Below, in pieces: positions 1 through 64,000 of a DNA stretch of 64,000 bases. A model generated the notes under the pieces. That model did no database searches and had not been told where the DNA came from. It saw only the letters and a program-made list of their open reading frames with translations. The translations under genes and the position numbers were made by a program. The stretch covers positions 1,364,001 to 1,428,000 of the forward strand of contig NC_022111.1 in assembly GCF_000163055.2 (NCBI RefSeq), written 5' to 3'. The first letter of the stretch is position 1, and the number at the start of each line of letters is the position of its first letter. Source of the DNA: Prevotella sp. oral taxon 299 str. F0039 (GTDB lineage: Bacteria > Bacteroidota > Bacteroidia > Bacteroidales > Bacteroidaceae).

Positions 1-1
1 T

Positions 2-829
2 GCAAAACGTGTAGATGTGCTTCGCAATGGTCAAAAGGTTAGCTTAGCAATGCCAGGCAATTTGGACCTATTAGATATGATTAAGTCTACACCTCGCTTT
101 GTAGACGTGTTTATTCCTAATACAGTTGATAGCGTAATGTCAGACTCGCCAGCGGCTAAAGTAGGAATTAAAGCTGGCGATAAGATTGTGAAATTTAACA
201 ACACTCCGATCGCTTCGTATAACGATTTTGTTGAGGCTACAGGCAGAATTGCTGATGTTTTGGCATCAACAAAGAACCCTTCAGACAGCGCAAAGGCTCT
301 AAAAGCAACTATTTCGTTTGTTCATCAAGGCGACACTGCAGTGCAACAAGTGCCCATCACCCTAACAAAAGATGCTAAAGTGGGTATCTTTGCAGGTTCA
401 ATTATGCAAACTTATAAAGTCACCCACATCTCTTATGGCTTCTTAGAGAGCTTCCCTGCAGGTGTAAAACACGGCATGAAGGTGCTTTCTGGCTATGTAG
501 GTGATATGAAATACCTATTCTCTGGCGAAGGAGCAAAGAGCATTGGAGGCTTCGGTTCTATTGCATCTATGTTCCCTGCAGAATGGAATTGGTATATGTT
601 TTGGAGCATGACAGCTTTCTTAAGCATCATTCTTGCATTCATGAACATACTTCCTATTCCTGCATTAGATGGCGGACACGTTCTCTTCTTGCTATATGAA
701 ATGATTACAGGACGCAAACCTGGGGAGAAATTCCTTATCGTTGCAGAGTATATTGGCATAGGACTTCTTCTCTTATTGATGATTGTTGCCAATATGAACG
801 ACATTCTTCGCTGGTTGGGATACATGTAA
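2..829 (+). CDS. rseP: Site-2 intramembrane metalloprotease RseP, 3' part
   Basis: The reading frame is open from the first bases of the window, so the N-terminus, including the HExxH zinc motif expected in this family, lies upstream. What remains is about 275 residues. It holds a PDZ domain (SPAAKVGIKAGDKIVKFNN and following, roughly residues 45-125) and the C-terminal membrane part with the second conserved M50 motif, PIPALDGGHVLF, followed by two hydrophobic segments. The family cleaves transmembrane anti-sigma factors and signal-peptide remnants in the inner membrane. Two hairpins follow the stop codon. Confidence 0.93.
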   Translation, partial: AKRVDVLRNGQKVSLAMPGNLDLLDMIKSTPRFVDVFIPNTVDSVMSDSPAAKVGIKAGDKIVKFNNTPIASYNDFVEATGRIADVLASTKNPSDSAKALKATISFVHQGDTAVQQVPITLTKDAKVGIFAGSIMQTYKVTHISYGFLESFPAGVKHGMKVLSGYVGDMKYLFSGEGAKSIGGFGSIASMFPAEWNWYMFWSMTAFLSIILAFMNILPIPALDGGHVLFLLYEMITGRKPGEKFLIVAEYIGIGLLLLLMIVANMNDILRWLGYM

Positions 830-840
830 ATCAGCTCTTA

Positions 841-882
841 AAACGGCAACTATGCAACTGAAAATTTAGTGGATTGCCGTTT
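841..882 (+). terminator. Hairpin just after rseP
   Basis: A nine-base perfect inverted repeat (AAACGGCAA at 841-849, TTGCCGTTT at 874-882) begins 11 bases after the rseP stop. It has a long loop and no strong T run, so it may stabilise the 3' end rather than terminate. A better terminator follows at 918-955. Confidence 0.45.
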
Positions 883-917
883 GAAAACAAAGAAATTGCA
901 ATAGCAATACATAAAAG

Positions 918-955
918 AAACGAGCAAACAACTTTGTGTTGTCTGCTCGTTTTTA
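918..955 (+). terminator. Intrinsic terminator of rseP
   Basis: AACGAGCA and TGCTCGTT form the base of a long stem that continues through AACAAC/GTTGT. It is followed by TTTTT. It lies about 90 bases after the rseP stop and before the convergent lipoprotein gene. Confidence 0.75.
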
Positions 956-1040
956 TGTTACATCAACCTAAGTAATCTTCTTACGGGTTGTATCTCTTTA
1001 TCTTTTTACGTTTCAACTCTTTCTTGTTGACATCAAGGAG

Positions 1041-1508
1041 CTATTGGAACGAGAAGTTGAAAGAACTACTTGTTGTGGTTTTGCCTTTGTATTCTCCTGA
1101 AAGAGTGGTGCCACCATTATTATATATCAGATTGTATTCGATCTTAATATTATTTTTGTTGGTGAGTTGAACGTAGAGTTTACTTCCTTTTGCAAACACA
1201 TCTCCTGTTCCGTGGTCTGCAATTTTGTTGCTATGTTCCACTTTCCAGTCGCCAGCAACAGTGAGATCAATTTCAGTTCCGTTACTTGTTTTAGGAATTT
1301 CGAAATAATAATAGTCTCTATCAGCTCTGTTTTTGCCCAACTGAATGGTGAAATGATTACCCTTAGAGCCTACTATTACTGCTTGATCATCTTTTGAAAA
1401 GCCCTTCAAATCGTCGTTACTTCCGCAAGAACTAAGCGTTAAAGCAAATGCAAAAAGAGCGCAAAACGAGAGTAAGAGGTATTTTGTTGATTGGTATATT
1501 TTATTCAT
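1041..1508 (-). CDS. Small lipoprotein of unknown function
   Basis: The 155-residue product begins with a lipoprotein signal peptide: a basic N-terminus, a hydrophobic core and the lipobox LSSC at about residue 28. The mature part is short, polar and rich in beta-type sequence, with no motif I recognise. It is probably anchored to the envelope. It is convergent with rseP and stands alone, with 289 bases separating it from ispD on the other side. I cannot assign a family. Confidence 0.7.
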   Translation of the reverse strand: MNKIYQSTKYLLLSFCALFAFALTLSSCGSNDDLKGFSKDDQAVIVGSKGNHFTIQLGKNRADRDYYYFEIPKTSNGTEIDLTVAGDWKVEHSNKIADHGTGDVFAKGSKLYVQLTNKNNIKIEYNLIYNNGGTTLSGEYKGKTTTSSSFNFSFQ

Positions 1509-1727
1509 ATTCTTTTGTTTAAATGATTATTGTGTTATCCTTATTATTCTAAATAAACGCAAGAAAAGCGTTTTTATTGTGTAGTGATGTAACCATTCTG
1601 CAACACTTTTTTAGAGTTGATTTCTTTTCCCCTCTTTTTAGGAACAATAGAAAAATGCATAAAAATAGTGATAAAAGGCATATTCAGCCTTTCTTTTAGT
1701 GCAGATAAAATACAAAAGAATAGAAAA

Positions 1728-1759
1728 TTTGGATAATAAGTAAGTTTTGAATAACTTTG
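1728..1759 (+). promoter_or_regulatory. Promoter of ispD
   Basis: TTTG at 1728-1731, a 20-base spacer, then TAACTTTG at 1752-1759: a full match to the Bacteroidetes housekeeping promoter. The start codon at 1798 lies about 30 bases after the expected transcription start, which supports that start codon over the longer frame opening at 1747. Confidence 0.75.
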
Positions 1760-1797
1760 TTATCGTAATAACGCATCGCAAAAGAAAGGAGACAACA

Positions 1798-2475
1798 ATG
1801 AATTATGCAATTATTGTGGCAGGAGGAAAAGGCATTCGAATGGGTAATGACATACCTAAACAATTTATGTTGTTGTGCAATAAGCCCATATTGATGCACA
1901 CTATTGAGCGTTTTAGGGCTTTTGATGCACAGATAAAGATTGTTGTTGTGTTGCCAAAAGAACAGCAACAATATTGGAACAACTTATGTTCCGACTATCA
2001 TTTCGACGTCGATCACACTGTGGTTGATGGTGGTTCAACTCGTTTTGAGTCGTCTTTAAACGGATTAAAAGCCATAGATGGCGGTGCAAACGACTATGTT
2101 GCCATACACGATGGAGTGCGTCCTTTGGTATCGAAAGACACCATTCAGCGTTGTTTCGATGCCGTATTAGGTTGCAAAGCCGTTATTCCTGTGGTGAAAG
2201 TGGTAGACTCTTTGCGCAAAACCTATAAAGATGGACAAGAAAAGAACGTGGATCGAAGTGCTTATAGCATTGTTCAAACGCCCCAAACATTTAGCGTTGA
2301 GCTGTTGAAAAAAGCCTATGAGCAACCTTACGACCCTCTTTTCACCGACGAAGCATCGGTAGTTGAGCGTTTAGGAGAAAAGGTATTCTCGGTAGAAGGC
2401 AATCGAGAAAACATCAAAATCACCACTCCTTTCGACATCATTGTTGCCTCGGCAGTGTTGAATAACGAACTATAA
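1798..2475 (+). CDS. ispD: 2-C-methyl-D-erythritol 4-phosphate cytidylyltransferase
   Basis: IspD joins CTP and methylerythritol phosphate in the non-mevalonate isoprenoid pathway. The 225-residue protein shows the nucleotide-binding loop AGGKGIRMGNDIPKQF near the N-terminus, then HDGVRPLV, VVDSLRKT and QTPQTF, all characteristic of the family. The frame opens earlier at 1747, but that codon overlaps the promoter. The ATG at 1798 has a purine-rich ribosome site (AAAGGAGA) and starts directly before the nucleotide-binding strand. The product feeds undecaprenyl phosphate synthesis, in which UppS (14.3 kb) also acts. recG follows after 169 bases. Confidence 0.95.
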   Translation: MNYAIIVAGGKGIRMGNDIPKQFMLLCNKPILMHTIERFRAFDAQIKIVVVLPKEQQQYWNNLCSDYHFDVDHTVVDGGSTRFESSLNGLKAIDGGANDYVAIHDGVRPLVSKDTIQRCFDAVLGCKAVIPVVKVVDSLRKTYKDGQEKNVDRSAYSIVQTPQTFSVELLKKAYEQPYDPLFTDEASVVERLGEKVFSVEGNRENIKITTPFDIIVASAVLNNEL

Positions 2476-2526
2476 AAGAATCAATCTCCATCTCTTTTCA
2501 AATCAATAAAATAGATATCGCAAAAT

Positions 2527-2607
2527 AAAAACAATGCTTTTACCAACTAAAAGCATTGATATTGCACCCTAAAAGCATTGCTTTTGAAGTGTAATAGGAT
2601 AGCTTTT
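2527..2607. repeat. 22-bp-period palindrome array, 4 units (ispD-recG)
   Basis: Right arms (TGCTTTT-like) start at 2535, 2557, 2579 and 2601, exactly 22 bases apart. Left arms (AAAAGCA-like) start at 2527, 2549, 2571 and 2593. The unit at 2571-2585 is a complete AAAAGCA-T-TGCTTTT palindrome. The array fills the ispD-recG gap. Confidence 0.85.
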
Positions 2608-2644
2608 GTGAAGCAATTGATAATCAATAAGATAAAGAACAATA

Positions 2645-4750
2645 ATGAGTAATATTCTAGAACAAGACATTATGTATCTTCAGGGCGTTGGACCTAAGCG
2701 CAAAGATATTCTCAGTAGCGAGCTGGGAATAAAGACTTGGGGCGACCTTTTAGAGTATTATCCATATAAATATGTAGACCGAAGTAAGATTTACGCTGTG
2801 CACGAGCTAACGGGCGACATGCCTTTCGTGCAGATAAAAGGGCGCATTTTGAGCTTTGAAGAGTTCGAAATGGGGGCAAGGCGCAAACGACTTGTGGCTC
2901 ATTTCAGAGGCTCAACAGGTGGAGTTGTAGACTTAGTGTGGTTTCAAGGGGCGCAATATATTCGTAAAACCTATAACTTAAACGACGAATATTTAGTGTT
3001 TGGTAAGCCTACTTTCTATAACGGACGCTATCAATTTACCCATCCTGAGATCGAAAAAGTGGGCGAAGTGCAAATCGAAACCATGCGCATGCAACCTTAT
3101 TACATCACAACAGAGAAGATGAAAAAGGCAGGGTTGCAGTCGAGAGCTATTGAGAAAATCACTCGAATGTTGGTCGATAAAATTCCACAAGAAGCCCTAC
3201 CAGAAACCCTTCCCACCTTTATCACCGAACGATTGCATCTTGTTTCACGCTACGAAGCATTCCGAAACATTCACTATCCCACATCTTTAACCGATGTACA
3301 GAATGCTCAATTGCGTCTAAAATTCGAAGAATTGTTCTTCGTTCAGCTCAATATTCTTCGCTATTCAACCGAACATCGTCGCAAATATCGTGGCTATCTT
3401 CTCCCCAAAGTGGGTCACTTCTTTAACACATTCTATACCAATAATTTGCCTTTCCCGCTCACCAACGCACAAAAACGAGTGATGAAAGAAATTAGAAGTG
3501 ATATGATTACGGGTAGACAGATGAATCGTTTGTTGCAAGGCGATGTGGGTTCGGGCAAAACACTCGTTGCTTTGATGACCATGCTCATTGCTATTGACAA
3601 CGATTTTCAGGCTTGTTTAATGGCTCCCACAGAGATTTTGGCAGAGCAACACTTCACAACTATCGTTTCTTTTCTAAAGAGTTTAGACGTGCAAGTGGAG
3701 CTGTTAACGGGCAATGTGAAAGGAAAGAAACGACAAGAGATTCTTACTCGACTCGAAAAAGGCGAAATTCAGATGCTCGTTGGTACGCATGCTGTAATTG
3801 AAGATAGCGTTCAATTTGCACGATTAGGCGTGGCTGTGGTAGACGAACAGCATCGTTTTGGAGTGGCTCAAAGGGCTAAAATGTGGGCAAAAAGTGCACA
3901 ACCGCCTCATGTTTTGGTGATGACAGCAACCCCAATTCCACGCACTTTGGCAATGACTATATACGGAGATCTAGACGTTAGCGTGATAGATGAATTGCCA
4001 CCAGGTAGAAAACCCATCGAAACTATTCATAAATACGACACTCAAACGGTTTCGCTTTATGACGGAATACGCAAACAAGTGGCGCAAGGACGGCAAGTTT
4101 ACATTGTTTTTCCATTGATTAAGGAAAGCGAAAAAACAGACTTACAAAGCTTAGAAACGGGCTTTGAAAATCTGAAAGAGGTGTTCCCAAACTTCAAAAT
4201 GAGTAAGGTGCACGGCAAAATGAAGCCTAAAGAGAAGGAAGAGGAAATGAATCGATTTGTAAAAGGTGAGACTCAGATCCTTGTTGCCACAACAGTTATC
4301 GAAGTAGGGGTGAATGTTCCTAACGCAACAGTTATGGTAATTCTTGAAGCTCAACGCTTTGGTTTGTCGCAATTGCATCAACTTCGTGGGCGAGTAGGGC
4401 GTGGTGGAGACCAATCTTACTGCATTTTGGTGACGAACTACAAATTAAGTGCCGACACAAAGAAACGTATCGACATTATGTGTGCAACCAATGATGGATT
4501 CCAAATCGCTGAAGCTGACCTCAAATTGCGTGGTCCTGGCGATTTAGAAGGAACGCAACAAAGTGGAATGGCATTCGATTTGAAGATTGCTAACATTGCT
4601 CGTGATGGTCAATTGGTGCAAATGGCACGCACAGAAGCACTGCGAGTGGTGGATAACGACGAGCATTTTGACAAGCCAGAGTATGCAATGTTGTGGCAAA
4701 GACTAAAAGAAATGAAGAAAGCAACCATTGATTGGGCGTCGATAAGTTAA
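2645..4750 (+). CDS. recG: ATP-dependent DNA helicase RecG
   Basis: RecG remodels stalled replication forks and branch-migrates Holliday junctions. The 701-residue length is typical. The N-terminal part is the wedge/OB region that grips the junction. The helicase core follows with Walker A GDVGSGKT (about residue 299), the DEQH box (about 400), TATPIPRT, and motif VI RGRVGRGG (about 581). The C-terminal TRG-like region LRGPGDLEGTQQSG is present. It is preceded by a repeat array rather than a clear promoter, so co-transcription with ispD is possible. Confidence 0.97.
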   Translation: MSNILEQDIMYLQGVGPKRKDILSSELGIKTWGDLLEYYPYKYVDRSKIYAVHELTGDMPFVQIKGRILSFEEFEMGARRKRLVAHFRGSTGGVVDLVWFQGAQYIRKTYNLNDEYLVFGKPTFYNGRYQFTHPEIEKVGEVQIETMRMQPYYITTEKMKKAGLQSRAIEKITRMLVDKIPQEALPETLPTFITERLHLVSRYEAFRNIHYPTSLTDVQNAQLRLKFEELFFVQLNILRYSTEHRRKYRGYLLPKVGHFFNTFYTNNLPFPLTNAQKRVMKEIRSDMITGRQMNRLLQGDVGSGKTLVALMTMLIAIDNDFQACLMAPTEILAEQHFTTIVSFLKSLDVQVELLTGNVKGKKRQEILTRLEKGEIQMLVGTHAVIEDSVQFARLGVAVVDEQHRFGVAQRAKMWAKSAQPPHVLVMTATPIPRTLAMTIYGDLDVSVIDELPPGRKPIETIHKYDTQTVSLYDGIRKQVAQGRQVYIVFPLIKESEKTDLQSLETGFENLKEVFPNFKMSKVHGKMKPKEKEEEMNRFVKGETQILVATTVIEVGVNVPNATVMVILEAQRFGLSQLHQLRGRVGRGGDQSYCILVTNYKLSADTKKRIDIMCATNDGFQIAEADLKLRGPGDLEGTQQSGMAFDLKIANIARDGQLVQMARTEALRVVDNDEHFDKPEYAMLWQRLKEMKKATIDWASIS

Positions 4751-4869
4751 TGCTTTTATTGGGAATTTCTTATTGTATATCAATGAATTAAAAGATTAAT
4801 CGAAAACCAATAAAAAGTTAAATAACTAATAAAAGTTCTTGATTAAGAGCAATTTCCATCTTTTTTCTT

Positions 4870-4877
4870 TATCTTTG
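4870..4877 (+). promoter_or_regulatory. -7 box before the M23 peptidase gene
   Basis: TATCTTTG matches the Bacteroidetes -7 element TAnnTTTG. I do not see a good TTG at the usual upstream spacing. The expected leader of about 100 bases ends at the ATG at 4985. Confidence 0.5.
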
Positions 4878-4984
4878 TCCAGTTATTAGTAGACTATTGT
4901 GTCTTTTGTGTTGTTGCAATAGTTTAAGAACATGTCTTGAATTCTTTGTTTTTGAGATATGAAGTTTCACCTAAAAGAATAACT

Positions 4985-5932
4985 ATGACTTTAAAAAGAA
5001 CACTTAAAACCTTAGCTCTTGGAACGTTAATGCTTTTCTCTTCTAATGCCATTCACGCTCAAGATCTACTCGCAAGGCAAGCTCCTGTAGATCGAAAGAT
5101 GAAGGCTGTAGATACACTTGTTATGAGAAGCATTGCAATAAGAGAAAATCTTCAATCACCAGCAGCGCAACTTTACGATGATTGGAACAACAAATTTGCT
5201 CATCGTCAGACTGCACTTCCAGACACTTTCAAAATAAATCTGCGTCATTTCTGTATGCCCACAACCAGTAGAGTCGTTACAAGTAACTTCGGAGCACGTT
5301 GGGGTCGTGCGCATAAAGGATTGGATATAAAAGTTTATATCGGTGATACTATCCGTGCAGCGTTTAGTGGTAAGGTGCGAATGGTGGCTTATGAAGGACG
5401 TGGTTATGGTAAATATATTGTCATTCGCCATTCAAATGGACTTGAAACAATATATGGTCACCTCTCACAACAATTGGTTTCAGAGAATCAAGACGTTAAA
5501 GCTGGAGACGTAATTGGGCTCGGTGGCAACACAGGACGTAGTACTGGATCGCACTTACACTTTGAAACTCGCCTCTGTGGAGTGGCACTTAACCCTGCAC
5601 TTTTATTCGACTTTAAAGCTCAAGACGTAACAGGAGACTACTATGTGTTTAACAAAAGCACTTATGATAGCGAGTCGGAAGAAGCAACTAGGCTAAGAGG
5701 TAAGATTGGAAATGGTGGCTATTCGCCTGCAGATGTGCGTGGGGAAATGGCTCAAGCCAAAACAAATGAGAAAAAAGACAATGGAGATCGCAGCTATCAC
5801 TTTGTGTCTTCAGGAGAAACTTTGTACTCAATTGCTCGCCGACGTGGCGTTACTGTTGACAAACTTTGTGAGCTAAACAACCTCAAAAAGAACGAACATT
5901 TGCGCCCAGGTCGTGTTCTTCGCTACTCATAA
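4985..5932 (+). CDS. Exported M23-family peptidoglycan endopeptidase with LysM
   Basis: The protein has 315 residues. A signal peptide ends in NAIHA before Q, so the mature N-terminus is probably glutamine. The M23 (LytM) domain carries zinc ligands in HKGLD (about residue 110) and in SHLHFE (about 190), plus GHLSQ. A C-terminal LysM domain (about 270-313, starting YHFVSSGETLYSIARR) should bind peptidoglycan. The likely role is cross-link cleavage or amidase activation in the periplasm. The ATG at 4985 was chosen because the signal peptide starts there; the frame opens 16 codons earlier without a clear ribosome site. A terminator follows. Confidence 0.9.
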   Translation: MTLKRTLKTLALGTLMLFSSNAIHAQDLLARQAPVDRKMKAVDTLVMRSIAIRENLQSPAAQLYDDWNNKFAHRQTALPDTFKINLRHFCMPTTSRVVTSNFGARWGRAHKGLDIKVYIGDTIRAAFSGKVRMVAYEGRGYGKYIVIRHSNGLETIYGHLSQQLVSENQDVKAGDVIGLGGNTGRSTGSHLHFETRLCGVALNPALLFDFKAQDVTGDYYVFNKSTYDSESEEATRLRGKIGNGGYSPADVRGEMAQAKTNEKKDNGDRSYHFVSSGETLYSIARRRGVTVDKLCELNNLKKNEHLRPGRVLRYS

Positions 5933-5991
5933 AGGGTGCTCTTTTAGCGAGAAATCAAAGAATTTGATATAAAAATACAAGCAAAAGTCCT

Positions 5992-6023
5992 TTGGAACGA
6001 TGATTCTAAGGGACTTTTTATTT
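5992..6023 (+). terminator. Intrinsic terminator after the M23 peptidase gene
   Basis: AAAAGTCCTT pairs with AAGGGACTTTT across a loop of about 12 bases, and the stem runs into TTTTTATTTT. It lies about 60 bases after the stop codon. Confidence 0.75.
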
Positions 6024-6147
6024 TGCTTTTTCGTTATTATCTACCATTTGTTTCGAGATAATAATCCAGCTTTAGTCTTACTACCATATTTATTTTAAGC
6101 TCTACTTGCCTTCCTTGTAAAGTGCAAACCTCTTCCTTTCGCAATGA

Positions 6148-6250
6148 AACAACACTGCTTTTGTGATTTAAACTCAATGCTTTTAGGTCGTAATACCATT
6201 GCTTTTAGAACATAATAGTGTTGCTTTTGCAAAATAAAAACACAGCTTTC
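6148..6250. repeat. 22-bp-period palindrome array, 5 units (M23 peptidase-GT2)
   Basis: TGCTTTT starts at 6156, 6178, 6200 and 6222, and a decayed AGCTTTC at 6244. The period is exactly 22 across five units. The left arms are weaker here (AACAACA, AAACTCA, AATACCA). The array lies between convergent genes, beyond the M23 terminator. Confidence 0.88.
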
Positions 6251-6337
6251 ACCTTATTATAATATAAGAGACGTGAGCAGAAAGCCACTTTTAAGTAGAT
6301 TAGAAGTAGCAAGAAGAAGAGAGAAAGACCTTGAATT

Positions 6338-7114
6338 TTATCGTTTTAACACGTTTCGAATAGCAAACCAAAGGTGCATAAAGGTAGTAGAAACACATCC
6401 ATAATGATGACACATCACCCTGAAACGCTCCTTTAATGATGCCCTATGGTTAGCAGTAGTTAAGCCACCATCTAGAAAGTTAGCAACAATTGCATGCACA
6501 TTGCGCAGCGCACGATGTTCCTGTTCACTCTTTTTCATGATACGAATACACCAATCTACGTCAGCAGAGAAACGATATTGCAAGTCGTAAGGAGTGGTTT
6601 TTGCAATTGAAGTGAGCGCATAAAAAGCCTGATGACACACCAACATACCCTGTTTAAACGAATTAGAAGTGAGCGTTTGAGGCGTTTGTAGATGGCGTTT
6701 ACGCAAGAACTTGCCCTCCATATCAACAATATCCGTGTCGCCATACAACACACCTGGCAACAACTCTCCCTCTTTCACCGACAAAGCAATCGTTTGAAGC
6801 GTGTCGATATCCTTGAAAGTATCGCCCGCATTCATAAAAACAATGTAGTCGTTGCTCGCTAATTGAATCGCTTTATTCATCGCATCGTATAAACCTTTGT
6901 CCCTTTCCGATACGATTTTAATGCTATATGGCTCCGAACAGCTACTTATTTTCGCCTCATAAGCATGTGCCATCGATAGTGTTTCGTCATGAGAAACCCC
7001 ATCAATAATAAGGTGTTCGATGTTTTTATATGTCTGTTGCGCCACACTATCGAGCGTTCTTTGCAACACATCTTGTGCATTAAAAGTGCAAGTGATGATA
7101 GAAAAGCTAATCAT
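6338..7114 (-). CDS. Family 2 glycosyltransferase
   Basis: The 258-residue protein has the GT-A fold signature of GT2 enzymes. It opens with ISFSIITCTFNAQDVLQRTL and continues with HLIIDGVSHD and the metal-binding-type segment VFMNAGDTF in place of the usual DxD. No membrane segment is obvious. It probably adds a sugar to a surface polysaccharide or glycoprotein glycan. The start overlaps the upstream glycosyltransferase stop by four bases, which implies translational coupling. The acceptor cannot be told from sequence. Confidence 0.88.
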   Translation of the reverse strand: MISFSIITCTFNAQDVLQRTLDSVAQQTYKNIEHLIIDGVSHDETLSMAHAYEAKISSCSEPYSIKIVSERDKGLYDAMNKAIQLASNDYIVFMNAGDTFKDIDTLQTIALSVKEGELLPGVLYGDTDIVDMEGKFLRKRHLQTPQTLTSNSFKQGMLVCHQAFYALTSIAKTTPYDLQYRFSADVDWCIRIMKKSEQEHRALRNVHAIVANFLDGGLTTANHRASLKERFRVMCHHYGCVSTTFMHLWFAIRNVLKR

Positions 7115-8385
7115 AGTTTGTAAATTTTTCGAGCAAGAGCCTCATTATATAAGTTGATATAGCGCATTGCGACACCCTGTTGCGAGTAGTTTTGATTGAC
7201 TTTAGCTACGGCTTGTTGTGCTAACTCGTTTTTGTTGGGATGCGAAAGCACCCAGTTGATGCCCTCTGCAAGACTCTTTGCGCTTTTAGGAAGAGCAATA
7301 TAGCCATTCACTTTGTGGTTGATCATCTCAGGAATACCGCCAATATTAAAGCCAACGCAAGGCACTCCGCATGCCAAAGCCTCCATAATGGTGTTAGGAA
7401 GATTGTCTTCTAACGATGGAATAACGAACAAATCGGCTGCATTATAAGCGTTTACGAGCGATTTATCATCGCTGATATAGCCCAAAGAGAATGTTTCAAC
7501 AGGCAATTGAGATGTAACTTCGTCGGCACTTCCGCCCATTAGCGCAACAGCCAACGTGTTTTTCAACTGCGGATGTAGTGCTGTTAGCTCCTTAATAGCG
7601 TTGATGAGGTGGTGAACACCCTTTCTTTCGTTTGTTACTTTTTGCGAAACGAATAACAAGATGTGCTTATCTTTAGGGAGAGAAAGAGCTTCTCGAGCCT
7701 CATTTTTATTGATAGGATGAAAGATGTGCGTGTCTATTGGATTGGGGATAGATGTAATGCTGTGCCCTTTTAGTAAGCCACTTTGCTTGGCTTGTTGTGC
7801 AAGCCAGTTCGAACAACACACAAAATGAATTCTACCCTTGCTGTAAGTCTTTTGCTTTTGCGCCCAGATGCGAGCCGAAAGGTCGTTCATAGATCCGTGA
7901 TGGGGCAACAATTGGCAGCGCTTACAACTTGTTTTAAATGCAATACACCCACGGGCATAGTGGCAAAGAGCCGTTGCTGGCCACAAATCGTGCATTGTCC
8001 ACACCACAGGTTTGCCACTTTCGAGAATCTTTCTAATGTTTTTAAGCGACAACATACCTTGGTTAATCCATTCAAGATGAATGATGTCGGCTTCTAAAAA
8101 CTCCTTAGTGCGGGTGATGTCGCATCCTGTATTGGCAATATCAATATCGAATAAGCCTTTTTTTGATAAGTGGAGATGAAGAAAAATGCAGAACCTTTCC
8201 CATAAAAAGTTCCACTTTTGTTTTAGAGGTTGAGACAAACTCACAACCGAAAGATGATCAGTTTCTTTGTTGCGTACCAACATTTTAGCTTTCACTCCGT
8301 TGTTGTTCAGAGCCGAAAGCAATCTGTTAGAGGCAACAGCTGCACCTCCTGTCTTCTCACTTGTATTGATAATAAGAATGCGCAT
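7111..8385 (-). CDS. Family 4 glycosyltransferase
   Basis: The 424-residue protein shows the GT-B architecture of GT4. The N-terminal Rossmann domain starts with a glycine-rich acceptor-side loop (SEKTGGAAVASNRL), and the C-terminal donor domain carries PSLEDNLPNTIMEALACG, the nucleotide-sugar binding E-x7-E signature. A cysteine cluster lies near residues 140-160 (CHYARGCIAFKTSCKRC), which is unusual for GT4 and may be structural. The promoter sits so close to the ATG that the message is predicted to be almost leaderless. It heads a two-gene unit with the GT2 gene. Confidence 0.9.
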   Translation of the reverse strand: MRILIINTSEKTGGAAVASNRLLSALNNNGVKAKMLVRNKETDHLSVVSLSQPLKQKWNFLWERFCIFLHLHLSKKGLFDIDIANTGCDITRTKEFLEADIIHLEWINQGMLSLKNIRKILESGKPVVWTMHDLWPATALCHYARGCIAFKTSCKRCQLLPHHGSMNDLSARIWAQKQKTYSKGRIHFVCCSNWLAQQAKQSGLLKGHSITSIPNPIDTHIFHPINKNEAREALSLPKDKHILLFVSQKVTNERKGVHHLINAIKELTALHPQLKNTLAVALMGGSADEVTSQLPVETFSLGYISDDKSLVNAYNAADLFVIPSLEDNLPNTIMEALACGVPCVGFNIGGIPEMINHKVNGYIALPKSAKSLAEGINWVLSHPNKNELAQQAVAKVNQNYSQQGVAMRYINLYNEALARKIYKL

Positions 8386-8392
8386 GATATTG

Positions 8393-8422
8393 CAAAGTTA
8401 CGATTTGCAACGCAAATTCAAA
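8393..8422 (-). promoter_or_regulatory. Promoter of the glycosyltransferase pair, abutting the start codon
   Basis: Read on the minus strand: TTTG (8422-8419), an 18-base spacer, then TAACTTTG (8400-8393). The ATG begins at 8385, eight bases past the last G of the -7 box, so transcription should start at or next to the start codon. Confidence 0.65.
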
Positions 8423-8688
8423 GCTTTTCAATGCTTAATTATTTGTATTTTCAAAGAATAAACAATGAAAGAAAGCAACTTTTGTGTTCTTTACATCCTG
8501 CTTTTAGCTTCTTGTTAGTCTACTTCTATGTGAGAAATATACTATTTTGGGGGAGGGAAAGTGGACTAATGAGGGTAGAATGGAGATGATTTTATTATGA
8601 GTTTTTATTGACTTGTATTTTCAGAAGTTCTTCCTTTTTAAAGGAATGGGAGAGTAGTTAGAAACATATAGAAAAGTGATTGTTTTGT

Positions 8689-8791
8689 AATAGCGGTGCT
8701 TTTGTTATATAATGTCAATGTTTTTGCAGTGTAAAAGGAATGCTTTTACAAGTCAATAGCAATGCTTTTGCAAAACGCTCTGCCTGCTTTT
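8689..8791. repeat. 22-bp-period palindrome array, 5 units (upstream of GT4)
   Basis: Right arms start at 8697, 8719 (TGTTTTT), 8741, 8763 and 8785, all exactly 22 apart. Left arms are clear at 8733 (AAAAGGA) and 8755 (AATAGCA). The array lies between the GT4 promoter and a candidate small RNA. Confidence 0.88.
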
Positions 8792-8861
8792 GTGTCCTGA
8801 AAAATAAGTGCTTGGGTTCTAGTTGTTTGGGGTTAGTGTTCTACTTAGCCTATATATAAGT

Positions 8862-9046
8862 GAAAACGCCATTACTCTACACGAGCGATGGCGTTTTTTT
8901 TTATGTTTAACATTTAATTTTTTTACTTGATAAATGGGAGTCTCTCGACCTCCATTTCTCCCGTTAAACAATCTAATTTTACCTTAACTAATAACTAAAA
9001 ACATAAATTTATTACTACTAACCTAAACAATCTATTAACCTTTTGA
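8862..9046 (-). ncRNA. Candidate small RNA, copy 1 of a two-member family
   Basis: A complete promoter lies upstream on the minus strand (TTG at 9082-9080, 20-base spacer, TAACTTTG at 9059-9052). The transcript would start near 9046 and end in a hairpin with stem AACGCCAT/ATGGCGTT (8895-8865). Its first ~65 bases are almost identical to 55874-55940 on the plus strand. Both copies have TGTTTAAC pairing with GTTAAACA around a variable middle, then a terminator hairpin with different sequence. No conserved reading frame is visible. It may be a known Bacteroidales RNA class such as 6S or Bacteroidales-1; I cannot decide from sequence alone. Confidence 0.7.
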
Positions 9047-9349
9047 TGATGCAAAGTTATGATATTGCTATTTAGTTTGCAAGAAAGTTGGTGAAAAATG
9101 TCTCAAAAAGGCGTTTTATTTGATAAAAATCAAGATGTTGTTTGCGCACACAAAACTATCTTATGGTTAATAGTACCCTGTTTTTATAGTTTATAAATCA
9201 TTGATAATAAGTTGTTTGTATGCTATTTTGTATATCGAAAGGTGTGTGGAATACTTTTGGTTGCAATGTGTATGATTTTTATTGACGTAATAGCGATTCA
9301 GAACAATAGTAAAAAACAATTATAAGAGGTGATAAATGTTGTGTAATTG

Positions 9350-9381
9350 TTTGATTTTTATCAAGTAATTTACTAACTTTG
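9350..9381 (+). promoter_or_regulatory. Promoter of the GH92 gene
   Basis: TTTG at 9350-9353, a 20-base spacer, TAACTTTG at 9374-9381. The leader to the ATG at 9488 is about 100 bases and contains two overlapping hairpins (next entry). The preceding 300 bases, from the small RNA promoter to here, hold nothing I recognise. Confidence 0.75.
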
Positions 9382-9397
9382 TAAGCCGTTAGCCTTG

Positions 9398-9449
9398 TTC
9401 TTCTCTGAACTAGAGAAGGCGTATACAACATGATATATGCCTATTTTTG
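9398..9449 (+). promoter_or_regulatory. Terminator-like hairpin and competing hairpin in the GH92 leader
   Basis: AGGCGTATA (9417-9425) pairs fully with TATATGCCT (9434-9442) and is followed by ATTTTTG, like an intrinsic terminator inside the leader. Just upstream, CTTCTC and GAGAAG form another stem whose 3' arm overlaps the first stem by two bases, so the two may compete. This is a possible attenuator; function is inferred. Confidence 0.4.
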
Positions 9450-9487
9450 AAGAATAATAATTATAAAATAAAAGATACAATAAAACT

Positions 9488-11635
9488 ATGTTGAAAACGA
9501 TTTTTGGCTCGTGTGCTTTTGCTTTTGCCCTTTTTGCAGTGGCAGGACATAGCAATGAAGCACAAGCAAGTAACAAAAAAGACTGTTATACACAGTGGGT
9601 TAACCCTTATATCGGTACTGGTGGACACGGACATGTATTCTTAGGAGCTAACGTTCCCTTTGGTTTTGTGCAGCTAGGACCCACTCAAATAACACGAGGA
9701 TGGGACTGGTGTTCGGGTTATCACTACACAGATTCTGTGTTAAGAGGTTTCTCTCATACCCATTTAAGTGGTACAGGAGTTGGTGATTTGGGTGATGTTT
9801 CGTTATTGCCAACCTACGATAGCGAAGCTTATACCGTGAAATTTTCTCATGATGGAGAGTATGTTCGCCCTGGATATTATACTGTTCGTATTGGAGATAG
9901 TAAGATCTTGGTAGAGTTAACTGCCACCAAACGCGTGGGAATGCATCGTTACACCTTCCCTTTGTCTAATAAAGAAGCTCTTGTTAAGATTAACCTTGCT
10001 CAAGGAATAGGCTGGGATAAGATGACAGAATGTAAGTTTACTCAAGAAAACAGTAAAGTGCTTACAGGTTATAGACATTCTACTGGCTGGGCAAAAAATC
10101 AAAAGATGTATTTTGTTGCAGAGTTTTCGCAACCTATTAAACTCGTAAAAACAGAGCAAGATAGCGTTGGTGTGTTCTCTGTTGGTTACAATCCACAACC
10201 TTTATTAGTAAAAGTTGGATTGTCTGCAGTGAGCATCGACAATGCAAAAGCAAACTTAAAGGCTGAAGTTCCTGGTTGGAATTTCGACGAAGTTGTTGCA
10301 AATGCAGATAAAAGTTGGAATGATGAACTTGCAAAGATAGATGTAACCACTTCTAATGCTGATGATAAAACAGTGTTCTATACTTCACTTTATCATTCAA
10401 TGTTTTCGCCATCGGTATTTAATGATGTAAATGGTGAGTATCGAGGATCTGATGGAAAGGTTTATAAAGACGACTTTACTAACTACACTATCTTATCTCT
10501 TTGGGATACATATCGTACTTGGCATCCACTTGCAACAATTATTCATCCAGAGAAACAAAAAGATTTTGCTAAAACATTTATCAAGATTTTTGAGCAACAA
10601 GGTAAACTACCAGTGTGGCATCTCGTTGGAAATGAAACCGATTGTATGATTGGTAATCCAGCAATTCCAGTATTGGCAGATATTGTTTTGAAAGGTTTCG
10701 ATGTTGATAAGAAAGCCGCTTATAATGCAATGAAATCTTCTGCAATGCTTAATGAGCGTTCTCTTGATAATCTAAAGAAATATGGTTATATACCCTGGAC
10801 TAGTGATTCTACTAATGAAACCGTATCAAAAGGACTTGAATATGCTATTGCAGATGCTTCACTTGCTAAGGTTGCAAAGGCTTTAGGCTATAAAGACGAC
10901 TTCAAATATTTCGATAAACGAGGTAAATCTTATATTCATTATTTTGATAAGAAAACCAACTTTATGCGTGCAGTGGCTGATGGTAAGTTTAGAGAACCAT
11001 TTAATCCATTCTCATCAAGTCACAGAATAGATGATTATACTGAAGGAAATGCATGGCAATATACATGGCTTGTGCCTCAAGATGTGCCTGGATTGATTAA
11101 ACTTTTTGGCTCGAAAGAACGCTTTACCAATAAACTCGATTCGCTATTTGTAGTAGAAGGTGATTTAGGTAAAGATGCTTCACCCGATATTTCAGGCTTA
11201 ATTGGTCAATATGCGCACGGAAACGAACCAAGTCATCACATTCTTTACATGTATAACTATGTGGGTCAGAACTACAAAGCTGCAAAAGGTGTTCGTGAAG
11301 TGATGCGCACTCAATACACAAATACATTCGATGGATTGAGCGGAAACGAAGATGTTGGCCAGATGTCTGCATGGTATATTCTTTCAGCAATGGGTATGTA
11401 TCAGGTTGATCCTGCTGATGGTCGCTACTGGTTCGGCTCTCCTTTGTTCAATAAAGTAGACGTAAACGTGGGCAATGGCAAAACATTCACCATCGTAGCG
11501 CATAACAATAGCGATAAAAATATTTATATCAAAGGTATAAAACTCAACGGAAAGACCTACAAAAACTGGTATATCGACTACAAAGATATTATGAATGGAG
11601 GTACACTTGAGTTCTTTATGAGCGATAAAAAATAA
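9488..11635 (+). CDS. GH92 alpha-mannosidase
   Basis: GH92 enzymes are calcium-dependent inverting exo-alpha-mannosidases that trim mannose from N-glycans. The 715-residue protein has an N-terminal signal peptide (residues 1 to about 27) and the family blocks in order: YIGTGGHGHVFLGANVPFGF, WDTYRTWHPL (about 339), EGNAWQYTWLVPQD, GNEPSHH (about 578, with the catalytic acid position) and GNEDVGQMSAW (about 619). There is no lipobox, so it is probably periplasmic. It has its own promoter and a structured leader, and it lies far from the GH18 locus with which it probably cooperates. Linkage specificity is not certain. Confidence 0.95.
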   Translation: MLKTIFGSCAFAFALFAVAGHSNEAQASNKKDCYTQWVNPYIGTGGHGHVFLGANVPFGFVQLGPTQITRGWDWCSGYHYTDSVLRGFSHTHLSGTGVGDLGDVSLLPTYDSEAYTVKFSHDGEYVRPGYYTVRIGDSKILVELTATKRVGMHRYTFPLSNKEALVKINLAQGIGWDKMTECKFTQENSKVLTGYRHSTGWAKNQKMYFVAEFSQPIKLVKTEQDSVGVFSVGYNPQPLLVKVGLSAVSIDNAKANLKAEVPGWNFDEVVANADKSWNDELAKIDVTTSNADDKTVFYTSLYHSMFSPSVFNDVNGEYRGSDGKVYKDDFTNYTILSLWDTYRTWHPLATIIHPEKQKDFAKTFIKIFEQQGKLPVWHLVGNETDCMIGNPAIPVLADIVLKGFDVDKKAAYNAMKSSAMLNERSLDNLKKYGYIPWTSDSTNETVSKGLEYAIADASLAKVAKALGYKDDFKYFDKRGKSYIHYFDKKTNFMRAVADGKFREPFNPFSSSHRIDDYTEGNAWQYTWLVPQDVPGLIKLFGSKERFTNKLDSLFVVEGDLGKDASPDISGLIGQYAHGNEPSHHILYMYNYVGQNYKAAKGVREVMRTQYTNTFDGLSGNEDVGQMSAWYILSAMGMYQVDPADGRYWFGSPLFNKVDVNVGNGKTFTIVAHNNSDKNIYIKGIKLNGKTYKNWYIDYKDIMNGGTLEFFMSDKK

Positions 11636-11771
11636 GTATTTAAAGTGCCATTGTGCCGTGTTTTATGTGAGCTGAAAGGTGAATCTAAACGCAAAAATAC
11701 TCACGTCGAAACGGGAGTGCAATGGTGAAATAAAAAAGATAACATTTTGTTGTCGTAAGAAAGTTTTTTAG

Positions 11772-11804
11772 TTAGGTGGCAAAAGCAATGCTTTTGCCAC
11801 CTAA
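11772..11804. repeat. Perfect 33-base palindrome containing an array unit
   Basis: Sixteen bases on each side of a single central A are perfectly complementary (TTAGGTGGCAAAAGCA and its inverse). The inner 15 bases are one standard array palindrome. It lies 136 bases after the GH92 stop and could act as a terminator in either direction, although no T run follows. Confidence 0.75.
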
Positions 11805-11861
11805 TTTGTATGCTTTTGTGTCTCATTATCAATGCTTTTACAAACTAAAAGCACTGCTTTT
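11781..11861. repeat. 22-bp-period palindrome array, 4 units (GH92-DUF6242)
   Basis: TGCTTTT starts at 11789, 11811, 11833 and 11855, exactly 22 apart with no mismatch in any right arm. A further related half-site (AAAAGCAATACTTTT, 11885-11899) is out of phase. Confidence 0.88.
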
Positions 11862-12029
11862 GTTTGCTGGTAAATATTCTAATAAAAAGCAATACTTTTA
11901 ACTATAACTATAAACAAAAAGCTCTTTAAAATAGAAAGTTATTAATATTTTGCATATAATAATAGTAAATATGCCTATTATTTGCGGATTTCTCATTAAA
12001 TTTGCAATCTGAATATAATAAGAAACGTA

Positions 12030-13430
12030 ATGAAAAGAATAGCATACCCATTTTTTATGTTGCTTTTGGCGGTGGCTTTTATGGCCTCATGTGTTAAAGG
12101 TGAGGGTACAGAATTTGAAGGATACGATGATACTGCGATAGTTGGTTTCAGTATAACACAAGCTACTGTAACAAAATATACTAAGACAAAGGCAGGTGAT
12201 AAGGATAGTGTTTACTTTCAAAAAATCACCCCTACAAAGATACAATTCAGTATAAATCAGTTAGAAAACACGATTTATAATAACGAAGCGTTGCCCTATG
12301 GCACTAATGCAAAGAAGCTTTTAGGTAACTTTACAACCCGTTATGGTGGCATTGTGTATCTAAAAGATCTTAAAACAAATAATCCTGTTTATTATAACTC
12401 AACAGATACGCTCGACTTAAGTTCTGAGCGTGAAGTGCTGGTATATAGCAGTAATGGAACATATAAGCGCAGTTATAAGCTAAAATTGAATGTGCAAGTG
12501 GCTCAGCCAGATAGTTTTCAATGGAAAGATGCACTGACAAGCGATGCTAATTTAGCATCATTGACAGGTATGCGAATGGTGAATTTCAGTGGAAAAATGT
12601 TTGTCTTTGGTGTAAACGGCAATTCTGTGAAAGCCTATTCAACCGCAACAAACGATGGAAAAACATGGGCAGCCATTTCGCCTAACATCACTTTCGATGC
12701 TAACTTTGCACAAAACGTGGTGAAGAAGGATAACGCTCTTTTCTCAATCAATGGCACAACCATCTACAAGAGTAGCGATGCTACCACATGGACTGCGGTT
12801 GGTTCTACCTCGGTTACACGTTTGTTTGCAGCAGATAGCAATAACCTTTATGGTTTAAATGCTTCTAACGAAGTGCTAAGAAGTAGCGATAATGGTGCTA
12901 CATGGACAGCGGAAACACTTGATAGCAATAAGAACAATTTCCCAAGTGTTAACGTCTTTGGATTTGAAAGCAAGATAGAAAGTACCCCAACACTAAGTAG
13001 TTTGGTGGTGGTAGGAAACCTATCGAACAACATAGGCGACGGAACTCAAAAACAAGTGACTTGGAGTAAGGTTGTAGATAGCAGTAATGGCGCATTGAAC
13101 AACGCATGGTCGTTCTATGGATTTCCAAGTAATAGCAATAACAGACTACCGGAATTGGTGAATATGCAGGTTGCTCAATATGGTCAATTGCTATTGGCAA
13201 CAGGTGCAGAAACACTTACAGGCACAAACAACAAGCAAGTGCAAAGACTATATGTAAGTAAAGATTGGGGTGTAACATGGTCAAAAAGCACCGACATTCA
13301 ACTTGTGAACCTTGCTGCAAACTCAACTTCTCAGGTGGCAATGGCAGTGGATGCCGATAACTATTTGTGGCTTGTTTATGGCACCACAGGTAAAGTTTAC
13401 AAAGGTATTCAAGGCAGATTCGTGAAATAA
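12030..13430 (+). CDS. DUF6242-type lipoprotein
   Basis: The 466-residue protein has a lipoprotein signal peptide (lipobox MASC, cysteine about 21). An N-terminal beta-rich domain follows, then from about residue 165 a series of repeats of the type SSDGxTWTAV (KSSDATTWTAVG, RSSDNGATWTAE, VSKDWGVTWSKS), which are Asp-box-like turns expected in a beta-propeller. I recognise the overall layout as the Bacteroidetes DUF6242 family; its function is unknown. It ends 35 bases before the porG-like gene and may share its transcript. Confidence 0.8.
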   Translation: MKRIAYPFFMLLLAVAFMASCVKGEGTEFEGYDDTAIVGFSITQATVTKYTKTKAGDKDSVYFQKITPTKIQFSINQLENTIYNNEALPYGTNAKKLLGNFTTRYGGIVYLKDLKTNNPVYYNSTDTLDLSSEREVLVYSSNGTYKRSYKLKLNVQVAQPDSFQWKDALTSDANLASLTGMRMVNFSGKMFVFGVNGNSVKAYSTATNDGKTWAAISPNITFDANFAQNVVKKDNALFSINGTTIYKSSDATTWTAVGSTSVTRLFAADSNNLYGLNASNEVLRSSDNGATWTAETLDSNKNNFPSVNVFGFESKIESTPTLSSLVVVGNLSNNIGDGTQKQVTWSKVVDSSNGALNNAWSFYGFPSNSNNRLPELVNMQVAQYGQLLLATGAETLTGTNNKQVQRLYVSKDWGVTWSKSTDIQLVNLAANSTSQVAMAVDADNYLWLVYGTTGKVYKGIQGRFVK

Positions 13431-13465
13431 AAGTTATTTAAAAGATAAAAGGAATAGGTCGTTTT

Positions 13466-14167
13466 ATGACTATAAAGATATTCATCGAAAAACGCTTGCT
13501 TTGCTTGTTGTTTGCTTTTTGTGCTTTGACAGCTTATGCACAGAGTGATGATGAATATAAAATGGAGATAGGTGCAGGTGTGGGCTTGATGAGTTATCAA
13601 GGCGATTTTAATGGAAGCATCCTGAAAAATCAACAACCAGTAGCATCGATCGTTCTGAAAAGGGTGTTCAATCCCTATATGGCATTGGGTTTTCGGTCTA
13701 CATTTGGAACACTAAAGGGTAGCTCAGAGGGTTTAGCAACATTCTACACTCCCTATTATAATAATGTGTACACATTCAAAAATAAAGTGTTCGACCTATC
13801 GGCAGTTTACGAATATAACTTCTGGCCGTATGGAACAGGGCAAGATTATCGAGGTGCTCGCAAACTTACACCTTATATATTAGGAGGTATTGGAGCAACT
13901 TATGTGAAATCAGATGTCAAGAATATACTCACAGCAAATATTCCTTTAGGACTTGGCTTGAAGTATAAAATGGGTGAAAGAACCAACTTGTCTGTTCAAT
14001 GGACAATGCACTTTGCCCTAAGTGATGGGTTAGATGGAGTGAAAGACCCTTATGGCATTGCTTCTTCAGGGATGTTTAAAAACACCGATAGCTATTCGGC
14101 ATTGCAAGTAAGTCTCACTTATAGCTTTGCAGCCAAATGCAGAACATGTCATAACGATGATGAATAA
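13466..14167 (+). CDS. PorG-like outer-membrane beta-barrel protein (DUF6089)
   Basis: The 233-residue protein has a signal peptide ending TAYA before Q, then a small predicted beta-barrel (alternating aromatic strands, for example GFRSTFGTLKGSS). It belongs to the DUF6089 family, which includes PorG of the Porphyromonas gingivalis type IX secretion system. The order porG-uppS-bamA-ompH that I recall from P. gingivalis is the same here, which supports the assignment. Two cysteines sit near the C-terminus (CRTCHNDDE). A T9SS role is inferred from family and synteny. Confidence 0.75.
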   Translation: MTIKIFIEKRLLCLLFAFCALTAYAQSDDEYKMEIGAGVGLMSYQGDFNGSILKNQQPVASIVLKRVFNPYMALGFRSTFGTLKGSSEGLATFYTPYYNNVYTFKNKVFDLSAVYEYNFWPYGTGQDYRGARKLTPYILGGIGATYVKSDVKNILTANIPLGLGLKYKMGERTNLSVQWTMHFALSDGLDGVKDPYGIASSGMFKNTDSYSALQVSLTYSFAAKCRTCHNDDE

Positions 14168-14265
14168 AGAATAAAAAGGAGTGAGAGTTGTTAGAGAACA
14201 GATATCGCATGATAGATTCTCTCAAAGCTCTTACATCTCAATAAATAAAAATAAGAATATAAAGA

Positions 14266-15012
14266 ATGGAAAGTATCAACCTCGACAAACAACGTGTTCC
14301 ACGCCATATAGCCATTATTATGGATGGAAATGGTCGCTGGGCAACTCAAAAAGGCAAAGATCGAAGCTATGGACATCAAGCTGGTGTTGATACAGTTCGA
14401 CGCATAACATCAGAGTGTGTTAGCTTAGGTGTTGAATACTTAACCCTTTATACTTTCTCAACAGAGAACTGGAATAGACCCGAAACCGAAGTTGCAGCGT
14501 TGATGGGACTTGTGTTATCTTCATTAGAAGACGAGATCTTTATGAAGAATAATGTTCGCTTTAGAGTGATAGGAGATATGAGTCGTTTGCCAGAAGCAGT
14601 TCAACATAAACTGAGAGAAACAGAACTTCATACTGAAAAAAATACTGCAATGACAATGGTTGTAGCACTTAGCTATTCTTCGAGATGGGAAATTACAGAA
14701 GCAACGAAGCGTATTGCAACGAAAGTGCAAAGCGGTGAAATTGCAATAAACGATATTACAGAAGATATGTTGTCGCAAAATATGGAGACATTGTTTATGC
14801 CCGACCCTGAACTTCTTATACGAACAGGTGGCGAACAACGTATTTCTAACTATCTATTGTGGCAGATTGCTTACTCAGAATTGTATTTCTGTGATACGTT
14901 TTGGCCCGATTTTAACGAAGAAGATTTGCATAAAGCAATAGCAGATTATCAAAGTAGACAACGTAGATTTGGTAAAACAGAAGCTCAAGTAGAAGATGAA
15001 TGTAATGAATAA
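14266..15012 (+). CDS. uppS: Undecaprenyl diphosphate synthase (isoprenyl transferase)
   Basis: UppS condenses isopentenyl diphosphate with farnesyl diphosphate to make the C55 carrier lipid of cell-wall and O-antigen synthesis. The 248-residue protein shows the catalytic loop [10 protein letters not shown] (about residues 14-23), the segment [11 protein letters not shown], and the C-terminal [15 protein letters not shown] and YSELYF motifs. The start is the ATG at 14266. bamA follows after about 100 bases in the same direction. Confidence 0.96.
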
Positions 15013-15114
15013 ACATTACAGATTCAAATTACTTGATAATTATTGCTAAGGAGAAAGCATCTTTCCTGCAATTGAATCAATCAAAAGAACATTAAAAGAG
15101 AAAAATATATTAAG

Positions 15115-17757
15115 ATGACTAATATAAGAAAAGTAATATTATCGGTACTGACATCAGTCCTTGTTGTTGCACGAGCAATGGGGCAAGATGTTGTAGTTAA
15201 TCCCGAAATTAATTATGCTGGAGCTCCTAGAACACTTGAAATAGGTGGTTTAGTCACCTCGGGTGTTGAAGGTTATGAGGACTATATGCTTACAGGTATA
15301 TCGGGTTTGTCATTGGGACAGACTATTTCTGTGCCAGGAACAGAGATTACCGATGCTATAAAAAGATATTGGAAACATGGTCTTTTCTCAAATGTTTCTA
15401 TCTCTGCAGATTCAATTGTAGGGAATAAAATATTTCTTCATATTCATCTTCAAACACGACCTAGGGTCTCATTGATTAACTATTATGGCTTGAAAAAGTC
15501 AGAACGAGAAGATATGGAGGCAAAATTAGGTCTTCTAAAGGGCGCACAGATCACCCCAAACATGATAGATCGTGCCAAAATATTAGCAAAACGCTATTTT
15601 GATGATAAGGGATTTAAAAATGCTGAGGTTGTAATTGCACAGCACGACGACCTTTCTAATAAGAATCAAGTGATACTTGACATCTCTGTAGATAAGAAAG
15701 AGAAAATGAAAGTACACCAAATTATATTAGAAGGAAATAAAGAAGTAAGTACAAAGCGCATTAAAGGTGGATTATTGAGCAAAGGTGCTTTTGCTAAAAC
15801 TCATGAAGCAGGTAAGCTATCTTCATTCCTAAAGGCTAAGAAATATACCCCAGAAAGATGGGAAAAAGATAAACAAAACCTTATATCTCTATACAATGAG
15901 AAAGGTTATAAGGATGCTTATATTGTGGAAGATAGTGTTTGGAACTATGATTCTAAGCATGTTGACATCGCAATAAAGGTGAATGAAGGTAAGAAATATT
16001 ATCTTCGTAACATCTCATGGGTGGGTAACTCGATTTATTCTACTTATCAACTCGAGGCGAAATTAGGTTTCAAAAAAGGCGATATATATAACCAAAAGCT
16101 CCTCAATAAACGTCTTACAGAAGACGAAGATGCTGTGGGTAACCTCTATTGGAACTCTGGTTATATCTTCTATAACCTTCAACCCACAGAGATAAACATT
16201 GTAGGTGATAGCGTAGACCTCGAAATGCGTATCATAGAAGGTCCCCAAGCATATGTCAATCATGTAAGAATTAATGGAAATGATCGTTTATATGAGAATG
16301 TAGTTCGTCGTGAATTGCGTACAAAACCAGGCGACCTTTTCTCTAAAGAAGCATTGATGCGTTCTGCAAGAGAATTGTCATCAATGGGGCATTTTGATCC
16401 TGAAAAGGTCTCACCAGATGTTAAACCAGACGCAGAAAATGGTACTGTAGACATCAATTGGAATCTACAACAGAAGTCAAGCGATCAAGTTGAGTTCTCA
16501 TTAGGATGGGGTCAAACAGGTGTTATTGGTAGAGTAGGTCTTAAACTCAATAACTTCTCTATGCGTAACCTCTTTAATAAGAACAGAGAACATCGTGGTT
16601 TGCTTCCTATCGGTGATGGAGAACAATTGGCTTTAGGTGCTCAAACAAATGGTAGATACTATCAATCGTATAATGCAAGTTATTCAACAAACTGGCTTGG
16701 AGGTAAACGTCCAGTTCAATTTAGCGTGAGTACATACTTCTCTAAGCAAACAGATATCGCAAGTAATCAATTTAATAGAAGTTATGCCGATAACTATTAC
16801 AACTATTTATATGGTTCTTCGGTTTACGGACGCAACTCTTATGAGAGTTTTTATGACCCAGATAAGTATATAACTCTATTCGGCGTGTCACTTGGTTGGG
16901 GTCGTCGTTTGCGTTGGCCTGACGACTATTTCATGCTATCTGCACAATTATCATATACTCGTTACTCATTAAAGAACTGGCGATACTTCTTAATGAGTAA
17001 CGGAAATGCAAATAATTTGAATTTCAACTTGTCGTTAAGTCGTACATCAACAGATAACCAATTGTTCCCAAGACGTGGTTCAGAATTTACCGCTTCGGTA
17101 TCAATTACACCACCATGGTCATCTATTTTCAAGAAAGATTATAAGAATCTTGCAATGAACTATAACTCTAAAACATACGAACAAGAACAACAAGAGAAGT
17201 ATAGATGGGTGGAATATCATAAGTGGAAGTTTAAGAGTAAGACCTATACAGCCCTTACAAGTGGTTCAAAATGTTTCGTATTGATGACAAGAGTTGAGTT
17301 TGGTATCCTCGGAAGCTTCAATAAATACAATAAATCTCCATTTGAAACATTCGAAGTTGGAGGTGATGGTATGAGTGGATATGCAAGCAATTATGCTACA
17401 GAAACCGTGGGATTGCGTGGTTATGAGAATGGATCACTAACCCCAGTAGCAGTAGATAACAACCGAACTCGTAGTGGTGCGTATGCATATAATCGTTTAA
17501 CACTTGAACTTCGCTATCCTTTTATGTTAGGAAACACCACTATTTATGGTTTAGGATTTGTTGAAGGAGGTAACGCTTGGTATGATGCTAAGAACTTTAA
17601 TCCATTCAATGTGAAACGTTCTGCAGGTCTTGGAGTTCGTATTTTCTTACCAATGGTGGGCTTAATGGGTATTGATTACGCTTATGGTTTTGACAAAGAC
17701 ACTACTGGAAAGAAAGGTGGTGGACAGTTCCACTTCATCTTAGGACAGGAATTCTAA
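15115..17757 (+). CDS. bamA: Outer-membrane protein assembly factor BamA
   Basis: BamA folds and inserts outer-membrane beta-barrels. The 880-residue protein has a signal peptide ending RAMG before Q, a periplasmic region of POTRA repeats to about residue 450, and a 16-strand-type barrel that ends in phenylalanine (GQEF). The conserved loop-6 motif is present as GLRGYENGS (about residue 766). It is followed by three periplasmic chaperone genes, as expected for the assembly pathway. The barrel is somewhat longer than in enterobacteria, as is usual in this phylum. Confidence 0.96.
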   Translation: MTNIRKVILSVLTSVLVVARAMGQDVVVNPEINYAGAPRTLEIGGLVTSGVEGYEDYMLTGISGLSLGQTISVPGTEITDAIKRYWKHGLFSNVSISADSIVGNKIFLHIHLQTRPRVSLINYYGLKKSEREDMEAKLGLLKGAQITPNMIDRAKILAKRYFDDKGFKNAEVVIAQHDDLSNKNQVILDISVDKKEKMKVHQIILEGNKEVSTKRIKGGLLSKGAFAKTHEAGKLSSFLKAKKYTPERWEKDKQNLISLYNEKGYKDAYIVEDSVWNYDSKHVDIAIKVNEGKKYYLRNISWVGNSIYSTYQLEAKLGFKKGDIYNQKLLNKRLTEDEDAVGNLYWNSGYIFYNLQPTEINIVGDSVDLEMRIIEGPQAYVNHVRINGNDRLYENVVRRELRTKPGDLFSKEALMRSARELSSMGHFDPEKVSPDVKPDAENGTVDINWNLQQKSSDQVEFSLGWGQTGVIGRVGLKLNNFSMRNLFNKNREHRGLLPIGDGEQLALGAQTNGRYYQSYNASYSTNWLGGKRPVQFSVSTYFSKQTDIASNQFNRSYADNYYNYLYGSSVYGRNSYESFYDPDKYITLFGVSLGWGRRLRWPDDYFMLSAQLSYTRYSLKNWRYFLMSNGNANNLNFNLSLSRTSTDNQLFPRRGSEFTASVSITPPWSSIFKKDYKNLAMNYNSKTYEQEQQEKYRWVEYHKWKFKSKTYTALTSGSKCFVLMTRVEFGILGSFNKYNKSPFETFEVGGDGMSGYASNYATETVGLRGYENGSLTPVAVDNNRTRSGAYAYNRLTLELRYPFMLGNTTIYGLGFVEGGNAWYDAKNFNPFNVKRSAGLGVRIFLPMVGLMGIDYAYGFDKDTTGKKGGGQFHFILGQEF

Positions 17758-17807
17758 AAGGTATCATGCTTTAGTTCGTTATCATCTTAAAAGAAAGGAA
17801 ACGTATA

Positions 17808-18314
17808 ATGAAAAAAATATTGTTATCACTTACATTGCTTGTTATGGCAATTAGTGCTTCAGCACAGAAGTTTGCGCTCATCGATATGGAGTATATTTTG
17901 AAGAATGTGCCAGCTTATGAGCGTGCAAACGAGCAACTAAATCAAGTGAGTAAAAAGTGGCAAGCAGAGGTAGAAGCATTGAATACTGAAGCAGCAACAA
18001 TGTATAAGAATTATCAAAACGAAGTCGTTTTCTTGTCGGAAGAGCAAAAAAAGACAAAGCAAGATGCGATAATGAAGAAAGAGAAAGAAGCTTCTGAATT
18101 AAAACGAAAATACTTTGGACCAGAAGGAGAGCTCTTTAAGAAACGCACTGCGCTTATTGCTCCATTACAAGAAGAAATATATAATGTAGTGAAAGATATT
18201 TCAGAGCTAAGAGGATACAGTCTTGTTCTCGATCGAGCATCAGATACAGGCATTATATTTGCGTCGCCAAAGATAGACATTAGCAATGAGGTGCTACAAA
18301 AGTTAGGTTACTAA
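17808..18314 (+). CDS. OmpH/Skp-family periplasmic chaperone, first paralogue
   Basis: Skp-family trimers hold unfolded outer-membrane proteins on their way to BamA. The 168-residue protein has a signal peptide ending SASA before Q, a short beta strand (KFALIDMEYIL), a long charged coiled-coil helix pair (about 45-125) and a closing strand (YSLVLDRA). It starts 50 bases after bamA and belongs to the same transcription unit. Confidence 0.9.
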   Translation: MKKILLSLTLLVMAISASAQKFALIDMEYILKNVPAYERANEQLNQVSKKWQAEVEALNTEAATMYKNYQNEVVFLSEEQKKTKQDAIMKKEKEASELKRKYFGPEGELFKKRTALIAPLQEEIYNVVKDISELRGYSLVLDRASDTGIIFASPKIDISNEVLQKLGY

Positions 18315-18348
18315 AACGAATTTAATAATAATAAAATAGAAAATTAAA

Positions 18349-18849
18349 ATGAAGAAGATTATTTTGATGTTGGCATTAGTTATGCCTATGACAGTATTTG
18401 CACAGAAGTTTGGTCACTGCAATCAGCAAGAGATTTTGTCTGCAATGCCAGAGTTAGCAAGGGTTCGTGGAGAGATTGAAGCAGCTGCTAAGCAATACGA
18501 AAACGAATTAACTGCAATGCAAGATGAATTCAAAAAGAAGGTTGAAGAGTATGAAAAGACCAAAGCAACCATGAATGCTACAAAGCAACAAGAAACAGAA
18601 ACAAGTTTAGGAACTTTGCAACAAAAGCTTCAACAAGCATATACCGACAATCAACAAGCACTTCAAAAGCTTCAACAAGAGAAGATGCAACCTTTAGTTA
18701 CAAAGATTCAAAAGGCTATAGAGAATGTTGGTAAGGCAGGAAACTACGTTTATATTATGGATGTTTCTTTGGGTATTCCTTATATTAGCAGCACTCTTAG
18801 CACAGATGTAACAGCTGCAATTAAGGCTGAAATGAATAAATTGAAATAA
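18349..18849 (+). CDS. OmpH/Skp-family periplasmic chaperone, second paralogue
   Basis: The 166-residue protein has the same plan as the preceding gene: signal peptide ending TVFA before Q, beta strand KFGHCNQQEIL, a glutamine- and lysine-rich coiled coil (about 45-125) and the closing strand YVYIMDVS. It starts 34 bases after the first paralogue, which indicates local duplication followed by divergence. Confidence 0.9.
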   Translation: MKKIILMLALVMPMTVFAQKFGHCNQQEILSAMPELARVRGEIEAAAKQYENELTAMQDEFKKKVEEYEKTKATMNATKQQETETSLGTLQQKLQQAYTDNQQALQKLQQEKMQPLVTKIQKAIENVGKAGNYVYIMDVSLGIPYISSTLSTDVTAAIKAEMNKLK

Positions 18850-18864
18850 TAAATACAGCTAATA

Positions 18865-18954
18865 GCAGAGCCGCCGAGGGTGTTTTTATTTTAATGGATA
18901 GTTCTTTTATGGGGCGATACCAATAAAATAGAATTACTATCGTCGGCTTTCTGC
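18865..18954 (+). other. Long-range inverted repeat between ompH copies 2 and 3
   Basis: GCAGAGCCGCCG at 18865-18876 can pair with CGTCGGCTTTCTGC at 18941-18954 apart from a two-base bulge and one mismatch, closing a loop of about 65 bases. It may be a processing or attenuation element that sets the third paralogue apart from the first two. Pairing is inferred by eye. Confidence 0.35.
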
Positions 18955-18974
18955 TTATAAGTCCTATTTTATTT

Positions 18975-19484
18975 ATGAGGAAAATAATATTCTCTTTAAT
19001 CATGCTTTTATTGCCTTTCGTGGCAAAAGCGCAAGAAAGTGGATTGCGTTATGGTTATATCAGCTATCAAGAAGCCGTAAAAGCACTTCCAGAGTATGCT
19101 CAATCGCAACAAAACATGGCAACTCTTAAGGCCAAGTATGATGCAGAGATGCAGCGAGTAGAAGACGAGTTCAATAAAAAATACGAAGATTTTTTAGCAG
19201 GACAACGTGATTTTGCTCCTTCAATTCTTCGCAAACGCCAAGCAGAGCTACAAGAACTAATGCAAAAGAACGTTGCATTCAAAGAAGAGGCACAACGCTT
19301 ATTGCAACAAGCAGAGCAAGATTCTAACAACCAACTCTATAGCACACTCAATGCAATTATAGAGCAATTGGCTGTAACACGCAATCTTTCATTTGTTCTT
19401 AATACCGACAATAACGCAGTACCTTTTATCAATAAGGTACAAGCAGAAGATCTTTTACCTCTTGTAAAAGACGCTTTGAAATAA
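18975..19484 (+). CDS. OmpH/Skp-family periplasmic chaperone, third paralogue
   Basis: The 169-residue protein has a signal peptide ending AKA before Q, the strand LRYGYISYQEAV, a coiled coil rich in Q, E and A (about 45-125), and the closing strand LSFVLNTD. It is more divergent than the other two and lies 125 bases after the second copy, beyond a long inverted repeat. The murI start codon lies 19 bases downstream. Confidence 0.88.
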   Translation: MRKIIFSLIMLLLPFVAKAQESGLRYGYISYQEAVKALPEYAQSQQNMATLKAKYDAEMQRVEDEFNKKYEDFLAGQRDFAPSILRKRQAELQELMQKNVAFKEEAQRLLQQAEQDSNNQLYSTLNAIIEQLAVTRNLSFVLNTDNNAVPFINKVQAEDLLPLVKDALK

Positions 19485-19503
19485 AGAAACATCAATAGTG
19501 AGA

Positions 19504-20349
19504 ATGAAAAACGAGCAAAACAATATTGCTGGACCTATAGGAGTGTTCGACTCAGGCTATGGAGGTTTAACCATTCTAGAGGCCTTTCGCAAAGAACTTC
19601 CTCAATATAACTACATTTATTTGGGTGATAATGCACGGGCACCTTATGGTTCTCGCTCGTTTGATGTGGTGTATGAGTTCACCAGACAGGCTGTGATGAA
19701 ACTCTTTGAGCTGGGTTGTCGTCTTATCATTCTTGGTTGTAACACCGCTTCTGCCAAGGCTTTAAGAACCATACAACGACACGATTTGCCACAGATGGAT
19801 AATTCATTGCGTCGTGTTTTGGGTATCATTCACCCCACCGTAGAAGTCATTGGAGACCTAACCCACACCAATCATGTGGGTATTCTGGCAACCGAAGGAA
19901 CCATCAAGAGCAATAGTTATGCTTTAGAAATCAACAAACTACATCCCGATATCACTGTAACTGGTGTGTCATGTCCGCTTTGGGTGCCTATAATAGAGAA
20001 CAATGAGGCAGACGGAGAGGGCGCAGATTACTTCGTAAAGAAGCGCATCGACACAATTATGTCGCTTGATAGCCAGATAGATACATTGATATTAGGTTGC
20101 ACTCACTATCCACTTCTTTTACCAAAGATAAAAAAATACACTCCCAAGGGAGTACAAGTGGTTGCACAAGGGCAATATGTTGCTAAAAGTTTAGCCAACT
20201 ATTTGCAGCGACATTCCGACATAGAGCAACTTTGTATCAAGCAAGGTGTCACCCAATACTATACCACCGAGAATGCAGAACGATTTAAAGAAAGTGCCAA
20301 AATCTTTCTACACGAAGACATATCGGTGCAGCATATCGATTTAGAATAA
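19504..20349 (+). CDS. murI: Glutamate racemase
   Basis: MurI interconverts L- and D-glutamate for peptidoglycan. The 281-residue protein has GVFDSGYGGLTIL at the N-terminus and both catalytic cysteines, in GCNTASAKA and GCTHYPLLLP. I chose the ATG at 19504; a GTG two codons upstream is also in frame, but an ATG is more likely. It closes the envelope-biogenesis run that starts at porG. Confidence 0.95.
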   Translation: MKNEQNNIAGPIGVFDSGYGGLTILEAFRKELPQYNYIYLGDNARAPYGSRSFDVVYEFTRQAVMKLFELGCRLIILGCNTASAKALRTIQRHDLPQMDNSLRRVLGIIHPTVEVIGDLTHTNHVGILATEGTIKSNSYALEINKLHPDITVTGVSCPLWVPIIENNEADGEGADYFVKKRIDTIMSLDSQIDTLILGCTHYPLLLPKIKKYTPKGVQVVAQGQYVAKSLANYLQRHSDIEQLCIKQGVTQYYTTENAERFKESAKIFLHEDISVQHIDLE

Positions 20350-20426
20350 TCGTTGTTCTATCTCATCATCATGCAAAAGCAACCCTTATGGGCATCTAAT
20401 CCCATTTCAATAAATAAAAGATAACA

Positions 20427-20762
20427 ATGCAAGAAACAAGACAAAATAAAGTAGCTCGCCTGTTTCAGAAAGAATTGAGCTTAATTTTTCAAAATCAAAC
20501 ACGTGCCATGATGGGCATGATGGTATCGGTAACACGTTGCAAAGTATCTCCCGATTTAGGCGTATGTACCGCTTATCTCAGCGTATTTCCATCAGAAAAA
20601 GGAGACGAAATACTAGAGAATATCCGTGCAAACTATAAAAGTATTCGTTTTGAATTAGGCAAAAAGATAGGCAAGCAAGTGCGAATCGTTCCCGAACTAC
20701 GTTTCTTTATCGACGATTCACTCGATTACTTAGAGCGCATCGACGAACTATTGGCAAAATAA
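20427..20762 (+). CDS. rbfA: 30S ribosome-binding factor A
   Basis: RbfA is a late 30S maturation factor that binds 16S rRNA near helix 1. The 111-residue protein has the single KH-like domain of the family, with the N-terminal pattern ETRQNKVARLFQKELSLIF and the C-terminal RFFIDDSLDYLERIDELL. It is 77 bases after murI and 51 bases before the permease gene. Confidence 0.93.
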   Translation: MQETRQNKVARLFQKELSLIFQNQTRAMMGMMVSVTRCKVSPDLGVCTAYLSVFPSEKGDEILENIRANYKSIRFELGKKIGKQVRIVPELRFFIDDSLDYLERIDELLAK

Positions 20763-20813
20763 ACCATTATTATTATCGCATAACATTCGTAAAGTTATAT
20801 CCTTTCCCAACCA

Positions 20814-22043
20814 ATGAATCTACCCTTTTTCATTGCCCGTCGCTATCTTTTTTCAAAGAAAAGCACCGCAGTTATCAATGTAATCTCAGCCATATCGGTT
20901 GTAGGTGTAGCCATTGCAACTATGGCTTTAGTGGTGATATTAAGCGTATTCAATGGTTTTCACGATTTAGTTGCTTCTCTATTCACCAACTTCGACCCTC
21001 AAATTCAAGTGGTTCCAGCTGTCGGAAAAACCATTTCTGCAGATGCAATCTCAATCAACAAGATAAAGAAAATGCCACAAGTTGCTGTTGCAACAGAGTG
21101 TGTAGAGGATATGGCTCTTGCCGTTTATAGAGACAAACAGCTGATGGTGAGAGTAAAAGGAGTGCAAGATAACTTTCCAGAACTAACCAACATACAAAAG
21201 ATTTTGTATGGAGAAGGCAACTTTGAAACACATGCAGGCATTCTACAATATGGTATATTTGGAGTGAGAGCTGCGCAAACTCTTGGCTTTGGAACACGTT
21301 GGGAGGGCTTTCTTCGTATCTATGCGCCAATCAAAGAGGGGCAAGTAGACCCTTCAAACCCCACTACTGCGTTTGTGGTAGATTCGCTCTTATCGCCCGA
21401 TGTCATTTTTATTGCCAATCAACAAAAATACGATAAAGACCACGTTGTCACTTCGATAGACTTTGCTCGTAACCTTTTTGGCGAGCAAGGTATGATTTCT
21501 TCGCTCGAAATAAAGCTCAAACCAGGAGCCGATATCGATGCAGTAAAAAAAGAAATGCAAAATATTGGAGGAAAAGAGCTAAAGGTTCTCGACCGATTTG
21601 AGCAACAAGAAGACACGTTTAAGATTATGCAAGTAGAGAAGATGATTGCTTATATCTTCCTCACTTTTATTGTTATTGTAGCAAGTTTCAATATTATTGG
21701 ATCGTTGTCGATGCTTATTCTCGACAAAAAGAACGATGTTGAGACGCTAAGAAAGCTGGGAGCAACCGACAAGCAAATTGTAAGTATCTTTTTATTCGAA
21801 GGTCGTTTAATTGCATTCTTTGGTGCTCTATTGGGCATTTCGCTTGGTTTATTGCTCTGTTGGTTACAACAAACATTCGGACTTGTTGCTTTGGGTGAAA
21901 GCAGTGGCACCTTTATTGTGAACGCTTATCCCGTTAGTGTGCACTACATCGATGTGCTTTTGGTGCTCATCACCGTTATCATTACGGGTTGGTTGTCGGT
22001 GTGGTATCCTGTTCGCACCTTGAGTAAGCGATTCTTAAAGTAG
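20814..22043 (+). CDS. LolC/LolE-type ABC transporter permease (FtsX family)
   Basis: The 409-residue protein begins with FIARRYLFSKKSTAVINVIS and a transmembrane segment, then a periplasmic domain of about 220 residues, then three C-terminal transmembrane helices around the FtsX motif (EKMIAYIFLTFIVIVASFNI onward, with LRKLGATDKQIVSIFLFEG). This topology fits the lipoprotein-releasing permeases LolC/E. No ATPase gene is adjacent, so its LolD partner must be elsewhere. The next 600 bases are non-coding (repeat array and terminator). Confidence 0.88.
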   Translation: MNLPFFIARRYLFSKKSTAVINVISAISVVGVAIATMALVVILSVFNGFHDLVASLFTNFDPQIQVVPAVGKTISADAISINKIKKMPQVAVATECVEDMALAVYRDKQLMVRVKGVQDNFPELTNIQKILYGEGNFETHAGILQYGIFGVRAAQTLGFGTRWEGFLRIYAPIKEGQVDPSNPTTAFVVDSLLSPDVIFIANQQKYDKDHVVTSIDFARNLFGEQGMISSLEIKLKPGADIDAVKKEMQNIGGKELKVLDRFEQQEDTFKIMQVEKMIAYIFLTFIVIVASFNIIGSLSMLILDKKNDVETLRKLGATDKQIVSIFLFEGRLIAFFGALLGISLGLLLCWLQQTFGLVALGESSGTFIVNAYPVSVHYIDVLLVLITVIITGWLSVWYPVRTLSKRFLK

Positions 22044-22274
22044 GCATTCGTATCGCTCTTTTAGCGATTTGCTTACTGAAAAAATCAACTTTTTCTTTCT
22101 ATTTCGATAGAGGCAATCACTCAAAAGATTGTCTTTCTATAGCTTGTGCGCCCGTGTTTCTATTCAAAAGAATTGCTCCTGCCAATCAATGCCATACAAA
22201 TTGCACTGCAATCCGCACACCTCGCTTGTGATATACATTCTTTTTGATTTCTCCTTGCATTGCTGTCGGAAAAC

Positions 22275-22355
22275 AAAAGCATTGTAATTGGTTGCCAAAA
22301 GCAATGCAATTGCACCCTAAAAGCAGTGCTATTGCTTTGTAATATCAGTGTTATT
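22275..22355. repeat. 22-bp-period palindrome array, 4 units, variant right arm
   Basis: Left arms AAAAGCA are exact at 22275, 22297 and 22319, with AATATCA at 22341. The right arms differ from other arrays: TGTAATT (22283), TGCAATT (22305), TGCTATT (22327), TGTTATT (22349). The period is exactly 22. The gap between the convergent genes (22044-22667) holds this array and the terminator at 22485. Confidence 0.85.
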
Positions 22356-22484
22356 GCAATTGTTATGATAATGAAATAGTTACGGAATAGAATTGTTGCA
22401 GGGGACGATAGGAGGATTTTAACAATATTAAAGCCTCTGGGAAAGGACTGAAAAGTGGAGTGATGGATAGGTTAAGAGCGAAAA

Positions 22485-22521
22485 AAACGAGATATTGAAT
22501 ATTATTTCAATACCTCGTTTT
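22485..22521. terminator. Bidirectional terminator between convergent genes
   Basis: AAAACGAGATATTGAA (22485-22500) pairs with TTCAATACCTCGTTTT (22506-22521) with one mismatch. The minus-strand reading continues into a long T run, serving the DUF4595 gene; the plus-strand reading ends the permease transcript. Confidence 0.8.
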
Positions 22522-22667
22522 GTGCTTTTATAAGTTGAAAATCTTAGAAGTGTTTATTTCTTCTTCCGCTTCTTATATTTAATTTTGGAATTCTTCTTTT
22601 TCTTTCAGCTTGCTTTTAATCTTGATAAATGCGTTTTATAAAATAAAAAGCAATGTTTTGAACAGCC

Positions 22668-23450
22668 TTATTTCCAAGTATAGTTTCCGATATTACCTTT
22701 ATTGTCTGTAATTTTCACCACTTTTCCTTTGTTATCAAGGGTGTAAGTGTAGGTAATATTTTCTACTTCGTCTGTAGGAGTAAGGATTGGTGTGTGATTA
22801 GTGAATGCAGTTTCAACCAAATTAGTTACATATTTGCCATAGTAACCCTGCATAAATAAAATTGGATCAACGGAATCTATAACAGGAATGCAGTCTTCTA
22901 ATTCGCTTAAAGGAATAAAGTTTTTAGCTGAATGATTGGTATAAACAAACTTGTGAATGATATTATCATTCTTATACTGAGTAATTATCTGTGTAATATT
23001 ACCTTTTTGCCATGAAATATTGATAGTGTTGTCTTTTGTTGTCACTTTACTTAGTTGATCATTGATATCGTATGTGTATTTAATAATATCTACATCTTCA
23101 GCTTTAAACGTGCTGTTGATTATCTTTCCATTTTTTAAATAGAATGTACTTACAGCCTCTCGGTCCCCTGTAGACTGTGCTTCTATCAAATTTTCAGAAT
23201 ACTTATAGGTAATAATGTTTTTTTCTTTGCCCTCATCCGAATTGGTTTCTAGTGTTACACTCACCAATCTTCCTTGCTTATCGTATTGAAAATCGCTGAG
23301 AACATTACCTTTATTGTCTGTAAAACCAATAATCTTCTCACCTGTAACAACGGTATTTCCACCTTTGTTATCATCGTTGTTGTCTGATGAACATGCGCTG
23401 AATAAGCCCACAACACAAACCAATAAGCCTAATAAAACTTTCTTTTTCAT
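22668..23450 (-). CDS. DUF4595-type lipoprotein with YD-like repeats
   Basis: The 260-residue protein has a lipobox (LFSACSSD, cysteine about 20) followed by an acidic stretch, as in surface-exposed Bacteroidetes lipoproteins. The rest is built of beta-hairpin units such as FQYDKQGRLVSVT, YTYDINDQLSKVT and YTLDNKGKVVKIT, which resemble RHS/YD repeats and match the DUF4595 layout. Function is unknown. It stands alone on the minus strand and diverges from the sialic-acid operon. Confidence 0.8.
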   Translation of the reverse strand: MKKKVLLGLLVCVVGLFSACSSDNNDDNKGGNTVVTGEKIIGFTDNKGNVLSDFQYDKQGRLVSVTLETNSDEGKEKNIITYKYSENLIEAQSTGDREAVSTFYLKNGKIINSTFKAEDVDIIKYTYDINDQLSKVTTKDNTINISWQKGNITQIITQYKNDNIIHKFVYTNHSAKNFIPLSELEDCIPVIDSVDPILFMQGYYGKYVTNLVETAFTNHTPILTPTDEVENITYTYTLDNKGKVVKITDNKGNIGNYTWK

Positions 23451-23729
23451 TTTGAATAATATTTATAATGTTAATAATCTATTATCTTGTTACAGCTATT
23501 TTATTTTGCTTTACTCTTATAAAGCATCTAGAACTTAGATGCAAAGGTACGTCTTTTTGTCGTTAAAAGTCTTCTCTTATGTGAAAGGAAGTAAGAAATA
23601 CTTTATTATCTTCTTACTCTATTTCTCCTTCAATATGCCTTTTAGTATCATGAAAAGAAGAAAGGTTGGGCGTTATTCGTTTCTTGTTCTTTTAACGTTC
23701 TTACGCCTTTAAAATTTAATGTTAATGTC

Positions 23730-23760
23730 TTTGCAAGTTCGTTTCATTTGCTTATCTTTG
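23730..23760 (+). promoter_or_regulatory. Promoter of the sialic-acid operon
   Basis: TTTG at 23730-23733, a 19-base spacer, TATCTTTG at 23753-23760. The leader to the ATG at 23797 is about 30 bases. I see no obvious operator palindrome. Confidence 0.78.
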
Positions 23761-23796
23761 TGCTATACTAAAAATACTAAACAAAAGAATAAGTAA

Positions 23797-24714
23797 ATGG
23801 AAAAGATCAAAGGATTAATCGATGCGCCATTCACACCCTTTTATAGTAATGGTGAGGTGAATTATGAGCCAATTGAACGCTATGCAGCGATGCTAAAGAA
23901 TAATGGTTTGAAAGGAGTTTTTATCAATGGTTCGAGCGGAGAGGGTTATATGCTCACAGAAGAAGAGCGTATGAAACTTGCAGAAGCATGGATGAAAGCA
24001 GCTCCAAGCGATTTCAAAGTGATTGTACATGTGGGTAGTACTTGCGTAAAAACAAGTAGACGACTTGCAGAACACGCACAAAAGATCGGTGCATTCGGTA
24101 TTGGTGCCATGGCAACTCCATTTCCAAAGGTTGGAAGAATAGAAGAGTTGGTGAAGTATTGTGAGGAAATTGCAGCAGGAGCACCACAGCTTCCATTCTA
24201 TTATTATCACATTCCTGCATTCAATGGAGCCTACCTTTCAATGCTAGAATTCTTGAAAGCAGTAGACGGAAGAATTCCTAATTTTGCAGGAATCAAATAC
24301 ACTTACGAAAGTTTATACGAATATAACCAATGTCGTTTGTATGCAAATGGCAAGTTTGATATGCTTCATGGACAAGATGAAACTATCCTTCCATGTCTCG
24401 CAATGGGTGGAGCTCAAGGTGGAATCGGTGGAACAACCAACTATAATGGTCGCTGTTTAACCGCAATATTGAAGGCTTGGGAAGAAGGAAACATCGAAGA
24501 AGCACGTGAACTTCAAAACTTTGGTCAAGAAGTAATAAATGTTATATGCCGTTATCGTGGTAATATTGTGGGCGGAAAGCGCATTATGAAGCTCATAGGA
24601 TTAGACCTCGGACCTAACAGAACACCATTCCAAAACATCACAGATGATGAAGAACGTGCATTGAAAGCAGAACTCGAAGCAATCGATTTCTTCAATAAAT
24701 GTAACGTATTCTAA
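23797..24714 (+). CDS. nanA: N-acetylneuraminate lyase
   Basis: This class I aldolase splits sialic acid into N-acetylmannosamine and pyruvate. The 305-residue protein is of the DHDPS/NAL superfamily: GVFINGSSGEGYMLTEEER (about 39-57), YYYHIPAFNG with the catalytic tyrosine, and FAGIKYT with the Schiff-base lysine (about 166). The following genes encode an epimerase, a transporter and a mutarotase, which fixes the substrate as sialic acid. A strong hairpin terminator separates it from the next gene. Confidence 0.93.
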   Translation: MEKIKGLIDAPFTPFYSNGEVNYEPIERYAAMLKNNGLKGVFINGSSGEGYMLTEEERMKLAEAWMKAAPSDFKVIVHVGSTCVKTSRRLAEHAQKIGAFGIGAMATPFPKVGRIEELVKYCEEIAAGAPQLPFYYYHIPAFNGAYLSMLEFLKAVDGRIPNFAGIKYTYESLYEYNQCRLYANGKFDMLHGQDETILPCLAMGGAQGGIGGTTNYNGRCLTAILKAWEEGNIEEARELQNFGQEVINVICRYRGNIVGGKRIMKLIGLDLGPNRTPFQNITDDEERALKAELEAIDFFNKCNVF

Positions 24715-24737
24715 GCGTTTTACCTTATTATATATAG

Positions 24738-24798
24738 GGGCTTGCGTGTTACAAGCGTCTTTTTACAACATAAAAGGCTAACACACAAGTCCTTTTTC
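24738..24798 (+). terminator. Terminator inside the sialic-acid operon
   Basis: GGGCTTGCGTGTTA (24738-24751) pairs with TAACACACAAGTCC (24779-24792) at 13 of 14 positions, one of them a wobble, and is followed by TTTTTCTTT. It lies between the lyase and epimerase genes with no evident new promoter after it, so it probably reduces downstream expression. Confidence 0.7.
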
Positions 24799-24821
24799 TT
24801 TACTCCTAAACAATAAATAAT

Positions 24822-26012
24822 ATGAATTTATCGGCAGAACAAAAAACATATTTAGCTCAATGGGCTAACTCTTATAAGCAAGATTTAGAAGAAAACATTC
24901 TTCCTTTTTGGTTAAAATACGGCTTAGATACCGTTAATGGCGGTGTTTATACATGTGTAAACAGAGACGGAAGCTTGATGGATAGCACCAAATCAGTGTG
25001 GTTTCAGGGTCGTTTTGGTTTTATTTGTGCCTTTGCTTACAACAATATTGCACAAAAAGAAGAATGGCTTGCAGCATCAAAAAGCTGTGTAGAGTTTATC
25101 GAAAAGCATTGTTTTGACAGCGATGGACGTATGTATTTCGAGGTGACAGCAGAAGGAAAGCCACTTCGTAAGCGTCGTTATGTGTTCTCAGAGTGCTTCG
25201 CTGCCATTGCAATGTCAGAGTATTCAATAGCATCGGGCGACAAAACTTATGCTCAAAAGGCATTGAACTTGTTTAAAGACATCTTGCGTTTTGTGAACAC
25301 TCCAGGTATTCTTGCACCTAAATATTGTGAAGATGTAGAGATGCAAGGACACTCAATCACCATGATTCTCATAAACACTGCATCACGAATTCGTGAAGCA
25401 ATTCAAGCAGAAGAGCTCGATGCGCAAATCGATCTCTCATTAGAAACCCTACAAAAATATTTCATTCACCCTGAATTCGAAGCTCTATTAGAGACCGTTG
25501 GACCTAATGGTGAGTTCATAGATACCATCATTGGCCGTACAATTAACCCAGGACACTGCATCGAAACCGCTTGGTTCTTGCTCGAAGAAGCAAAACATCG
25601 CAATTGGGAACCAAAGCTAACACAAACTGCTTTGACCATTCTTAACTGGTCATGGAAATGGGGTTGGGATGAAGAACATGGCGGAATTATCAACTTTAGA
25701 GATTGTAGAGGACTCCCACCTCAAGACTATTCGCAAGATATGAAGTTCTGGTGGCCTCAAACAGAAGCAATTATTGCAACGCTATATGCCTTTGAAGCAA
25801 CAGGAGATGATAAGTATTTAGAGATGCATAAGCAAATAAGTGACTGGACTTATGCACACTTCCCAGACAAAAAATATGGCGAATGGTATGGCTATTTGCA
25901 CAGAGATGGTACCGTTGCACAGCCTGCAAAGGGTAATATCTTTAAGGGTCCGTTCCACATTCCACGCATGATGATCAAGAGCTTTATGCTTTGTAACGAG
26001 ATAATGAAATAA
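24822..26012 (+). CDS. AGE-family epimerase (N-acylglucosamine 2-epimerase)
   Basis: The 396-residue protein has the (alpha/alpha)6-barrel pattern of the AGE/RenBP family, with the conserved histidines in GHSITMILINTASR and GHCIETAWFLLEEAK and the aromatic-rich WWPQTEAI. In context it converts N-acetylmannosamine from the lyase to N-acetylglucosamine, the role filled by this type of epimerase in Bacteroides sialic-acid operons. The MFS gene starts 31 bases later. Confidence 0.9.
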   Translation: MNLSAEQKTYLAQWANSYKQDLEENILPFWLKYGLDTVNGGVYTCVNRDGSLMDSTKSVWFQGRFGFICAFAYNNIAQKEEWLAASKSCVEFIEKHCFDSDGRMYFEVTAEGKPLRKRRYVFSECFAAIAMSEYSIASGDKTYAQKALNLFKDILRFVNTPGILAPKYCEDVEMQGHSITMILINTASRIREAIQAEELDAQIDLSLETLQKYFIHPEFEALLETVGPNGEFIDTIIGRTINPGHCIETAWFLLEEAKHRNWEPKLTQTALTILNWSWKWGWDEEHGGIINFRDCRGLPPQDYSQDMKFWWPQTEAIIATLYAFEATGDDKYLEMHKQISDWTYAHFPDKKYGEWYGYLHRDGTVAQPAKGNIFKGPFHIPRMMIKSFMLCNEIMK

Positions 26013-26043
26013 AAACACTATCCCTAAACATCAATATTTAGAT

Positions 26044-27279
26044 ATGAATAAAACAACAAGTAAATATTATCCATGGGTAGTTGTGGCTCTATTATGGGGC
26101 GTTGCGCTACTGAATTACATGGATAGACAAATGCTTTCAACCATGAAAGAGTCGATGCAGTTAGACATTTCAGAACTGCAAACGGCTGAGAATTTCGGAC
26201 GTTTAATGGCAGTTTTCCTTTGGATTTATGGTTTAATGAGTCCTTTTGCAGGTGCTATTGCCGACCGAGTGAATCGCAAGTGGTTGATAGTTATTAGTCT
26301 TTTCGTGTGGTCGGCAGTTACTTATGGAATGGGATATGCCAACACTTTCACCGAAATATATTGGCTTCGAGCTCTTATGGGTGTTAGTGAAGCCTTGTAT
26401 ATCCCTGCTGGTTTGTCGCTAATTGCAGACTGGCACAGCGACAAAACCCGCTCTCTTGCAGTGGGAATACACATGACTGGTCTTTATACAGGGCAGGCAA
26501 TTGGAGGTTTTGGTGCAACTGTTGCAGCTTCATACACATGGCATACCGCCTTTCATTGGTTCGGTTTGATAGGTATTGCCTATGCTCTTTTATTGGTATT
26601 GTGCCTAAGAGAGAACCCAAATCACAACGTAGTGAAACCTAGTGTCGAAACTAATAAGGTAGAGAAAGAATCGATATTAAAAGGCTTTAGCGCCATTTTC
26701 AGTACCGTTGCCTTTTGGATTATCTTGTTTTACTTCGCTGCTCCAAGTCTACCAGGATGGGCAATAAAGAACTGGTTGCCCACACTTTTCTCAGAAAACC
26801 TCAGTCTTCCGATGGCAGAAGCAGGTCCAATGTCAACCATCACCATTGCACTTTCGTCGTTCTGTGGTGTAGTTGCAGGCGGAATATTATCAGATCGCTG
26901 GGTACAACGCAACATTAGAGGTCGTATTTACATCAGTGCAATAGGCTTAGGACTCACCATTCCCGCTCTATTCCTTTTGGGATTTGGTCATAACACCATA
27001 GGAGTTATTTCTGCAGGAATGCTCTTTGGAATTGGATTTGGTATCTTCGATGCCAACAACATGCCCATTCTTTGTCAGTTTGTGTCGCCTAAATATCGTG
27101 CAACCGCTTATGGAATCATGAACATGACGGGTGTGTTTGCAGGTGCAATGGTTACCAATGTTCTCGGAAAATGGACTGATGACGGCAACCTTGGATTAGG
27201 TTTTGCACTTCTAAGTGTGGTTGTTGCAGTGGCAATTGCTTTGCAACTACTTTTCTTAAAGCCTAAACAAGAGAGCTAA
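26044..27279 (+). CDS. MFS transporter, probable sialic-acid permease
   Basis: The 411-residue protein has about 12 transmembrane helices. It carries the MFS loop signature after helix 2 (GAIADRVNRKWLI) and LNYMDRQMLSTM at helix 1, as in the ACS/NanT-like group of organic-anion symporters. Its place between epimerase and mutarotase indicates uptake of sialic acid or N-acetylmannosamine across the inner membrane. Substrate is inferred from context. Confidence 0.88.
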   Translation: MNKTTSKYYPWVVVALLWGVALLNYMDRQMLSTMKESMQLDISELQTAENFGRLMAVFLWIYGLMSPFAGAIADRVNRKWLIVISLFVWSAVTYGMGYANTFTEIYWLRALMGVSEALYIPAGLSLIADWHSDKTRSLAVGIHMTGLYTGQAIGGFGATVAASYTWHTAFHWFGLIGIAYALLLVLCLRENPNHNVVKPSVETNKVEKESILKGFSAIFSTVAFWIILFYFAAPSLPGWAIKNWLPTLFSENLSLPMAEAGPMSTITIALSSFCGVVAGGILSDRWVQRNIRGRIYISAIGLGLTIPALFLLGFGHNTIGVISAGMLFGIGFGIFDANNMPILCQFVSPKYRATAYGIMNMTGVFAGAMVTNVLGKWTDDGNLGLGFALLSVVVAVAIALQLLFLKPKQES

Positions 27280-27311
27280 ACCCATTTTTATTCCAATTGA
27301 AAGAATTATAA

Positions 27312-27410
27312 GCAACGGCAAAGAAAGGCGAAATGTTTGCTAATGCCGTATCAACAAAGTATGCAGAGCTATTGAACGACCTTGTTAATGGCGAGTTGTA
27401 TGCACGTTAA
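27312..27410 (+). pseudogene. Possible 3' remnant of a lost gene
   Basis: A 32-codon open stretch with coding-like composition ends in TAA at 27408. Its translation (ATAKKGEMFANAVSTKYAEL, then LNDLVNGELYAR) looks like an ordinary protein C-terminus. It has no good start codon or ribosome site at its head. It fills the 147-base gap between the transporter and the mutarotase. I do not recognise the parent. Confidence 0.3.
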
Positions 27411-27426
27411 TCGTTTGCTTATTGAA

Positions 27427-28578
27427 ATGATGAGATATTTATTTTTACCGCTAACGCTTGCTTTATGCCTTTGTGCAGTAACGGCATGGGCACGCAAGCA
27501 CAAAAGAATTAAGATGAAACATACATTCAAAATAGAGGTGATGAAGGGCTTTCCTAGCACCGAAAATGGTATAGATAAGGGCGTTTCAGCACCCTTTGGA
27601 GGTGTGGTTAACGACTATTTGATTATGGCCGGAGGCTGTAATTTTCCCGATAAACCAGTGTTTGAGGGTGGAAAGAAACGCTATTATAAAGGCATTTATG
27701 CTGCAAATGTGGCGCAAGGCGATTGTCTTTCGTGGACAAAAGTAGGCGAGTTGCCCGTAGAAGCAGGCTATGGCGTGAGCATTCCATCATCAAAAGGCAT
27801 ATATATAGTAGGTGGCAACAACCTCGAAGGATCGCTTAAAGATGCTTATGAAATTGTTTTCGATAGTCAAACGATGAGTGTTCAGTTCAACAAACTGCCC
27901 TCGTTGCCTTGCACACTCGATAATATGACAGGCACAATGGTGAACAATCACATCGTTGTTGCAGGTGGATTGGCAGATGGTGCGCCCTCTTTAAAGGTGC
28001 TAAGTCTTAACCTTTCAGATGTAAATAGCGGTTGGGTAGAAATTACAACCCTTCCTTCTTCGCCACGAGTGCAACCCGTTTGCGCTGCAATAGATAATAA
28101 ATTTCAACTTTGGGGCGGTTTTTATGATGGCTCAAAAGGTGGAGAAGCAGTTGTTTATACAGAAGGTTTGCAGTTCGATTTAGCTAAAAAAGAATGGCAA
28201 AAGCTTGGTTTTATTGGTAAAGACGAGGCAAACTCGGTTACAACAGTTGGTGCAGCAGCAGTTCAACTCAATGCAAATGAAGTGCTATTAACAGGTGGAG
28301 TGAACAAAGATATATTCTTTGATGCAATTAGTGGAGCGTATAAAATGGTTGAAAAGCAAAACTATTTGAAGCAACCAGTTGAGTGGTATCGTTTCAATGG
28401 CACCCTTATGCTTTTCAATGCGAAGACCAACAGCTGGACAGAAACCAATCTTTCGTCGCCTCATTTGGCTCGTGCAGGTGCACTAATGGTTTGTGCAAAG
28501 ACCGCAGTTTATTATATTGGGGGCGAGTTAAAACCTGGAGTTCGCTCGGCACAAGTGAGTAAAATAACTTGGGAATAA
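27427..28578 (+). CDS. Cyclically permuted mutarotase (NanM-type sialic acid epimerase)
   Basis: NanM-type proteins speed the alpha/beta interconversion of sialic acid in the periplasm. The 383-residue product has a signal peptide (hydrophobic core LPLTLALCLCAVTAWA) and kelch-type beta-propeller blades (FGGVVNDYLIMAGGCNFPD, IYIVGGNN, IVVAGGLADG, VLLTGGVN, VYYIGGEL). The family is described as a circular permutant of kelch mutarotases. I chose the ATG at 27427, where the signal peptide begins; the next codon is also ATG. It ends the operon. Confidence 0.85.
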   Translation: MMRYLFLPLTLALCLCAVTAWARKHKRIKMKHTFKIEVMKGFPSTENGIDKGVSAPFGGVVNDYLIMAGGCNFPDKPVFEGGKKRYYKGIYAANVAQGDCLSWTKVGELPVEAGYGVSIPSSKGIYIVGGNNLEGSLKDAYEIVFDSQTMSVQFNKLPSLPCTLDNMTGTMVNNHIVVAGGLADGAPSLKVLSLNLSDVNSGWVEITTLPSSPRVQPVCAAIDNKFQLWGGFYDGSKGGEAVVYTEGLQFDLAKKEWQKLGFIGKDEANSVTTVGAAAVQLNANEVLLTGGVNKDIFFDAISGAYKMVEKQNYLKQPVEWYRFNGTLMLFNAKTNSWTETNLSSPHLARAGALMVCAKTAVYYIGGELKPGVRSAQVSKITWE

Positions 28579-28702
28579 GCGATGTTGAAGTCAAGAAACA
28601 GTTGTTTTGAAAGCTAAACAACTCCTTTTCAAGGATTCGTTGCATGCAAACTAATTTTGTTTTGCAGTGTCTTGAAAATCAATAACATACAAACTACGTT
28701 GA

Positions 28703-28783
28703 AATAGCAATGCTTTTGATTTGTAAAAGCATTGCTATTTTTGTGTAATAACATATATTTTACACTGCAAAAGCATTGTTTTT
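28703..28783. repeat. 22-bp-period palindrome array, 4 units (after nan operon)
   Basis: Right arms start at 28711 (TGCTTTT), 28733 (TGCTATT), 28755 (decayed) and 28777 (TGTTTTT), spaced exactly 22. Left arms AAAAGCA are exact at 28725 and 28769. Confidence 0.85.
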
Positions 28784-28989
28784 AGATATGAAGAAGAAAG
28801 CAATATTTTTGCTTTCTTTATCTTTTTGAGATACAATGAGATAACAGATAGTTCTATTTTGAGTTGATTTTCAATATAAAAAACGACAAATCGAAAAACT
28901 AAAATTAAGCCCTTATTCGTAAAATGCTATATGTTCTTTGATAAAAATCAATAAAAATAGGTATTTATAAAATTGTTATCGCAAACAGC

Positions 28990-29019
28990 TTGCATTTTTT
29001 TTGAAATCAATTACCTTTG
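28990..29019 (+). promoter_or_regulatory. Promoter of the short candidate RNA
   Basis: TTG at 28990-28992, a 19-base spacer, TACCTTTG at 29012-29019. It has the same TACCTTTGCAT junction as the small RNA promoter at 55860. Confidence 0.7.
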
Positions 29020-29025
29020 CATCGT

Positions 29026-29087
29026 GTTTTTCATAGTATTAGATTTAAGGTTAACAAAGGTTGGGACTCAGCGGAGCCCCTTTTTTT
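29026..29087 (+). ncRNA. Short candidate RNA ending in a strong terminator
   Basis: Starting just after a good promoter, about 62 bases run through CATAGTATTAGATTTAAGG to a GC-rich hairpin (GGGACTC/GAGCCCC) and a seven-T run. The gene downstream has its own promoter about 300 bases later, so this is either a free small RNA or an attenuated leader. The CATAGTATTAGATTTAAGG block looks to me like a recurrent Bacteroidales leader sequence, from memory only. The region from here to 29360 holds nothing else I recognise. Confidence 0.6.
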
Positions 29088-29367
29088 ATTTCCAATGAAA
29101 AGCAAATAACTTTTGTTGTTTCTGCTCAACTAATAGACCGCAGTGTGTTGATGTTTCGATTTTAGAAAGCTCCACAATTTAGTTGTATCCTTATACTTCT
29201 TATAGCCGAAATACGATGATTTATTTACGTTATAGAATCTTTTATAGAGGCATTATTCCTTAAATTCACTTCATTTCAAACTCCGTTTGTTTAGAAATGT
29301 AGATAGGAAAATTTCCATCTTTTATACTTCTTAAAATAAAAGACCTCGTAATACGAGATGAAAAGGG

Positions 29368-29398
29368 TTGCTTAATTTTGCTATTTTCATTATCTTTG
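29368..29398 (+). promoter_or_regulatory. Promoter of the licD cluster
   Basis: TTG at 29368-29370, a 20-base spacer, TATCTTTG at 29391-29398. The ATG at 29418 lies only about 12 bases past the expected transcription start. Confidence 0.65.
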
Positions 29399-29417
29399 TA
29401 GCAAAATCGACGAAAAG

Positions 29418-30470
29418 ATGCAAAATGAATTGAATTATCTTGATAGGAACGAGTTTAATTTCGAGCCATCAAAAGAAGTGGTAGAAGCTTTTAGAAACTT
29501 TGATGTTAACAAGTTTGCGTTCTACACTCGCATTTATGATGAAGGCAAAAAAAGCATATTCTCTGTGTATTTATCAGAGTTATACGATATAGAAGAACAC
29601 CAAGTGATGGTGGGATATGGCGCAGAAGATCTGCTAAAGAAAACAGTTCACTATTTTCTTACAAAGGGAAATAATCGAAAAATGCTCATACCTAAGTTCT
29701 CTTGGTGGTATTATAAGTCGATTGCTGATGAGGTAGAGGGCGAAACTGAGTTGTATCCGATGTACGAACAAGAAGATACTTACAGTTATAATCTCGACGA
29801 ACTCAAAGCTCTTGTAGAGGAAAAACAACCCCGTTTGTTATTGGTTGCATCTCCAAACAACCCTACAGGTAATGGATTGACAGGCGAAGAGATAGAGCAA
29901 ATTCTTTCGTTTGTGCCTTCTAGCACCATAGTTGTGGTGGATGAGGCTTACGCTTCGTTTGTTTCTAAGAGTGGAGACTATATCAAACGACTTGTAAACA
30001 CCTATTCAAACATCATCGTTTGTCGCACCATGTCGAAGTTTTATGGACTTCCTGGCTTGCGCTTAGGCTATGGTTTTGTGGGTAAAGGGGGAGAAATGGA
30101 TGCCTTTTTGAAGTATGCCAACATGTATTTGGGCTACGATCGCTTATCGGAAGAGTTGGGAATAGCAGCTCTAAAGTCTGATGCTCACTATCGAGAAGTG
30201 GCTCGTGTGATGGAAGAAGCACGACAAATGTATACCGAAGAGATAGGCATTTTACCCGGATTTAAGGTGTATAAGTCGGTAGCCAACTTCATATTGATTA
30301 AATATCCCATTGAGTTGAAAGAGTCATTGCAACAGGCTTTTGCTGAAAGTAACTACAAAGTGAAGTTTATGAGCGAGCCAGATATCAATTCACATCTACG
30401 CATAACACTAGGAAGAGCAGAGCAAAACCGCTTTGTTTGCGACACCATTAAACGCATTGCACAACCATGA
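29418..30470 (+). CDS. PLP-dependent class I/II aminotransferase-fold enzyme (HisC/CobD-like)
   Basis: The 350-residue protein has the fold-type I signature: VGYGAEDLL, ASPNNPTGN (about 145), VDEAYASF (about 174), and the PLP lysine in MSKFYGLPGLRLGYG (about 205), with the substrate-binding arginine in HLRITLGRAEQN. It resembles histidinol-phosphate aminotransferases, a group that also contains the threonine-phosphate decarboxylase CobD. No histidine genes are nearby; it overlaps a LicC-like gene by four bases. It may supply an aminoalcohol phosphate for CDP activation. Function is inferred; a plain aminotransferase is equally possible. Confidence 0.85.
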   Translation: MQNELNYLDRNEFNFEPSKEVVEAFRNFDVNKFAFYTRIYDEGKKSIFSVYLSELYDIEEHQVMVGYGAEDLLKKTVHYFLTKGNNRKMLIPKFSWWYYKSIADEVEGETELYPMYEQEDTYSYNLDELKALVEEKQPRLLLVASPNNPTGNGLTGEEIEQILSFVPSSTIVVVDEAYASFVSKSGDYIKRLVNTYSNIIVCRTMSKFYGLPGLRLGYGFVGKGGEMDAFLKYANMYLGYDRLSEELGIAALKSDAHYREVARVMEEARQMYTEEIGILPGFKVYKSVANFILIKYPIELKESLQQAFAESNYKVKFMSEPDINSHLRITLGRAEQNRFVCDTIKRIAQP

Positions 30471-31195
30471 TAGCTGTTGTTTTGGCTGCTGGTATGGCGA
30501 AACGCCTACGCCCTTTAACCGACACAACACCCAAATGTCTTTTGAAAATAGGGCAAAAATCGTTGTTAGAGCGCACATTTAACGCCCTAAAAAGCGTTGG
30601 AGTTACTCAGTTTGTTGTGGTTACAGGCTATTTGCACGAGCAAATTGAGGCATTTTTAAGCAGTCGTTATCCTCAAGAAGATATCCTTTTCGAACACAAT
30701 GCAGTGTTCGAGAGTACCAATAACATTTATTCTCTTTGGCTTGCAATGAAGTATGTAAAGGGAAAAGAATTTCTTTTGCTCGATAGCGACATACTTTTCG
30801 ATCCGCAACTGCTCAATGCTGTGATGGCAGTTGAAGGCTCTTCGTTAGCCGTTAATCAGCATCCTTTGGGCGAAGAAGAGATGAAAGTGGTGGTAAATGC
30901 AGAGGGAACAATAACCCAAATCACCAAAGAATGTAGCCCAAAAATGGCATTAGGCGAGTCGGTTGGAATCGAAAAGATAAGCAACAGCTATTCGCAAGCT
31001 CTTTATGAAGAGTTAGAAAAGATGATGAACACAGAGCATCTTGAAAACGTTTTCTATGAGTTGGCGTTTGAAAGACTCATTGCTCAAGGTCATTCTTTTA
31101 AGGTTGTAGACACCACTTCGATATTTTCTACCGAGTTAGATACGGTAGAAGACTTTCAAAACGCACAGAAAATCATTCCACAACACTTGTATTAA
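30467..31195 (+). CDS. LicC-like nucleotidyltransferase
   Basis: The 242-residue protein starts with the nucleotide-binding pattern VVLAAGMAKRLRPLTDTTPK, continues with GYLHEQIEAFL and has the metal-binding segment LLLDSDILFD. This is the pattern of sugar-phosphate and phosphocholine nucleotidyltransferases. Because a licD gene follows two bases after its stop, CTP-dependent activation of a phospho-aminoalcohol is the likeliest role. It overlaps the PLP enzyme gene by four bases (ATGA), so the three genes are translationally coupled. Confidence 0.85.
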   Translation: MIAVVLAAGMAKRLRPLTDTTPKCLLKIGQKSLLERTFNALKSVGVTQFVVVTGYLHEQIEAFLSSRYPQEDILFEHNAVFESTNNIYSLWLAMKYVKGKEFLLLDSDILFDPQLLNAVMAVEGSSLAVNQHPLGEEEMKVVVNAEGTITQITKECSPKMALGESVGIEKISNSYSQALYEELEKMMNTEHLENVFYELAFERLIAQGHSFKVVDTTSIFSTELDTVEDFQNAQKIIPQHLY

Positions 31196-31197
31196 TC

Positions 31198-32016
31198 ATG
31201 GCAAACTACGATATTAAAGCCCTTCACAACTGCATTCTTAAAACCCTTCAAACCATAGATAAGGTGTGCAAAGAGCACAACTTGCGCTACTATATATGGG
31301 CAGGAACACAGTTAGGAGCTGTTCGTCACGGTGGATTTATACCTTGGGACGATGATATCGACATTGCTATGCCTCGCAAAGATTACGACCTTCTTATTGC
31401 TAATGCAAAAGAATGGTTGCCCAATCCCTATGAGATGGTTTGTGCAGAGAACGACGAAAACTATCCAATAGCATTTGCAAAGATTCAAGATGGCAGTACA
31501 ACCATCATCGAACGCATGCATCTTCGTTATCTTGGAGGGGCTTATATTGATGTTTTTCCTTTAGATGGAGTGCCCAATAACTGGCGCAAACGCTGGCATT
31601 TTGCACGTTATAAATTTTATCGCATAGTGCTTTATCTTGTTCAACGTGACCCTTATAAACACGGAAAAGGTCCAAGTAGTTGGGCTCCGTTGCTTTGTCG
31701 CAAGTTGTTTACATTGAAAGGCATTCAAAAAAGTATTCGAAACATTCTTACAAAGTACGACTTCGACAATTCAACTCTTGTGGCAGACTATGATGATGGT
31801 TTGCGCTTTGTTATGCCAAAAGAGATACTTGGCACCCCAATCCCTTGTAAGTTCGAAGACATAGAGGTACTTGGAGTGGCTCAACCCGATGCATATCTCA
31901 AAATGAAATATGGCAATTATATGCAATTACCGCCCGAAGATAAACGTCGACAACATAACTTTCACTATCTCGATCTCGAACATTCGTATAGAGAAATGGA
32001 TCAAAATAAGCAATAA
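31198..32016 (+). CDS. LicD-family phosphotransferase
   Basis: LicD proteins transfer phosphocholine or a similar group from a CDP carrier to a glycan. The 272-residue protein has the family core YIWAGTQLGAVRHGGFIPWD (about 31-50) with the DDDIDIAMPRKDY acidic motif, and GAYIDVFPLDGVPNN further on. It has no signal peptide and is probably cytoplasmic, acting on lipid-linked glycans. It ends the coupled three-gene unit and is followed by a repeat array. Confidence 0.9.
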   Translation: MANYDIKALHNCILKTLQTIDKVCKEHNLRYYIWAGTQLGAVRHGGFIPWDDDIDIAMPRKDYDLLIANAKEWLPNPYEMVCAENDENYPIAFAKIQDGSTTIIERMHLRYLGGAYIDVFPLDGVPNNWRKRWHFARYKFYRIVLYLVQRDPYKHGKGPSSWAPLLCRKLFTLKGIQKSIRNILTKYDFDNSTLVADYDDGLRFVMPKEILGTPIPCKFEDIEVLGVAQPDAYLKMKYGNYMQLPPEDKRRQHNFHYLDLEHSYREMDQNKQ

Positions 32017-32124
32017 GCATTTTGTGTTTCTTACCCCATTTCGTTCGTCTTTATTTCTACACTCATTCTTGCTTTAACTCTTTCGAAACTCTTTTCAACA
32101 AGAGAGTCATTTTTATCGTGTTCC

Positions 32125-32206
32125 AAAAGCAATGCTTTGGGCATTAAAAAACATAGCTTTTACACAGCAAACTCAATGCTTTTGCGCCCTAAAAGCAATG
32201 CCTTTT
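32125..32206. repeat. 22-bp-period palindrome array, 4 units (after licD)
   Basis: Right arms start at 32133, 32155 (AGCTTTT), 32177 and 32199 (with one inserted C), 22 apart. Left arms are AAAAGCA (32125), AAAAACA (32147), AAACTCA (32169) and AAAAGCA (32191). The linker GCGCCCT resembles GCACCCT seen in the arrays at 2.5 and 22.3 kb. Confidence 0.87.
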
Positions 32207-32315
32207 CAAAGTTCTTTTAATTCCTTTATTTGCATAGGGTTTGAGGTTGCGCTTTATATCCATTCGAAAGAGCGAAAAAAGTATTATTTTTTTTCTTAAA
32301 TATTATAATTTTCAC

Positions 32316-32402
32316 TATCTTTGCAAAGTATTAGCAAACCCTACATACAAATGGAAATGGAGAAAAAATACCCTCTTTATAATTTTATAAAAGGTATTTT
32401 TT
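32316..32402 (+). promoter_or_regulatory. Promoter and hairpin leader of the PCMD operon
   Basis: TATCTTTG (32316-32323) is a good -7 box. About 40 bases downstream a perfect 10-bp stem, AAAAAATACC (32363-32372) with GGTATTTTTT (32393-32402), encloses a further short AT stem. It resembles an intrinsic terminator placed 90 bases before the first gene, so it may be an attenuator. Confidence 0.5.
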
Positions 32403-32449
32403 CCCTTTCATTCTTATTTAGGTGTCTTTTTTTTATAATTTGCTTTTAG
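32351..32449 (+). CDS. Possible 32-residue leader peptide
   Basis: An ATG frame (MEMEKKYPLYNFIKGIFSLS and 12 more, mostly hydrophobic) runs through the leader hairpin and stops 40 bases before the PCMD gene. It could be a leader peptide coupled to the hairpin or a chance frame; there is no clear ribosome site. Low confidence. Confidence 0.2.
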   Translation: MEMEKKYPLYNFIKGIFSLSFLFRCLFFIICF

Positions 32450-32489
32450 GCGTAACAAAAACTTTTATATTTTTATCACTTATAAAAAA

Positions 32490-33617
32490 ATGAAAAAGAA
32501 TCAACTATTTTTGATCCTTACTTTAATATGTTTAGTACTTTTGGGTACAACATCTTGTATTAAAGACGAGGCAGCAAATACTGAAGCCGATATCCTTTCG
32601 GTTAGCGTAGATAACGGCATTCTTTTGCGAAATCCTGTCGTTTCGAACAGCGAAGTGAAGCTTTTTACTGCCGATAGTACTGATTTGAGTAAAGTAAAGA
32701 TACATTTTAATCTAACAGAAGGAGCAACTATAACCAGTGGAGACACCACTAATACGGATTATACCAATGCTCGTATGTTCACCGTTACATCGCAAGATGG
32801 CAATTGGAAAAAAGTATATAAGGTGCATTTTGTGCGTATTGATGGAATAACCGATTTCCATTTAGATGATATGCACTATTATACTTATACCGATGAATGG
32901 AACCCTTCTGCTCAACCAATAAATAAATTCCACATCCTTTCAGAAACAACTCTTTCTAAAAAGCAGATCAACTGGGCGAGTGGAAACCCTGGTTATTTAA
33001 TAGCAGCAGGCAATTCGCCAGCCGAAGACTATCCAACTTTCCAAAGTAACGATGGCTTTAAAGGCAAATGTGCGCAGTTAGTTACACGCTCAACAGGCCT
33101 CCTTGGCAGAATGTTTGGTGCTCCTATTGCAGCAGGAAACCTTTTCTTGGGTGATTTTCAACTCGATATTTCTAACGCATTGCGCTCAACTCACTTCGGA
33201 ATACCATATCTTCAAGAGCCAGTTGCATTGAGTGGATATTACAAATATCAAGCAGGTGCGTCGTTCACTGATAAGAATTCGAAAGTGATTGCAGACAAGA
33301 AAGATATCTTTACCATATATGCTGTGTTGTATGAGGTAACAACTGAGGTACCATATCTTGATGGTACCAACTCGTTAACCAGTGAGAATATCGTGAAGAT
33401 CGCTAAACTTGAGGATAAAAAAGAAACTAACGAATGGACTCGTTTTGAAGTTCCTTTCACCTTCTTAGAAGGCAAAAGCATCGATATAGAAAAGCTTCAG
33501 GCAGGTAAATATAATCTTGCAATTGTGCTTTCTTCGAGCGAAGATGGTGCAAACTTTAATGGAGCAGTGGGCAGTACCTTATGGGTTGACGAGCTACACA
33601 TTGATGTTAAATACTAA
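32490..33617 (+). CDS. PCMD-domain lipoprotein
   Basis: The 375-residue protein has a lipobox (TTSCIKD, cysteine about 23), a DUF4988/IPT-like N-terminal beta domain to about residue 120, and a C-terminal region that I recognise as the putative carbohydrate metabolism domain (PCMD), ending in GSTLWVDELHID. PCMD proteins are surface or periplasmic proteins with a jelly-roll-like fold and unproven carbohydrate binding. It starts a tight operon with a beta-barrel protein (17 bases) and a sugar kinase (19 bases). Confidence 0.82.
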   Translation: MKKNQLFLILTLICLVLLGTTSCIKDEAANTEADILSVSVDNGILLRNPVVSNSEVKLFTADSTDLSKVKIHFNLTEGATITSGDTTNTDYTNARMFTVTSQDGNWKKVYKVHFVRIDGITDFHLDDMHYYTYTDEWNPSAQPINKFHILSETTLSKKQINWASGNPGYLIAAGNSPAEDYPTFQSNDGFKGKCAQLVTRSTGLLGRMFGAPIAAGNLFLGDFQLDISNALRSTHFGIPYLQEPVALSGYYKYQAGASFTDKNSKVIADKKDIFTIYAVLYEVTTEVPYLDGTNSLTSENIVKIAKLEDKKETNEWTRFEVPFTFLEGKSIDIEKLQAGKYNLAIVLSSSEDGANFNGAVGSTLWVDELHIDVKY

Positions 33618-33634
33618 AACGACGAATAATTAAA

Positions 33635-34414
33635 ATGAAAAAGATATTATTTCTAGCTCTTGTCGCTATTCTTTCGCACTCTGTAGGTTATGCTCAAAGC
33701 GACAGAACAACAAGCTTAGTGAACTCAGAAAAGAACGGATGGGAATATGAAGTGCGTGCAGGTGTCAACATAGGAGGCGCAACTCCAATGCCAATGCCAG
33801 CAGAAATACGGAAGATAAAGAGTTATAGTCCTAAGTTTAATGGAACAATTGAAGGCGTAGTTACTTATTGGTTCGATGGCAATAGCAGTCCTTGGGGCTT
33901 GTCTACAGGCTTAAAAGTCGAAGAAAAAGGTATGATTACCGAGGCAGGAGTAAAGAGTTATAGCACCGAAATTATTCAAGGTTCACAACGAGTTGCAGGC
34001 TATTACACAGGAAATGTAAAGACACAATATAATAGTACATTGTTAACTCTACCCGTAATGGCAAACTATCGCTTTAATGATCAATGGAAAGTGCGTGCTG
34101 GTTTGTATGTAGCTTATCGCTTAGATGGCGAGTTTGCAGGCACAGTGAGCAATGGTTATCTTAGAGAAGGTAATCCAACAGGAGAGAAAGTCTTATTTGA
34201 AGGTGACGCAATAGCAAGTTATAACTTCTCGAATGAGTTGCGTCGATTCCAATGGGGTATGCAATTAGGTGGTAGTTGGCGTGCATTTAAACACTTTACT
34301 GTTAATGCAGATCTTACATATAACATCAATGGAATATTCAAAAGTAGCTTTCAAACGATTACATTTCCACTTTACCCCCTTTATCTTAATATCGGATTTG
34401 GATATCGTTTCTAA
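33635..34414 (+). CDS. PorT-family-like outer-membrane beta-barrel protein
   Basis: The 259-residue protein has a signal peptide ending VGYA before Q and then eight or so amphipathic strands ending GFGYRF, the aromatic C-terminal signature of outer-membrane barrels. Phrases such as YEVRAGVNIGGATP and LPVMANYRFNDQWKVRAGLY are typical of the small barrels annotated as PorT-like. It lies between the PCMD lipoprotein and the kinase. No transport substrate can be inferred. Confidence 0.8.
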   Translation: MKKILFLALVAILSHSVGYAQSDRTTSLVNSEKNGWEYEVRAGVNIGGATPMPMPAEIRKIKSYSPKFNGTIEGVVTYWFDGNSSPWGLSTGLKVEEKGMITEAGVKSYSTEIIQGSQRVAGYYTGNVKTQYNSTLLTLPVMANYRFNDQWKVRAGLYVAYRLDGEFAGTVSNGYLREGNPTGEKVLFEGDAIASYNFSNELRRFQWGMQLGGSWRAFKHFTVNADLTYNINGIFKSSFQTITFPLYPLYLNIGFGYRF

Positions 34415-34433
34415 AGGATGACGCCATATTAGC

Positions 34434-35288
34434 ATGAAAAAGGATAGTCTATGTTGCGTAGGGCATATTACAAAAGACAAGATTATTACTCCTAAAGATG
34501 AGTTTTCTCTGTTTGGAGGAACGGCGTTTTATTTTGCACATGCAATAAATACGCTACCTAAATGTGTTCAATTTGAATTGATTACAAAGGTTGGCGACAA
34601 TGCAAAAGCTGCAGTTCTAGAGCTTAAGGAACTAGGAATTGATGTGCAAAACTTTGATAGTGAACACACCGTTTATTTTGAAAATAGATATGGAAACGAT
34701 CCTAATCACCGCACACAACGTGTGTTAGCTAAGGCAGATGCTTTCGAAATTGAAGATGTTATCAATTCAAATGCCGATATTTATCATATTGGTTCGCTCT
34801 TAAATGACGACTTCTCGCCCGAAGTTCTTCAGTTTTTGGCTCAAAAAGGCTTGTTGTCTATCGATGCACAAGGCTTTTTACGTCGTGTAGAAGATGGAAA
34901 TGTACTTGCAACGAACTGGTGTAGCAAGCAAGAACTACTTGAGATTACTCACTTCTTGAAGGTGAATGAGAACGAGATGGAAGTGCTAACCAACTATAAA
35001 GATCCACGAAAAGCAGCACAATTGCTTGCCAAAATGGGTGTGAAAGAAGTTATTATAACACTTGGGAGTTATGGCTCTTTGATTTATACCAACGGTACTT
35101 TCTATGATATACCTGCTTATAAACCTGCTCAGTTGATTGATGTAACGGGCTGTGGAGATACTTATATGGCTGGATATTTATATGGAAGAGCAACAGGAAA
35201 GGGTGTTCAAGAGAGCGGAGAACTTGCTGCTCGGATGTGTACTCGTAAGATAGAGGGAAGCGGTCCGCTAACTTCTTTTGAACTATAA
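34434..35288 (+). CDS. PfkB-family sugar kinase
   Basis: The 284-residue protein is a ribokinase-fold kinase. It has the N-terminal GGTAFYFAHAI substrate-side motif, and near the C-terminus DVTGCGDTYMAGYLYGR with the catalytic aspartate in the GxGD anion hole. It lacks the first strand seen in longer members but keeps the active site. The substrate is unknown; inositol, ribose or a nucleoside are possible. Co-transcription with two envelope proteins is unusual for this family. Confidence 0.88.
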   Translation: MKKDSLCCVGHITKDKIITPKDEFSLFGGTAFYFAHAINTLPKCVQFELITKVGDNAKAAVLELKELGIDVQNFDSEHTVYFENRYGNDPNHRTQRVLAKADAFEIEDVINSNADIYHIGSLLNDDFSPEVLQFLAQKGLLSIDAQGFLRRVEDGNVLATNWCSKQELLEITHFLKVNENEMEVLTNYKDPRKAAQLLAKMGVKEVIITLGSYGSLIYTNGTFYDIPAYKPAQLIDVTGCGDTYMAGYLYGRATGKGVQESGELAARMCTRKIEGSGPLTSFEL

Positions 35289-35349
35289 GAAAGTAGAACA
35301 AAGGCGTTGGAGGAGCAATCGAAAAATGATATCACGAAAATTGCTTTGC

Positions 35350-35386
35350 AAACTCAGTGCTTTTGGCACATAATGTTAATGCTTTT
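35350..35386. repeat. 22-bp-period palindrome array, 2 units (after PfkB kinase)
   Basis: TGCTTTT starts at 35358 and 35380, 22 apart, each with a weak left arm. A third similar core at 35342 is out of phase. The array borders the IS256 remnant. Confidence 0.75.
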
Positions 35387-35419
35387 GAAGGGAATACCAT
35401 TAAATATCTTAGAATTAAA

Positions 35420-35575
35420 GAAGAAAAGTGATAGACCCTCACTACTGTTTGTGTAATCAGAAATGATTTCCAATATTTGTGAATGTGTAAGTTCCATTTT
35501 ATTGTTATTATTTTTTGTACTTATACAAAGATAAGAAAAATATGGATTTCCACACTTTTTTAGTGCACAACCGCT
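35420..35575 (-). mobile_element. Decayed end of an IS256-family element
   Basis: On the minus strand, positions 35497 down to about 35420 encode MELTHSQILEIISDYTNSSE followed by GL, which resembles the N-terminus of Bacteroidetes IS256-family transposases, after which the frame runs into unrelated sequence. Upstream is a TATCTTTG promoter-like box, and further out a GTGCACTAAAAAAGTGTGG stretch that could be the terminal inverted repeat. Only one end is left, so it is not mobile. Family assignment is from memory of the N-terminal pattern. Confidence 0.45.
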
Positions 35576-35616
35576 AGTGTGATTGGAACAGAAAGAAGTA
35601 ATTATGCACAAGAAAA

Positions 35617-35658
35617 TGAAACGGGAAGGTGTTTATCTAAACACATTCCCGTTTTATT
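35617..35658. terminator. Terminator at the end of the N-glycan locus
   Basis: AAACGGGAAGGTGTTTA and the opposite arm ACACATTCCCGTTTT form a long stem with a T run on the plus strand and a T-rich tail on the minus strand. It lies 30 bases after the last gene of the minus-strand polysaccharide locus. Confidence 0.78.
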
Positions 35659-35688
35659 TAATAGAGTATTATTTCCTTATTAGGACAT

Positions 35689-36675
35689 CTATTGTTTAGG
35701 CATACAGAAGTAGCCACGGTATAGATATTTATTCTTTATTACAGACATAATACCCCAGACATTTGTTCCATCGTTCTTGATGATTTCTACTTTTACATTA
35801 TCAAATGTAGTGATAGGGCCATAAAATTGAAGTCGAGCTTCAATTTTGGCATTGTCATACACACCAACGGATTCGTCGCCATCAAAGAAGAGACGAAGAT
35901 ATTGATAGTCTTGATACTCAAAACCAATTTTGTTTTTGTTTCCCTCTTTTGTGTTAATAGCTTGAAGATAGTTGTAACCAGACCAGTTTATAACTTTTCC
36001 TTCATTCCAAGCAATGCGCTTGACGTTGCTGTTCATGATTTCAGCTTTTTCGTTATCGGTATAAGGAACGTCGGTTTCAGCTACAGTTACTTTTACCTTT
36101 GCAACAAGTCCAGCAGCATCAGTGATGTTAACCATCGTTTCGCCAGAGTGTACACCACGAATATAAATAGCTGTATCTCCTTGTACGCGAAGGAACTGTG
36201 CTACGTCTGTATTCTCGCTTTTAACTTGGTAGTCTCCATTTCCTTTCTTTACAACCACTTTCTGATCTCCTGCGTCATGACCAAGTATTTTAGATATACT
36301 TATCTCCTCCTTGTCAAGCAGAATCGACATGTACATAGATTTGATGGTGACACGTTTATAGTTTCCTGCGTCATCAGAAATAATGCAAGCAGTGATTCCT
36401 TTTTGAAGACTCTTAATTGTGATGGCATTGTTTTCGAGGCTTGCCACAGCAATGTCGGGAGATTCATTGATTACCTTATAATTTCCTCCACCTTTTAAGA
36501 TTTTAGTGGTAGAAGTTTCGCCAACAGGAACAGATAAGGTATCGTTTTCTAATTGAATCTCTACTGGAGTAGCTGTTGGTTCTTCGGGAGTGATGTCTGA
36601 CTTGTTGTTGCAGGCAGAAAAAACACCTGCTAGCAACAATCCTATTATTGATAGATAAAATAATCGTACTTTCAT
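35689..36675 (-). CDS. Ig-like-domain lipoprotein of the N-glycan locus
   Basis: The 328-residue protein has a lipobox (GVFSAC, cysteine 22), then two Ig-like beta repeats (about 40-115 and 120-200, each opening with a phrase like DTLSVPVGETSTTKILKGGG or DKEEISISKILGHDAGDQKV). A C-terminal unrecognised beta domain of about 125 residues follows. I placed the start at the ATG at 36675, where the signal peptide begins; the frame opens earlier, inside the GH18 gene. It is the last gene of the locus and is probably a surface glycan-binding protein; this role is inferred from position. Confidence 0.78.
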   Translation of the reverse strand: MKVRLFYLSIIGLLLAGVFSACNNKSDITPEEPTATPVEIQLENDTLSVPVGETSTTKILKGGGNYKVINESPDIAVASLENNAITIKSLQKGITACIISDDAGNYKRVTIKSMYMSILLDKEEISISKILGHDAGDQKVVVKKGNGDYQVKSENTDVAQFLRVQGDTAIYIRGVHSGETMVNITDAAGLVAKVKVTVAETDVPYTDNEKAEIMNSNVKRIAWNEGKVINWSGYNYLQAINTKEGNKNKIGFEYQDYQYLRLFFDGDESVGVYDNAKIEARLQFYGPITTFDNVKVEIIKNDGTNVWGIMSVIKNKYLYRGYFCMPKQ

Positions 36676-36694
36676 CTTATTTTCTTTTAAAGGT

Positions 36695-38062
36695 TTACCA
36701 ATCTTTTCTATAAATACCCGTTTGGACAACATTTGCACCATAGAAGGCTTGTGAAATTCTGTTGAGAACTTCTAGAGGAGTACGTTTAGGATCTAAACCG
36801 AACACCATTGTGCCGCCATAGCCTTCGGACTTTATTCTATCATAAACGCTAGATGGAGATGCATAGTTACGCGCACATTCAACAGATCCTAAGAACATAC
36901 CACTCTTGGGCATACCTGGATAGTTATTGCTTAAATCAGATGTGCCTCCGTAATCATGAATTCCACAATCTACAAACTCTCCAGGTTGCTTTCCCTCAAC
37001 ACTATATAAGTTTGTAGTTCCGCCATACACATAAACCTGAACAAGTTTGTTTGGCATTGCTTTTTTAGTTTCATAGCATAGGCGTGAAGCATTACCACCA
37101 GATACAAATCCAGGATAACTACCACCTGTGTTAGAATACTCATCATCGAAGAATACTCCATCAAGATTATAGGCTTCGACCTTTGCCTTTAATTCTTGTG
37201 CAAAATGTTTGCAACCTTCTACAGATAGATTGGTTATCGCAGCACGGTCGTGATTACCCAAGATACCTAAGATAACTTTCATACCTTTTTGCTGTAAAGG
37301 TTCAAGATACTTCTCTTTATATTGTAACACATGAGAGATGTTTTCATTGTTATAATTGTAAACCTCTTGTGTTTCCAAATTATAATTAATGTTTCCAGAG
37401 AAAAGAATTACTTGGTCGAAGAAATATTGACCAGTGCCTTGCAATGTGAAACAGAGATTATAAAGAGGATTAGAGTCGTTTATTTCCATGCAACTGATTA
37501 CTTGCAAACCATTATGTTTGTGACAGTTTGGCATTTTTGTGATATCTTGTACGAAAAGTACAAATTCACCTTTTTCTTTTGAAATTTGGTTTTGTGCACT
37601 ATTCAAACGTAATGGGATTGCATAGATACCATTCTTTTCCAAATTATTAGCAGTGTTGTATTTTACGCTTATAGGATTAGATTTTATATCCCCTGCTTCA
37701 ACGACAGGAGTTCCTTCTATAGTAACTAAATCCTCTGGTAATGCTTGATAATTGGTCTTGTTTTTATCATTATAAGCTTTGAGAACTGTGGCATCATAAG
37801 AAAGAGAATATTCTTGCTTGGTTGTTGATGCTGTAGTTACATTTACATAGAAGTTAGTGGCTCCTTTAACATTGAAAAGAAGTGAATCGCGCATACTTGC
37901 TCCATACTTATCTGTGAGATAAGCTAATTGTTTTTCTGGAGTGCTATAATTTTCTTCATCTACTCCTTGCACGTTGATTGAATTCGAGCAAGCAGTTGTT
38001 AAGCCTGCAATTAGTATGATTCCAATTGCAACTTTTATTATGGTTAAAAACTTTTTGTTCAT
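36695..38062 (-). CDS. GH18 endo-beta-N-acetylglucosaminidase with N-terminal DUF1735
   Basis: Such enzymes cut the chitobiose core of N-glycans at the cell surface. The 455-residue lipoprotein (lipobox cysteine 25) has an N-terminal DUF1735-like domain (about 45-175) and a GH18 barrel. The GH18 catalytic block reads YNLDGVFFDDEYS (about 297-309): the final Asp and Glu of the DxxDxDxE pattern are present, but the middle Asp is Phe. The catalytic Glu is therefore kept. Spacing to neighbours is 18 and 19 bases, so it is co-transcribed. High-mannose specificity is inferred from locus organisation. Confidence 0.9.
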   Translation of the reverse strand: MNKKFLTIIKVAIGIILIAGLTTACSNSINVQGVDEENYSTPEKQLAYLTDKYGASMRDSLLFNVKGATNFYVNVTTASTTKQEYSLSYDATVLKAYNDKNKTNYQALPEDLVTIEGTPVVEAGDIKSNPISVKYNTANNLEKNGIYAIPLRLNSAQNQISKEKGEFVLFVQDITKMPNCHKHNGLQVISCMEINDSNPLYNLCFTLQGTGQYFFDQVILFSGNINYNLETQEVYNYNNENISHVLQYKEKYLEPLQQKGMKVILGILGNHDRAAITNLSVEGCKHFAQELKAKVEAYNLDGVFFDDEYSNTGGSYPGFVSGGNASRLCYETKKAMPNKLVQVYVYGGTTNLYSVEGKQPGEFVDCGIHDYGGTSDLSNNYPGMPKSGMFLGSVECARNYASPSSVYDRIKSEGYGGTMVFGLDPKRTPLEVLNRISQAFYGANVVQTGIYRKDW

Positions 38063-38080
38063 CTTTGTTGTAATCTAAAG

Positions 38081-39229
38081 TTATTTAGTTGCTGGTAATG
38101 AAACGGGTTTCCATGTTAAAGTCTTATTAGCTTTTAGGTCATTTCCATTTCCAGAATAGTCTTTTACTGTGAGTGTAGAACTATCATCAAATTTCCAATA
38201 AGCAACAAGACCAGGAGTTGTGGGATCTACACTATATATGCTTGAAGCTATTTCTTCTTGCGTACGAACAACATCCCAAACTCGAGCTTCTGAGATACAA
38301 CCATTTAAGTCACGCTTATCGTCATAGGATTTTCCTACAAGGAAATTGCGGTCATAACCATTTCCCTCAAGAGTTATAGAACCGATACTACGTTCGTCCT
38401 CATACATTAATTTTCCATTAATGTAGATCTTTATTTCTCCACCATCTTCATTATAGGTTAGGGCAACGTGTTGCCATGTGTTTGTTTTCAATTGCAATTT
38501 GCTATCAGTAATGTTTGTGTTGGGCGTTGCAATTTGTAGTTGGTTAGGTGGTAAACCTGCATCACCAATACGCATAAGGAACTTACCTTCAATACCCATG
38601 ATAGTGGAAATAAGCTTATCAAGCTCACGAGGATAGACTAGTGCTTCCATTGTTAGTTGCTTCATGTGGTCAATACGTCCTAGGGTTTTCCAAGGATATA
38701 TTTCCAAATAGTTGTCTTGAATATCTGCAACAACATTAATTAAAGCACCTGCCTTGAATATATAGTAGTATTCTTTGGCAGACCCTAGGAGATCTATATC
38801 TTCGGTCTCTACTTCTACAGGGAATATATAAGTCTTAGAACGATCTAATGTTCCTAAATTAAAGAAAGAAATCTTAGCCTCATTACTCTTGACAGAACCT
38901 TTATTAATCATCAACTGCTTCTCAAGAATTTTATAACAGTTATTAGGAAGTAATTCTGCCGTTGTATAGTATCTCTTAGTATATGTGTAAAAAAGTGATG
39001 GCTTAAAAATAATTTGTGCATTTACTTCTTTCTCTGCGGGGCGTGCTGTAGCTATAGTGATAGTTTTGGATATAGTTCCAACATTTCCTTTAATTATTGT
39101 TTCAGAAGTCATTTCTTTAGCATTGATATATGCTTTGTTAGAAAAGTTTTCTTCATTATTGGATTGACAGGCGGCTGTTAACGTAAGTGCAACTAACCAC
39201 AGAGGATAAAATTTAATTATATTCTTCAT
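38081..39229 (-). CDS. DUF1735-LamG surface lipoprotein
   Basis: The 382-residue lipoprotein (lipobox TAAC, cysteine 21) carries a DUF1735 domain (about 30-150) and a C-terminal concanavalin/LamG jelly roll (about 190-375) recognisable from NTWQHVALTYNEDGGEIKIY, DLNGCISEARVWDVVRTQEE and LVAYWKFDD. It is probably a surface glycan-binding protein. A gene of this layout sits between the GH18-like and GH18 genes in the N-glycan locus of B. thetaiotaomicron as I recall it. Confidence 0.87.
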   Translation of the reverse strand: MKNIIKFYPLWLVALTLTAACQSNNEENFSNKAYINAKEMTSETIIKGNVGTISKTITIATARPAEKEVNAQIIFKPSLFYTYTKRYYTTAELLPNNCYKILEKQLMINKGSVKSNEAKISFFNLGTLDRSKTYIFPVEVETEDIDLLGSAKEYYYIFKAGALINVVADIQDNYLEIYPWKTLGRIDHMKQLTMEALVYPRELDKLISTIMGIEGKFLMRIGDAGLPPNQLQIATPNTNITDSKLQLKTNTWQHVALTYNEDGGEIKIYINGKLMYEDERSIGSITLEGNGYDRNFLVGKSYDDKRDLNGCISEARVWDVVRTQEEIASSIYSVDPTTPGLVAYWKFDDSSTLTVKDYSGNGNDLKANKTLTWKPVSLPATK

Positions 39230-39234
39230 AATGT

Positions 39235-40278
39235 CTATTTTTTAACAATAGGGTTCATAATAGAAATGGCTCCCCTGATAATGGGATATACAAATCTTAC
39301 CTGATAATAATCGTTGTTAATGTTATCAATTGCTAAGCCTGCAACTTGGTAGGCTTGATGTTCTTGAGCAATAAAGTTGGCTGTTCCAATAGCGGCATGT
39401 TTTTTACCCCAATATCCTGTTTTAAGGTCTGCAGGATCATTGCTATGCATTGCTACTAATGGGATGAGTTTATTGCTAGGGATACCTTCAACATTTGCTT
39501 TGATGAGTGTGTAGGCAACATCGCTAACACTTGTAGAGGTGAGGCAAGGAGTGATAATGTAGTTGGATAAGTTAAATATTTCTTTATCATCAACCTCTTG
39601 AGGCTTACCTGCTAGTACAAGAACCTTTTCAGTATGACGCTCTTTCCAGTCTTTTGCAATTCCTAAGAAGATTTTTTCATGTGCTCTTTGTGTTTGCTTT
39701 TCTTTTTCAGTCATATATATTTTGGTCTTGGCAAGAAAAGTCATCACTATACCATCATAATTAAACAGAGTACAAAGCATTAAACGTTTCTGTACTTTGT
39801 CTACCAAATACGTTTTGAAATCAGGTGAAAATGATTTCTCTGCATTATTGGGATTGTCTTCGAAAGCTTTCTTCTCTGCTTCGTAAGCTTCTTTTATCGT
39901 AATAAAATTGATTTCATATAAAGTATGAATTCCTTTATTTTCTTTTATTTCTTTTATTTCTGACAATTCACGATTATTTAGTTTCTCAGGGTGGGTAAGC
40001 ACTAAATAATCTAAGCTATCTGGTACAGCAATAATGCTTTGACCTTGTGAAGAGGGCATTTTTTTGCTATTATCAAACCAACCAAAACTGACTTTATGTT
40101 TACCTCCTTTATAAGTGCGCAATGCTGATAGATATTGTGCGTATAATTCAGGATTTTGTTCTTGTATACTTGGGGGGGTGATACTAACAGACTCTATATC
40201 TGTATCGCAACTTCCCAAGAAGCATATCATTACAAAACAACTGATTACATGTATAAAATGCTGAATGATATATTTCAT
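39235..40278 (-). CDS. GH18-like lipoprotein without catalytic residues
   Basis: The 347-residue protein has a lipobox (FLGSC, cysteine 24) and the general pattern of the Bacteroidetes GH18-like partner proteins (HKVSFGWFDNS, DSLDYLVLTHPEKL). At the place of the GH18 catalytic block it reads FNYDGIVMTFLAK: the opening DG is kept, but the Asp and Glu that carry out catalysis are Thr and Leu. It should bind but not cut N-glycan. I placed the start at 40278, directly before the signal peptide; a start ten codons upstream is possible. Confidence 0.85.
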   Translation of the reverse strand: MKYIIQHFIHVISCFVMICFLGSCDTDIESVSITPPSIQEQNPELYAQYLSALRTYKGGKHKVSFGWFDNSKKMPSSQGQSIIAVPDSLDYLVLTHPEKLNNRELSEIKEIKENKGIHTLYEINFITIKEAYEAEKKAFEDNPNNAEKSFSPDFKTYLVDKVQKRLMLCTLFNYDGIVMTFLAKTKIYMTEKEKQTQRAHEKIFLGIAKDWKERHTEKVLVLAGKPQEVDDKEIFNLSNYIITPCLTSTSVSDVAYTLIKANVEGIPSNKLIPLVAMHSNDPADLKTGYWGKKHAAIGTANFIAQEHQAYQVAGLAIDNINNDYYQVRFVYPIIRGAISIMNPIVKK

Positions 40279-40324
40279 AATTTTGTTATTATCTTGTTTA
40301 TATTTCAATGATAGAATAAACTTC

Positions 40325-41896
40325 TTACTTCGCTAGCCATACATCGGTTGCCATTGTGTTTGGACCACCAAGCAATTTTATAGCTTCATTATAGTTAGCA
40401 GAGTTGTTAAGGCGTTCTTCTTGAGGATAATAAAGACGACGTGCGCCTCGCTCACTATCTACAATGCCACCACTATTATTAACCGCAGCAGGCATTAACT
40501 TTGGAAAACCTGTGCGACGATATTCAGTCCAAGACTCCAAACCCAAAGGGAAGTTAGCTAACCATTTCTGTGTGATGATACGTTCTAGGTTTGTGTTCAT
40601 AGATGCAGCATCGTCCCATGCTATGGTTATGGTTGAAGCTGTACCTGAAAATGAGTTCGAACCTGTAGGGTCTGTATACAATAATGGGGTACTGGTTCTG
40701 TCTGATAAGAAGTTCTCTACGCCCTTTACACCCCATTGTTCAAAGGATAAACGAATGCCTTGTTCGTAGAAATCTTTAGCAGATCCTCCCATAGACCAAC
40801 CACGTAATGCACCTTCTGCACGAAGGAAAGCAACTTCAGCAGCATTCATCCAAAGAAGTTTAGAATCTGTTGTAACCTTATAGTTGGAATATAAATTAGA
40901 AATAGCTTGATCGGGAATATTAATACCTGAGCGAAGTCCATGGAATCCGTTGGTTGCATTTGTAAACTTTGATTGTGTGAACATGGCATCACGACGAGGA
41001 TCGTTATAGCCATTCATGTAACTAAGGATATCTGCACTCACACGTGAGTCTCCCTGATTGTCTTTTACACCATTGTATTCGTGCATTACAACATAAAATG
41101 GATTTGTATTAGATACTGAAAGTTCAGCATTATCGCTATTGCTAGTTATTACACCTACCATTTGGCTTACTGCTTCTTCTGCCATTTGTTTTGCTTTTGC
41201 TGGTGCAGCTTTTGAAATATGTATAGCCAAGCGGAGCTTTAATGAGTTGGCAAACTTAATCCATTTCTCAACTTTTCCACCATATACATGGTCTGCCTCG
41301 GGCTTAAAGTCATTTGTTCTGTTTAAGGTAAGGGCAGTGATTGCACTATCAAGTTGTGCGAACATGCGGTTATAGACTTCTTCCTGTGAATCGTATGGAG
41401 CTGTAATTTTACCATCAGCACCCACTTTTGAATAAGGGATAGGACCATAAGCATCTGTTACTCGGTGAATACCTGCAACCTTTATAATCTGAGCTATAGA
41501 GCGAGGTACTGCTTCTTCAGTTATGTTATAGATCTCGTTGCTGTGAATAAAGAGCTTAGGGATAAAATCAGTAAAAAGGACACGGTCCCAGTTATTTGCA
41601 GTATTATACTGAGCAAAGTTCTTTCCAAGGAATCCTGGGTTGCTATCTGCTAGGTATCCGCCATAAGAACCACCACAGAGACATTCTGTGAATTGATTTG
41701 TATTTACATCGGTAGGTATAACCCAATTTTCAAGGTTAATGAGAGCTGCGCCTAAGCTATAAGCGTTGCGTTGCATCTCTTCTTTCGTTACAGCATAAGG
41801 ATCTTGGTTAAAGTCTTCATAGCCGTTTGTGCAGCCTGTAGTAGATAAAAGTGTTGCTAACAAGGCTAGGCTTAAAATATTTTTCATCTGTTTCAT
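40325..41896 (-). CDS. SusD/RagB-family glycan-binding lipoprotein
   Basis: The 523-residue protein has a lipobox (STTGCTNGYEDFNQDPY, cysteine 22) and the SusD-like helical pattern, including FTDFIPKLFIHSNEIYNI near residue 105, and LWMNAAEVAFLRAEGALRGW in the TPR part. The C-terminal half has the conserved W-x-x-x-R-R-T-G-F-P segment (ESWTEYRRTGFPKL). It caps the SusC channel from outside and delivers glycan. It begins 11 bases after susC on the same strand. Confidence 0.94.
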   Translation of the reverse strand: MKQMKNILSLALLATLLSTTGCTNGYEDFNQDPYAVTKEEMQRNAYSLGAALINLENWVIPTDVNTNQFTECLCGGSYGGYLADSNPGFLGKNFAQYNTANNWDRVLFTDFIPKLFIHSNEIYNITEEAVPRSIAQIIKVAGIHRVTDAYGPIPYSKVGADGKITAPYDSQEEVYNRMFAQLDSAITALTLNRTNDFKPEADHVYGGKVEKWIKFANSLKLRLAIHISKAAPAKAKQMAEEAVSQMVGVITSNSDNAELSVSNTNPFYVVMHEYNGVKDNQGDSRVSADILSYMNGYNDPRRDAMFTQSKFTNATNGFHGLRSGINIPDQAISNLYSNYKVTTDSKLLWMNAAEVAFLRAEGALRGWSMGGSAKDFYEQGIRLSFEQWGVKGVENFLSDRTSTPLLYTDPTGSNSFSGTASTITIAWDDAASMNTNLERIITQKWLANFPLGLESWTEYRRTGFPKLMPAAVNNSGGIVDSERGARRLYYPQEERLNNSANYNEAIKLLGGPNTMATDVWLAK

Positions 41897-41907
41897 TACT
41901 TCAGATA

Positions 41908-44900
41908 TTAGAATTTGAGTTTGATGTTGAAACCAATATTTCTAGTGCTTGGCATCATAAATTTGTCGATTCCTTGATAGTAGTTGCCTGTAGTAGCTGT
42001 TGTTTCAGGATCGAAAGGTGCTTTGCAATAGAACATTAACAAGTTGCGACCAACAAGAGATACACTAAGTTCTCCTATACCAAAGAATACATTCTTCTTA
42101 AAAGTATAACCTAAGCTAGCTTCTTGTAGGCGTATATTTGTTGCACTATATGTATAATATTGTGGGATACCATCACTTCCACCAATAGTTGTATACCAAG
42201 TTTCTGGATTAATATAATTTTGTCCATTATTGATCGAAATGAAACCATTATCTCGGGCTTTAGCTGTTGTTTCTGATACACCATAATAGTCAAGATTTGC
42301 TTGAGTTGCAGAATAAACAATACCACCAAATCGAGCAGCAACCATAAAGCCAAGGTTTAGTCCATTCCAAGAAAAATCATTACGCCAAGCCATATTGCTT
42401 TTGGGGAAAATAGATCCTAATTTAATGTCTTCTACATTGGTATTTTTAAAAACCTTACCATTTTTGTCTACATAGATTTTACGATTACTATCGCGTTGGA
42501 GGTCAGAAAGAGAATAAAGGTCGCCTAGGGTGCCACCTTTTTTCAAAATGAAATGTGCATCACCTATACCATTTTCATCAAGTTTATCTATCGTGATGAG
42601 TGTTTTTGTTTGAGGATGAACGTAAGCGGTAACGAGGTCATTAATCTTATTTCGATTTATGCTAAGTGTATAGTTAGATGACCATGAGAATTTACCCCAT
42701 GTGTTGTTATAACTAGCAGCTAATTCTATACCATAGTTGCTTACATTACCTGTCTGAATATACATATTACTATAACCAGAAGAAGCTGAAATCTTTGGGT
42801 CAAAAGTCTGGTTGTAAGTCTTTGTTGTATAATAAGTCAAGTCAAGGTTGAAGTGCTTAAACAAACGAGTCTGAAGACCAAATTCCCAAGAATCTGTACG
42901 TTCTGGTTTTAGGTTGTACACAGGATAAGTCGTCTGATTGCTCCATTGTCTGTTCTTTTCGTTCCATACGTACTTGGGATTTGCATACCAACGAGGGAAT
43001 GATAATCCAACAGATGCAAATGAACCGCGTACTTTTAGATAATCAATTTGTTTAGGTAGCGTAAAAGATTCAGAGATAATCCAAGAGCCACCAACAGATG
43101 GATAGAAGAAAGATGACTTGTTAGAATGAGGACCAGCTAGCATTGAGGGCCAGTCATTACGTCCTGTAAGAGTTAGATAGTATTGACTTCTCCAACCTAA
43201 TTCTACGCTTGAGAATAGAGATTTAGTTTGATCGTGGAAACCTGATTGCTCAGGAACAAGTCGTGCACGATTAATCTGCATTACATTAAACACGTTTGGA
43301 ATGAGATTCTCATCGATAGGACCTTTATTGCCAATCATATTTTGCTTCATATCTGAAAGCGATATACCAAGATTCGCTGCCAGTGATAGTTGGTCATTGA
43401 AGAAACGTTTATTTACATTGGCAAGTACATCTCCATAAGTCTGTTGGTAATTAGATTCCTGAACACCATAAAGACCATTGTTACTTCCTGTAAGCGTCAT
43501 TGAAGTTGATGCATAGAACTTTTCTTGGTATGTATTTGTAGAATTATCTATTCGTATGCGTGCTGAAAGATTCAACCAGTCGGTAAATTTATAAGATAAT
43601 CCAGCATTGAGCATGTAACGATGTTTCTTATTCGTACGAGGAGTGCGGAAATTGATCCAGTATGGGTTCTGACCAACCAACTCACTTATGAGACCATTCC
43701 AATTTTGAAGGTAAATTTTACGAGTTGTGTCATAGTGTTCAAACATAGCCATATCCTGATAATCATTGCCACGAGGATAAAGATAAGCTGTAACCAAAGG
43801 ATTGTTATAGACACCTTGGTTTATCATATTACGGTCATTTTGGATAATATAGCTTGCACCAAGATCAAGAGTCATGCGATCATTGAGCAAGTTTGTCGTG
43901 TTATGTACCGTGAAGTTATAGCGATTATATTTATTATTGGGAATGATTCCTGCAGAATTCAATGCACTAGCAGAGAGGAATGTTTGATTGTTTTTTGATC
44001 CTGTAGACAAAGTAAAGGCTTCTGTTGTTATTACACCAGTCTTGAGATAGTCTTTTTGTGGATTATATCCCATGTAGTTAGTTTCATTGAGTAACTTACC
44101 CCAACTATATGATTCTATACCATTATCTCGAAGGCCTGAGCCTGTTCCATATCTATTTTGGAACTTAGGAGTATGAAAAGCAGATGAGAATTCTGTGCTT
44201 TGCGAAACTGTTATCTGAGTACGTCCAATATCTCCTTTTTTTGTTGTAATGACAATAGCACCATTTGAGGCTTTTTCACCATAAAGAGCTGCAGCTGCAG
44301 CACCTGTTAATACAGACATAGATTCGATATCTTCGGCATTTAAGTCGGCAATGCCTTCTGATGTACCTCTAGACTCAAATCCACTTCCGCCACTACCTTC
44401 TGTATTCAACATAGGAATACCGTCGATAACATACAATACGTTGCTTGACTGCATAATAGAACGAGTACCACGCATCACAACTTTTGATGCTCCACCAGCA
44501 CCTGATGAAGAAGCATTGATGTTTACACCAGCAACCTTACCATTTAAAGAGTTAATAAAGTTAGCATCTTTATTTACAGCAAGATCCTCGCCTGTAACTT
44601 TTTGTACATTATATGATAACGCTTTTTGTTCACGCTTAATACCAAGAGCCGTAACAACAACCTCATTCAACTCTTTAGAGTCTTCTTGAAGTGTTTGGTT
44701 AAGTTGATTACTATTTGCACGAACTTCTTTTGTTGTGAAACCAATATAAGAGAATTCGAGTATATCTCCGTAGCTAGCATTTATGCTATAGTTTCCATCT
44801 AAGTCGGTAATTACTGCATTACTTGTGCCTTTTACTTTTATGGTAACGCCAATCAACGGATTACCATTAGTATCTAATACTCGTCCTTTTATGGTCTGCT

Positions 44901-45249
44901 TTTGAGTAGATTTTTGGACTTTCTGAGGTTCAGACTTTGTAATAACGATATGACGTCCAGAGGTTGAATAATCTAAGCCTGTGCCACTGAGTATGGCATC
45001 AAGCAAATTACTAAGTTTTACTGTTTTGGAATTCACTTTCACTTGCTTGGCAAGATCTAAGGTGTTTTGTCCATAATCTATGGACATGTTTGTTTGTTTC
45101 TCAATCGTACTGATAAGTTGATGAACAGGAATAGTAGTTTGTTCTAATTTTACTACTTGGTTTTGTCCCATCATACTGGCAGATACGGAAAGAAATAAAG
45201 CTGAAATAAAGGTTGCTTTTTTCACTTTTACCGCTTTAAATTTATTCAT
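41908..45249 (-). CDS. SusC/RagA-family TonB-dependent transporter with STN domain
   Basis: The 1113-residue protein imports glycan fragments through the outer membrane with SusD. Order of parts: signal peptide; STN domain (about 35-102, TTIPVHQLISTIEKQTN to GRHIVITK); carboxypeptidase-regulatory-like domain (about 120-200, GRVLDTNGNPLIGVTIKV); TonB plug (about 205-325, with LNGKVAGVNI and YVIDGIPML); beta-barrel ending in FNIKLKF. The STN domain usually senses substrate and signals to an anti-sigma/ECF sigma pair, but none is adjacent. It heads the six-gene locus. Confidence 0.95.
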   Translation of the reverse strand: MNKFKAVKVKKATFISALFLSVSASMMGQNQVVKLEQTTIPVHQLISTIEKQTNMSIDYGQNTLDLAKQVKVNSKTVKLSNLLDAILSGTGLDYSTSGRHIVITKSEPQKVQKSTQKQTIKGRVLDTNGNPLIGVTIKVKGTSNAVITDLDGNYSINASYGDILEFSYIGFTTKEVRANSNQLNQTLQEDSKELNEVVVTALGIKREQKALSYNVQKVTGEDLAVNKDANFINSLNGKVAGVNINASSSGAGGASKVVMRGTRSIMQSSNVLYVIDGIPMLNTEGSGGSGFESRGTSEGIADLNAEDIESMSVLTGAAAAALYGEKASNGAIVITTKKGDIGRTQITVSQSTEFSSAFHTPKFQNRYGTGSGLRDNGIESYSWGKLLNETNYMGYNPQKDYLKTGVITTEAFTLSTGSKNNQTFLSASALNSAGIIPNNKYNRYNFTVHNTTNLLNDRMTLDLGASYIIQNDRNMINQGVYNNPLVTAYLYPRGNDYQDMAMFEHYDTTRKIYLQNWNGLISELVGQNPYWINFRTPRTNKKHRYMLNAGLSYKFTDWLNLSARIRIDNSTNTYQEKFYASTSMTLTGSNNGLYGVQESNYQQTYGDVLANVNKRFFNDQLSLAANLGISLSDMKQNMIGNKGPIDENLIPNVFNVMQINRARLVPEQSGFHDQTKSLFSSVELGWRSQYYLTLTGRNDWPSMLAGPHSNKSSFFYPSVGGSWIISESFTLPKQIDYLKVRGSFASVGLSFPRWYANPKYVWNEKNRQWSNQTTYPVYNLKPERTDSWEFGLQTRLFKHFNLDLTYYTTKTYNQTFDPKISASSGYSNMYIQTGNVSNYGIELAASYNNTWGKFSWSSNYTLSINRNKINDLVTAYVHPQTKTLITIDKLDENGIGDAHFILKKGGTLGDLYSLSDLQRDSNRKIYVDKNGKVFKNTNVEDIKLGSIFPKSNMAWRNDFSWNGLNLGFMVAARFGGIVYSATQANLDYYGVSETTAKARDNGFISINNGQNYINPETWYTTIGGSDGIPQYYTYSATNIRLQEASLGYTFKKNVFFGIGELSVSLVGRNLLMFYCKAPFDPETTATTGNYYQGIDKFMMPSTRNIGFNIKLKF

Positions 45250-45456
45250 AGATGTTAGTTCTTAATTGTTTAGGGATATGAGTGAAGCTTATAAAGAACA
45301 CTCATTTGTTAGGTTGAATAGTTATGGAAATATTAATTTGTTTATTGTTGAGCCTCCTTTCTACTCTTTAAGAGTGTTGTAGTTTTATTTTTATTTAGTA
45401 GTATTCTTAACATGGTTCTAATAATTTACAAGTGAAAGCTGTTATGATAGTAGAGA

Positions 45457-45489
45457 CAAATTTACAGAATTATTTTTTATAATAGACAA
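45457..45489 (-). promoter_or_regulatory. Promoter of the N-glycan locus
   Basis: Minus strand: TTG (45489-45487), a 22-base spacer, TAAATTTG (45464-45457). The leader to the susC ATG at 45249 is about 200 bases, long enough for regulation. The spacer is at the long end of the usual range, which could fit an activated promoter. Confidence 0.5.
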
Positions 45490-45636
45490 GTTTTTTCATT
45501 TTTTTTGATTCAATGATGGTCAAATATAGACTAAAACCTATGAGAAAAAGAGAATTCTACTGACAGTCCACAACATCAATGTAGAAGTCGTGCCATGTAA
45601 GGTGAATCTGTAGAACTCGCATTATATAAAAAGTAT

Positions 45637-45675
45637 GAGAACATACTATCTAACGTTATTAGATAATATGTTCTC
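45637..45675. terminator. Long hairpin between the broken cargo gene and the susC promoter
   Basis: GAGAACATA and TATGTTCTC form the base of a stem that continues through CTATCTAA and TTAGATAA (about 17 pairs) around a five-base loop. It lies 50 bases after the stop of the minus-strand gene and insulates the susC promoter. The T run after it is weak. Confidence 0.6.
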
Positions 45676-45727
45676 TACTAAGTGTTATTGACGCTTTTGG
45701 TCAATAGTATTTATAGTGTATGTATGC

Positions 45728-46309
45728 TTATTTTACAACCTCTTTGCGAGCAGAGTTGTCGCTCATTTGCACGATGTTGATTCCCTTTTCAGGACGACTA
45801 AGGCGTTGCCCGTTGATGTTGTAGCGTGCTTTTTCTGCAATTTCAGTGTTCACTTTCAAGCTTTGAACGCCAGTTGGGGTATTCGTAAAGGTCATTATGC
45901 CCTTCTTTGTCTGTAGTTTTAGAGTGTTATTGCTAAGCTCTAAGATTTTGAAACGTAAAGAAAACTGGTCGCCAATGATGAGATGAAGTCTGTCATTGCC
46001 TATAATAAAGTAGTCAAGGATATTTTCTGTGTCGTTTCTCTTAAAACGATTGAGGTGTGTATTTGCTTCTTTTGTCTTTTCAGTCCATCTATATGAAATC
46101 ATACCAGAGCGGTAATAAGCATAATCTTTGCGTATATCCATAAAGTTTCCAAGTGTTATTTTCTGGATAGAACCTAAGTAATCATCGTATTCCATGCCGT
46201 CATTATTAGAGATCCATTCTCCTTCTAATTGATCTTCGTTGAATGATTGTGCGCTAATTTGCATTGTACAAGCTAATAATAGCGCAATACTAAATAAAAA
46301 TTACTTCAT
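45728..46309 (-). pseudogene. Exported beta protein with T9SS-type tail, signal peptide broken by a stop
   Basis: From the ATG at 46309 the frame reads M-K-stop-FLFSIALLLACTMQISAQ, then an intact 170-residue protein. The third codon TAA is one base from AAA, which would restore a perfect signal peptide. The mature part has a lipocalin-like opening (FNEDQLEGEWISNNDG) and ends with a type IX sorting-like tail (ARYNINGQRLSRPEKGIN to KEVVK). The only ATG after the stop (46264) lies inside the signal peptide and would give a non-exported product. The gene is probably inactive here, unless phase-variable or a sequencing error. Confidence 0.7.
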
Positions 46310-46469
46310 CTTTTGGGTGAATTTTGAATTATAAATAATAAAATTTTGTTGTGTTATAAAGTTAAGTATTAATTATAAATAATAAGTAAAATTATTGTTA
46401 ATTTGAGGTAAAGAACATAGATGTCTTTTATTTTAGTTCGATGATGATATAGCAATGGTTGTGTTATTA

Positions 46470-46735
46470 GAAGGTAAAGAGGATAGGTTTAGGGGTGAGA
46501 ATAGTGTTTTTAATGATGAAAGGGTAAGAAAGAGAAAGGCGAAATGATGTGAAGAAGGAGAGATGGGGTTGTGAATAGAAGACAAGGAGGGGGCTTGCAC
46601 GTCCTTTAAATAGAGGAATATACTTCTTCAATAGGGGGGAGAGATGAAGATAAATAAGGGAGAAATGCAAGTTGTATAGGGTTGAGGTGCAAGGCGAGGT
46701 GCGTGCTTTTAGGTGACGAAGAGGCTTTGAAAAGA
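46470..46735. other. Purine-rich non-coding stretch
   Basis: About 260 bases on the plus strand are dominated by A and G with runs such as GAAGGAGAGATGGGG. Frames through it give low-complexity protein with no family features. It lies between the broken cargo gene and the WG-repeat gene. I see no function. Confidence 0.5.
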
Positions 46736-46749
46736 AGGAAATAAGTCTA

Positions 46750-47271
46750 TTAGGGGCGAGTGATAACCTGCCAGTTGTCTGACTGCCAATACTCATGTGC
46801 ATCGACATTACTATTATCTCTCATCATTTTTCCGCTGTTTGTCACCTGTGCTTTGCCGTCTTTAAAAGGGCGAGCAAACTGATATTGGGGTGCAATAACA
46901 ATGTTGCCAAGTGTATCGGCAAAGCCAATGAGGTTGTTTTCGCCCACTATTCGGAACAAACCCTCGACAGGATAGTCGGGTCCGTTATCGAATTGGAACA
47001 CATTAAAAAGGAATTTGCCCTCGTTGTTGAAGCACTTTATCACGCCATTGCTATCCGACACAAAGCCAATGTGGGTGATAGTATCGGTAAAAGCCATAGG
47101 ATAAATGCAGCGAATGATGGTGTCGCCCTTATCGTTTACATAGCCATAAAGCTCTTTTTGCTCTACCACAACGAGGCGATTGCTGGTGGTTTGACAGCTA
47201 CCAAACAAGAGAATAGCCAATAAAACAACGATTGTTGCACTGCTTTTCCATAGGATTCTTCCTTCTTTCAT
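46750..47271 (-). CDS. WG-repeat lipoprotein
   Basis: The 173-residue protein has a lipobox (LLFGSC, cysteine about 26) and three or four WG-type beta repeats (LYGYVNDKGDTII, GVIKCFNNEGKFLF, LIGFADTLGNIVIAPQYQFA). WG repeats form solenoid-like surfaces of unknown binding. I chose the ATG at 47271, where the signal peptide starts; the frame opens 16 codons earlier. It stands alone between two non-coding gaps. Confidence 0.75.
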   Translation of the reverse strand: MKEGRILWKSSATIVVLLAILLFGSCQTTSNRLVVVEQKELYGYVNDKGDTIIRCIYPMAFTDTITHIGFVSDSNGVIKCFNNEGKFLFNVFQFDNGPDYPVEGLFRIVGENNLIGFADTLGNIVIAPQYQFARPFKDGKAQVTNSGKMMRDNSNVDAHEYWQSDNWQVITRP

Positions 47272-47485
47272 CTGTAAGTTGATTTGTATTAATGGGGCAT
47301 TTGCATTGTTGAAACACAAGAATCTTGTCCGACGAATGGTGTGTTCGCTCTTCTTGTGTCGTTCTTTTTATCGATAAGACGATAGTGCAAATATATAAAT
47401 AAAAAGACGAATGGTTGCTGGCTTCATCGTTAAATATGTTCCCTCGCAATCCTTTTGTTTAACGATGGTGCAGACCTTCGCTTGT

Positions 47486-47566
47486 AAAAGCATTGCTTTT
47501 AGCGAGTAAAAGGGCATCAATTAGAGGATAAAAGCAGTGTAATTGCATGGCAAAAGGACAGCTTTT
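47486..47566. repeat. 22-bp-period palindrome array, 4 units (WG gene-glutaminyl cyclase)
   Basis: Left arms start at 47486 (AAAAGCA), 47508 (AAAAGGG), 47530 (AAAAGCA) and 47552 (AAAAGGA), exactly 22 apart. Right arms are TGCTTTT (47494), decayed (47516), TGTAATT (47538) and AGCTTTT (47560). This array shows that the left arm keeps the period even where the right arm has changed. Confidence 0.87.
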
Positions 47567-47593
47567 GTAGAGCAAGGGTGGAGAGAATGGGCA

Positions 47594-47637
47594 AAAAAAT
47601 AATGTAAAAGAAAGGATAGTGCCTATCTTTTACATTA
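47594..47637 (-). terminator. Terminator of the glutaminyl cyclase unit
   Basis: AATGTAAAAG (47601-47610) pairs exactly with CTTTTACATT (47627-47636), with ATAG/CTAT inside. Read on the minus strand it ends in TTTTTTT. It lies about 200 bases beyond the stop codon. Confidence 0.65.
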
Positions 47638-47837
47638 TCATTTATCGTGTTTCTTCTCAATATATGATGTTGATGAAGAATATTTCTCGATCTTTCAAAA
47701 CCCAATCGTCTTGCCCTTGTCTGCCTAAACCATCACTTTTAGGGTCTAAAAGAAAGGGAGTGAAGAGCGGGTTGTATCGACTTTCTACCTCACATCTCTA
47801 CCTTATATATTATAATAGGTGAGGAGAGAGTATCGAA

Positions 47838-48848
47838 TTATTCCTTTTCTTGGCACAAAACATTCATCACCGTTTGTCCAATAGCTTTGAGAGTCTTGCG
47901 ATCTATGTTGTTGATATTATCGTTTACGGTGTGCCATACTGGTCCAAAAATATTAGGGCTCATCTCTGGATAATATGGAATGATGTCGATAGTAGGTATC
48001 TTTGCAATTTGATTAACAGGTATATGGTCGTCTGTTATCGCTCCTCCTGTTTGGTTAATAAATACATTACTATATCCAGCATTAGCCGCTTCGCCCCACA
48101 CTTTGGCAACAATCTCGGGTGCATAAGTCATCGATGCTTGCTCAATATAGAATTTTGCGTTCTTACCTCCAACCATATCGAGAAGTATTCCGTATCGAGC
48201 AGTGTAGTTGTTGGGTAGGTTTCTCGACCAATATTGTGCGCCTAAAGCCCATGTATCCTCATCGTTTGTTTTTTCAACCCATTCGGGTGTGCCCCAATCT
48301 TCAGCGTCGAAACAAACAAAGTCGATACCAATGTTACCTAAGTTGTGCGATTTTAAGTTGCGAGCAAGCTCTAACATCATTGCAACTCCGCTGGCTCCGT
48401 CGTCTGCTGCCATAACAGGTTTCTTCCAATTTGCCTTGTCTGGGTCGTTATCTGCCCATGGTCTGCTGTCCCAATGCGCACAAAGCAGGATGCGAGTAGA
48501 GGCTTTTGGATTGAGTTGCGCCATGATGTTGGTGGCTTTTAGCGGTGTTCCATCATAGCCTTTTAGCGTTGCTTTTTGTTCAGACACAGTGCAACCAAAG
48601 CTCTTAAACTTGTTCACTATCCACTGAGCACATTGTTCGTGTGCTTCGCTATTCATCGTTCTTGGTCCAAAGTTGCATTGTTCTGCAATGTAAGTATAAG
48701 CACTATCGGCATTGAAAACGGGTGCATTCACTTGTGTAATCTGTTCTTCTTCAACAGGCTTTGCTGTTTTTTGCTTTACGAAATACCCGCCTATGACTCC
48801 TGCCAGCACAACAATTGCGCCTATTTTAATCATCGTTGTTTTTTTCAT
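47838..48848 (-). CDS. M28-family glutaminyl-peptide cyclotransferase
   Basis: Bacteroidetes glutaminyl cyclases convert N-terminal glutamine of exported proteins to pyroglutamate. The 336-residue protein has an N-terminal membrane anchor or signal (IKIGAIVVLAGVIGGYF), then the alpha/beta-hydrolase-type zinc fold with ligands in LLCAHWDSRPWADND (Asp), VCFDAEDWG (Glu) and GPVWHTVNDN (His). An M28 aminopeptidase would need a second zinc set, which I do not see, so cyclase is the better call. It starts 52 bases after the C26-M19 fusion gene and may be co-transcribed with it. Confidence 0.88.
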   Translation of the reverse strand: MKKTTMIKIGAIVVLAGVIGGYFVKQKTAKPVEEEQITQVNAPVFNADSAYTYIAEQCNFGPRTMNSEAHEQCAQWIVNKFKSFGCTVSEQKATLKGYDGTPLKATNIMAQLNPKASTRILLCAHWDSRPWADNDPDKANWKKPVMAADDGASGVAMMLELARNLKSHNLGNIGIDFVCFDAEDWGTPEWVEKTNDEDTWALGAQYWSRNLPNNYTARYGILLDMVGGKNAKFYIEQASMTYAPEIVAKVWGEAANAGYSNVFINQTGGAITDDHIPVNQIAKIPTIDIIPYYPEMSPNIFGPVWHTVNDNINNIDRKTLKAIGQTVMNVLCQEKE

Positions 48849-48900
48849 TTGTTGTTGATTGTAATATAATTGCTCACAACAGATATTGCGATTATTTAGT

Positions 48901-50706
48901 TTATCGTTTGCCTATCTTTTGAACTTGCTCCATCACTCTTAACCAGTTGCCACCCCAAATCTTTCTAATATCGTTTTCCGAATATCGTTTTCTGAGTAAA
49001 AAGATTGTGAAACGGATGAGTTCAGAGGAATCTCTTAGACCTAAAATGCCCCCATCTCCATCGAAATCAGTGCCGAGTCCGACGTGGTCGACGCCCATTA
49101 TGTTGATGAAATGGTCGAGATGGCGCATCGCATCCTCGATTGTTGCATTGCCATCTTTTGCTAGGAAACCCTTATATAGGGTGACATGAGCCACTCCGTT
49201 GTGTTCTGCTAGAGCTAAAAGTTGTTTGTCTGTGAGGTTTCTTGGCACGTCGCACAATGCTTTAGAGTTGCTATGACTACACACAATGGGGGCTTTACTC
49301 GTCTTTAGCACGTCGAAAAAGGTGCTTTCTGCAGCGTGACTAAGGTCTACCATAATGCCATATTTGTTCATTTCGGCAACTACTTCTTTTCCATAAGCAC
49401 TTAATCCACCATGTGTTTTGCTTCCTCTCGCACTGTCGCAGATAAGATTATCACCATTATGACATAAGGTAATGTAGCTTATTCCACGCTCAGCAAAATG
49501 CTTAACGTTGGCAATGTCTCGTTCAAGAGCCAAGCCGTTTTCTATTGCAAGCATAATAGAACGGCGTCCTTCGAACTTGTTTTGCATCACTTCGAAAGGT
49601 GTTTTGGCAATAGAAACATAGTCTTTATGATTAGAAATCATGCTTTCTACCTTGTCGAAGATAAAGTCTGCATACTTTTTAGGACTGTCAATACCAAATG
49701 TATTCTTGTTTTTAAAGTTCTCGTTTCCTATTGTTTGAGGCAAATAAGCAACCATCGTGGTTACATCTTGCTTGCTTTCTGCCATCTTATGTAAGTCAAC
49801 AAGAACTTCTTTGCAACGTTTGGTTATATCAACTTCTTCTTTATCGAAGAACATTGGGGTGTCGCAATGCGAGTCGAGGGTGATAATTTTGTTGTGAAGA
49901 GCTTTGGCTTGAGCATATTCTTGTGCCTGGGTAGTGAGCCATTCGAATAGCTTTACCCCATCTTCTCCTAACCATTCGGGGTGCCATTGCACTGCTAGGA
50001 AAGGCTTAAACTCGGTACTTTCGAGTGCTTCAATAACACCATCACTAGCCTTTGCTGTGATTTTTAGCTTAGGACCAATATAACTTACTGCTTGATGATG
50101 GAAAGAGTTAACAAAGAGTTTCTTTGTTTTGTAGATAGAATAAAGAATAGAATGAGGATCGATGTCGATAGAGTGGGTGTATTCTTCACGATCGGCATCT
50201 TGACTATGTTTTATTAAACGCACCACTTCTCCATCAGAAAGCAAGCTCTTAGCGGCAAGTTTTCGGCTTTCTTCGATATCTTGTGCAACCTTACCCCCAG
50301 AGGCAATGGCAATGCATTGCATTCCTCTACAGATTCCAAGAGTAGGCATTTGTCGGTTACGAGAAAGGAGAGAAGTGAGTAATTCAAAATGATCTCTTTT
50401 ACTATTGATGTGCCCTAAATGTGGAGAAGGTTCATCACCACTCCATAATGGATTGAAATCACTACCACCTGAGAATATAATTCCATCGATAGAATCAAGA
50501 ATATTGATGATTGTTTCTGGGTCTTCTGTGGGTGGAATAATGACTGGTGCACCTCCTGCTTTTATCACTTGCTGGCAATAAGGATTACGAATAAGGACAT
50601 CATTACCTTCTATATTTCCTGTAATTCCGATGATTGGACGTTTTGTACTCTCTGGATATTTACTGTAAATGTCCTTGAGATAGGTGTTAATATCGTATGA
50701 TTTCAT
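48901..50706 (-). CDS. Fusion of class I glutamine amidotransferase-like peptidase C26 and membrane dipeptidase M19
   Basis: The 601-residue protein joins two hydrolases. The N-terminal part (about 20-270) is a gamma-glutamyl hydrolase of the PuuD/C26 type, with the nucleophile in LGICRGMQCIA and the catalytic His-Glu in VQWHPEW. The C-terminal part (about 275-595) is a renal-dipeptidase-like M19 domain, with DSHCDTP, AIENGLAL, LSHAAEST, CSHSNSKAL and GLGTDFDGDGG providing zinc ligands. There is no signal peptide, so it is cytoplasmic. Joint breakdown of gamma-glutamyl or D-amino-acid peptides is inferred. A promoter lies about 160 bases upstream. Confidence 0.9.
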   Translation of the reverse strand: MKSYDINTYLKDIYSKYPESTKRPIIGITGNIEGNDVLIRNPYCQQVIKAGGAPVIIPPTEDPETIINILDSIDGIIFSGGSDFNPLWSGDEPSPHLGHINSKRDHFELLTSLLSRNRQMPTLGICRGMQCIAIASGGKVAQDIEESRKLAAKSLLSDGEVVRLIKHSQDADREEYTHSIDIDPHSILYSIYKTKKLFVNSFHHQAVSYIGPKLKITAKASDGVIEALESTEFKPFLAVQWHPEWLGEDGVKLFEWLTTQAQEYAQAKALHNKIITLDSHCDTPMFFDKEEVDITKRCKEVLVDLHKMAESKQDVTTMVAYLPQTIGNENFKNKNTFGIDSPKKYADFIFDKVESMISNHKDYVSIAKTPFEVMQNKFEGRRSIMLAIENGLALERDIANVKHFAERGISYITLCHNGDNLICDSARGSKTHGGLSAYGKEVVAEMNKYGIMVDLSHAAESTFFDVLKTSKAPIVCSHSNSKALCDVPRNLTDKQLLALAEHNGVAHVTLYKGFLAKDGNATIEDAMRHLDHFINIMGVDHVGLGTDFDGDGGILGLRDSSELIRFTIFLLRKRYSENDIRKIWGGNWLRVMEQVQKIGKR

Positions 50707-50863
50707 TTGCGATCTTGAAATTATTCGTTGCTATACCGTATTTAATTGTAGCACAACCTCTATAGGATATAATGACTTTTGTCGCCTTTTTACGACAAAG
50801 AATGCAGAACTAAGAGGTGTGTTTTTTCAATAGTTAGAACGAATTTATTATTGTTTTAACAAG

Positions 50864-50894
50864 CAAATATAGCTGTTTTTTATGGATTATGCAA
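50864..50894 (-). promoter_or_regulatory. Promoter of the C26-M19 gene
   Basis: Minus strand: TTG (50894-50892), a 20-base spacer, TATATTTG (50871-50864). The leader to the ATG at 50706 is about 150 bases and has no clear structure. Confidence 0.65.
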
Positions 50895-50980
50895 AAGCTT
50901 GTTTCGTAATTTATACCTAGATTTGGTATTTTAGTCTTTTATTGGTTTAAAGTATGGCAAGAATAATGAAATATAAAAGT

Positions 50981-51018
50981 TAAAAGAGATTGCTCAAAAT
51001 AATAAGCAATCTCTTTTA
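50981..51018. terminator. Terminator of the Na/Pi cotransporter gene
   Basis: TAAAAGAGATTGCT (50981-50994) is perfectly complementary to AGCAATCTCTTTTA (51005-51018) across a ten-base loop. It lies 29 bases past the cotransporter stop on the minus strand. Confidence 0.8.
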
Positions 51019-51046
51019 TGAACATTCTATTCTGTTTCGATATCTT

Positions 51047-52732
51047 TTATTTTTGGCGTAAGCCTAAACGTGCTTCTACCACATTTACAACATAGTCGCC
51101 AAGCTTTTCGCATTCTGTAATGATATCCATATATAGCGTACCCATTTCGTAAGTGTATTTACGTTCGTTGATGTCGTTGATATTCTGGTTGCGAAGTTGG
51201 TTTCTATAGTTGTTAATCTCATTCTCGATGTTGAATGAAAGATGAGCATCCATGCGGTCTTTAGGACCATTAAAGAGAATATTCATTTGCGTTAAGCTAT
51301 CGTCAGTCAATTCAAACATCTGATGAATGTGTTGATATTGTTCTTCAGTGAAGTCTTCTTTTTGTTCTGACTTGCGGTGAATAGTACGTGCAATGTTATA
51401 GCAACTATCGCCAATACTTTCAATTTCGGTGATTTGACGCATCATACTTCTCACTTTTCCTTTAGTTTCATCACTTAGATGTGCATCACTCACTCCATTT
51501 AAATACGTTGCAATTTCGATTTCCATGTTATCCGAAATGTCTTCGTATTTCTCTATTCTAGAGTAGAGCTTATTGAATTTTGTAAGATCTTTCTCGTGAA
51601 TAAGGTCACGAACCATGCCAAACATACGCTGAATACGCTCTGCAAAAGAGGTAATTTCTTTTTGAGCTTCGAATAAAGAAAGCTCTGGAGTAGCCATAAT
51701 ACCACCTTGAATGAAACGCAAACGGAACTCTTCTTCCTCGTCGTTCTTCTTTGGTTTGATGATAAAATATGCTATACGTTCTATTTGTGGAATGAACCAA
51801 ATAAGAATAAAGGTATTAGTTACGTTAAACATAGTGTGGAATGCTGCCAAAGCAAACGACAAACGAACAGGATCTAGGCTTTCACTTGAAGGGTTAACAC
51901 CCACTAATGAGCAGGCCATATCAACGAACCAATAGAACACGCACATAATCCAGAAGACACCAAAGCAATTGAAGAACAAGTGAGCAAAGGCTGCTCTGCG
52001 TGCTTGTGTGTTAGCTGTTAGAGCTGCAAGGTTCGCTGTTATGGTTGTTCCAATATTCTCTCCCATCACAAGAGCAATGCCTAAGTAGATGGGAAGCACT
52101 CCTCCTGTACATAAAACCATGGTGATAGCCATCAATGCGGCTGATGAATGAACGATACAAGTGAGGATGGTACCAATTAATACGAATATAATAATAGTGA
52201 AATAACTATCTGGATTAAAAGAGGCAAAGAACTTTATCAATGTCTCATTGTGTGCCAAATCCATCTCTTTTCCTGACATACTAAGTATTCCGAGCGAGAA
52301 GAACATGAACGAAATACCAAAAAGAAAGTCGCCAACATACCTATAACGCTTTGTATAAATAAGTATGATTGCGACTAAAAAGACGGGCCATACAACCGAA
52401 GTCATATTGAATGAGAATCCAGCACTCATGATCCAAGCCGTGAATGTTGTACCAATATTGGCACCCATAATTACTGAAATGGCTTGAGCAAGGGTGAGAA
52501 GACCTGCATTTACAAATGAAACGGTCATTACAGTTGTGGCTGTTGATGATTGAACGGCAGTGGTAATGAATGTACCAGTGAGCATACCTGTGATGCGGTT
52601 GGTGGTCATTGCACCTAAAATGTGGCGTAGTTGAGAACCTGCCATCTTTTGAAGTGCCTCACTCATAACCTTCATTCCATAGATAAGTAGTGCTAATGCT
52701 CCTACTGACTTTAAAATAATTAAAATTGACAT
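51047..52732 (-). CDS. Na/Pi cotransporter family protein with PhoU-like tail
   Basis: The 561-residue protein has the two inverted repeats of the NptA/NaPi-II family, each with the QSS-type motif: AVQSSTATTVMTVSFVNAGL with GANIGTTFTAW, and IVHSSAALMAITMVLCTGG with GENIGTTITA. About eight membrane helices follow. The C-terminal 200 residues are a PhoU-like helical bundle (ITEIESIGDSCYNIARTIHR). It is predicted to import phosphate with sodium, or to be regulated by it. It diverges from the uridine-kinase-like gene. Confidence 0.92.
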   Translation of the reverse strand: MSILIILKSVGALALLIYGMKVMSEALQKMAGSQLRHILGAMTTNRITGMLTGTFITTAVQSSTATTVMTVSFVNAGLLTLAQAISVIMGANIGTTFTAWIMSAGFSFNMTSVVWPVFLVAIILIYTKRYRYVGDFLFGISFMFFSLGILSMSGKEMDLAHNETLIKFFASFNPDSYFTIIIFVLIGTILTCIVHSSAALMAITMVLCTGGVLPIYLGIALVMGENIGTTITANLAALTANTQARRAAFAHLFFNCFGVFWIMCVFYWFVDMACSLVGVNPSSESLDPVRLSFALAAFHTMFNVTNTFILIWFIPQIERIAYFIIKPKKNDEEEEFRLRFIQGGIMATPELSLFEAQKEITSFAERIQRMFGMVRDLIHEKDLTKFNKLYSRIEKYEDISDNMEIEIATYLNGVSDAHLSDETKGKVRSMMRQITEIESIGDSCYNIARTIHRKSEQKEDFTEEQYQHIHQMFELTDDSLTQMNILFNGPKDRMDAHLSFNIENEINNYRNQLRNQNINDINERKYTYEMGTLYMDIITECEKLGDYVVNVVEARLGLRQK

Positions 52733-52762
52733 AGTGTTGTTTTTGTTGTCTATTTTTGTGTA

Positions 52763-52790
52763 TTTGTTACCCTATTTTTTGCTAACTTTG
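52763..52790 (+). promoter_or_regulatory. Promoter of the uridine-kinase-like gene
   Basis: TAACTTTG at 52783-52790 is a clear -7 box. TTTG at 52763 gives a short spacer of 16 bases and TTTG at 52755 a long one of 24. The -7 box lies downstream of any start codon before 52795, which rules out the longest reading of the gene. Confidence 0.5.
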
Positions 52791-52882
52791 TGCTTAGAGA
52801 TATGCTAAGCAAGGAGAGTAATAAAGTTATTACTCTTTTGTGTAGAATGTTATATGTGTTTATTCCTAAACAGTTTAAAATT

Positions 52883-54553
52883 ATGTCCATATCAGAATTG
52901 ATACAAATACATTGCAAAAATAATAAAAAAAATGAGAATGTTACAATTGGAAGTACTCTTTTTGATATTTTCCCAAAATTAAATTTGAAAATGATTCACG
53001 GACCTTTGTCTGCTAAAGTGAATAATAAGGTAGAGGGAATGCATTATAGGGTATATCGAAATAAAGATGTTGAGTTCTTAGATATCACTTCTCCTTCGGG
53101 TATGCGAGCCTATACACGCACTTTGTTCTTTGTTCTTTGTAAGGCTGTTCACGATCTATATAAAGGTAGTAAGGTGGTTGTTGAGTTCCCTGTTAGCAAT
53201 GGTTATTATTGTGATGTACAACTTGGCAGACCCATTTTGAGTGAAGATGCAACGAAAATTAAGCAACGAATGCAAGAAATTATCGATTGTAAGATGCCCA
53301 TAAGACGTTTTGAGCAACCCACCGACGATGTTATTGCGTTGTTTAAAAAGAAAGGTGACGAGGCAAAGGTGAAGCTATTGCAAAGCACTGGTATGCTTTA
53401 TAACGTGTATTATGCCATCGACGATTATGTTGACTATTACTATGGATCGCTTTTAACTAACACTGCGCAGCTCTATCTCTTTGGATTAGAATTTTATGAG
53501 AATGGACTTCTGCTTCGTGTTCCATCGTCTTCTAATCCTGAAGTCTTAGGTTCTATGATTCAACAAGATAAGATGTTCGAGATGTTTAGAGAGCATCATC
53601 GCTGGCAAGGCTTGTTAGGTGTGCGCACAGTGGGCGACTTTAACGAGAAAGTGGAAGAGGGAAAAGGCTCGGATTTGATTCGAGTTTCGGAAGCATTGCA
53701 AGAGAAACGTATTGCAAAAATTGCTGATGAAATTGCCCAACGCAACAATGTTAAAGTGGTTTTAATCGCTGGTCCATCGTCATCGGGCAAGACAACATTC
53801 TGCAAACGCTTGTCTATTCAGTTACTAACAAATGGTATTCACCCAGTAGAGCTATCGCTCGACAATTATTTTGTCGATAGAGATAAAACCCCAAAGCAGT
53901 CTAATGGCGACTTTGATTATGAGCATTTGCACGCTATTGATATTGATTTGTTGAACAAACAGCTGAAAATGTTACTGAATGGTGAGCGAGTGGAATTGCC
54001 AAGATATAATTTTATGACGGGAAAGAGTGAGAAAGAAACGGGCGATTTTGTGCAGTTAAAGCCCGATAACGTGTTGTTGATTGAGGGCATTCACGCTCTT
54101 AATCCCGATCTTACCGCTCAATTGCCTGGCGATTCGCTCTTTAAAGTGTATATTTCTGCCCTCACAACCATTCTACTCGACGACCATAACTATATTCCCA
54201 CCACAGATAATAGACTTTTGCGACGCATTATTCGTGACTATAAATACCGCAATGCGTCGGCAGAAAACACCATCGATAGATGGCAATCGGTGCGAGATGG
54301 AGAGGAAAAATGGATTTTTCCTTATCAAGAAGAGGCTGATGTGATGTTCAATACAGCGATGTTATTCGAGTTTGCTGTTATTCGTTCGCAGGCTGAACCC
54401 TTGTTAGAAAGAGTGCCACAAAACTGCAATGCCTATTCGGAAGCGTTGCGATTGTTGGGCTTTTTGAAGTATGTAACACCCATACACGATAACGAAATTC
54501 CTCCAACAAGTTTGTTGAGAGAGTTTCTTGGCGGTAGTTCTTTCTTGTATTAA
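52883..54553 (+). CDS. Uridine kinase-like protein with N-terminal tRNA-synthetase-type domains
   Basis: The 556-residue protein has an N-terminal TGS/SAD-like half of the kind shared with threonyl-tRNA synthetases (ISELIQIHCKNNKKNENVTI, FPVSNGYYCDVQ) and a C-terminal P-loop kinase of the uridine kinase/phosphoribulokinase family, with IAGPSSSGKTTFCKRLSIQL (about 294) and LLIEGIHALNP. I took the ATG at 52883, since related proteins start near this motif; in-frame ATGs at 52802 and 52847 are possible. The substrate is unproven. Confidence 0.87.
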   Translation: MSISELIQIHCKNNKKNENVTIGSTLFDIFPKLNLKMIHGPLSAKVNNKVEGMHYRVYRNKDVEFLDITSPSGMRAYTRTLFFVLCKAVHDLYKGSKVVVEFPVSNGYYCDVQLGRPILSEDATKIKQRMQEIIDCKMPIRRFEQPTDDVIALFKKKGDEAKVKLLQSTGMLYNVYYAIDDYVDYYYGSLLTNTAQLYLFGLEFYENGLLLRVPSSSNPEVLGSMIQQDKMFEMFREHHRWQGLLGVRTVGDFNEKVEEGKGSDLIRVSEALQEKRIAKIADEIAQRNNVKVVLIAGPSSSGKTTFCKRLSIQLLTNGIHPVELSLDNYFVDRDKTPKQSNGDFDYEHLHAIDIDLLNKQLKMLLNGERVELPRYNFMTGKSEKETGDFVQLKPDNVLLIEGIHALNPDLTAQLPGDSLFKVYISALTTILLDDHNYIPTTDNRLLRRIIRDYKYRNASAENTIDRWQSVRDGEEKWIFPYQEEADVMFNTAMLFEFAVIRSQAEPLLERVPQNCNAYSEALRLLGFLKYVTPIHDNEIPPTSLLREFLGGSSFLY

Positions 54554-54765
54554 GATATTTTTCGCCTACCTTTCATTGCTCCTGTATCGTTCGAAAAGGT
54601 CGAGTATTTCTTATGTTTAGATTCATTTTGTGAGCATTTTAATAACATCTTCAACCTACGAGGAGCGATATAAACTAGCAAAGAGGAGTATTTCGTAATG
54701 TAGTTTTACACCTTATTATATATAAACGCAATAGAATAGTAACTCAAAAAAATAGTGATAAGAAA

Positions 54766-55587
54766 ATGAGTAATATCCTTTTAATAAACGATATGCCTGG
54801 AGTGGGCAAAGTGGCAACGGCTGCAATGCTCCCCATCTTGTCGTATATGGGGCACTCGGTGTGCAATCTTCCAACCGCATTGGTGTCTAATACGCTCGAT
54901 TATGGTAAGTTTAGCATTCTCGAAACTACCGACTATATGCAGCAGGTCATTCCCATTTGGCAACAATTGGGCTTTGAGTTTAATGCCATTGCCACAGGTT
55001 TTATTATCTCAGAACAGCAGGCTAAGCTGGTGGCAGACTATTGTTTGAGCGAGAAAAAGAAGAAAACCAAGATCTTTGTAGACCCTATTATGGGAGATAA
55101 TGGTAGTTTGTATAATGGTATTTCGCACGAAACGGTTGAGATGATGAAACATCTTATTGCCGTGGCAGATGTGTGTTATCCTAATTATACAGAGGCTTGT
55201 TTCTTAACCGACACGCCTTTTAAGGACGAAGGAATTAGTGAAGACGAGGCGAAAGACTTGCTTTTGAAACTAAAAGAACAAGGTGCTGTGGCTGCACTCA
55301 TCACAAGTGTGAAGGTGAATGGCACAATGTGCGTGGTGGGTTGTAGTGAAGAAAGAGACAATAAAGATTTCTTTTTCTTGCCATATGATGAAATTCCTGT
55401 TCGTTTTCCTGGCACAGGCGACATCTTTTCTGCCATTCTTATGGGCGAAGTGATGAAACAACGCTCTTTAATTGATTCGACCCAAAAGGCGATGAACGTA
55501 GTAGAACGATTGATTAAGCTGAGTCTAAACAATGAAGATAAGAAGCGAGGAATAGACATCGAACGGCATTTATCCGACGTGTTATAG
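54766..55587 (+). CDS. Pyridoxal/pyridoxamine kinase (PdxY-like)
   Basis: The 273-residue protein is a ribokinase-fold vitamin B6 kinase. It opens with INDMPGVGKVATAAMLPILS, and has PTALVSNTLDYG, VDPIMGDNGSLYNGI, the conserved PNYTEACFLT and the catalytic FPGTGDIFSAIL near residue 215. It phosphorylates pyridoxal or pyridoxamine, the cofactor needed by PLP enzymes such as the one at 29.4 kb. A terminator follows within 30 bases. The 210 bases upstream show no clear promoter. Confidence 0.9.
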   Translation: MSNILLINDMPGVGKVATAAMLPILSYMGHSVCNLPTALVSNTLDYGKFSILETTDYMQQVIPIWQQLGFEFNAIATGFIISEQQAKLVADYCLSEKKKKTKIFVDPIMGDNGSLYNGISHETVEMMKHLIAVADVCYPNYTEACFLTDTPFKDEGISEDEAKDLLLKLKEQGAVAALITSVKVNGTMCVVGCSEERDNKDFFFLPYDEIPVRFPGTGDIFSAILMGEVMKQRSLIDSTQKAMNVVERLIKLSLNNEDKKRGIDIERHLSDVL

Positions 55588-55615
55588 GTCTGTTCGCTAT
55601 CAAAAACAAGAAAAA

Positions 55616-55656
55616 GCCACCTAAAATGCAAAATGTTGTAGTTTTAGGTGGCTTTT
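55616..55656 (+). terminator. Terminator after the pdxY-like gene
   Basis: GCCACCTAAAA (55616-55626) is exactly complementary to TTTTAGGTGGC (55642-55652), followed by TTTT. Confidence 0.88.
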
Positions 55657-55836
55657 CTTTGTATTTGCTATAATTGTCAAGGTAATCTTGAGAGCAATTA
55701 AAAGAGATGATGTTAAAATTTATAATTTGATAGATATTGTGTTAAATAACTTACCTTTCGTAAGGTTGTGCACGATAACATTCGATTGATTATAATCAAG
55801 TAATCCACTTTTTGTGAATGTTTTTCATGAAAACTC

Positions 55837-55867
55837 TTGCACGAATGAACTTCAGTTGCTACCTTTG
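55837..55867 (+). promoter_or_regulatory. Promoter of small RNA copy 2
   Basis: TTG at 55837-55839, a 20-base spacer, TACCTTTG at 55860-55867. Spacing is the same as before copy 1 on the other strand at 9.06 kb. Confidence 0.75.
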
Positions 55868-55873
55868 CATTGT

Positions 55874-56058
55874 CAAAAGGTTAATAGATTGTTTAGGTTA
55901 GTAGTAATAGATTTATGTTTTTAGTTATTAGTTTAAGGTAAAAAACATGATTGTTTAACAGGAACTTGGACGTCGTGAGACATTCAATACCAAATAGAAA
56001 TTAAAATGTTAAACATAGAAACACGCCATAGCTCGCTGAGAGCTGTGGTGTTTTTCTT
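55874..56058 (+). ncRNA. Candidate small RNA, copy 2 of a two-member family
   Basis: After the promoter, the first ~65 bases match copy 1 (8862-9046, minus strand) with only a few changes (AGGTTAATAGATTGTTTAGG is identical in both). The middle differs, but the flanking TGTTTAAC and GTTAAACA are kept in both and can pair. It ends with the hairpin ACACGCCATAGCTC / GAGCTGTGGTGT and a T run. The different sequence with the same shape in the terminator stem argues for selection on structure. No conserved reading frame. Confidence 0.72.
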
Positions 56059-56085
56059 TTTATATACCTATCGAACTAAAAGAAT

Positions 56086-56133
56086 AAACGGCTCGTTCGT
56101 CATTGCAACATGTGCATTTCGAGCGAGCCGTTT
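56086..56133 (-). terminator. Terminator of the lipoprotein pair
   Basis: AAACGGCTCG (56086-56095) pairs with CGAGCCGTTT (56124-56133). It begins five bases after the minus-strand stop codon. The minus-strand tail is ATTCTTTT. Confidence 0.75.
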
Positions 56134-56137
56134 GTTG

Positions 56138-56722
56138 TTATTGTAAGCTTTTGAGTGCTTCTTCGTAGGCGGAGAAGTTTCCTATATAAACTCCATTTTT
56201 AAAGGAAAAGAATCTTTTAGAATTGTTTATTCTCTTGTTAGAGTTGGTTACATCTTTATAAAACAGCTTGGTGTAGCGTCGCCATTTGTTTGTTTTATAA
56301 GTGTTGTGATGAATCATCAGAATTGGAACTCCTAATTTTCTTACCTTGTCAAGTTCTAAATACGAGTTGGCAATAGGCAATGCGTTCACTCCATTTGCTT
56401 TACACATATCTACAAAATCGTTTGCATTTAGATTTTTATACAGTGTATAAGATGGAGAGAAGTTATAGATAATCACATTTGAATGTTGCTTGCAATAGTC
56501 TTTCACTTGCTGTGCATTGATGAGATATATTGCCCTGTCGTCTTTTAACTCGTCGATAGAACCAGTGGTTGGGGTAACCCTTTTTTGTGCTTCTGGTCGT
56601 AGAAAGTAAAAATCATCGGTTTTATTTAGAATGTGACAAGAACTTAAAATGGCGCTAAAACCAAGTGCAATAAAAATGTGTAGGATAGCAAAACGACTGC
56701 TTTGAGTTTGATTTCTTTTCAT
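56138..56722 (-). CDS. Thioredoxin-like lipoprotein lacking active-site cysteines
   Basis: The 194-residue protein has a lipobox (ILSSC, cysteine about 29). It is a paralogue of the next gene (shared blocks: IYLINAQQVKDYC, VIIYNFSPSY, NDFVDMCKANG, KLGVPILMI, FSFKNGVYIGNFSAYEEAL). The order of a strand, a helix and a cis-Pro-like VPILMI suggests a thioredoxin fold. Where the paralogue has CGSSAC this one has no cysteine, so redox activity is lost. Role unknown. Confidence 0.65.
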   Translation of the reverse strand: MKRNQTQSSRFAILHIFIALGFSAILSSCHILNKTDDFYFLRPEAQKRVTPTTGSIDELKDDRAIYLINAQQVKDYCKQHSNVIIYNFSPSYTLYKNLNANDFVDMCKANGVNALPIANSYLELDKVRKLGVPILMIHHNTYKTNKWRRYTKLFYKDVTNSNKRINNSKRFFSFKNGVYIGNFSAYEEALKSLQ

Positions 56723-56810
56723 TCTTAGATGTCTTTTTATGGGTAAAACAAGGTGTTTACTTTCATCTTTGATACGTTTTTTGTTTCTTTTTTATGCGAA
56801 ACAATAACAA

Positions 56811-57425
56811 TTATTGCTTCTGCAATGTTTTTACATCTTTGATGTTAAGAGCTTCGAGGGCTTCTTTGCACGAGCTAAAGTTGCCGATATGTTTGCCGTT
56901 TTGAAACGAGAAGTAAATTCCTTGGGGCTGATCTGGCGAGTTACTGTCTATCAATTCGTTATAGAAAAGGCGGATGTATCGTGGTCTCCACTTTGTACCT
57001 AAGGGCTGAGGGTCTATCATGAGCAGTGGAATTCCAATTTTTCTTGTGTCGGCAAGTCCCCCAAAAGTATTGCCAATAACTAACGGATTGGTGCCATTTG
57101 CTTTGCACATATCCACAAAATCGTTTACTTGCATGCATGCACTGCTACCGCAATAGGGAGTATAATCGTATATAACAACCTGTTGGTGCTTGTTGCAATA
57201 GTCTTTAATCTGCTGAACTTCTACAAGATAGATGGTGTTGTCGGCTTTCAATTGGTCGATATCTCCAAAGCTTTTCACCACTCGTTGTTTCTCTTTTGCA
57301 GTGAGTTTGTTGTAGTCGGAGGTTAATCCTCCAATAGAACAAGAGCTTATAAGGGCGGTAAATGCAAGGACTGATAGAATTAATTTCGTTTTGAAACAAT
57401 TGTTTTTAGGCGTTTTTAGTGTCAT
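56811..57425 (-). CDS. Thioredoxin-like lipoprotein with CxxxxC-type motif
   Basis: The 204-residue lipoprotein (lipobox ISSC, cysteine about 29) resembles a thioredoxin-type fold: VVIYDYTPYCGSSACMQVND places two cysteines where a redox pair is expected, and KIGIPLLMID fits the cis-Pro loop. The spacing differs from the classical CxxC, so the assignment is tentative. It is 88 bases upstream of its cysteine-less paralogue, with one promoter for both. Confidence 0.65.
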   Translation of the reverse strand: MTLKTPKNNCFKTKLILSVLAFTALISSCSIGGLTSDYNKLTAKEKQRVVKSFGDIDQLKADNTIYLVEVQQIKDYCNKHQQVVIYDYTPYCGSSACMQVNDFVDMCKANGTNPLVIGNTFGGLADTRKIGIPLLMIDPQPLGTKWRPRYIRLFYNELIDSNSPDQPQGIYFSFQNGKHIGNFSSCKEALEALNIKDVKTLQKQ

Positions 57426-57462
57426 ATTGTGAAGTGTTTGTTAGTTAAGTAAAGTTCTTCTA

Positions 57463-57492
57463 CAAATATAATAAAAAAGTCTTTTCTTGCAA
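57463..57492 (-). promoter_or_regulatory. Promoter of the thioredoxin-like lipoprotein pair
   Basis: Minus strand: TTG (57492-57490), 19-base spacer, TATATTTG (57470-57463). The ATG is at 57425. The -33 part lies inside the direct repeat that borders the island. Confidence 0.65.
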
Positions 57493-57580
57493 AAAGAAAG
57501 CTATTTTATTTTGATGCAAGCGTGAGTGAGTTATAAAAGCATTGAGTTGGTGATGCAAAAGGGCTGTTATTGCATCAAAA
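57477..57580. repeat. Left copy of a ~100-bp direct repeat bordering a small island
   Basis: This copy matches 59252-59360. Within it, 57526-57575 and 59306-59355 agree at 49 of 50 bases; the outer part is about 75-80% similar. It contains array units with right arms at 57543 (TGAGTTG) and 57565 (TGTTATT). Confidence 0.85.
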
Positions 57581-57618
57581 AAACTTACAGAAGTCATCTG
57601 CCATACAAAATATTTCAG

Positions 57619-57626
57619 TATCTTTG
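57619..57626 (+). promoter_or_regulatory. -7 box inside the island
   Basis: TATCTTTG matches the -7 element, with no clear TTG at the right distance. It could drive the small membrane protein gene at 57799 with a long leader. Confidence 0.4.
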
Positions 57627-57667
57627 CCCTCAATGATTATTGCGATTTTTGTAGCTATTTGTAATTA

Positions 57668-57738
57668 ACTCCTTAGAGTTATAACAAATTCTGCTAATTA
57701 CCCAATTTATAGACACTTATAATTCGTCGAACTCATGT
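57668..57738. repeat. Inner direct repeat, copy A
   Basis: This 71-base block aligns without gaps to 58070-58140 at roughly 73% identity (counted by eye), and most differences are transitions. The two copies flank the gene at 57799. Common stretches include TATAATTNGTCNAACTCA. Confidence 0.65.
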
Positions 57739-57798
57739 TATAATAATGATTAACATAATCATATGAAATGGATTGCAATAAATAAATCAAAATGAATC

Positions 57799-58065
57799 AT
57801 GGAAGAAAAAACAAAACACATTATAGCTCATACTATATATGTCATATGTAAGATATTAGCAAGAGAATTAAGATTGGTATTAAAGCCTTTAGGGATAGGA
57901 ATTCTTATATGGGGAATCTTTAATGTAGTCGCAGAGTGGAGTGATGTGGTATTTGGTCATAACCTGAAGGACCCGTTTTTTACACTTGGTAATATAGGTT
58001 TCTTTCTTCCAATGATATTTTTTTATTATAGGAGAATTCGTGCATGGGTTTTAAAATGGAAATAA
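57799..58065 (+). CDS. Small membrane protein of unknown function
   Basis: The 88-residue protein has two hydrophobic segments (about 30-47 and 64-78) and basic ends, so it is an inner-membrane hairpin. I recognise no family. It sits alone on the plus strand between two imperfect 71-base direct repeats, inside the larger repeat-bordered island, which suggests a gene cassette. Confidence 0.5.
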   Translation: MEEKTKHIIAHTIYVICKILARELRLVLKPLGIGILIWGIFNVVAEWSDVVFGHNLKDPFFTLGNIGFFLPMIFFYYRRIRAWVLKWK

Positions 58066-58069
58066 TGTA

Positions 58070-58140
58070 ATCTTAAAGTTACAACAAGTTTCACTAATCA
58101 CTAATTATATAGATATTTATAATTAGTCAAACTCACGTTA
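58070..58140. repeat. Inner direct repeat, copy B
   Basis: See copy A at 57668-57738. Copy B starts four bases after the stop of the gene at 57799 and ends five bases before the stop of the convergent DUF6804-like gene. Confidence 0.65.
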
Positions 58141-58145
58141 AGATA

Positions 58146-58445
58146 TCAATTATTTTTGTTTTTATACCATAGTAGAAATAATGATATTGCCACAATAACA
58201 TCTATCAGATTCCATATTGCTCTACCAAAAGCCATTTTGAAAAATGGCTGAAATAGCAATGAAAGGAAACCTGCTATTAAGCAAAATACTATTTGTTTAT
58301 TCTTATAGAAGTTGAATGCCATACATCCAAAGATTATCATAGCAGTAAATCTTATCAAAGTGTAATACCCATAAGGCATTGGAAATAAGCATAATAATAA
58401 AGCTAATGCCAGACCTGCACCGATTTTATTAAGTAGTTTATCCAT
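58146..58445 (-). CDS. DUF6804-like small membrane protein
   Basis: The 99-residue protein has four hydrophobic segments. Its pattern LCLFPMPYGYYTLIRFTAMI and LLFQPFFKMAFGRAIWNLID matches the DUF6804 family as I recall it, which is scattered in accessory DNA of many bacteria with unknown role. I chose the ATG at 58445, next to the upstream gene stop; the frame opens 15 codons earlier inside that gene. Confidence 0.7.
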   Translation of the reverse strand: MDKLLNKIGAGLALALLLCLFPMPYGYYTLIRFTAMIIFGCMAFNFYKNKQIVFCLIAGFLSLLFQPFFKMAFGRAIWNLIDVIVAISLFLLWYKNKNN

Positions 58446-58446
58446 A

Positions 58447-59043
58447 TTATCTATATCTGTTTGAATTATATTCTTCCTCCATTTCCTCACTCCATTCTCT
58501 ACAGAAATCGCAAAAAGTATAAGAATCGTCTATCTGATAACCTTGCATTTCTTCTAAGTCTTCATTTCTGGCAGCAGCTTTACAATCACTGCCACAATCT
58601 AAATGGTATATTTCAAGCTGATGATCCACAAGGAAAGTTTCACATTCAAAAGCATAATGTTTCCTATATTGGCTGCTGAAGTAGATTGCACAAATACCAA
58701 AAATAATTAATATACTCCCCCAAACTATGGTAAACTTATATTTTATTGGCTTTGGCTTCTTTTCTGTTTTAGACCAATAACAGTCTTCTGGTTCATCAAC
58801 ATCAACTTCTATATCCAGTTTTACTACTAATGCTACAATGTATGCAACACAAAGAAGTGAAGTACCAGTAACTAAATTAAGCAAGTTGCTAATGAACCCC
58901 CAATGAAAGTATAATGAAAAAGATAATATGATAGCTAGGATACAACTACCTGGAACTATAATTGTCTTTGCATGGGATTTAATTTTATTATAGGTATCTC
59001 TTCCTATAATATTAGATAAAAAAGATTGCTTAACTGTAGCCAT
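58447..59043 (-). CDS. Membrane protein with cysteine-rich C-terminal domain, unknown
   Basis: The 198-residue protein has three hydrophobic helices (about 29-47, 55-75 and 108-122) and a C-terminal soluble part of about 70 residues with six cysteines, including CGSDC and CDFC (around 150-183), which could bind a metal or form disulfides. I do not recognise a family. It ends one base before the DUF6804-like start, so the two are coupled. Confidence 0.55.
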   Translation of the reverse strand: MATVKQSFLSNIIGRDTYNKIKSHAKTIIVPGSCILAIILSFSLYFHWGFISNLLNLVTGTSLLCVAYIVALVVKLDIEVDVDEPEDCYWSKTEKKPKPIKYKFTIVWGSILIIFGICAIYFSSQYRKHYAFECETFLVDHQLEIYHLDCGSDCKAAARNEDLEEMQGYQIDDSYTFCDFCREWSEEMEEEYNSNRYR

Positions 59044-59251
59044 TATTACTATTTAAGTTATGTTTGATAAGATGTAGAGTAGCAATAGTTATGTTGCAAG
59101 TTGGTATAGTACTTGTGGTATCATGTCATTCTATATAATTTTATGAAGATAACCAGCACTAATCCAAGATTCTTTTATTAAAAATAGATCTTGTTCTATT
59201 AGGCAAAAGTACGATTTTTTTTCTAAACTAAACAAATTTAAATACTTTATT

Positions 59252-59360
59252 GAAAAGTTTTTTTCTTGCAAAAGGAAAGCGATTCTATTTCAAAAGAAAG
59301 TGTGGGTGAGTTATAAAAGCATTGAGTTGGTGATGCAAAAGGACTGTTATTGCATGGTAA
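59252..59360. repeat. Right copy of the ~100-bp direct repeat bordering the island
   Basis: It matches 57477-57580 (49 of 50 bases identical in the core). Spacing of the two cores is 1,780 bases and encloses the three small membrane protein genes. Confidence 0.85.
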
Positions 59361-59395
59361 AAGGATTGCTTTTGCGGTGTGAAAGGACTGCTTTT
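59315..59395. repeat. 22-bp-period palindrome array, 4 units (before tsf end)
   Basis: Right arms start at 59323 (TGAGTTG), 59345 (TGTTATT), 59367 (TGCTTTT) and 59389 (TGCTTTT), exactly 22 apart. Two units are shared with the direct repeat; the two newer-looking ones lie beyond it. Confidence 0.87.
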
Positions 59396-59506
59396 GCGGG
59401 AGGGTGAGGCTCTCTTTCGGGACTGAAGGGAATGGAATATAAGCGAAGAGTGGTGTTGCTTTCTTCGAAAAAGGATAGCCATAAGAGGGGAGAGGGTATA
59501 AAAAAA

Positions 59507-59555
59507 GAGTGTTTAAACGTATCTTTCTAAAGCGAAAGACGCCATTTAAACACTC
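59507..59555 (-). terminator. Terminator of the rpsB-tsf unit
   Basis: GAGTGTTTAAA (59507-59517) is complementary to TTTAAACACTC (59545-59555), with a nested CTTTC/GAAAG stem. The minus-strand tail is TTTTTTTATACC. It lies 33 bases beyond the tsf stop. Confidence 0.85.
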
Positions 59556-59588
59556 ATTATTTTTCTGAATTAGAATCTTCTTGTAAGC

Positions 59589-60431
59589 TTATTCTGCACG
59601 CAAAGTAAAGCGACGGAATGCTGTTACAGTTAGATCTTTATCTGTTTGGTGAAGATATTCTGCAACGCTTAGCTTGCTATCTTGAATGAATTCTTGTTCA
59701 AGAAGGCAGTTTTCTTTGTAGAACTTCTTCAATCTTCCTTGTGCAATTTGTTGTAACATAGCATCTGGAAGGTTCTTACCTTTAGCTGCTTGCTCTTCAC
59801 GAGTCTTCTCAATAGCAACCTTTAACTCTTCGTCTTTAACCTTTTGAGGTACACCTGCTTCATCAAGAGCAACTGGGTTCATAGCAGCAACTTGCATAGT
59901 TACAGCGTGACCTTGAGCTTCTGCTGGCTTGTTTGTTTGTACCATTGTGCAAAGAACGTTGATGTTTTGGTGGTTATATGTGTAGATGTTTTCTCCTTCA
60001 AGGTAGTTATAACCATCTAATTCCATCTTTTCTCCAGTGATACCTGAACGCTCTGCAACTGCTTCAGCAACCTTTCTGCCATTAGCAAGAGTAAGTTCTT
60101 GTACTTCTTCAAGGCTCTTAGCTTTAGCTGAAACCGCTGCATCTAGGATGTCTTGAGTTAGTTGAATATAGTCTTTTCCGTTAGCAACGAAGTCTGTTTC
60201 GCACTTTAATGCGATCATTGCACCGAAGTTATCTTGTACTTTAACAAGCACACAACCGTTTGAAGTTTCACGATCTGAACGCTTAGCAGCAATAGCTAAA
60301 CCTCTTTCACGTACAAGTTCTATAGCACGATCGATATCGCCTTCAGCTTCAACAAGAGCTTTCTTTACATCTGCAAGACCTGCACCTGTAAGCTTACGAA
60401 GCTTTTGAATCTCTGCAATTGTTACACCCAT
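59589..60431 (-). CDS. tsf: Translation elongation factor Ts
   Basis: EF-Ts recharges EF-Tu with GTP. The 280-residue protein has the N-terminal UBA-like domain (IAEIQKLRKLTGAGLADVKK), the family signature region FGAMIALKCETDFVANG (about 72-88), and the helical C-terminal part. It follows rpsB by 146 bases; that gap contains two inverted repeats. Confidence 0.97.
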   Translation of the reverse strand: MGVTIAEIQKLRKLTGAGLADVKKALVEAEGDIDRAIELVRERGLAIAAKRSDRETSNGCVLVKVQDNFGAMIALKCETDFVANGKDYIQLTQDILDAAVSAKAKSLEEVQELTLANGRKVAEAVAERSGITGEKMELDGYNYLEGENIYTYNHQNINVLCTMVQTNKPAEAQGHAVTMQVAAMNPVALDEAGVPQKVKDEELKVAIEKTREEQAAKGKNLPDAMLQQIAQGRLKKFYKENCLLEQEFIQDSKLSVAEYLHQTDKDLTVTAFRRFTLRAE

Positions 60432-60475
60432 AGTATGTATTTATTATTTTATTGAGTTAATGTTTTCTGTTAAAA

Positions 60476-60569
60476 GAATTGACAAACACCGTATTTCTGA
60501 AATGAATATATTGTTATTGAAACCGCTGTTTGTCAATTCAAAGAATGTCCACCACGTGATGTGATGGAC
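60476..60569 (-). other. Two inverted repeats between rpsB and tsf
   Basis: GAATTGACAAACA (60476-60488) is perfectly complementary to TGTTTGTCAATTC (60527-60539). Closer to rpsB, 60547-60569 forms a nine-pair stem with one wobble. Neither is followed by a T run on the minus strand, so they look like processing or translation-control structures rather than terminators. Confidence 0.6.
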
Positions 60570-60577
60570 AAAAATAA

Positions 60578-61399
60578 TTATTCTTCTGTCTTAGCTTCAG
60601 CCTCTTCAGTAGCAGGAGCTTCCTCTTTGCGAGCCTTGCGAGCACGCTTTGGTTTAGCATCTGCAGCTACTTCAGCTTGTTCTGCTGCTGCTTTCTCGTC
60701 TGCTTTTTCAAGCTTACGCTCTGTTAAACCTTCAGCAATTGCAGAGCAACAAGCAGTAAGAATTACATCAATACTATCTTTTGCGTCGTCATTTGCAGGG
60801 ATAACATAGTCTACAAGACGAGGATCAGAGTTTGTATCAACGATTGCAAATACAGGAATACCTAAACGTTGAGCTTCTTTAATCGCAATATGTTCTTTCA
60901 TAACATCGATTACGAAAAGAGCAGAAGGTAAACGAGTAAGATCTGAAATAGAACCTAAGTTCTTTTCAAGCTTAGCACGTTGACGTGTAATTTGAAGCAA
61001 TTCACGCTTTGAAAGGTTAGAGAATGTACCGTCATTCATCAATTTATCGATGTTAGTCATCTTCTTAACTGCCTTACGAATAGTAGGGAAGTTAGTAAGC
61101 ATACCACCTGGCCAACGTTCAACAACGTATGGCATGTTAACGCTAGAAGCCTTTTCTGCAACGATTTCCTTAGCTTGTTTTTTAGTAGCGACGAATAAAA
61201 TCTTCTTACCTGACTTAGCGATTTGCTTTAAAGCATCTGCTGCTTCGTCTACCTTAGCAACTGTTTTGTTAAGGTCGATGATATGAATACCGTTACGTTC
61301 CATAAAGATATATGGAGCCATTGCGGGATTCCACTTGCGGCGAAGGTGTCCAAAATGACTACCTGCTTGCAATAGTTGGTCAAAATTTGTTCTTGACAT
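60578..61399 (-). CDS. rpsB: 30S ribosomal protein S2
   Basis: The 273-residue protein has the S2 pattern FDQLLQAGSHFGHLRRKWNP, FVATKKQAKEIV, ERWPGGMLTNFPTI and IPVFAIVDTNSDP. A C-terminal extension of about 45 residues rich in A, K and E (from about 228) is typical of this phylum. The gene has its own long structured leader and is followed by tsf. Confidence 0.98.
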   Translation of the reverse strand: MSRTNFDQLLQAGSHFGHLRRKWNPAMAPYIFMERNGIHIIDLNKTVAKVDEAADALKQIAKSGKKILFVATKKQAKEIVAEKASSVNMPYVVERWPGGMLTNFPTIRKAVKKMTNIDKLMNDGTFSNLSKRELLQITRQRAKLEKNLGSISDLTRLPSALFVIDVMKEHIAIKEAQRLGIPVFAIVDTNSDPRLVDYVIPANDDAKDSIDVILTACCSAIAEGLTERKLEKADEKAAAEQAEVAADAKPKRARKARKEEAPATEEAEAKTEE

Positions 61400-61439
61400 T
61401 TTTTCTTTTCTTTTAATTGTTTACTTTCTTTTTAATTCC

Positions 61440-61530
61440 TTTTTAGGATCAGCCAATAAGTAGCAAGGTGCATTGCGAAATGACTTTGGGTCTTATTGGT
61501 TTAGATACTAAACTTTATCATGGGCGTTGT
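61440..61530 (-). promoter_or_regulatory. Structured leader of rpsB
   Basis: On the minus strand: a six-pair hairpin GTTTAG-TAT-CTAAAC (61513-61499), then CCAATAAG (61499-61492) pairing with CTTATTGG (61460-61453) around a loop of 31 bases. Its position 40-110 bases before the rpsB start fits an autogenous S2-binding leader, as known for rpsB in other bacteria. Confidence 0.55.
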
Positions 61531-61560
61531 TGGTGACCACATGATGATTTCCTTCTCTTT

Positions 61561-61619
61561 AATTGTTATGCTTTTGTTCTGTAATATGGCTGCTTTTAGG
61601 AGATAAAAGCATAGTTATT
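61561..61619. repeat. 22-bp-period palindrome array, 3 units (rpsI-rpsB)
   Basis: Right arms at 61569 (TGCTTTT), 61591 (TGCTTTT) and 61613 (AGTTATT), 22 apart. The left arm AAAAGCA is exact at 61605. The array lies in the 356-base gap between rpsI and rpsB, upstream of the structured leader. Confidence 0.8.
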
Positions 61620-61755
61620 ACCTCGTATTTGCAGTATTCTTACGAATGAAAAGCGAAGAAGGGTGCTGTTGTTTTCGGTCGATGGTGCTGCAACATAATG
61701 ACAATCGTAATTGTAAAAGTTACTGCTATCGGCGAAATAAACAGCGTGTCGAATA

Positions 61756-62142
61756 TTAACGCTTGCTGAATTGGAAGCGACGACGAGCCTTTGGTTGACC
61801 TGGTTTCTTACGTTCAACTACACGAGAGTCACGTGTTAAGAATCCTTCATCTTTCAAAGACTTCTTGTCTTCTGCGTTAACTTTAACCAATGCACGAGCG
61901 ATTGCAAGACGCAATGCTTGGCTTTGGCCTGTGAAACCTCCACCATCGAGGTTTACTTTGATGTCGTATTTTCCTTCTGCTTCAAGTAGTTGAAGTGGTT
62001 GTTTTACCACATACTGCAAAATTGCAGATGGGAAATATGTTTCGAGATCTTTTTTATTGATTGTGATCTTGCCGGTTCCTTCTGTTAAGTAAACACGTGC
62101 TACTGCACTTTTACGGCGACCAATTGCATTAATCATTTCCAT
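61756..62142 (-). CDS. rpsI: 30S ribosomal protein S9
   Basis: The 128-residue protein has INAIGRRKSAVARVYL at the N-terminus, GGGFTGQSQALRLAIARAL in the middle and the basic C-terminal tail RRRFQFSKR that reaches the P-site tRNA. It starts 12 bases after rplM, the conserved L13-S9 pair. Confidence 0.98.
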   Translation of the reverse strand: MEMINAIGRRKSAVARVYLTEGTGKITINKKDLETYFPSAILQYVVKQPLQLLEAEGKYDIKVNLDGGGFTGQSQALRLAIARALVKVNAEDKKSLKDEGFLTRDSRVVERKKPGQPKARRRFQFSKR

Positions 62143-62154
62143 CTTTTACCGTCT

Positions 62155-62616
62155 TTATTTGTATTGTTTAATATCTATTGCTTTGGGTTTTTGAGCTTCT
62201 TTGTTGTGCTCTGTACCTTCAAACACATAGAGGTTCTTCAATATTGCACGTCCTAAAGGACCTTTTGGTAACATTCCTTTAACGGCATGACGTAAGATTC
62301 TGTCTACACCGTTTGGTCTTTTACGAAGTCCTTCTGGTGTGTTAAAGCGTTGTCCACCAGGATAACCAGTGTAATGTGTATACACTTTGTCGGTTTCTTT
62401 CTTACCTGTGAATACTACTTTTGCGGCATTAATGATGATAACATTGTCTCCACAATCAACGTGAGGAGTGAAGTTTGGTTTGTATTTACCACGCAAAATC
62501 TTTGCAACAATAGAGCAAAGACGACCTACTACCATGTCTGTTGCGTCGATAACTACCCACTCTTTCTTTACCGTTTCCTTGTTAGCGGAAATGGTTTTGT
62601 AACTTAAAGTGTTCAT
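62155..62616 (-). CDS. rplM: 50S ribosomal protein L13
   Basis: The 153-residue protein has VVIDATDMVVGRLCSIVAKI, HVDCGDNVIIINAAKV and HAVKGMLPKGPLGRAILKNL, all diagnostic of L13. It is first in an L13-S9 operon and has a leader of about 130 bases with its own promoter. Confidence 0.98.
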   Translation of the reverse strand: MNTLSYKTISANKETVKKEWVVIDATDMVVGRLCSIVAKILRGKYKPNFTPHVDCGDNVIIINAAKVVFTGKKETDKVYTHYTGYPGGQRFNTPEGLRKRPNGVDRILRHAVKGMLPKGPLGRAILKNLYVFEGTEHNKEAQKPKAIDIKQYK

Positions 62617-62624
62617 TCTTTTGA

Positions 62625-62768
62625 TTAAATATTACTACTAAAAAACGTTTTTAATTCTTTTGTGCAGTCGATTCACTAACCGTTGTGTCTGGCCTTAAAC
62701 ATCAACTATTAACACTTCTACACAGGGGTTACTAAGTTTAGCCCCGTAATAATCGGACTACAAAGGTA
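62625..62768 (-). promoter_or_regulatory. Promoter and candidate L13-type leader of rplM
   Basis: TACCTTTG (minus strand, 62768-62761) is the -7 box. The leader then holds a hairpin GGGG-CTAA-AC-TTAG with CCCC (about 62745-62724) and further short pairings before the ATG. An L13 leader class has been described in Bacteroidia; this element sits in the right place, but I cannot test the match to its consensus. Confidence 0.5.
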
Positions 62769-62973
62769 TTACTTTCTTTTTATTATAAGGAGATATGGTT
62801 GTGTTTGCTTGTGTATATTTATTTATTATTAACATTTTTGCGTTCTTGATAGATCCTTTATATTAATAAATATGTGTAAAAGAATGCTTCTGTTATGTTG
62901 TGCTTGTTAGGTATATTAATTTATATGGAATGGATATTGATTTGTAAAAGGCATCTTTTTGCGTAAAAATATG

Positions 62974-63004
62974 TTGAAAGATGATATACTTTTTGTATCT
63001 TTGT
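62974..63004 (+). promoter_or_regulatory. Promoter of the ribonucleotide reductase gene
   Basis: TTG at 62974-62976, a 20-base spacer, TATCTTTG at 62997-63004. The leader is about 65 bases. I see no NrdR box. The stretch 62780-62970 holds nothing I recognise. Confidence 0.72.
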
Positions 63005-63077
63005 AGCAATTGTTTAATAATTAAAGCGGATAACAATTACACTCGAATTGGTATCTTATTAGTAGTTAATTAATTTC

Positions 63078-64000
63078 ATGGAAATAATAAAGAGAAACGG
63101 CAATGTTGAGCAATATGACAAGAACAAAATTGCCGTCGCAATACAAAAGAGCTTTGCAAGTGTTGGAACAGAAGTAAATATTGTTCTAATTAACGAAATG
63201 GTAGATGCCGTTGAGCGGTTCATTGAAACGCATTCGGATATGCGTAATGTTGAAAGTATTCAAGACCAGGTAGAGAAAACCTTGATGCAGAACGGCTTTT
63301 ATGATGAAGCAAAGAGCTACATTCTTTTCCGTTTTCAGCGCACAGAGCGTAGAAATGCAATCAATAACATAGTTGCAGATGCAGAAGACGAGGATTTAAA
63401 GCCTATATTAAGAAAGATATCATCTGATTATACCAGTGTAGAATATAGTTTATTATTGCTTTCAGACAAGTTTAAAAGTTTCTGTAAAGATGATATGAAG
63501 CAAGCTGATAAATTGTCAGCGTTGGTGAAAGCAGCTGTAGAAATGACTACTCAAGAGGCTCCAAACTGGGAGTTCATAGCCGCACGTCTATTGTCTTACA
63601 AGCTCAATCGAAGCATTGCGGCTTTCGAAGACTCTGTGGGTGTGCACTCGTTCTACGATAAATTGCGTTATTTAACCGACGAACGTCTATACGGAGATTA
63701 TATTCTTGCCTCTTATTCGCCTGAAGAAATCGCTCAGGCAGCAACCTTTATCAAAGAAGAGCGTAATGACCTTCTAAACTATTCTGGTTTAGATTTATTA
63801 ATGAAACGCTACCTCATTCGCACCTATAACAACAAACCCATCGAGTCAATACAAGAGATGTATCTTGGTATTGCGTTGCACCTTGCAATCAATGAGAAAG
63901 AGGATAGAATGTTATGGGTAAACAAATTCTATGATATTCTTAGTAAGTTAGAAGTGACAATGGCTACTCCAACCTTGTCAAATGCCCGTAAACCATTCCA
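63078..64000 (+). CDS. Class I ribonucleoside-diphosphate reductase alpha subunit, 5' part
   Basis: The frame runs off the window end after 307 residues. The N-terminal ATP-cone (MEIIKRNGNVEQYDKNKIAV onward, to about residue 90) provides allosteric control by ATP/dATP. The catalytic alpha domain then begins, with LDLLMKRYLI and MATPTLSNARKPF near the end, the latter close to the first active-site cysteine. It reduces ribonucleotides to deoxyribonucleotides. Whether it is NrdA or NrdE type cannot be decided from this part. Confidence 0.94.
   Translation, partial: MEIIKRNGNVEQYDKNKIAVAIQKSFASVGTEVNIVLINEMVDAVERFIETHSDMRNVESIQDQVEKTLMQNGFYDEAKSYILFRFQRTERRNAINNIVADAEDEDLKPILRKISSDYTSVEYSLLLLSDKFKSFCKDDMKQADKLSALVKAAVEMTTQEAPNWEFIAARLLSYKLNRSIAAFEDSVGVHSFYDKLRYLTDERLYGDYILASYSPEEIAQAATFIKEERNDLLNYSGLDLLMKRYLIRTYNNKPIESIQEMYLGIALHLAINEKEDRMLWVNKFYDILSKLEVTMATPTLSNARKPF

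What the first reader, a model, noticed from the sequence alone, without database searches (positions are those of the whole stretch)
6148..6250. A genome-dispersed family of intergenic arrays with a strict 22-bp period
At least twelve intergenic regions (2.5, 6.2, 8.7, 11.8, 22.3, 28.7, 32.1, 35.4, 47.5, 57.5, 59.3 and 61.6 kb) carry 2-5 tandem units. The arm start positions differ by exactly 22 in nearly every case (for example 6156, 6178, 6200, 6222, 6244; or 8697, 8719, 8741, 8763, 8785). The unit is AAAAGCA-N-TGCTTTT plus a 7-base linker with recurring forms (GCACCCT, GCGCCCT, GAAGTGT, GCAGTGT). Units differ in sequence while the period is kept, which points to selection on spacing: two helical turns, so the sites face the same side of DNA. 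I found none inside a gene, and most follow a transcription unit. I know of no named element with this form.
Basis: seen in the sequence. Interest (0 to 1): 0.85.

Follow-up and report, generated by a model that had tools for sequence, protein, structure and literature searches.

The report
22-bp phase anchors of bacterial chromosome
Some Prevotella-group bacteria carry many short DNA arrays, typically four 22-letter units each, that keep time with a rhythm running through the neighbouring genes and with the steps in which the gaps between genes grow or shrink, which points to an unknown, very regular way of packing a bacterial chromosome.

Summary
In 864 kb of this Prevotella-group genome, 70 of 99 arrays have exactly four palindromic units (AANNNCA-N-TGNNNTT) at exactly 22 bp. 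In Hoylesella nanceiensis 36 of 37 mapped sites keep an array. There is no sign of recent copying or compensatory pairing. With arrays masked, AA/TT in surrounding DNA, much of it coding, follows a 10.98-bp lattice coherent over kilobases and phase-locked to the arrays (R 0.72 at 250 bp, 0.49 at 1 kb, 0.28 at 2 kb; random anchors 0.01-0.04). Fourfold-degenerate codon positions range from 65 to 84% A+T with array phase. Intergenic length changes between species come in 22-bp steps: 23 of 27 changes of 4-1500 bp lie within 2 bp of a multiple of 22 in two species pairs, 4 of 10 in an E. coli control. Best explanation: arrays nucleate an unidentified nucleoid protein assembly that reads DNA every two helical turns and must stay in register. 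The protein is unknown. Some species have arrays without a clear lattice. No lattice-less Prevotella control pair was found.

The parts
6148..6250 (.). array with 5 units (the finding)
   Evidence: ortholog in H. nanceiensis has 4 units
2527..2607 (.). 4-unit array (a weak fifth unit at 2505)
   Evidence: 4 units in ortholog
8689..8769 (.). 4-unit array (a weak fifth unit at 8667)
   Evidence: 4 units in ortholog
11781..11861 (.). 4-unit array
   Evidence: 4/4 with ortholog
22275..22355 (.). 4-unit array
   Evidence: 4/4
28703..28783 (.). 4-unit array
   Evidence: 4/4
32125..32205 (.). 4-unit array
   Evidence: 4/4
35350..35386 (.). 2-unit array; not compared with the second species (arrays under 3 units were left out of that pairing)
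47486..47566 (.). 4-unit array
   Evidence: 4/4 with ortholog; paired as 4/2
57535..57571 (.). 2-unit array; not compared with the second species
59315..59395 (.). 4-unit array
   Evidence: 4/4
61561..61619 (.). 3-unit array
   Evidence: 3/3 with ortholog; 3/4
1..64000 (.). 10.97-bp AA/TT lattice through coding and intergenic DNA, coherent over kilobases, arrays masked
   Evidence: amplitude 0.059 at lags 125-455 and 0.020 at lags 1775-3535 against noise 0.005 and 0.002; 2-kb profile, uneven in strength,

Best explanation
The arrays are phase anchors of an ordered nucleoid. Each has, typically, four dimer-type sites, AA-N3-CA-N-TG-N3-TT, one per two helical turns on one face of the DNA. I infer that an unidentified sequence-reading nucleoid protein binds the four sites cooperatively and nucleates an assembly that extends along the flanking DNA in 22-bp steps, touching the minor groove at A/T tracts about every 10.98 bp. 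Shown: the array anatomy, its conservation, the lattice, its lock to the arrays, and the 22-bp quantisation of intergenic length change. Inferred: that a protein reads it; that assemblies seeded at neighbouring arrays must meet in register, so net indels that are not multiples of 22 are selected against; and that selection, not biased mutation, shaped codon choice around the arrays. A 10.98-bp repeat on 10.5-bp DNA implies a right-handed superhelix of about 240 bp per turn, equal to sigma of about -0.044, so the order would also store negative supercoils (arithmetic; physical reading inferred).
For: Four units exactly in 70 of 99 arrays. An array kept at 36 of 37 mapped sites (28 of the 36 scored 4/4), with motif conserved over linker. 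AA/TT register continues beyond the array into flanks and genes. Lattice coherent to lags of 1.8-3.5 kb in both species. Phase lock in G000 R 0.72/0.63/0.49/0.37/0.28 at 250/500/1000/1500/2000 bp; random or gene-coordinate anchors 0.01-0.07 in both species. Fourfold sites 0.645-0.838 A+T by array phase (0.584-0.834 in H. nanceiensis). Five further lattice species, 12 arrays pooled: R 0.88 at 250 bp with the same phase (0.49, p 0.06, at 1 kb). Consecutive orthologous array pairs: of 39, 15 changed by 3 bp or less, none by 4-18, and 24 by more, with R 0.68 at 21.96 bp (nR2 11.0) and nR2 of 2.6 or less at the other 18 periods tried. Intergenic length changes of 4-1500 bp within 2 bp of a multiple of 22: 17/21 and 6/6; without gene and 7/8, E. 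coli 2/13. Net change stays quantised where intergenic sequences align only with many scattered gaps. A 20-kb stretch with genes I recall as typical of Bacteroidales conjugative elements has no array and no lattice.
Against: No protein is identified: HU/IHF (PF00216) and Lrp/AsnC (PF01037) occur in all 28 genomes searched, array-bearing or not; no other family was tried. Several genomes have arrays but little or no lattice in the one 20-kb piece sampled (G063 z 4.4; G395, G320, G228, G192, G141, G065 z 0.5-2.8), so arrays do not need the lattice; conversely G026, with no array in its piece, has a borderline z of 4.9. In G012, which has a lattice, 9 arrays are not significantly locked (R 0.47, p 0.13; 0.21 when flanks are taken singly). 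Single gap lengths are not quantised (n=47; n=210, R 0.12); only the net change is. Among the array-pair changes above 1.5 kb, 3 of 7 are off by 9 bp, and one of 8 gene-free changes in the second pair (-32) lies near an odd multiple of 11. In G000 array-to-array phase is not seen at 6-10 kb in scattered stretches (R 0.10), and 200-kb phase is significant in one of two H. nanceiensis stretches. Array pairs are not all independent.
Confidence: 0.5

Rival explanations
1. No dedicated protein: the sequence itself is the mechanism. Phased A-tracts program intrinsic curvature so that negatively supercoiled DNA writhes along a set path; arrays are the sharpest bends and pin plectoneme ends, and generic HU only follows.
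For: The AA/TT plus GC counter-phase pattern with period above 10.5 bp is the classic curvature code; PMC4132750 (passages) and PMC3431218 (passages) argue this for other bacteria.
Against: Curvature alone does not ask for a conserved CA-N-TG core, usually exactly four units, or a 22-bp rather than 11-bp rule: 0 of 27 gene-anchored length changes lie near odd multiples of 11 (1 of 34 in the gene-free version), and array-array changes give R 0.68 at 21.96 but 0.28 at 10.98.
Confidence: 0.22
2. Mutational origin. A regularly wrapped nucleoid makes mutation and breakage phase-dependent, and microhomology between 22-bp-phased A-tracts gives indels of 22n, with no selection on phase.
For: Some changes are clean or nearly clean indels of 22n: -66, and -198 as 196+1+1. 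It also explains why the effect includes intergenic regions without arrays (7 of 8).
Against: Where intergenic regions align only with many scattered gaps (789 vs 1184, 1199 vs 1310, 500 vs 521 bp) the net change is still 22n within 2 bp, while single gaps are not quantised, although gap placement in such DNA is unsure. Inside arrays indels are rare and motif positions are conserved over linkers.
Confidence: 0.17
3. Operators of a large regulon: each array is a four-site operator controlling the adjacent gene, and the lattice is unrelated.
For: Tandem palindromic sites two turns apart resemble cooperative operators (recall).
Against: Arrays favour convergent over divergent regions and lie nearer 3' ends (median 156 bp) than 5' ends (282 bp) in G000. 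The phase lock with flanking DNA out to 2 kb and the array-to-array register are unexplained.
Confidence: 0.05
4. Dispersed mobile repeat (MITE/REP type) or minisatellite.
For: Many intergenic copies; one 7-unit array holds three identical 22-bp units and is three units longer than its 4-unit ortholog.
Against: Best pair identity among 87 arrays is 64/81 (same strand) and 65/81 (opposite), against a column-shuffled null with mean maximum 61.6 and highest 65; the six best pairs printed share no flanks by eye. Site and, mostly, unit number are conserved between species.
Confidence: 0.02
5. RNA-level element: tandem transcription terminators or hairpins.
For: Each unit is a palindrome ending in TTTT, and arrays often follow genes.
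Against: Left and right arms do not covary; the association is negative (z -1.2, -2.0, -3.2, -2.1 for the four units). No relation of array orientation to gene strand was seen, though orientation itself is poorly defined. At 6148 a terminator-like hairpin sits separately before the array (read by eye).
Confidence: 0.02

Closest known systems
Persistent about 11-bp A-tract periodicity of bacterial chromosomes (PMC3431218 and PMC4132750, passages; PMC1242344, listing only)
   Same: AA/TT periodic near 11 bp in coding and intergenic DNA, partly through codon choice; stronger in some species; generally absent in phages.
   Different: The usual signal is described as about 100 bp long (passage in PMC4132750); here it is coherent over kilobases and locked to discrete arrays, and intergenic length change is quantised at 22, not 11. 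No anchors are described in what I read.
BrickBuilt MITE of Porphyromonas gingivalis (PMC4596501, abstract and passages)
   Same: Intergenic minisatellite of 23-nt units in a Bacteroidales species; 19 copies in ATCC 33277.
   Different: Different unit sequence, 23-nt period, leader and tail with terminal inverted repeats, repeat number varying between strains; no fixed count of four and no lattice in what I read.
PINSR 188-bp repeat of P. intermedia/nigrescens (PMC4755523, passages)
   Same: 177 and 184 intergenic copies in two strains, about three quarters of sites shared, no terminal inverted repeats; [quoted passage not shown]
   Different: A 188-bp consensus (figure not held); whether it contains 22-bp units was not testable here.
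Nucleation-and-extension nucleoid proteins: H-NS (PMC5418058, abstract) and the HU-family histone analog HTa (PMC6877293, passages)
   Same: Specific sites seed longer assemblies whose geometry depends on site arrangement (H-NS); nucleation-extension and dinucleotide preferences (HTa).
   Different: No kilobase phase memory or indel quantisation in what I read; HU family members occur in all 28 genomes searched, array-bearing or not.
PATC / hyperperiodic regions of Caenorhabditis elegans (recall; 'hyperperiodic regions' mentioned in PMC3431218)
   Same: Long stretches of helically phased A/T tracts.
   Different: Eukaryotic nucleosomal context, no four-unit palindromic anchors (from recall, not tested).
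Plasmid iterons and Tn7/Mu end sites (recall)
   Same: About 22-bp repeats bound side by side; Tn7 right end has four 22-bp sites.
   Different: Not dispersed in large numbers, tied to a Rep or transposase gene; no such relation was tested here.

Membership tests
BrickBuilt / MITE | recent copies sharing sequence and flanks | tested here: not met
   best pairs 64-65/81, within the shuffled null; no flank similarity by eye in the six pairs printed
BrickBuilt / MITE | 23-nt unit with the published BrickBuilt consensus | tested here: not met
   unit here is AANNNCANTGNNNTT plus 7, period 22; BrickBuilt consensus read
REP/BIME palindromes | stem maintained by compensatory changes | tested here: not met
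   arm similarity below the shuffled mean in all four units
REP/BIME palindromes | cognate REP-associated transposase in the genome | not tested
   no search for Y1 transposases was run
PINSR | 188-bp consensus | not testable with these tools
   consensus is in a figure; only text passages were read
Persistent A-tract periodicity | AA/TT period near 11 bp over most of the chromosome | tested here: met
   39 of 40 sampled 20-kb pieces have z of 4 or more; median 14.0
Persistent A-tract periodicity | signal of about 100 bp length, as usually described | tested here: not met
   coherent to lags of 1.8-3.5 kb
H-NS/HU-type nucleation sites | a cognate protein whose presence follows the sites | tested here: inconclusive
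   PF00216 and PF01037 in 28 of 28 genomes, so they do not follow the sites; H-NS and all other families not tried
H-NS/HU-type nucleation sites | effect spreading outward from the site | tested here: met
   in sequence only, register and phase lock decay over about 2 kb; no binding data
Transcription terminator | orientation follows the upstream gene | tested here: inconclusive
   no relation to gene strand, but array orientation is itself poorly defined
CRISPR array | longer repeats separated by unique spacers of similar length | tested here: not met
   15-bp motif with 7-bp linkers at scattered intergenic sites; cas genes not searched

The most novel reading that the evidence does not exclude
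These bacteria have a chromatin with phase memory. The chromosome is laid out on a two-turn (21.96-bp) grid, pinned every several kilobases by arrays of typically four units. Natural selection holds the rotational register across genes, so that synonymous codons obey the grid and intergenic DNA changes length almost only in 22-bp quanta. Newly arrived DNA lacks the grid and acquires it with time.
Probability: 0.5. Interest if true: 0.97.

Novelty: categorically new. Interest (0 to 1): 0.93.

Why it matters
Bacterial nucleoids are usually described as loosely ordered. Here sequence alone points to a regular, kilobase-long arrangement of DNA with fixed sites that set its phase and with evolutionary enforcement of that phase. 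That would make the old question of what the 11-bp periodicity of bacterial genomes is for directly testable: there are defined anchors, a defined period, a predicted harmful change (11 bp) and a predicted neutral one (22 bp). It would also be a constraint on codon choice and intergenic length that models of molecular evolution do not, as far as I know, allow for, and it may give a sequence mark that tells resident from newly acquired DNA.

Tried and rejected
Orientation of arrays: a two-orientation model was unstable and unrelated to gene strand. Hairpin pairing within units, across linkers and mirrored over the whole array: no positive covariation. Copying between arrays: none seen. HU and Lrp as the cognate protein: present in all 28 genomes searched. 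Indel lengths from short inter-HSP alignments: no 22-bp preference (n=47), nor for single gaps in changed intervals (n=210); only net changes are quantised. A first gene-anchored test had almost no usable intervals because of a bad coding filter and was redone. Net changes of 1500 bp or more were left out of the 22-bp counts: 9 of 129 intervals in G000/G422, 1 of 42 in G070/G215, 1 of 70 in E. coli. A lattice-less close Prevotella pair as control: not found in the search of 25 genomes around G016 or 398 genus genomes queried with one G009 segment, nor in a search of 7 genomes with a G003 segment; the E. coli control is closer (97.4%) than the test pairs (91.5%, 93.4%). Viral contigs: 0 hits to the strict two-unit pattern. 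Rfam: two matches in the window at gathering score, neither at an array. Papers: ten searches in open-licence PMC papers only; none of the listings, abstracts or passages I saw describes 22-bp arrays of this kind, array-locked lattices or 22-bp-quantised indels. Subscription journals are mostly not in that library, and no paper was read whole.

Full report
Setting. The window is G000:C1:1364001-1428000 of a 2.48-Mb genome in two contigs, 99.99% complete. Aligned DNA is about 90-91.5% identical to Hoylesella (Prevotella) nanceiensis DSM 19126, here G422.

1. The element. A matrix trained on 464 kb and run on 864 kb (window plus 40 stretches) finds 99 arrays; 12, 4, 70, 10, 2 and 1 of them have 2, 3, 4, 5, 6 and 7 units, while one second-order Markov copy of the same DNA gives 0. 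In the 87 arrays taken further, mean scores fall from about 15-17 per unit inside the four to about -9 or lower outside. The unit is AANNNCA-N-TGNNNTT plus a 7-bp linker, mostly R-N5-Y; AAAAG is the commonest half-site start, and AATAG, AATAA, AAAAA, AATAT, AAACT and others recur. In G422, 55 of 70 arrays in 400 kb have four units. Among 398 genus genomes the strict pattern TGCTTTT-N7-AAAAGCA occurs in 58, in 42 of them only once or twice, with 43 in G063, 38 in G000 and 15 in G012; the reversed control never exceeds 3 in any genome. G422 has 48.

2. Conservation. Of 87 G000 arrays of three or more units, 37 could be mapped to held G422 DNA; 36 have an array there (28 scored 4/4, 2 scored 4/2), 1 does not, and 50 were unmapped, mostly because the matching G422 DNA was not held. 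Identity by position: outer AA 0.97 and 0.99, outer TT 0.97 and 0.95, CA/TG 0.88-0.92, central N 0.70, linkers 0.58-0.73, 60-bp flanks 0.75. A larger contiguous comparison (410 kb of G000) mapped 49 arrays, with 2 lost and 12 unmapped. Arrays are not recent copies of one another.

3. The lattice. Outside the four units the CA/TG core disappears, but AA and TT go on in the same register, most strongly within about 10 units and weakly to about 400 bp, including where the flank is coding. With arrays masked, AA/TT autocorrelation in the 864 kb peaks at 11.0 bp in coding and intergenic DNA and stays coherent to lags of 1.8-3.5 kb at 10.98 bp in G000, and to 3.5-7 kb in G422. In 20-kb pieces the lattice score z is 14.0 at the median of 40 G000 pieces, with only one piece (L053) below 4, and 20.8 in G422; six other array-bearing genomes reach 9-23 in at least one piece (G327 23, G146 14-17.5, G070 15 and 3.2, G215 14, G316 13, G012 6-11). 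Twelve genomes with no array in the pieces sampled have z from -0.4 to 3.0, and E. coli K-12 (three pieces of one 50-kb stretch) 1.2-2.4. G026 (4.9, no array) and G068 (4.2, one two-unit array) are borderline. L053 encodes a type I topoisomerase, DUF4099/DUF3945, a helicase-methylase and Abi_2, a set I recall as typical of Bacteroidales conjugative elements, and has no array.

4. The lock. With each array as origin, the local 11-bp phase of the masked DNA agrees with the array register: R 0.72, 0.63, 0.49, 0.37, 0.28 at 250, 500, 1000, 1500, 2000 bp in G000 and 0.81 to 0.33 in G422; random anchors 0.01-0.06 and gene coordinates 0.01-0.07. Solitary half-sites lock more weakly (0.35 falling to 0.09 in G000). 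Fourfold-degenerate third positions within 1.5 kb of an array range from 0.645 to 0.838 A+T by phase (about 1,600-1,750 sites per bin) in G000 and 0.584-0.834 in G422; codon positions 1 and 2 also move (0.54-0.63 in G000). Lattice strength drops beyond 5 kb from an array. In five other lattice species 12 pooled arrays lock with R 0.88 at 250 bp and 0.74 at 500; in G012 9 arrays do not lock significantly; in seven species with arrays but little or no lattice 10 arrays do not. So, in the pieces sampled, strong lattices came only in genomes with arrays, while arrays exist without a strong lattice.

5. Register between arrays. In G422 array-to-array distances favour multiples of 21.96 bp in every bin from 2 to 10 kb (R 0.50-0.61) and, more weakly and with non-independent pairs, to 50 kb (0.34-0.37). 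In G000 the effect is clear at 2-4 kb (R 0.67, p 0.01) but absent at 6-10 kb in scattered stretches (R 0.10); in the contiguous 410 kb R is 0.49 at 3-6 kb and 0.41 at 6-10 kb, just above the scanned null (0.45 and 0.40), and 0.59 below 3 kb with only 9 pairs, under the null. Over about 200 kb one G422 stretch (44 arrays) gives R 0.627 at 21.963 against a maximum of 0.512 in 300 null draws; the other (20 arrays) and the window (10 arrays) are not significant.

6. Quantised length change. For 39 consecutive orthologous array pairs the separation changed by 3 bp or less in 15, by 4-18 in none, and by more in 24, with R 0.68 at 21.96 bp; of the 7 changes above 1.5 kb three are off by 9 bp. For 129 intergenic intervals between G000 and G422, 99 changed by 3 bp or less, 1 by 4-18, 20 by 19-1500 and 9 by more (left out); 17 of the 21 changes of 4-1500 lie within 2 bp of a multiple of 22 (expected 4.8). 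In intervals without an array it is 7 of 8. An independent pair, G070 and G215, gives 6 of 6 (42 intervals, 35 of 3 bp or less, 1 left out). E. coli K-12 against strain MINF_1D gives 4 of 10 (70 intervals, 59 of 3 bp or less, 1 left out; expected 2.3). Without any gene calls the figures are 19/26, 7/8 and 2/13. None of the 27 gene-anchored changes lies near an odd multiple of 11; of the gene-free ones, one in G070/G215 (-32) does. In many changed intervals the sequences align only with many scattered gaps, yet the net change is 22n, while individual gaps are not quantised. That favours conserved net phase over clean slippage by unit, but it is an inference from alignments of fast-evolving DNA.

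7. Reading. The simplest account is a nucleation site of four dimers and an assembly that continues in two-turn steps and must keep register with its neighbours. Known nucleation-and-extension proteins (H-NS, abstract of PMC5418058; HTa, passages of PMC6877293) show that such behaviour exists. The kilobase lock and the 22-bp rule go beyond what I could find in print with ten searches of open-licence papers. HU and Lrp families are present whether or not a genome has arrays, so the protein is open.

8. Limits. The gene caller is home-made; the matrix was trained on G000 and probably undercounts other species; array pairs overlap; lattice calls in most other species rest on one to three 20-kb pieces; the E. 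coli control is closer than the test pairs; and no lattice-less Prevotella pair at matching divergence was found.

Noticed in passing
window 29024-29090 (+): Rfam match to BTncRNA_FopS, a Bacteroidetes family of paralogous sRNAs, between an array and the next gene.
   Followed up: no
window 62670-62745 (-): L13-Bacteroidia ribosomal protein leader.
   Followed up: no
L053 (G000:C2:100001-120000): Stretch with conjugative-element type genes (topoisomerase, DUF4099/DUF3945, helicase-methylase, Abi_2) and neither arrays nor lattice.
   Followed up: partly
L048 2705-2851: Seven-unit array with three identical 22-bp units; its ortholog has four units: a rare in-register expansion.
   Followed up: partly
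L021, L023, L026, L035: Contigs of a MAG labelled Kiritimatiellae carry similar units with TGCTTTT spacings such as 22/22/23, but these are 82-93% identical copies over about 95-150 bp, i.e. a copied repeat; binning not checked.
   Followed up: partly
L121, L119, L118 (G063, G395, G327): In these species the unit core is often GCTATGC or its mirror GCATAGC, and in some arrays the first units face one way and the last the other, giving a dyad-symmetric array.
   Followed up: no
G065 and G212 (listing): Strict-pattern hits whose linkers mostly end in G (CGAGCCG, CGGGTCG and the like), a different linker rule from R-N5-Y.
   Followed up: no
L103 about 8892-9064 (G070): A different dispersed repeat of about 140 bp with some tens of partial copies in G070 and G215 at roughly 73-90% identity.
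   Followed up: no
L107 about 9761-9813 (G003): A short (about 53 bp) repeat with dozens of copies in G026 at about 84-98% identity.
   Followed up: no
G070:C8 about 59.1-76.1 kb (mostly L104): About 17 kb present in G070 and absent in G215; the 20-kb stretch that holds most of it has no array and no clear lattice (z 3.2), while the G215 stretch orthologous to the DNA beside it has (z 13.9).
   Followed up: partly
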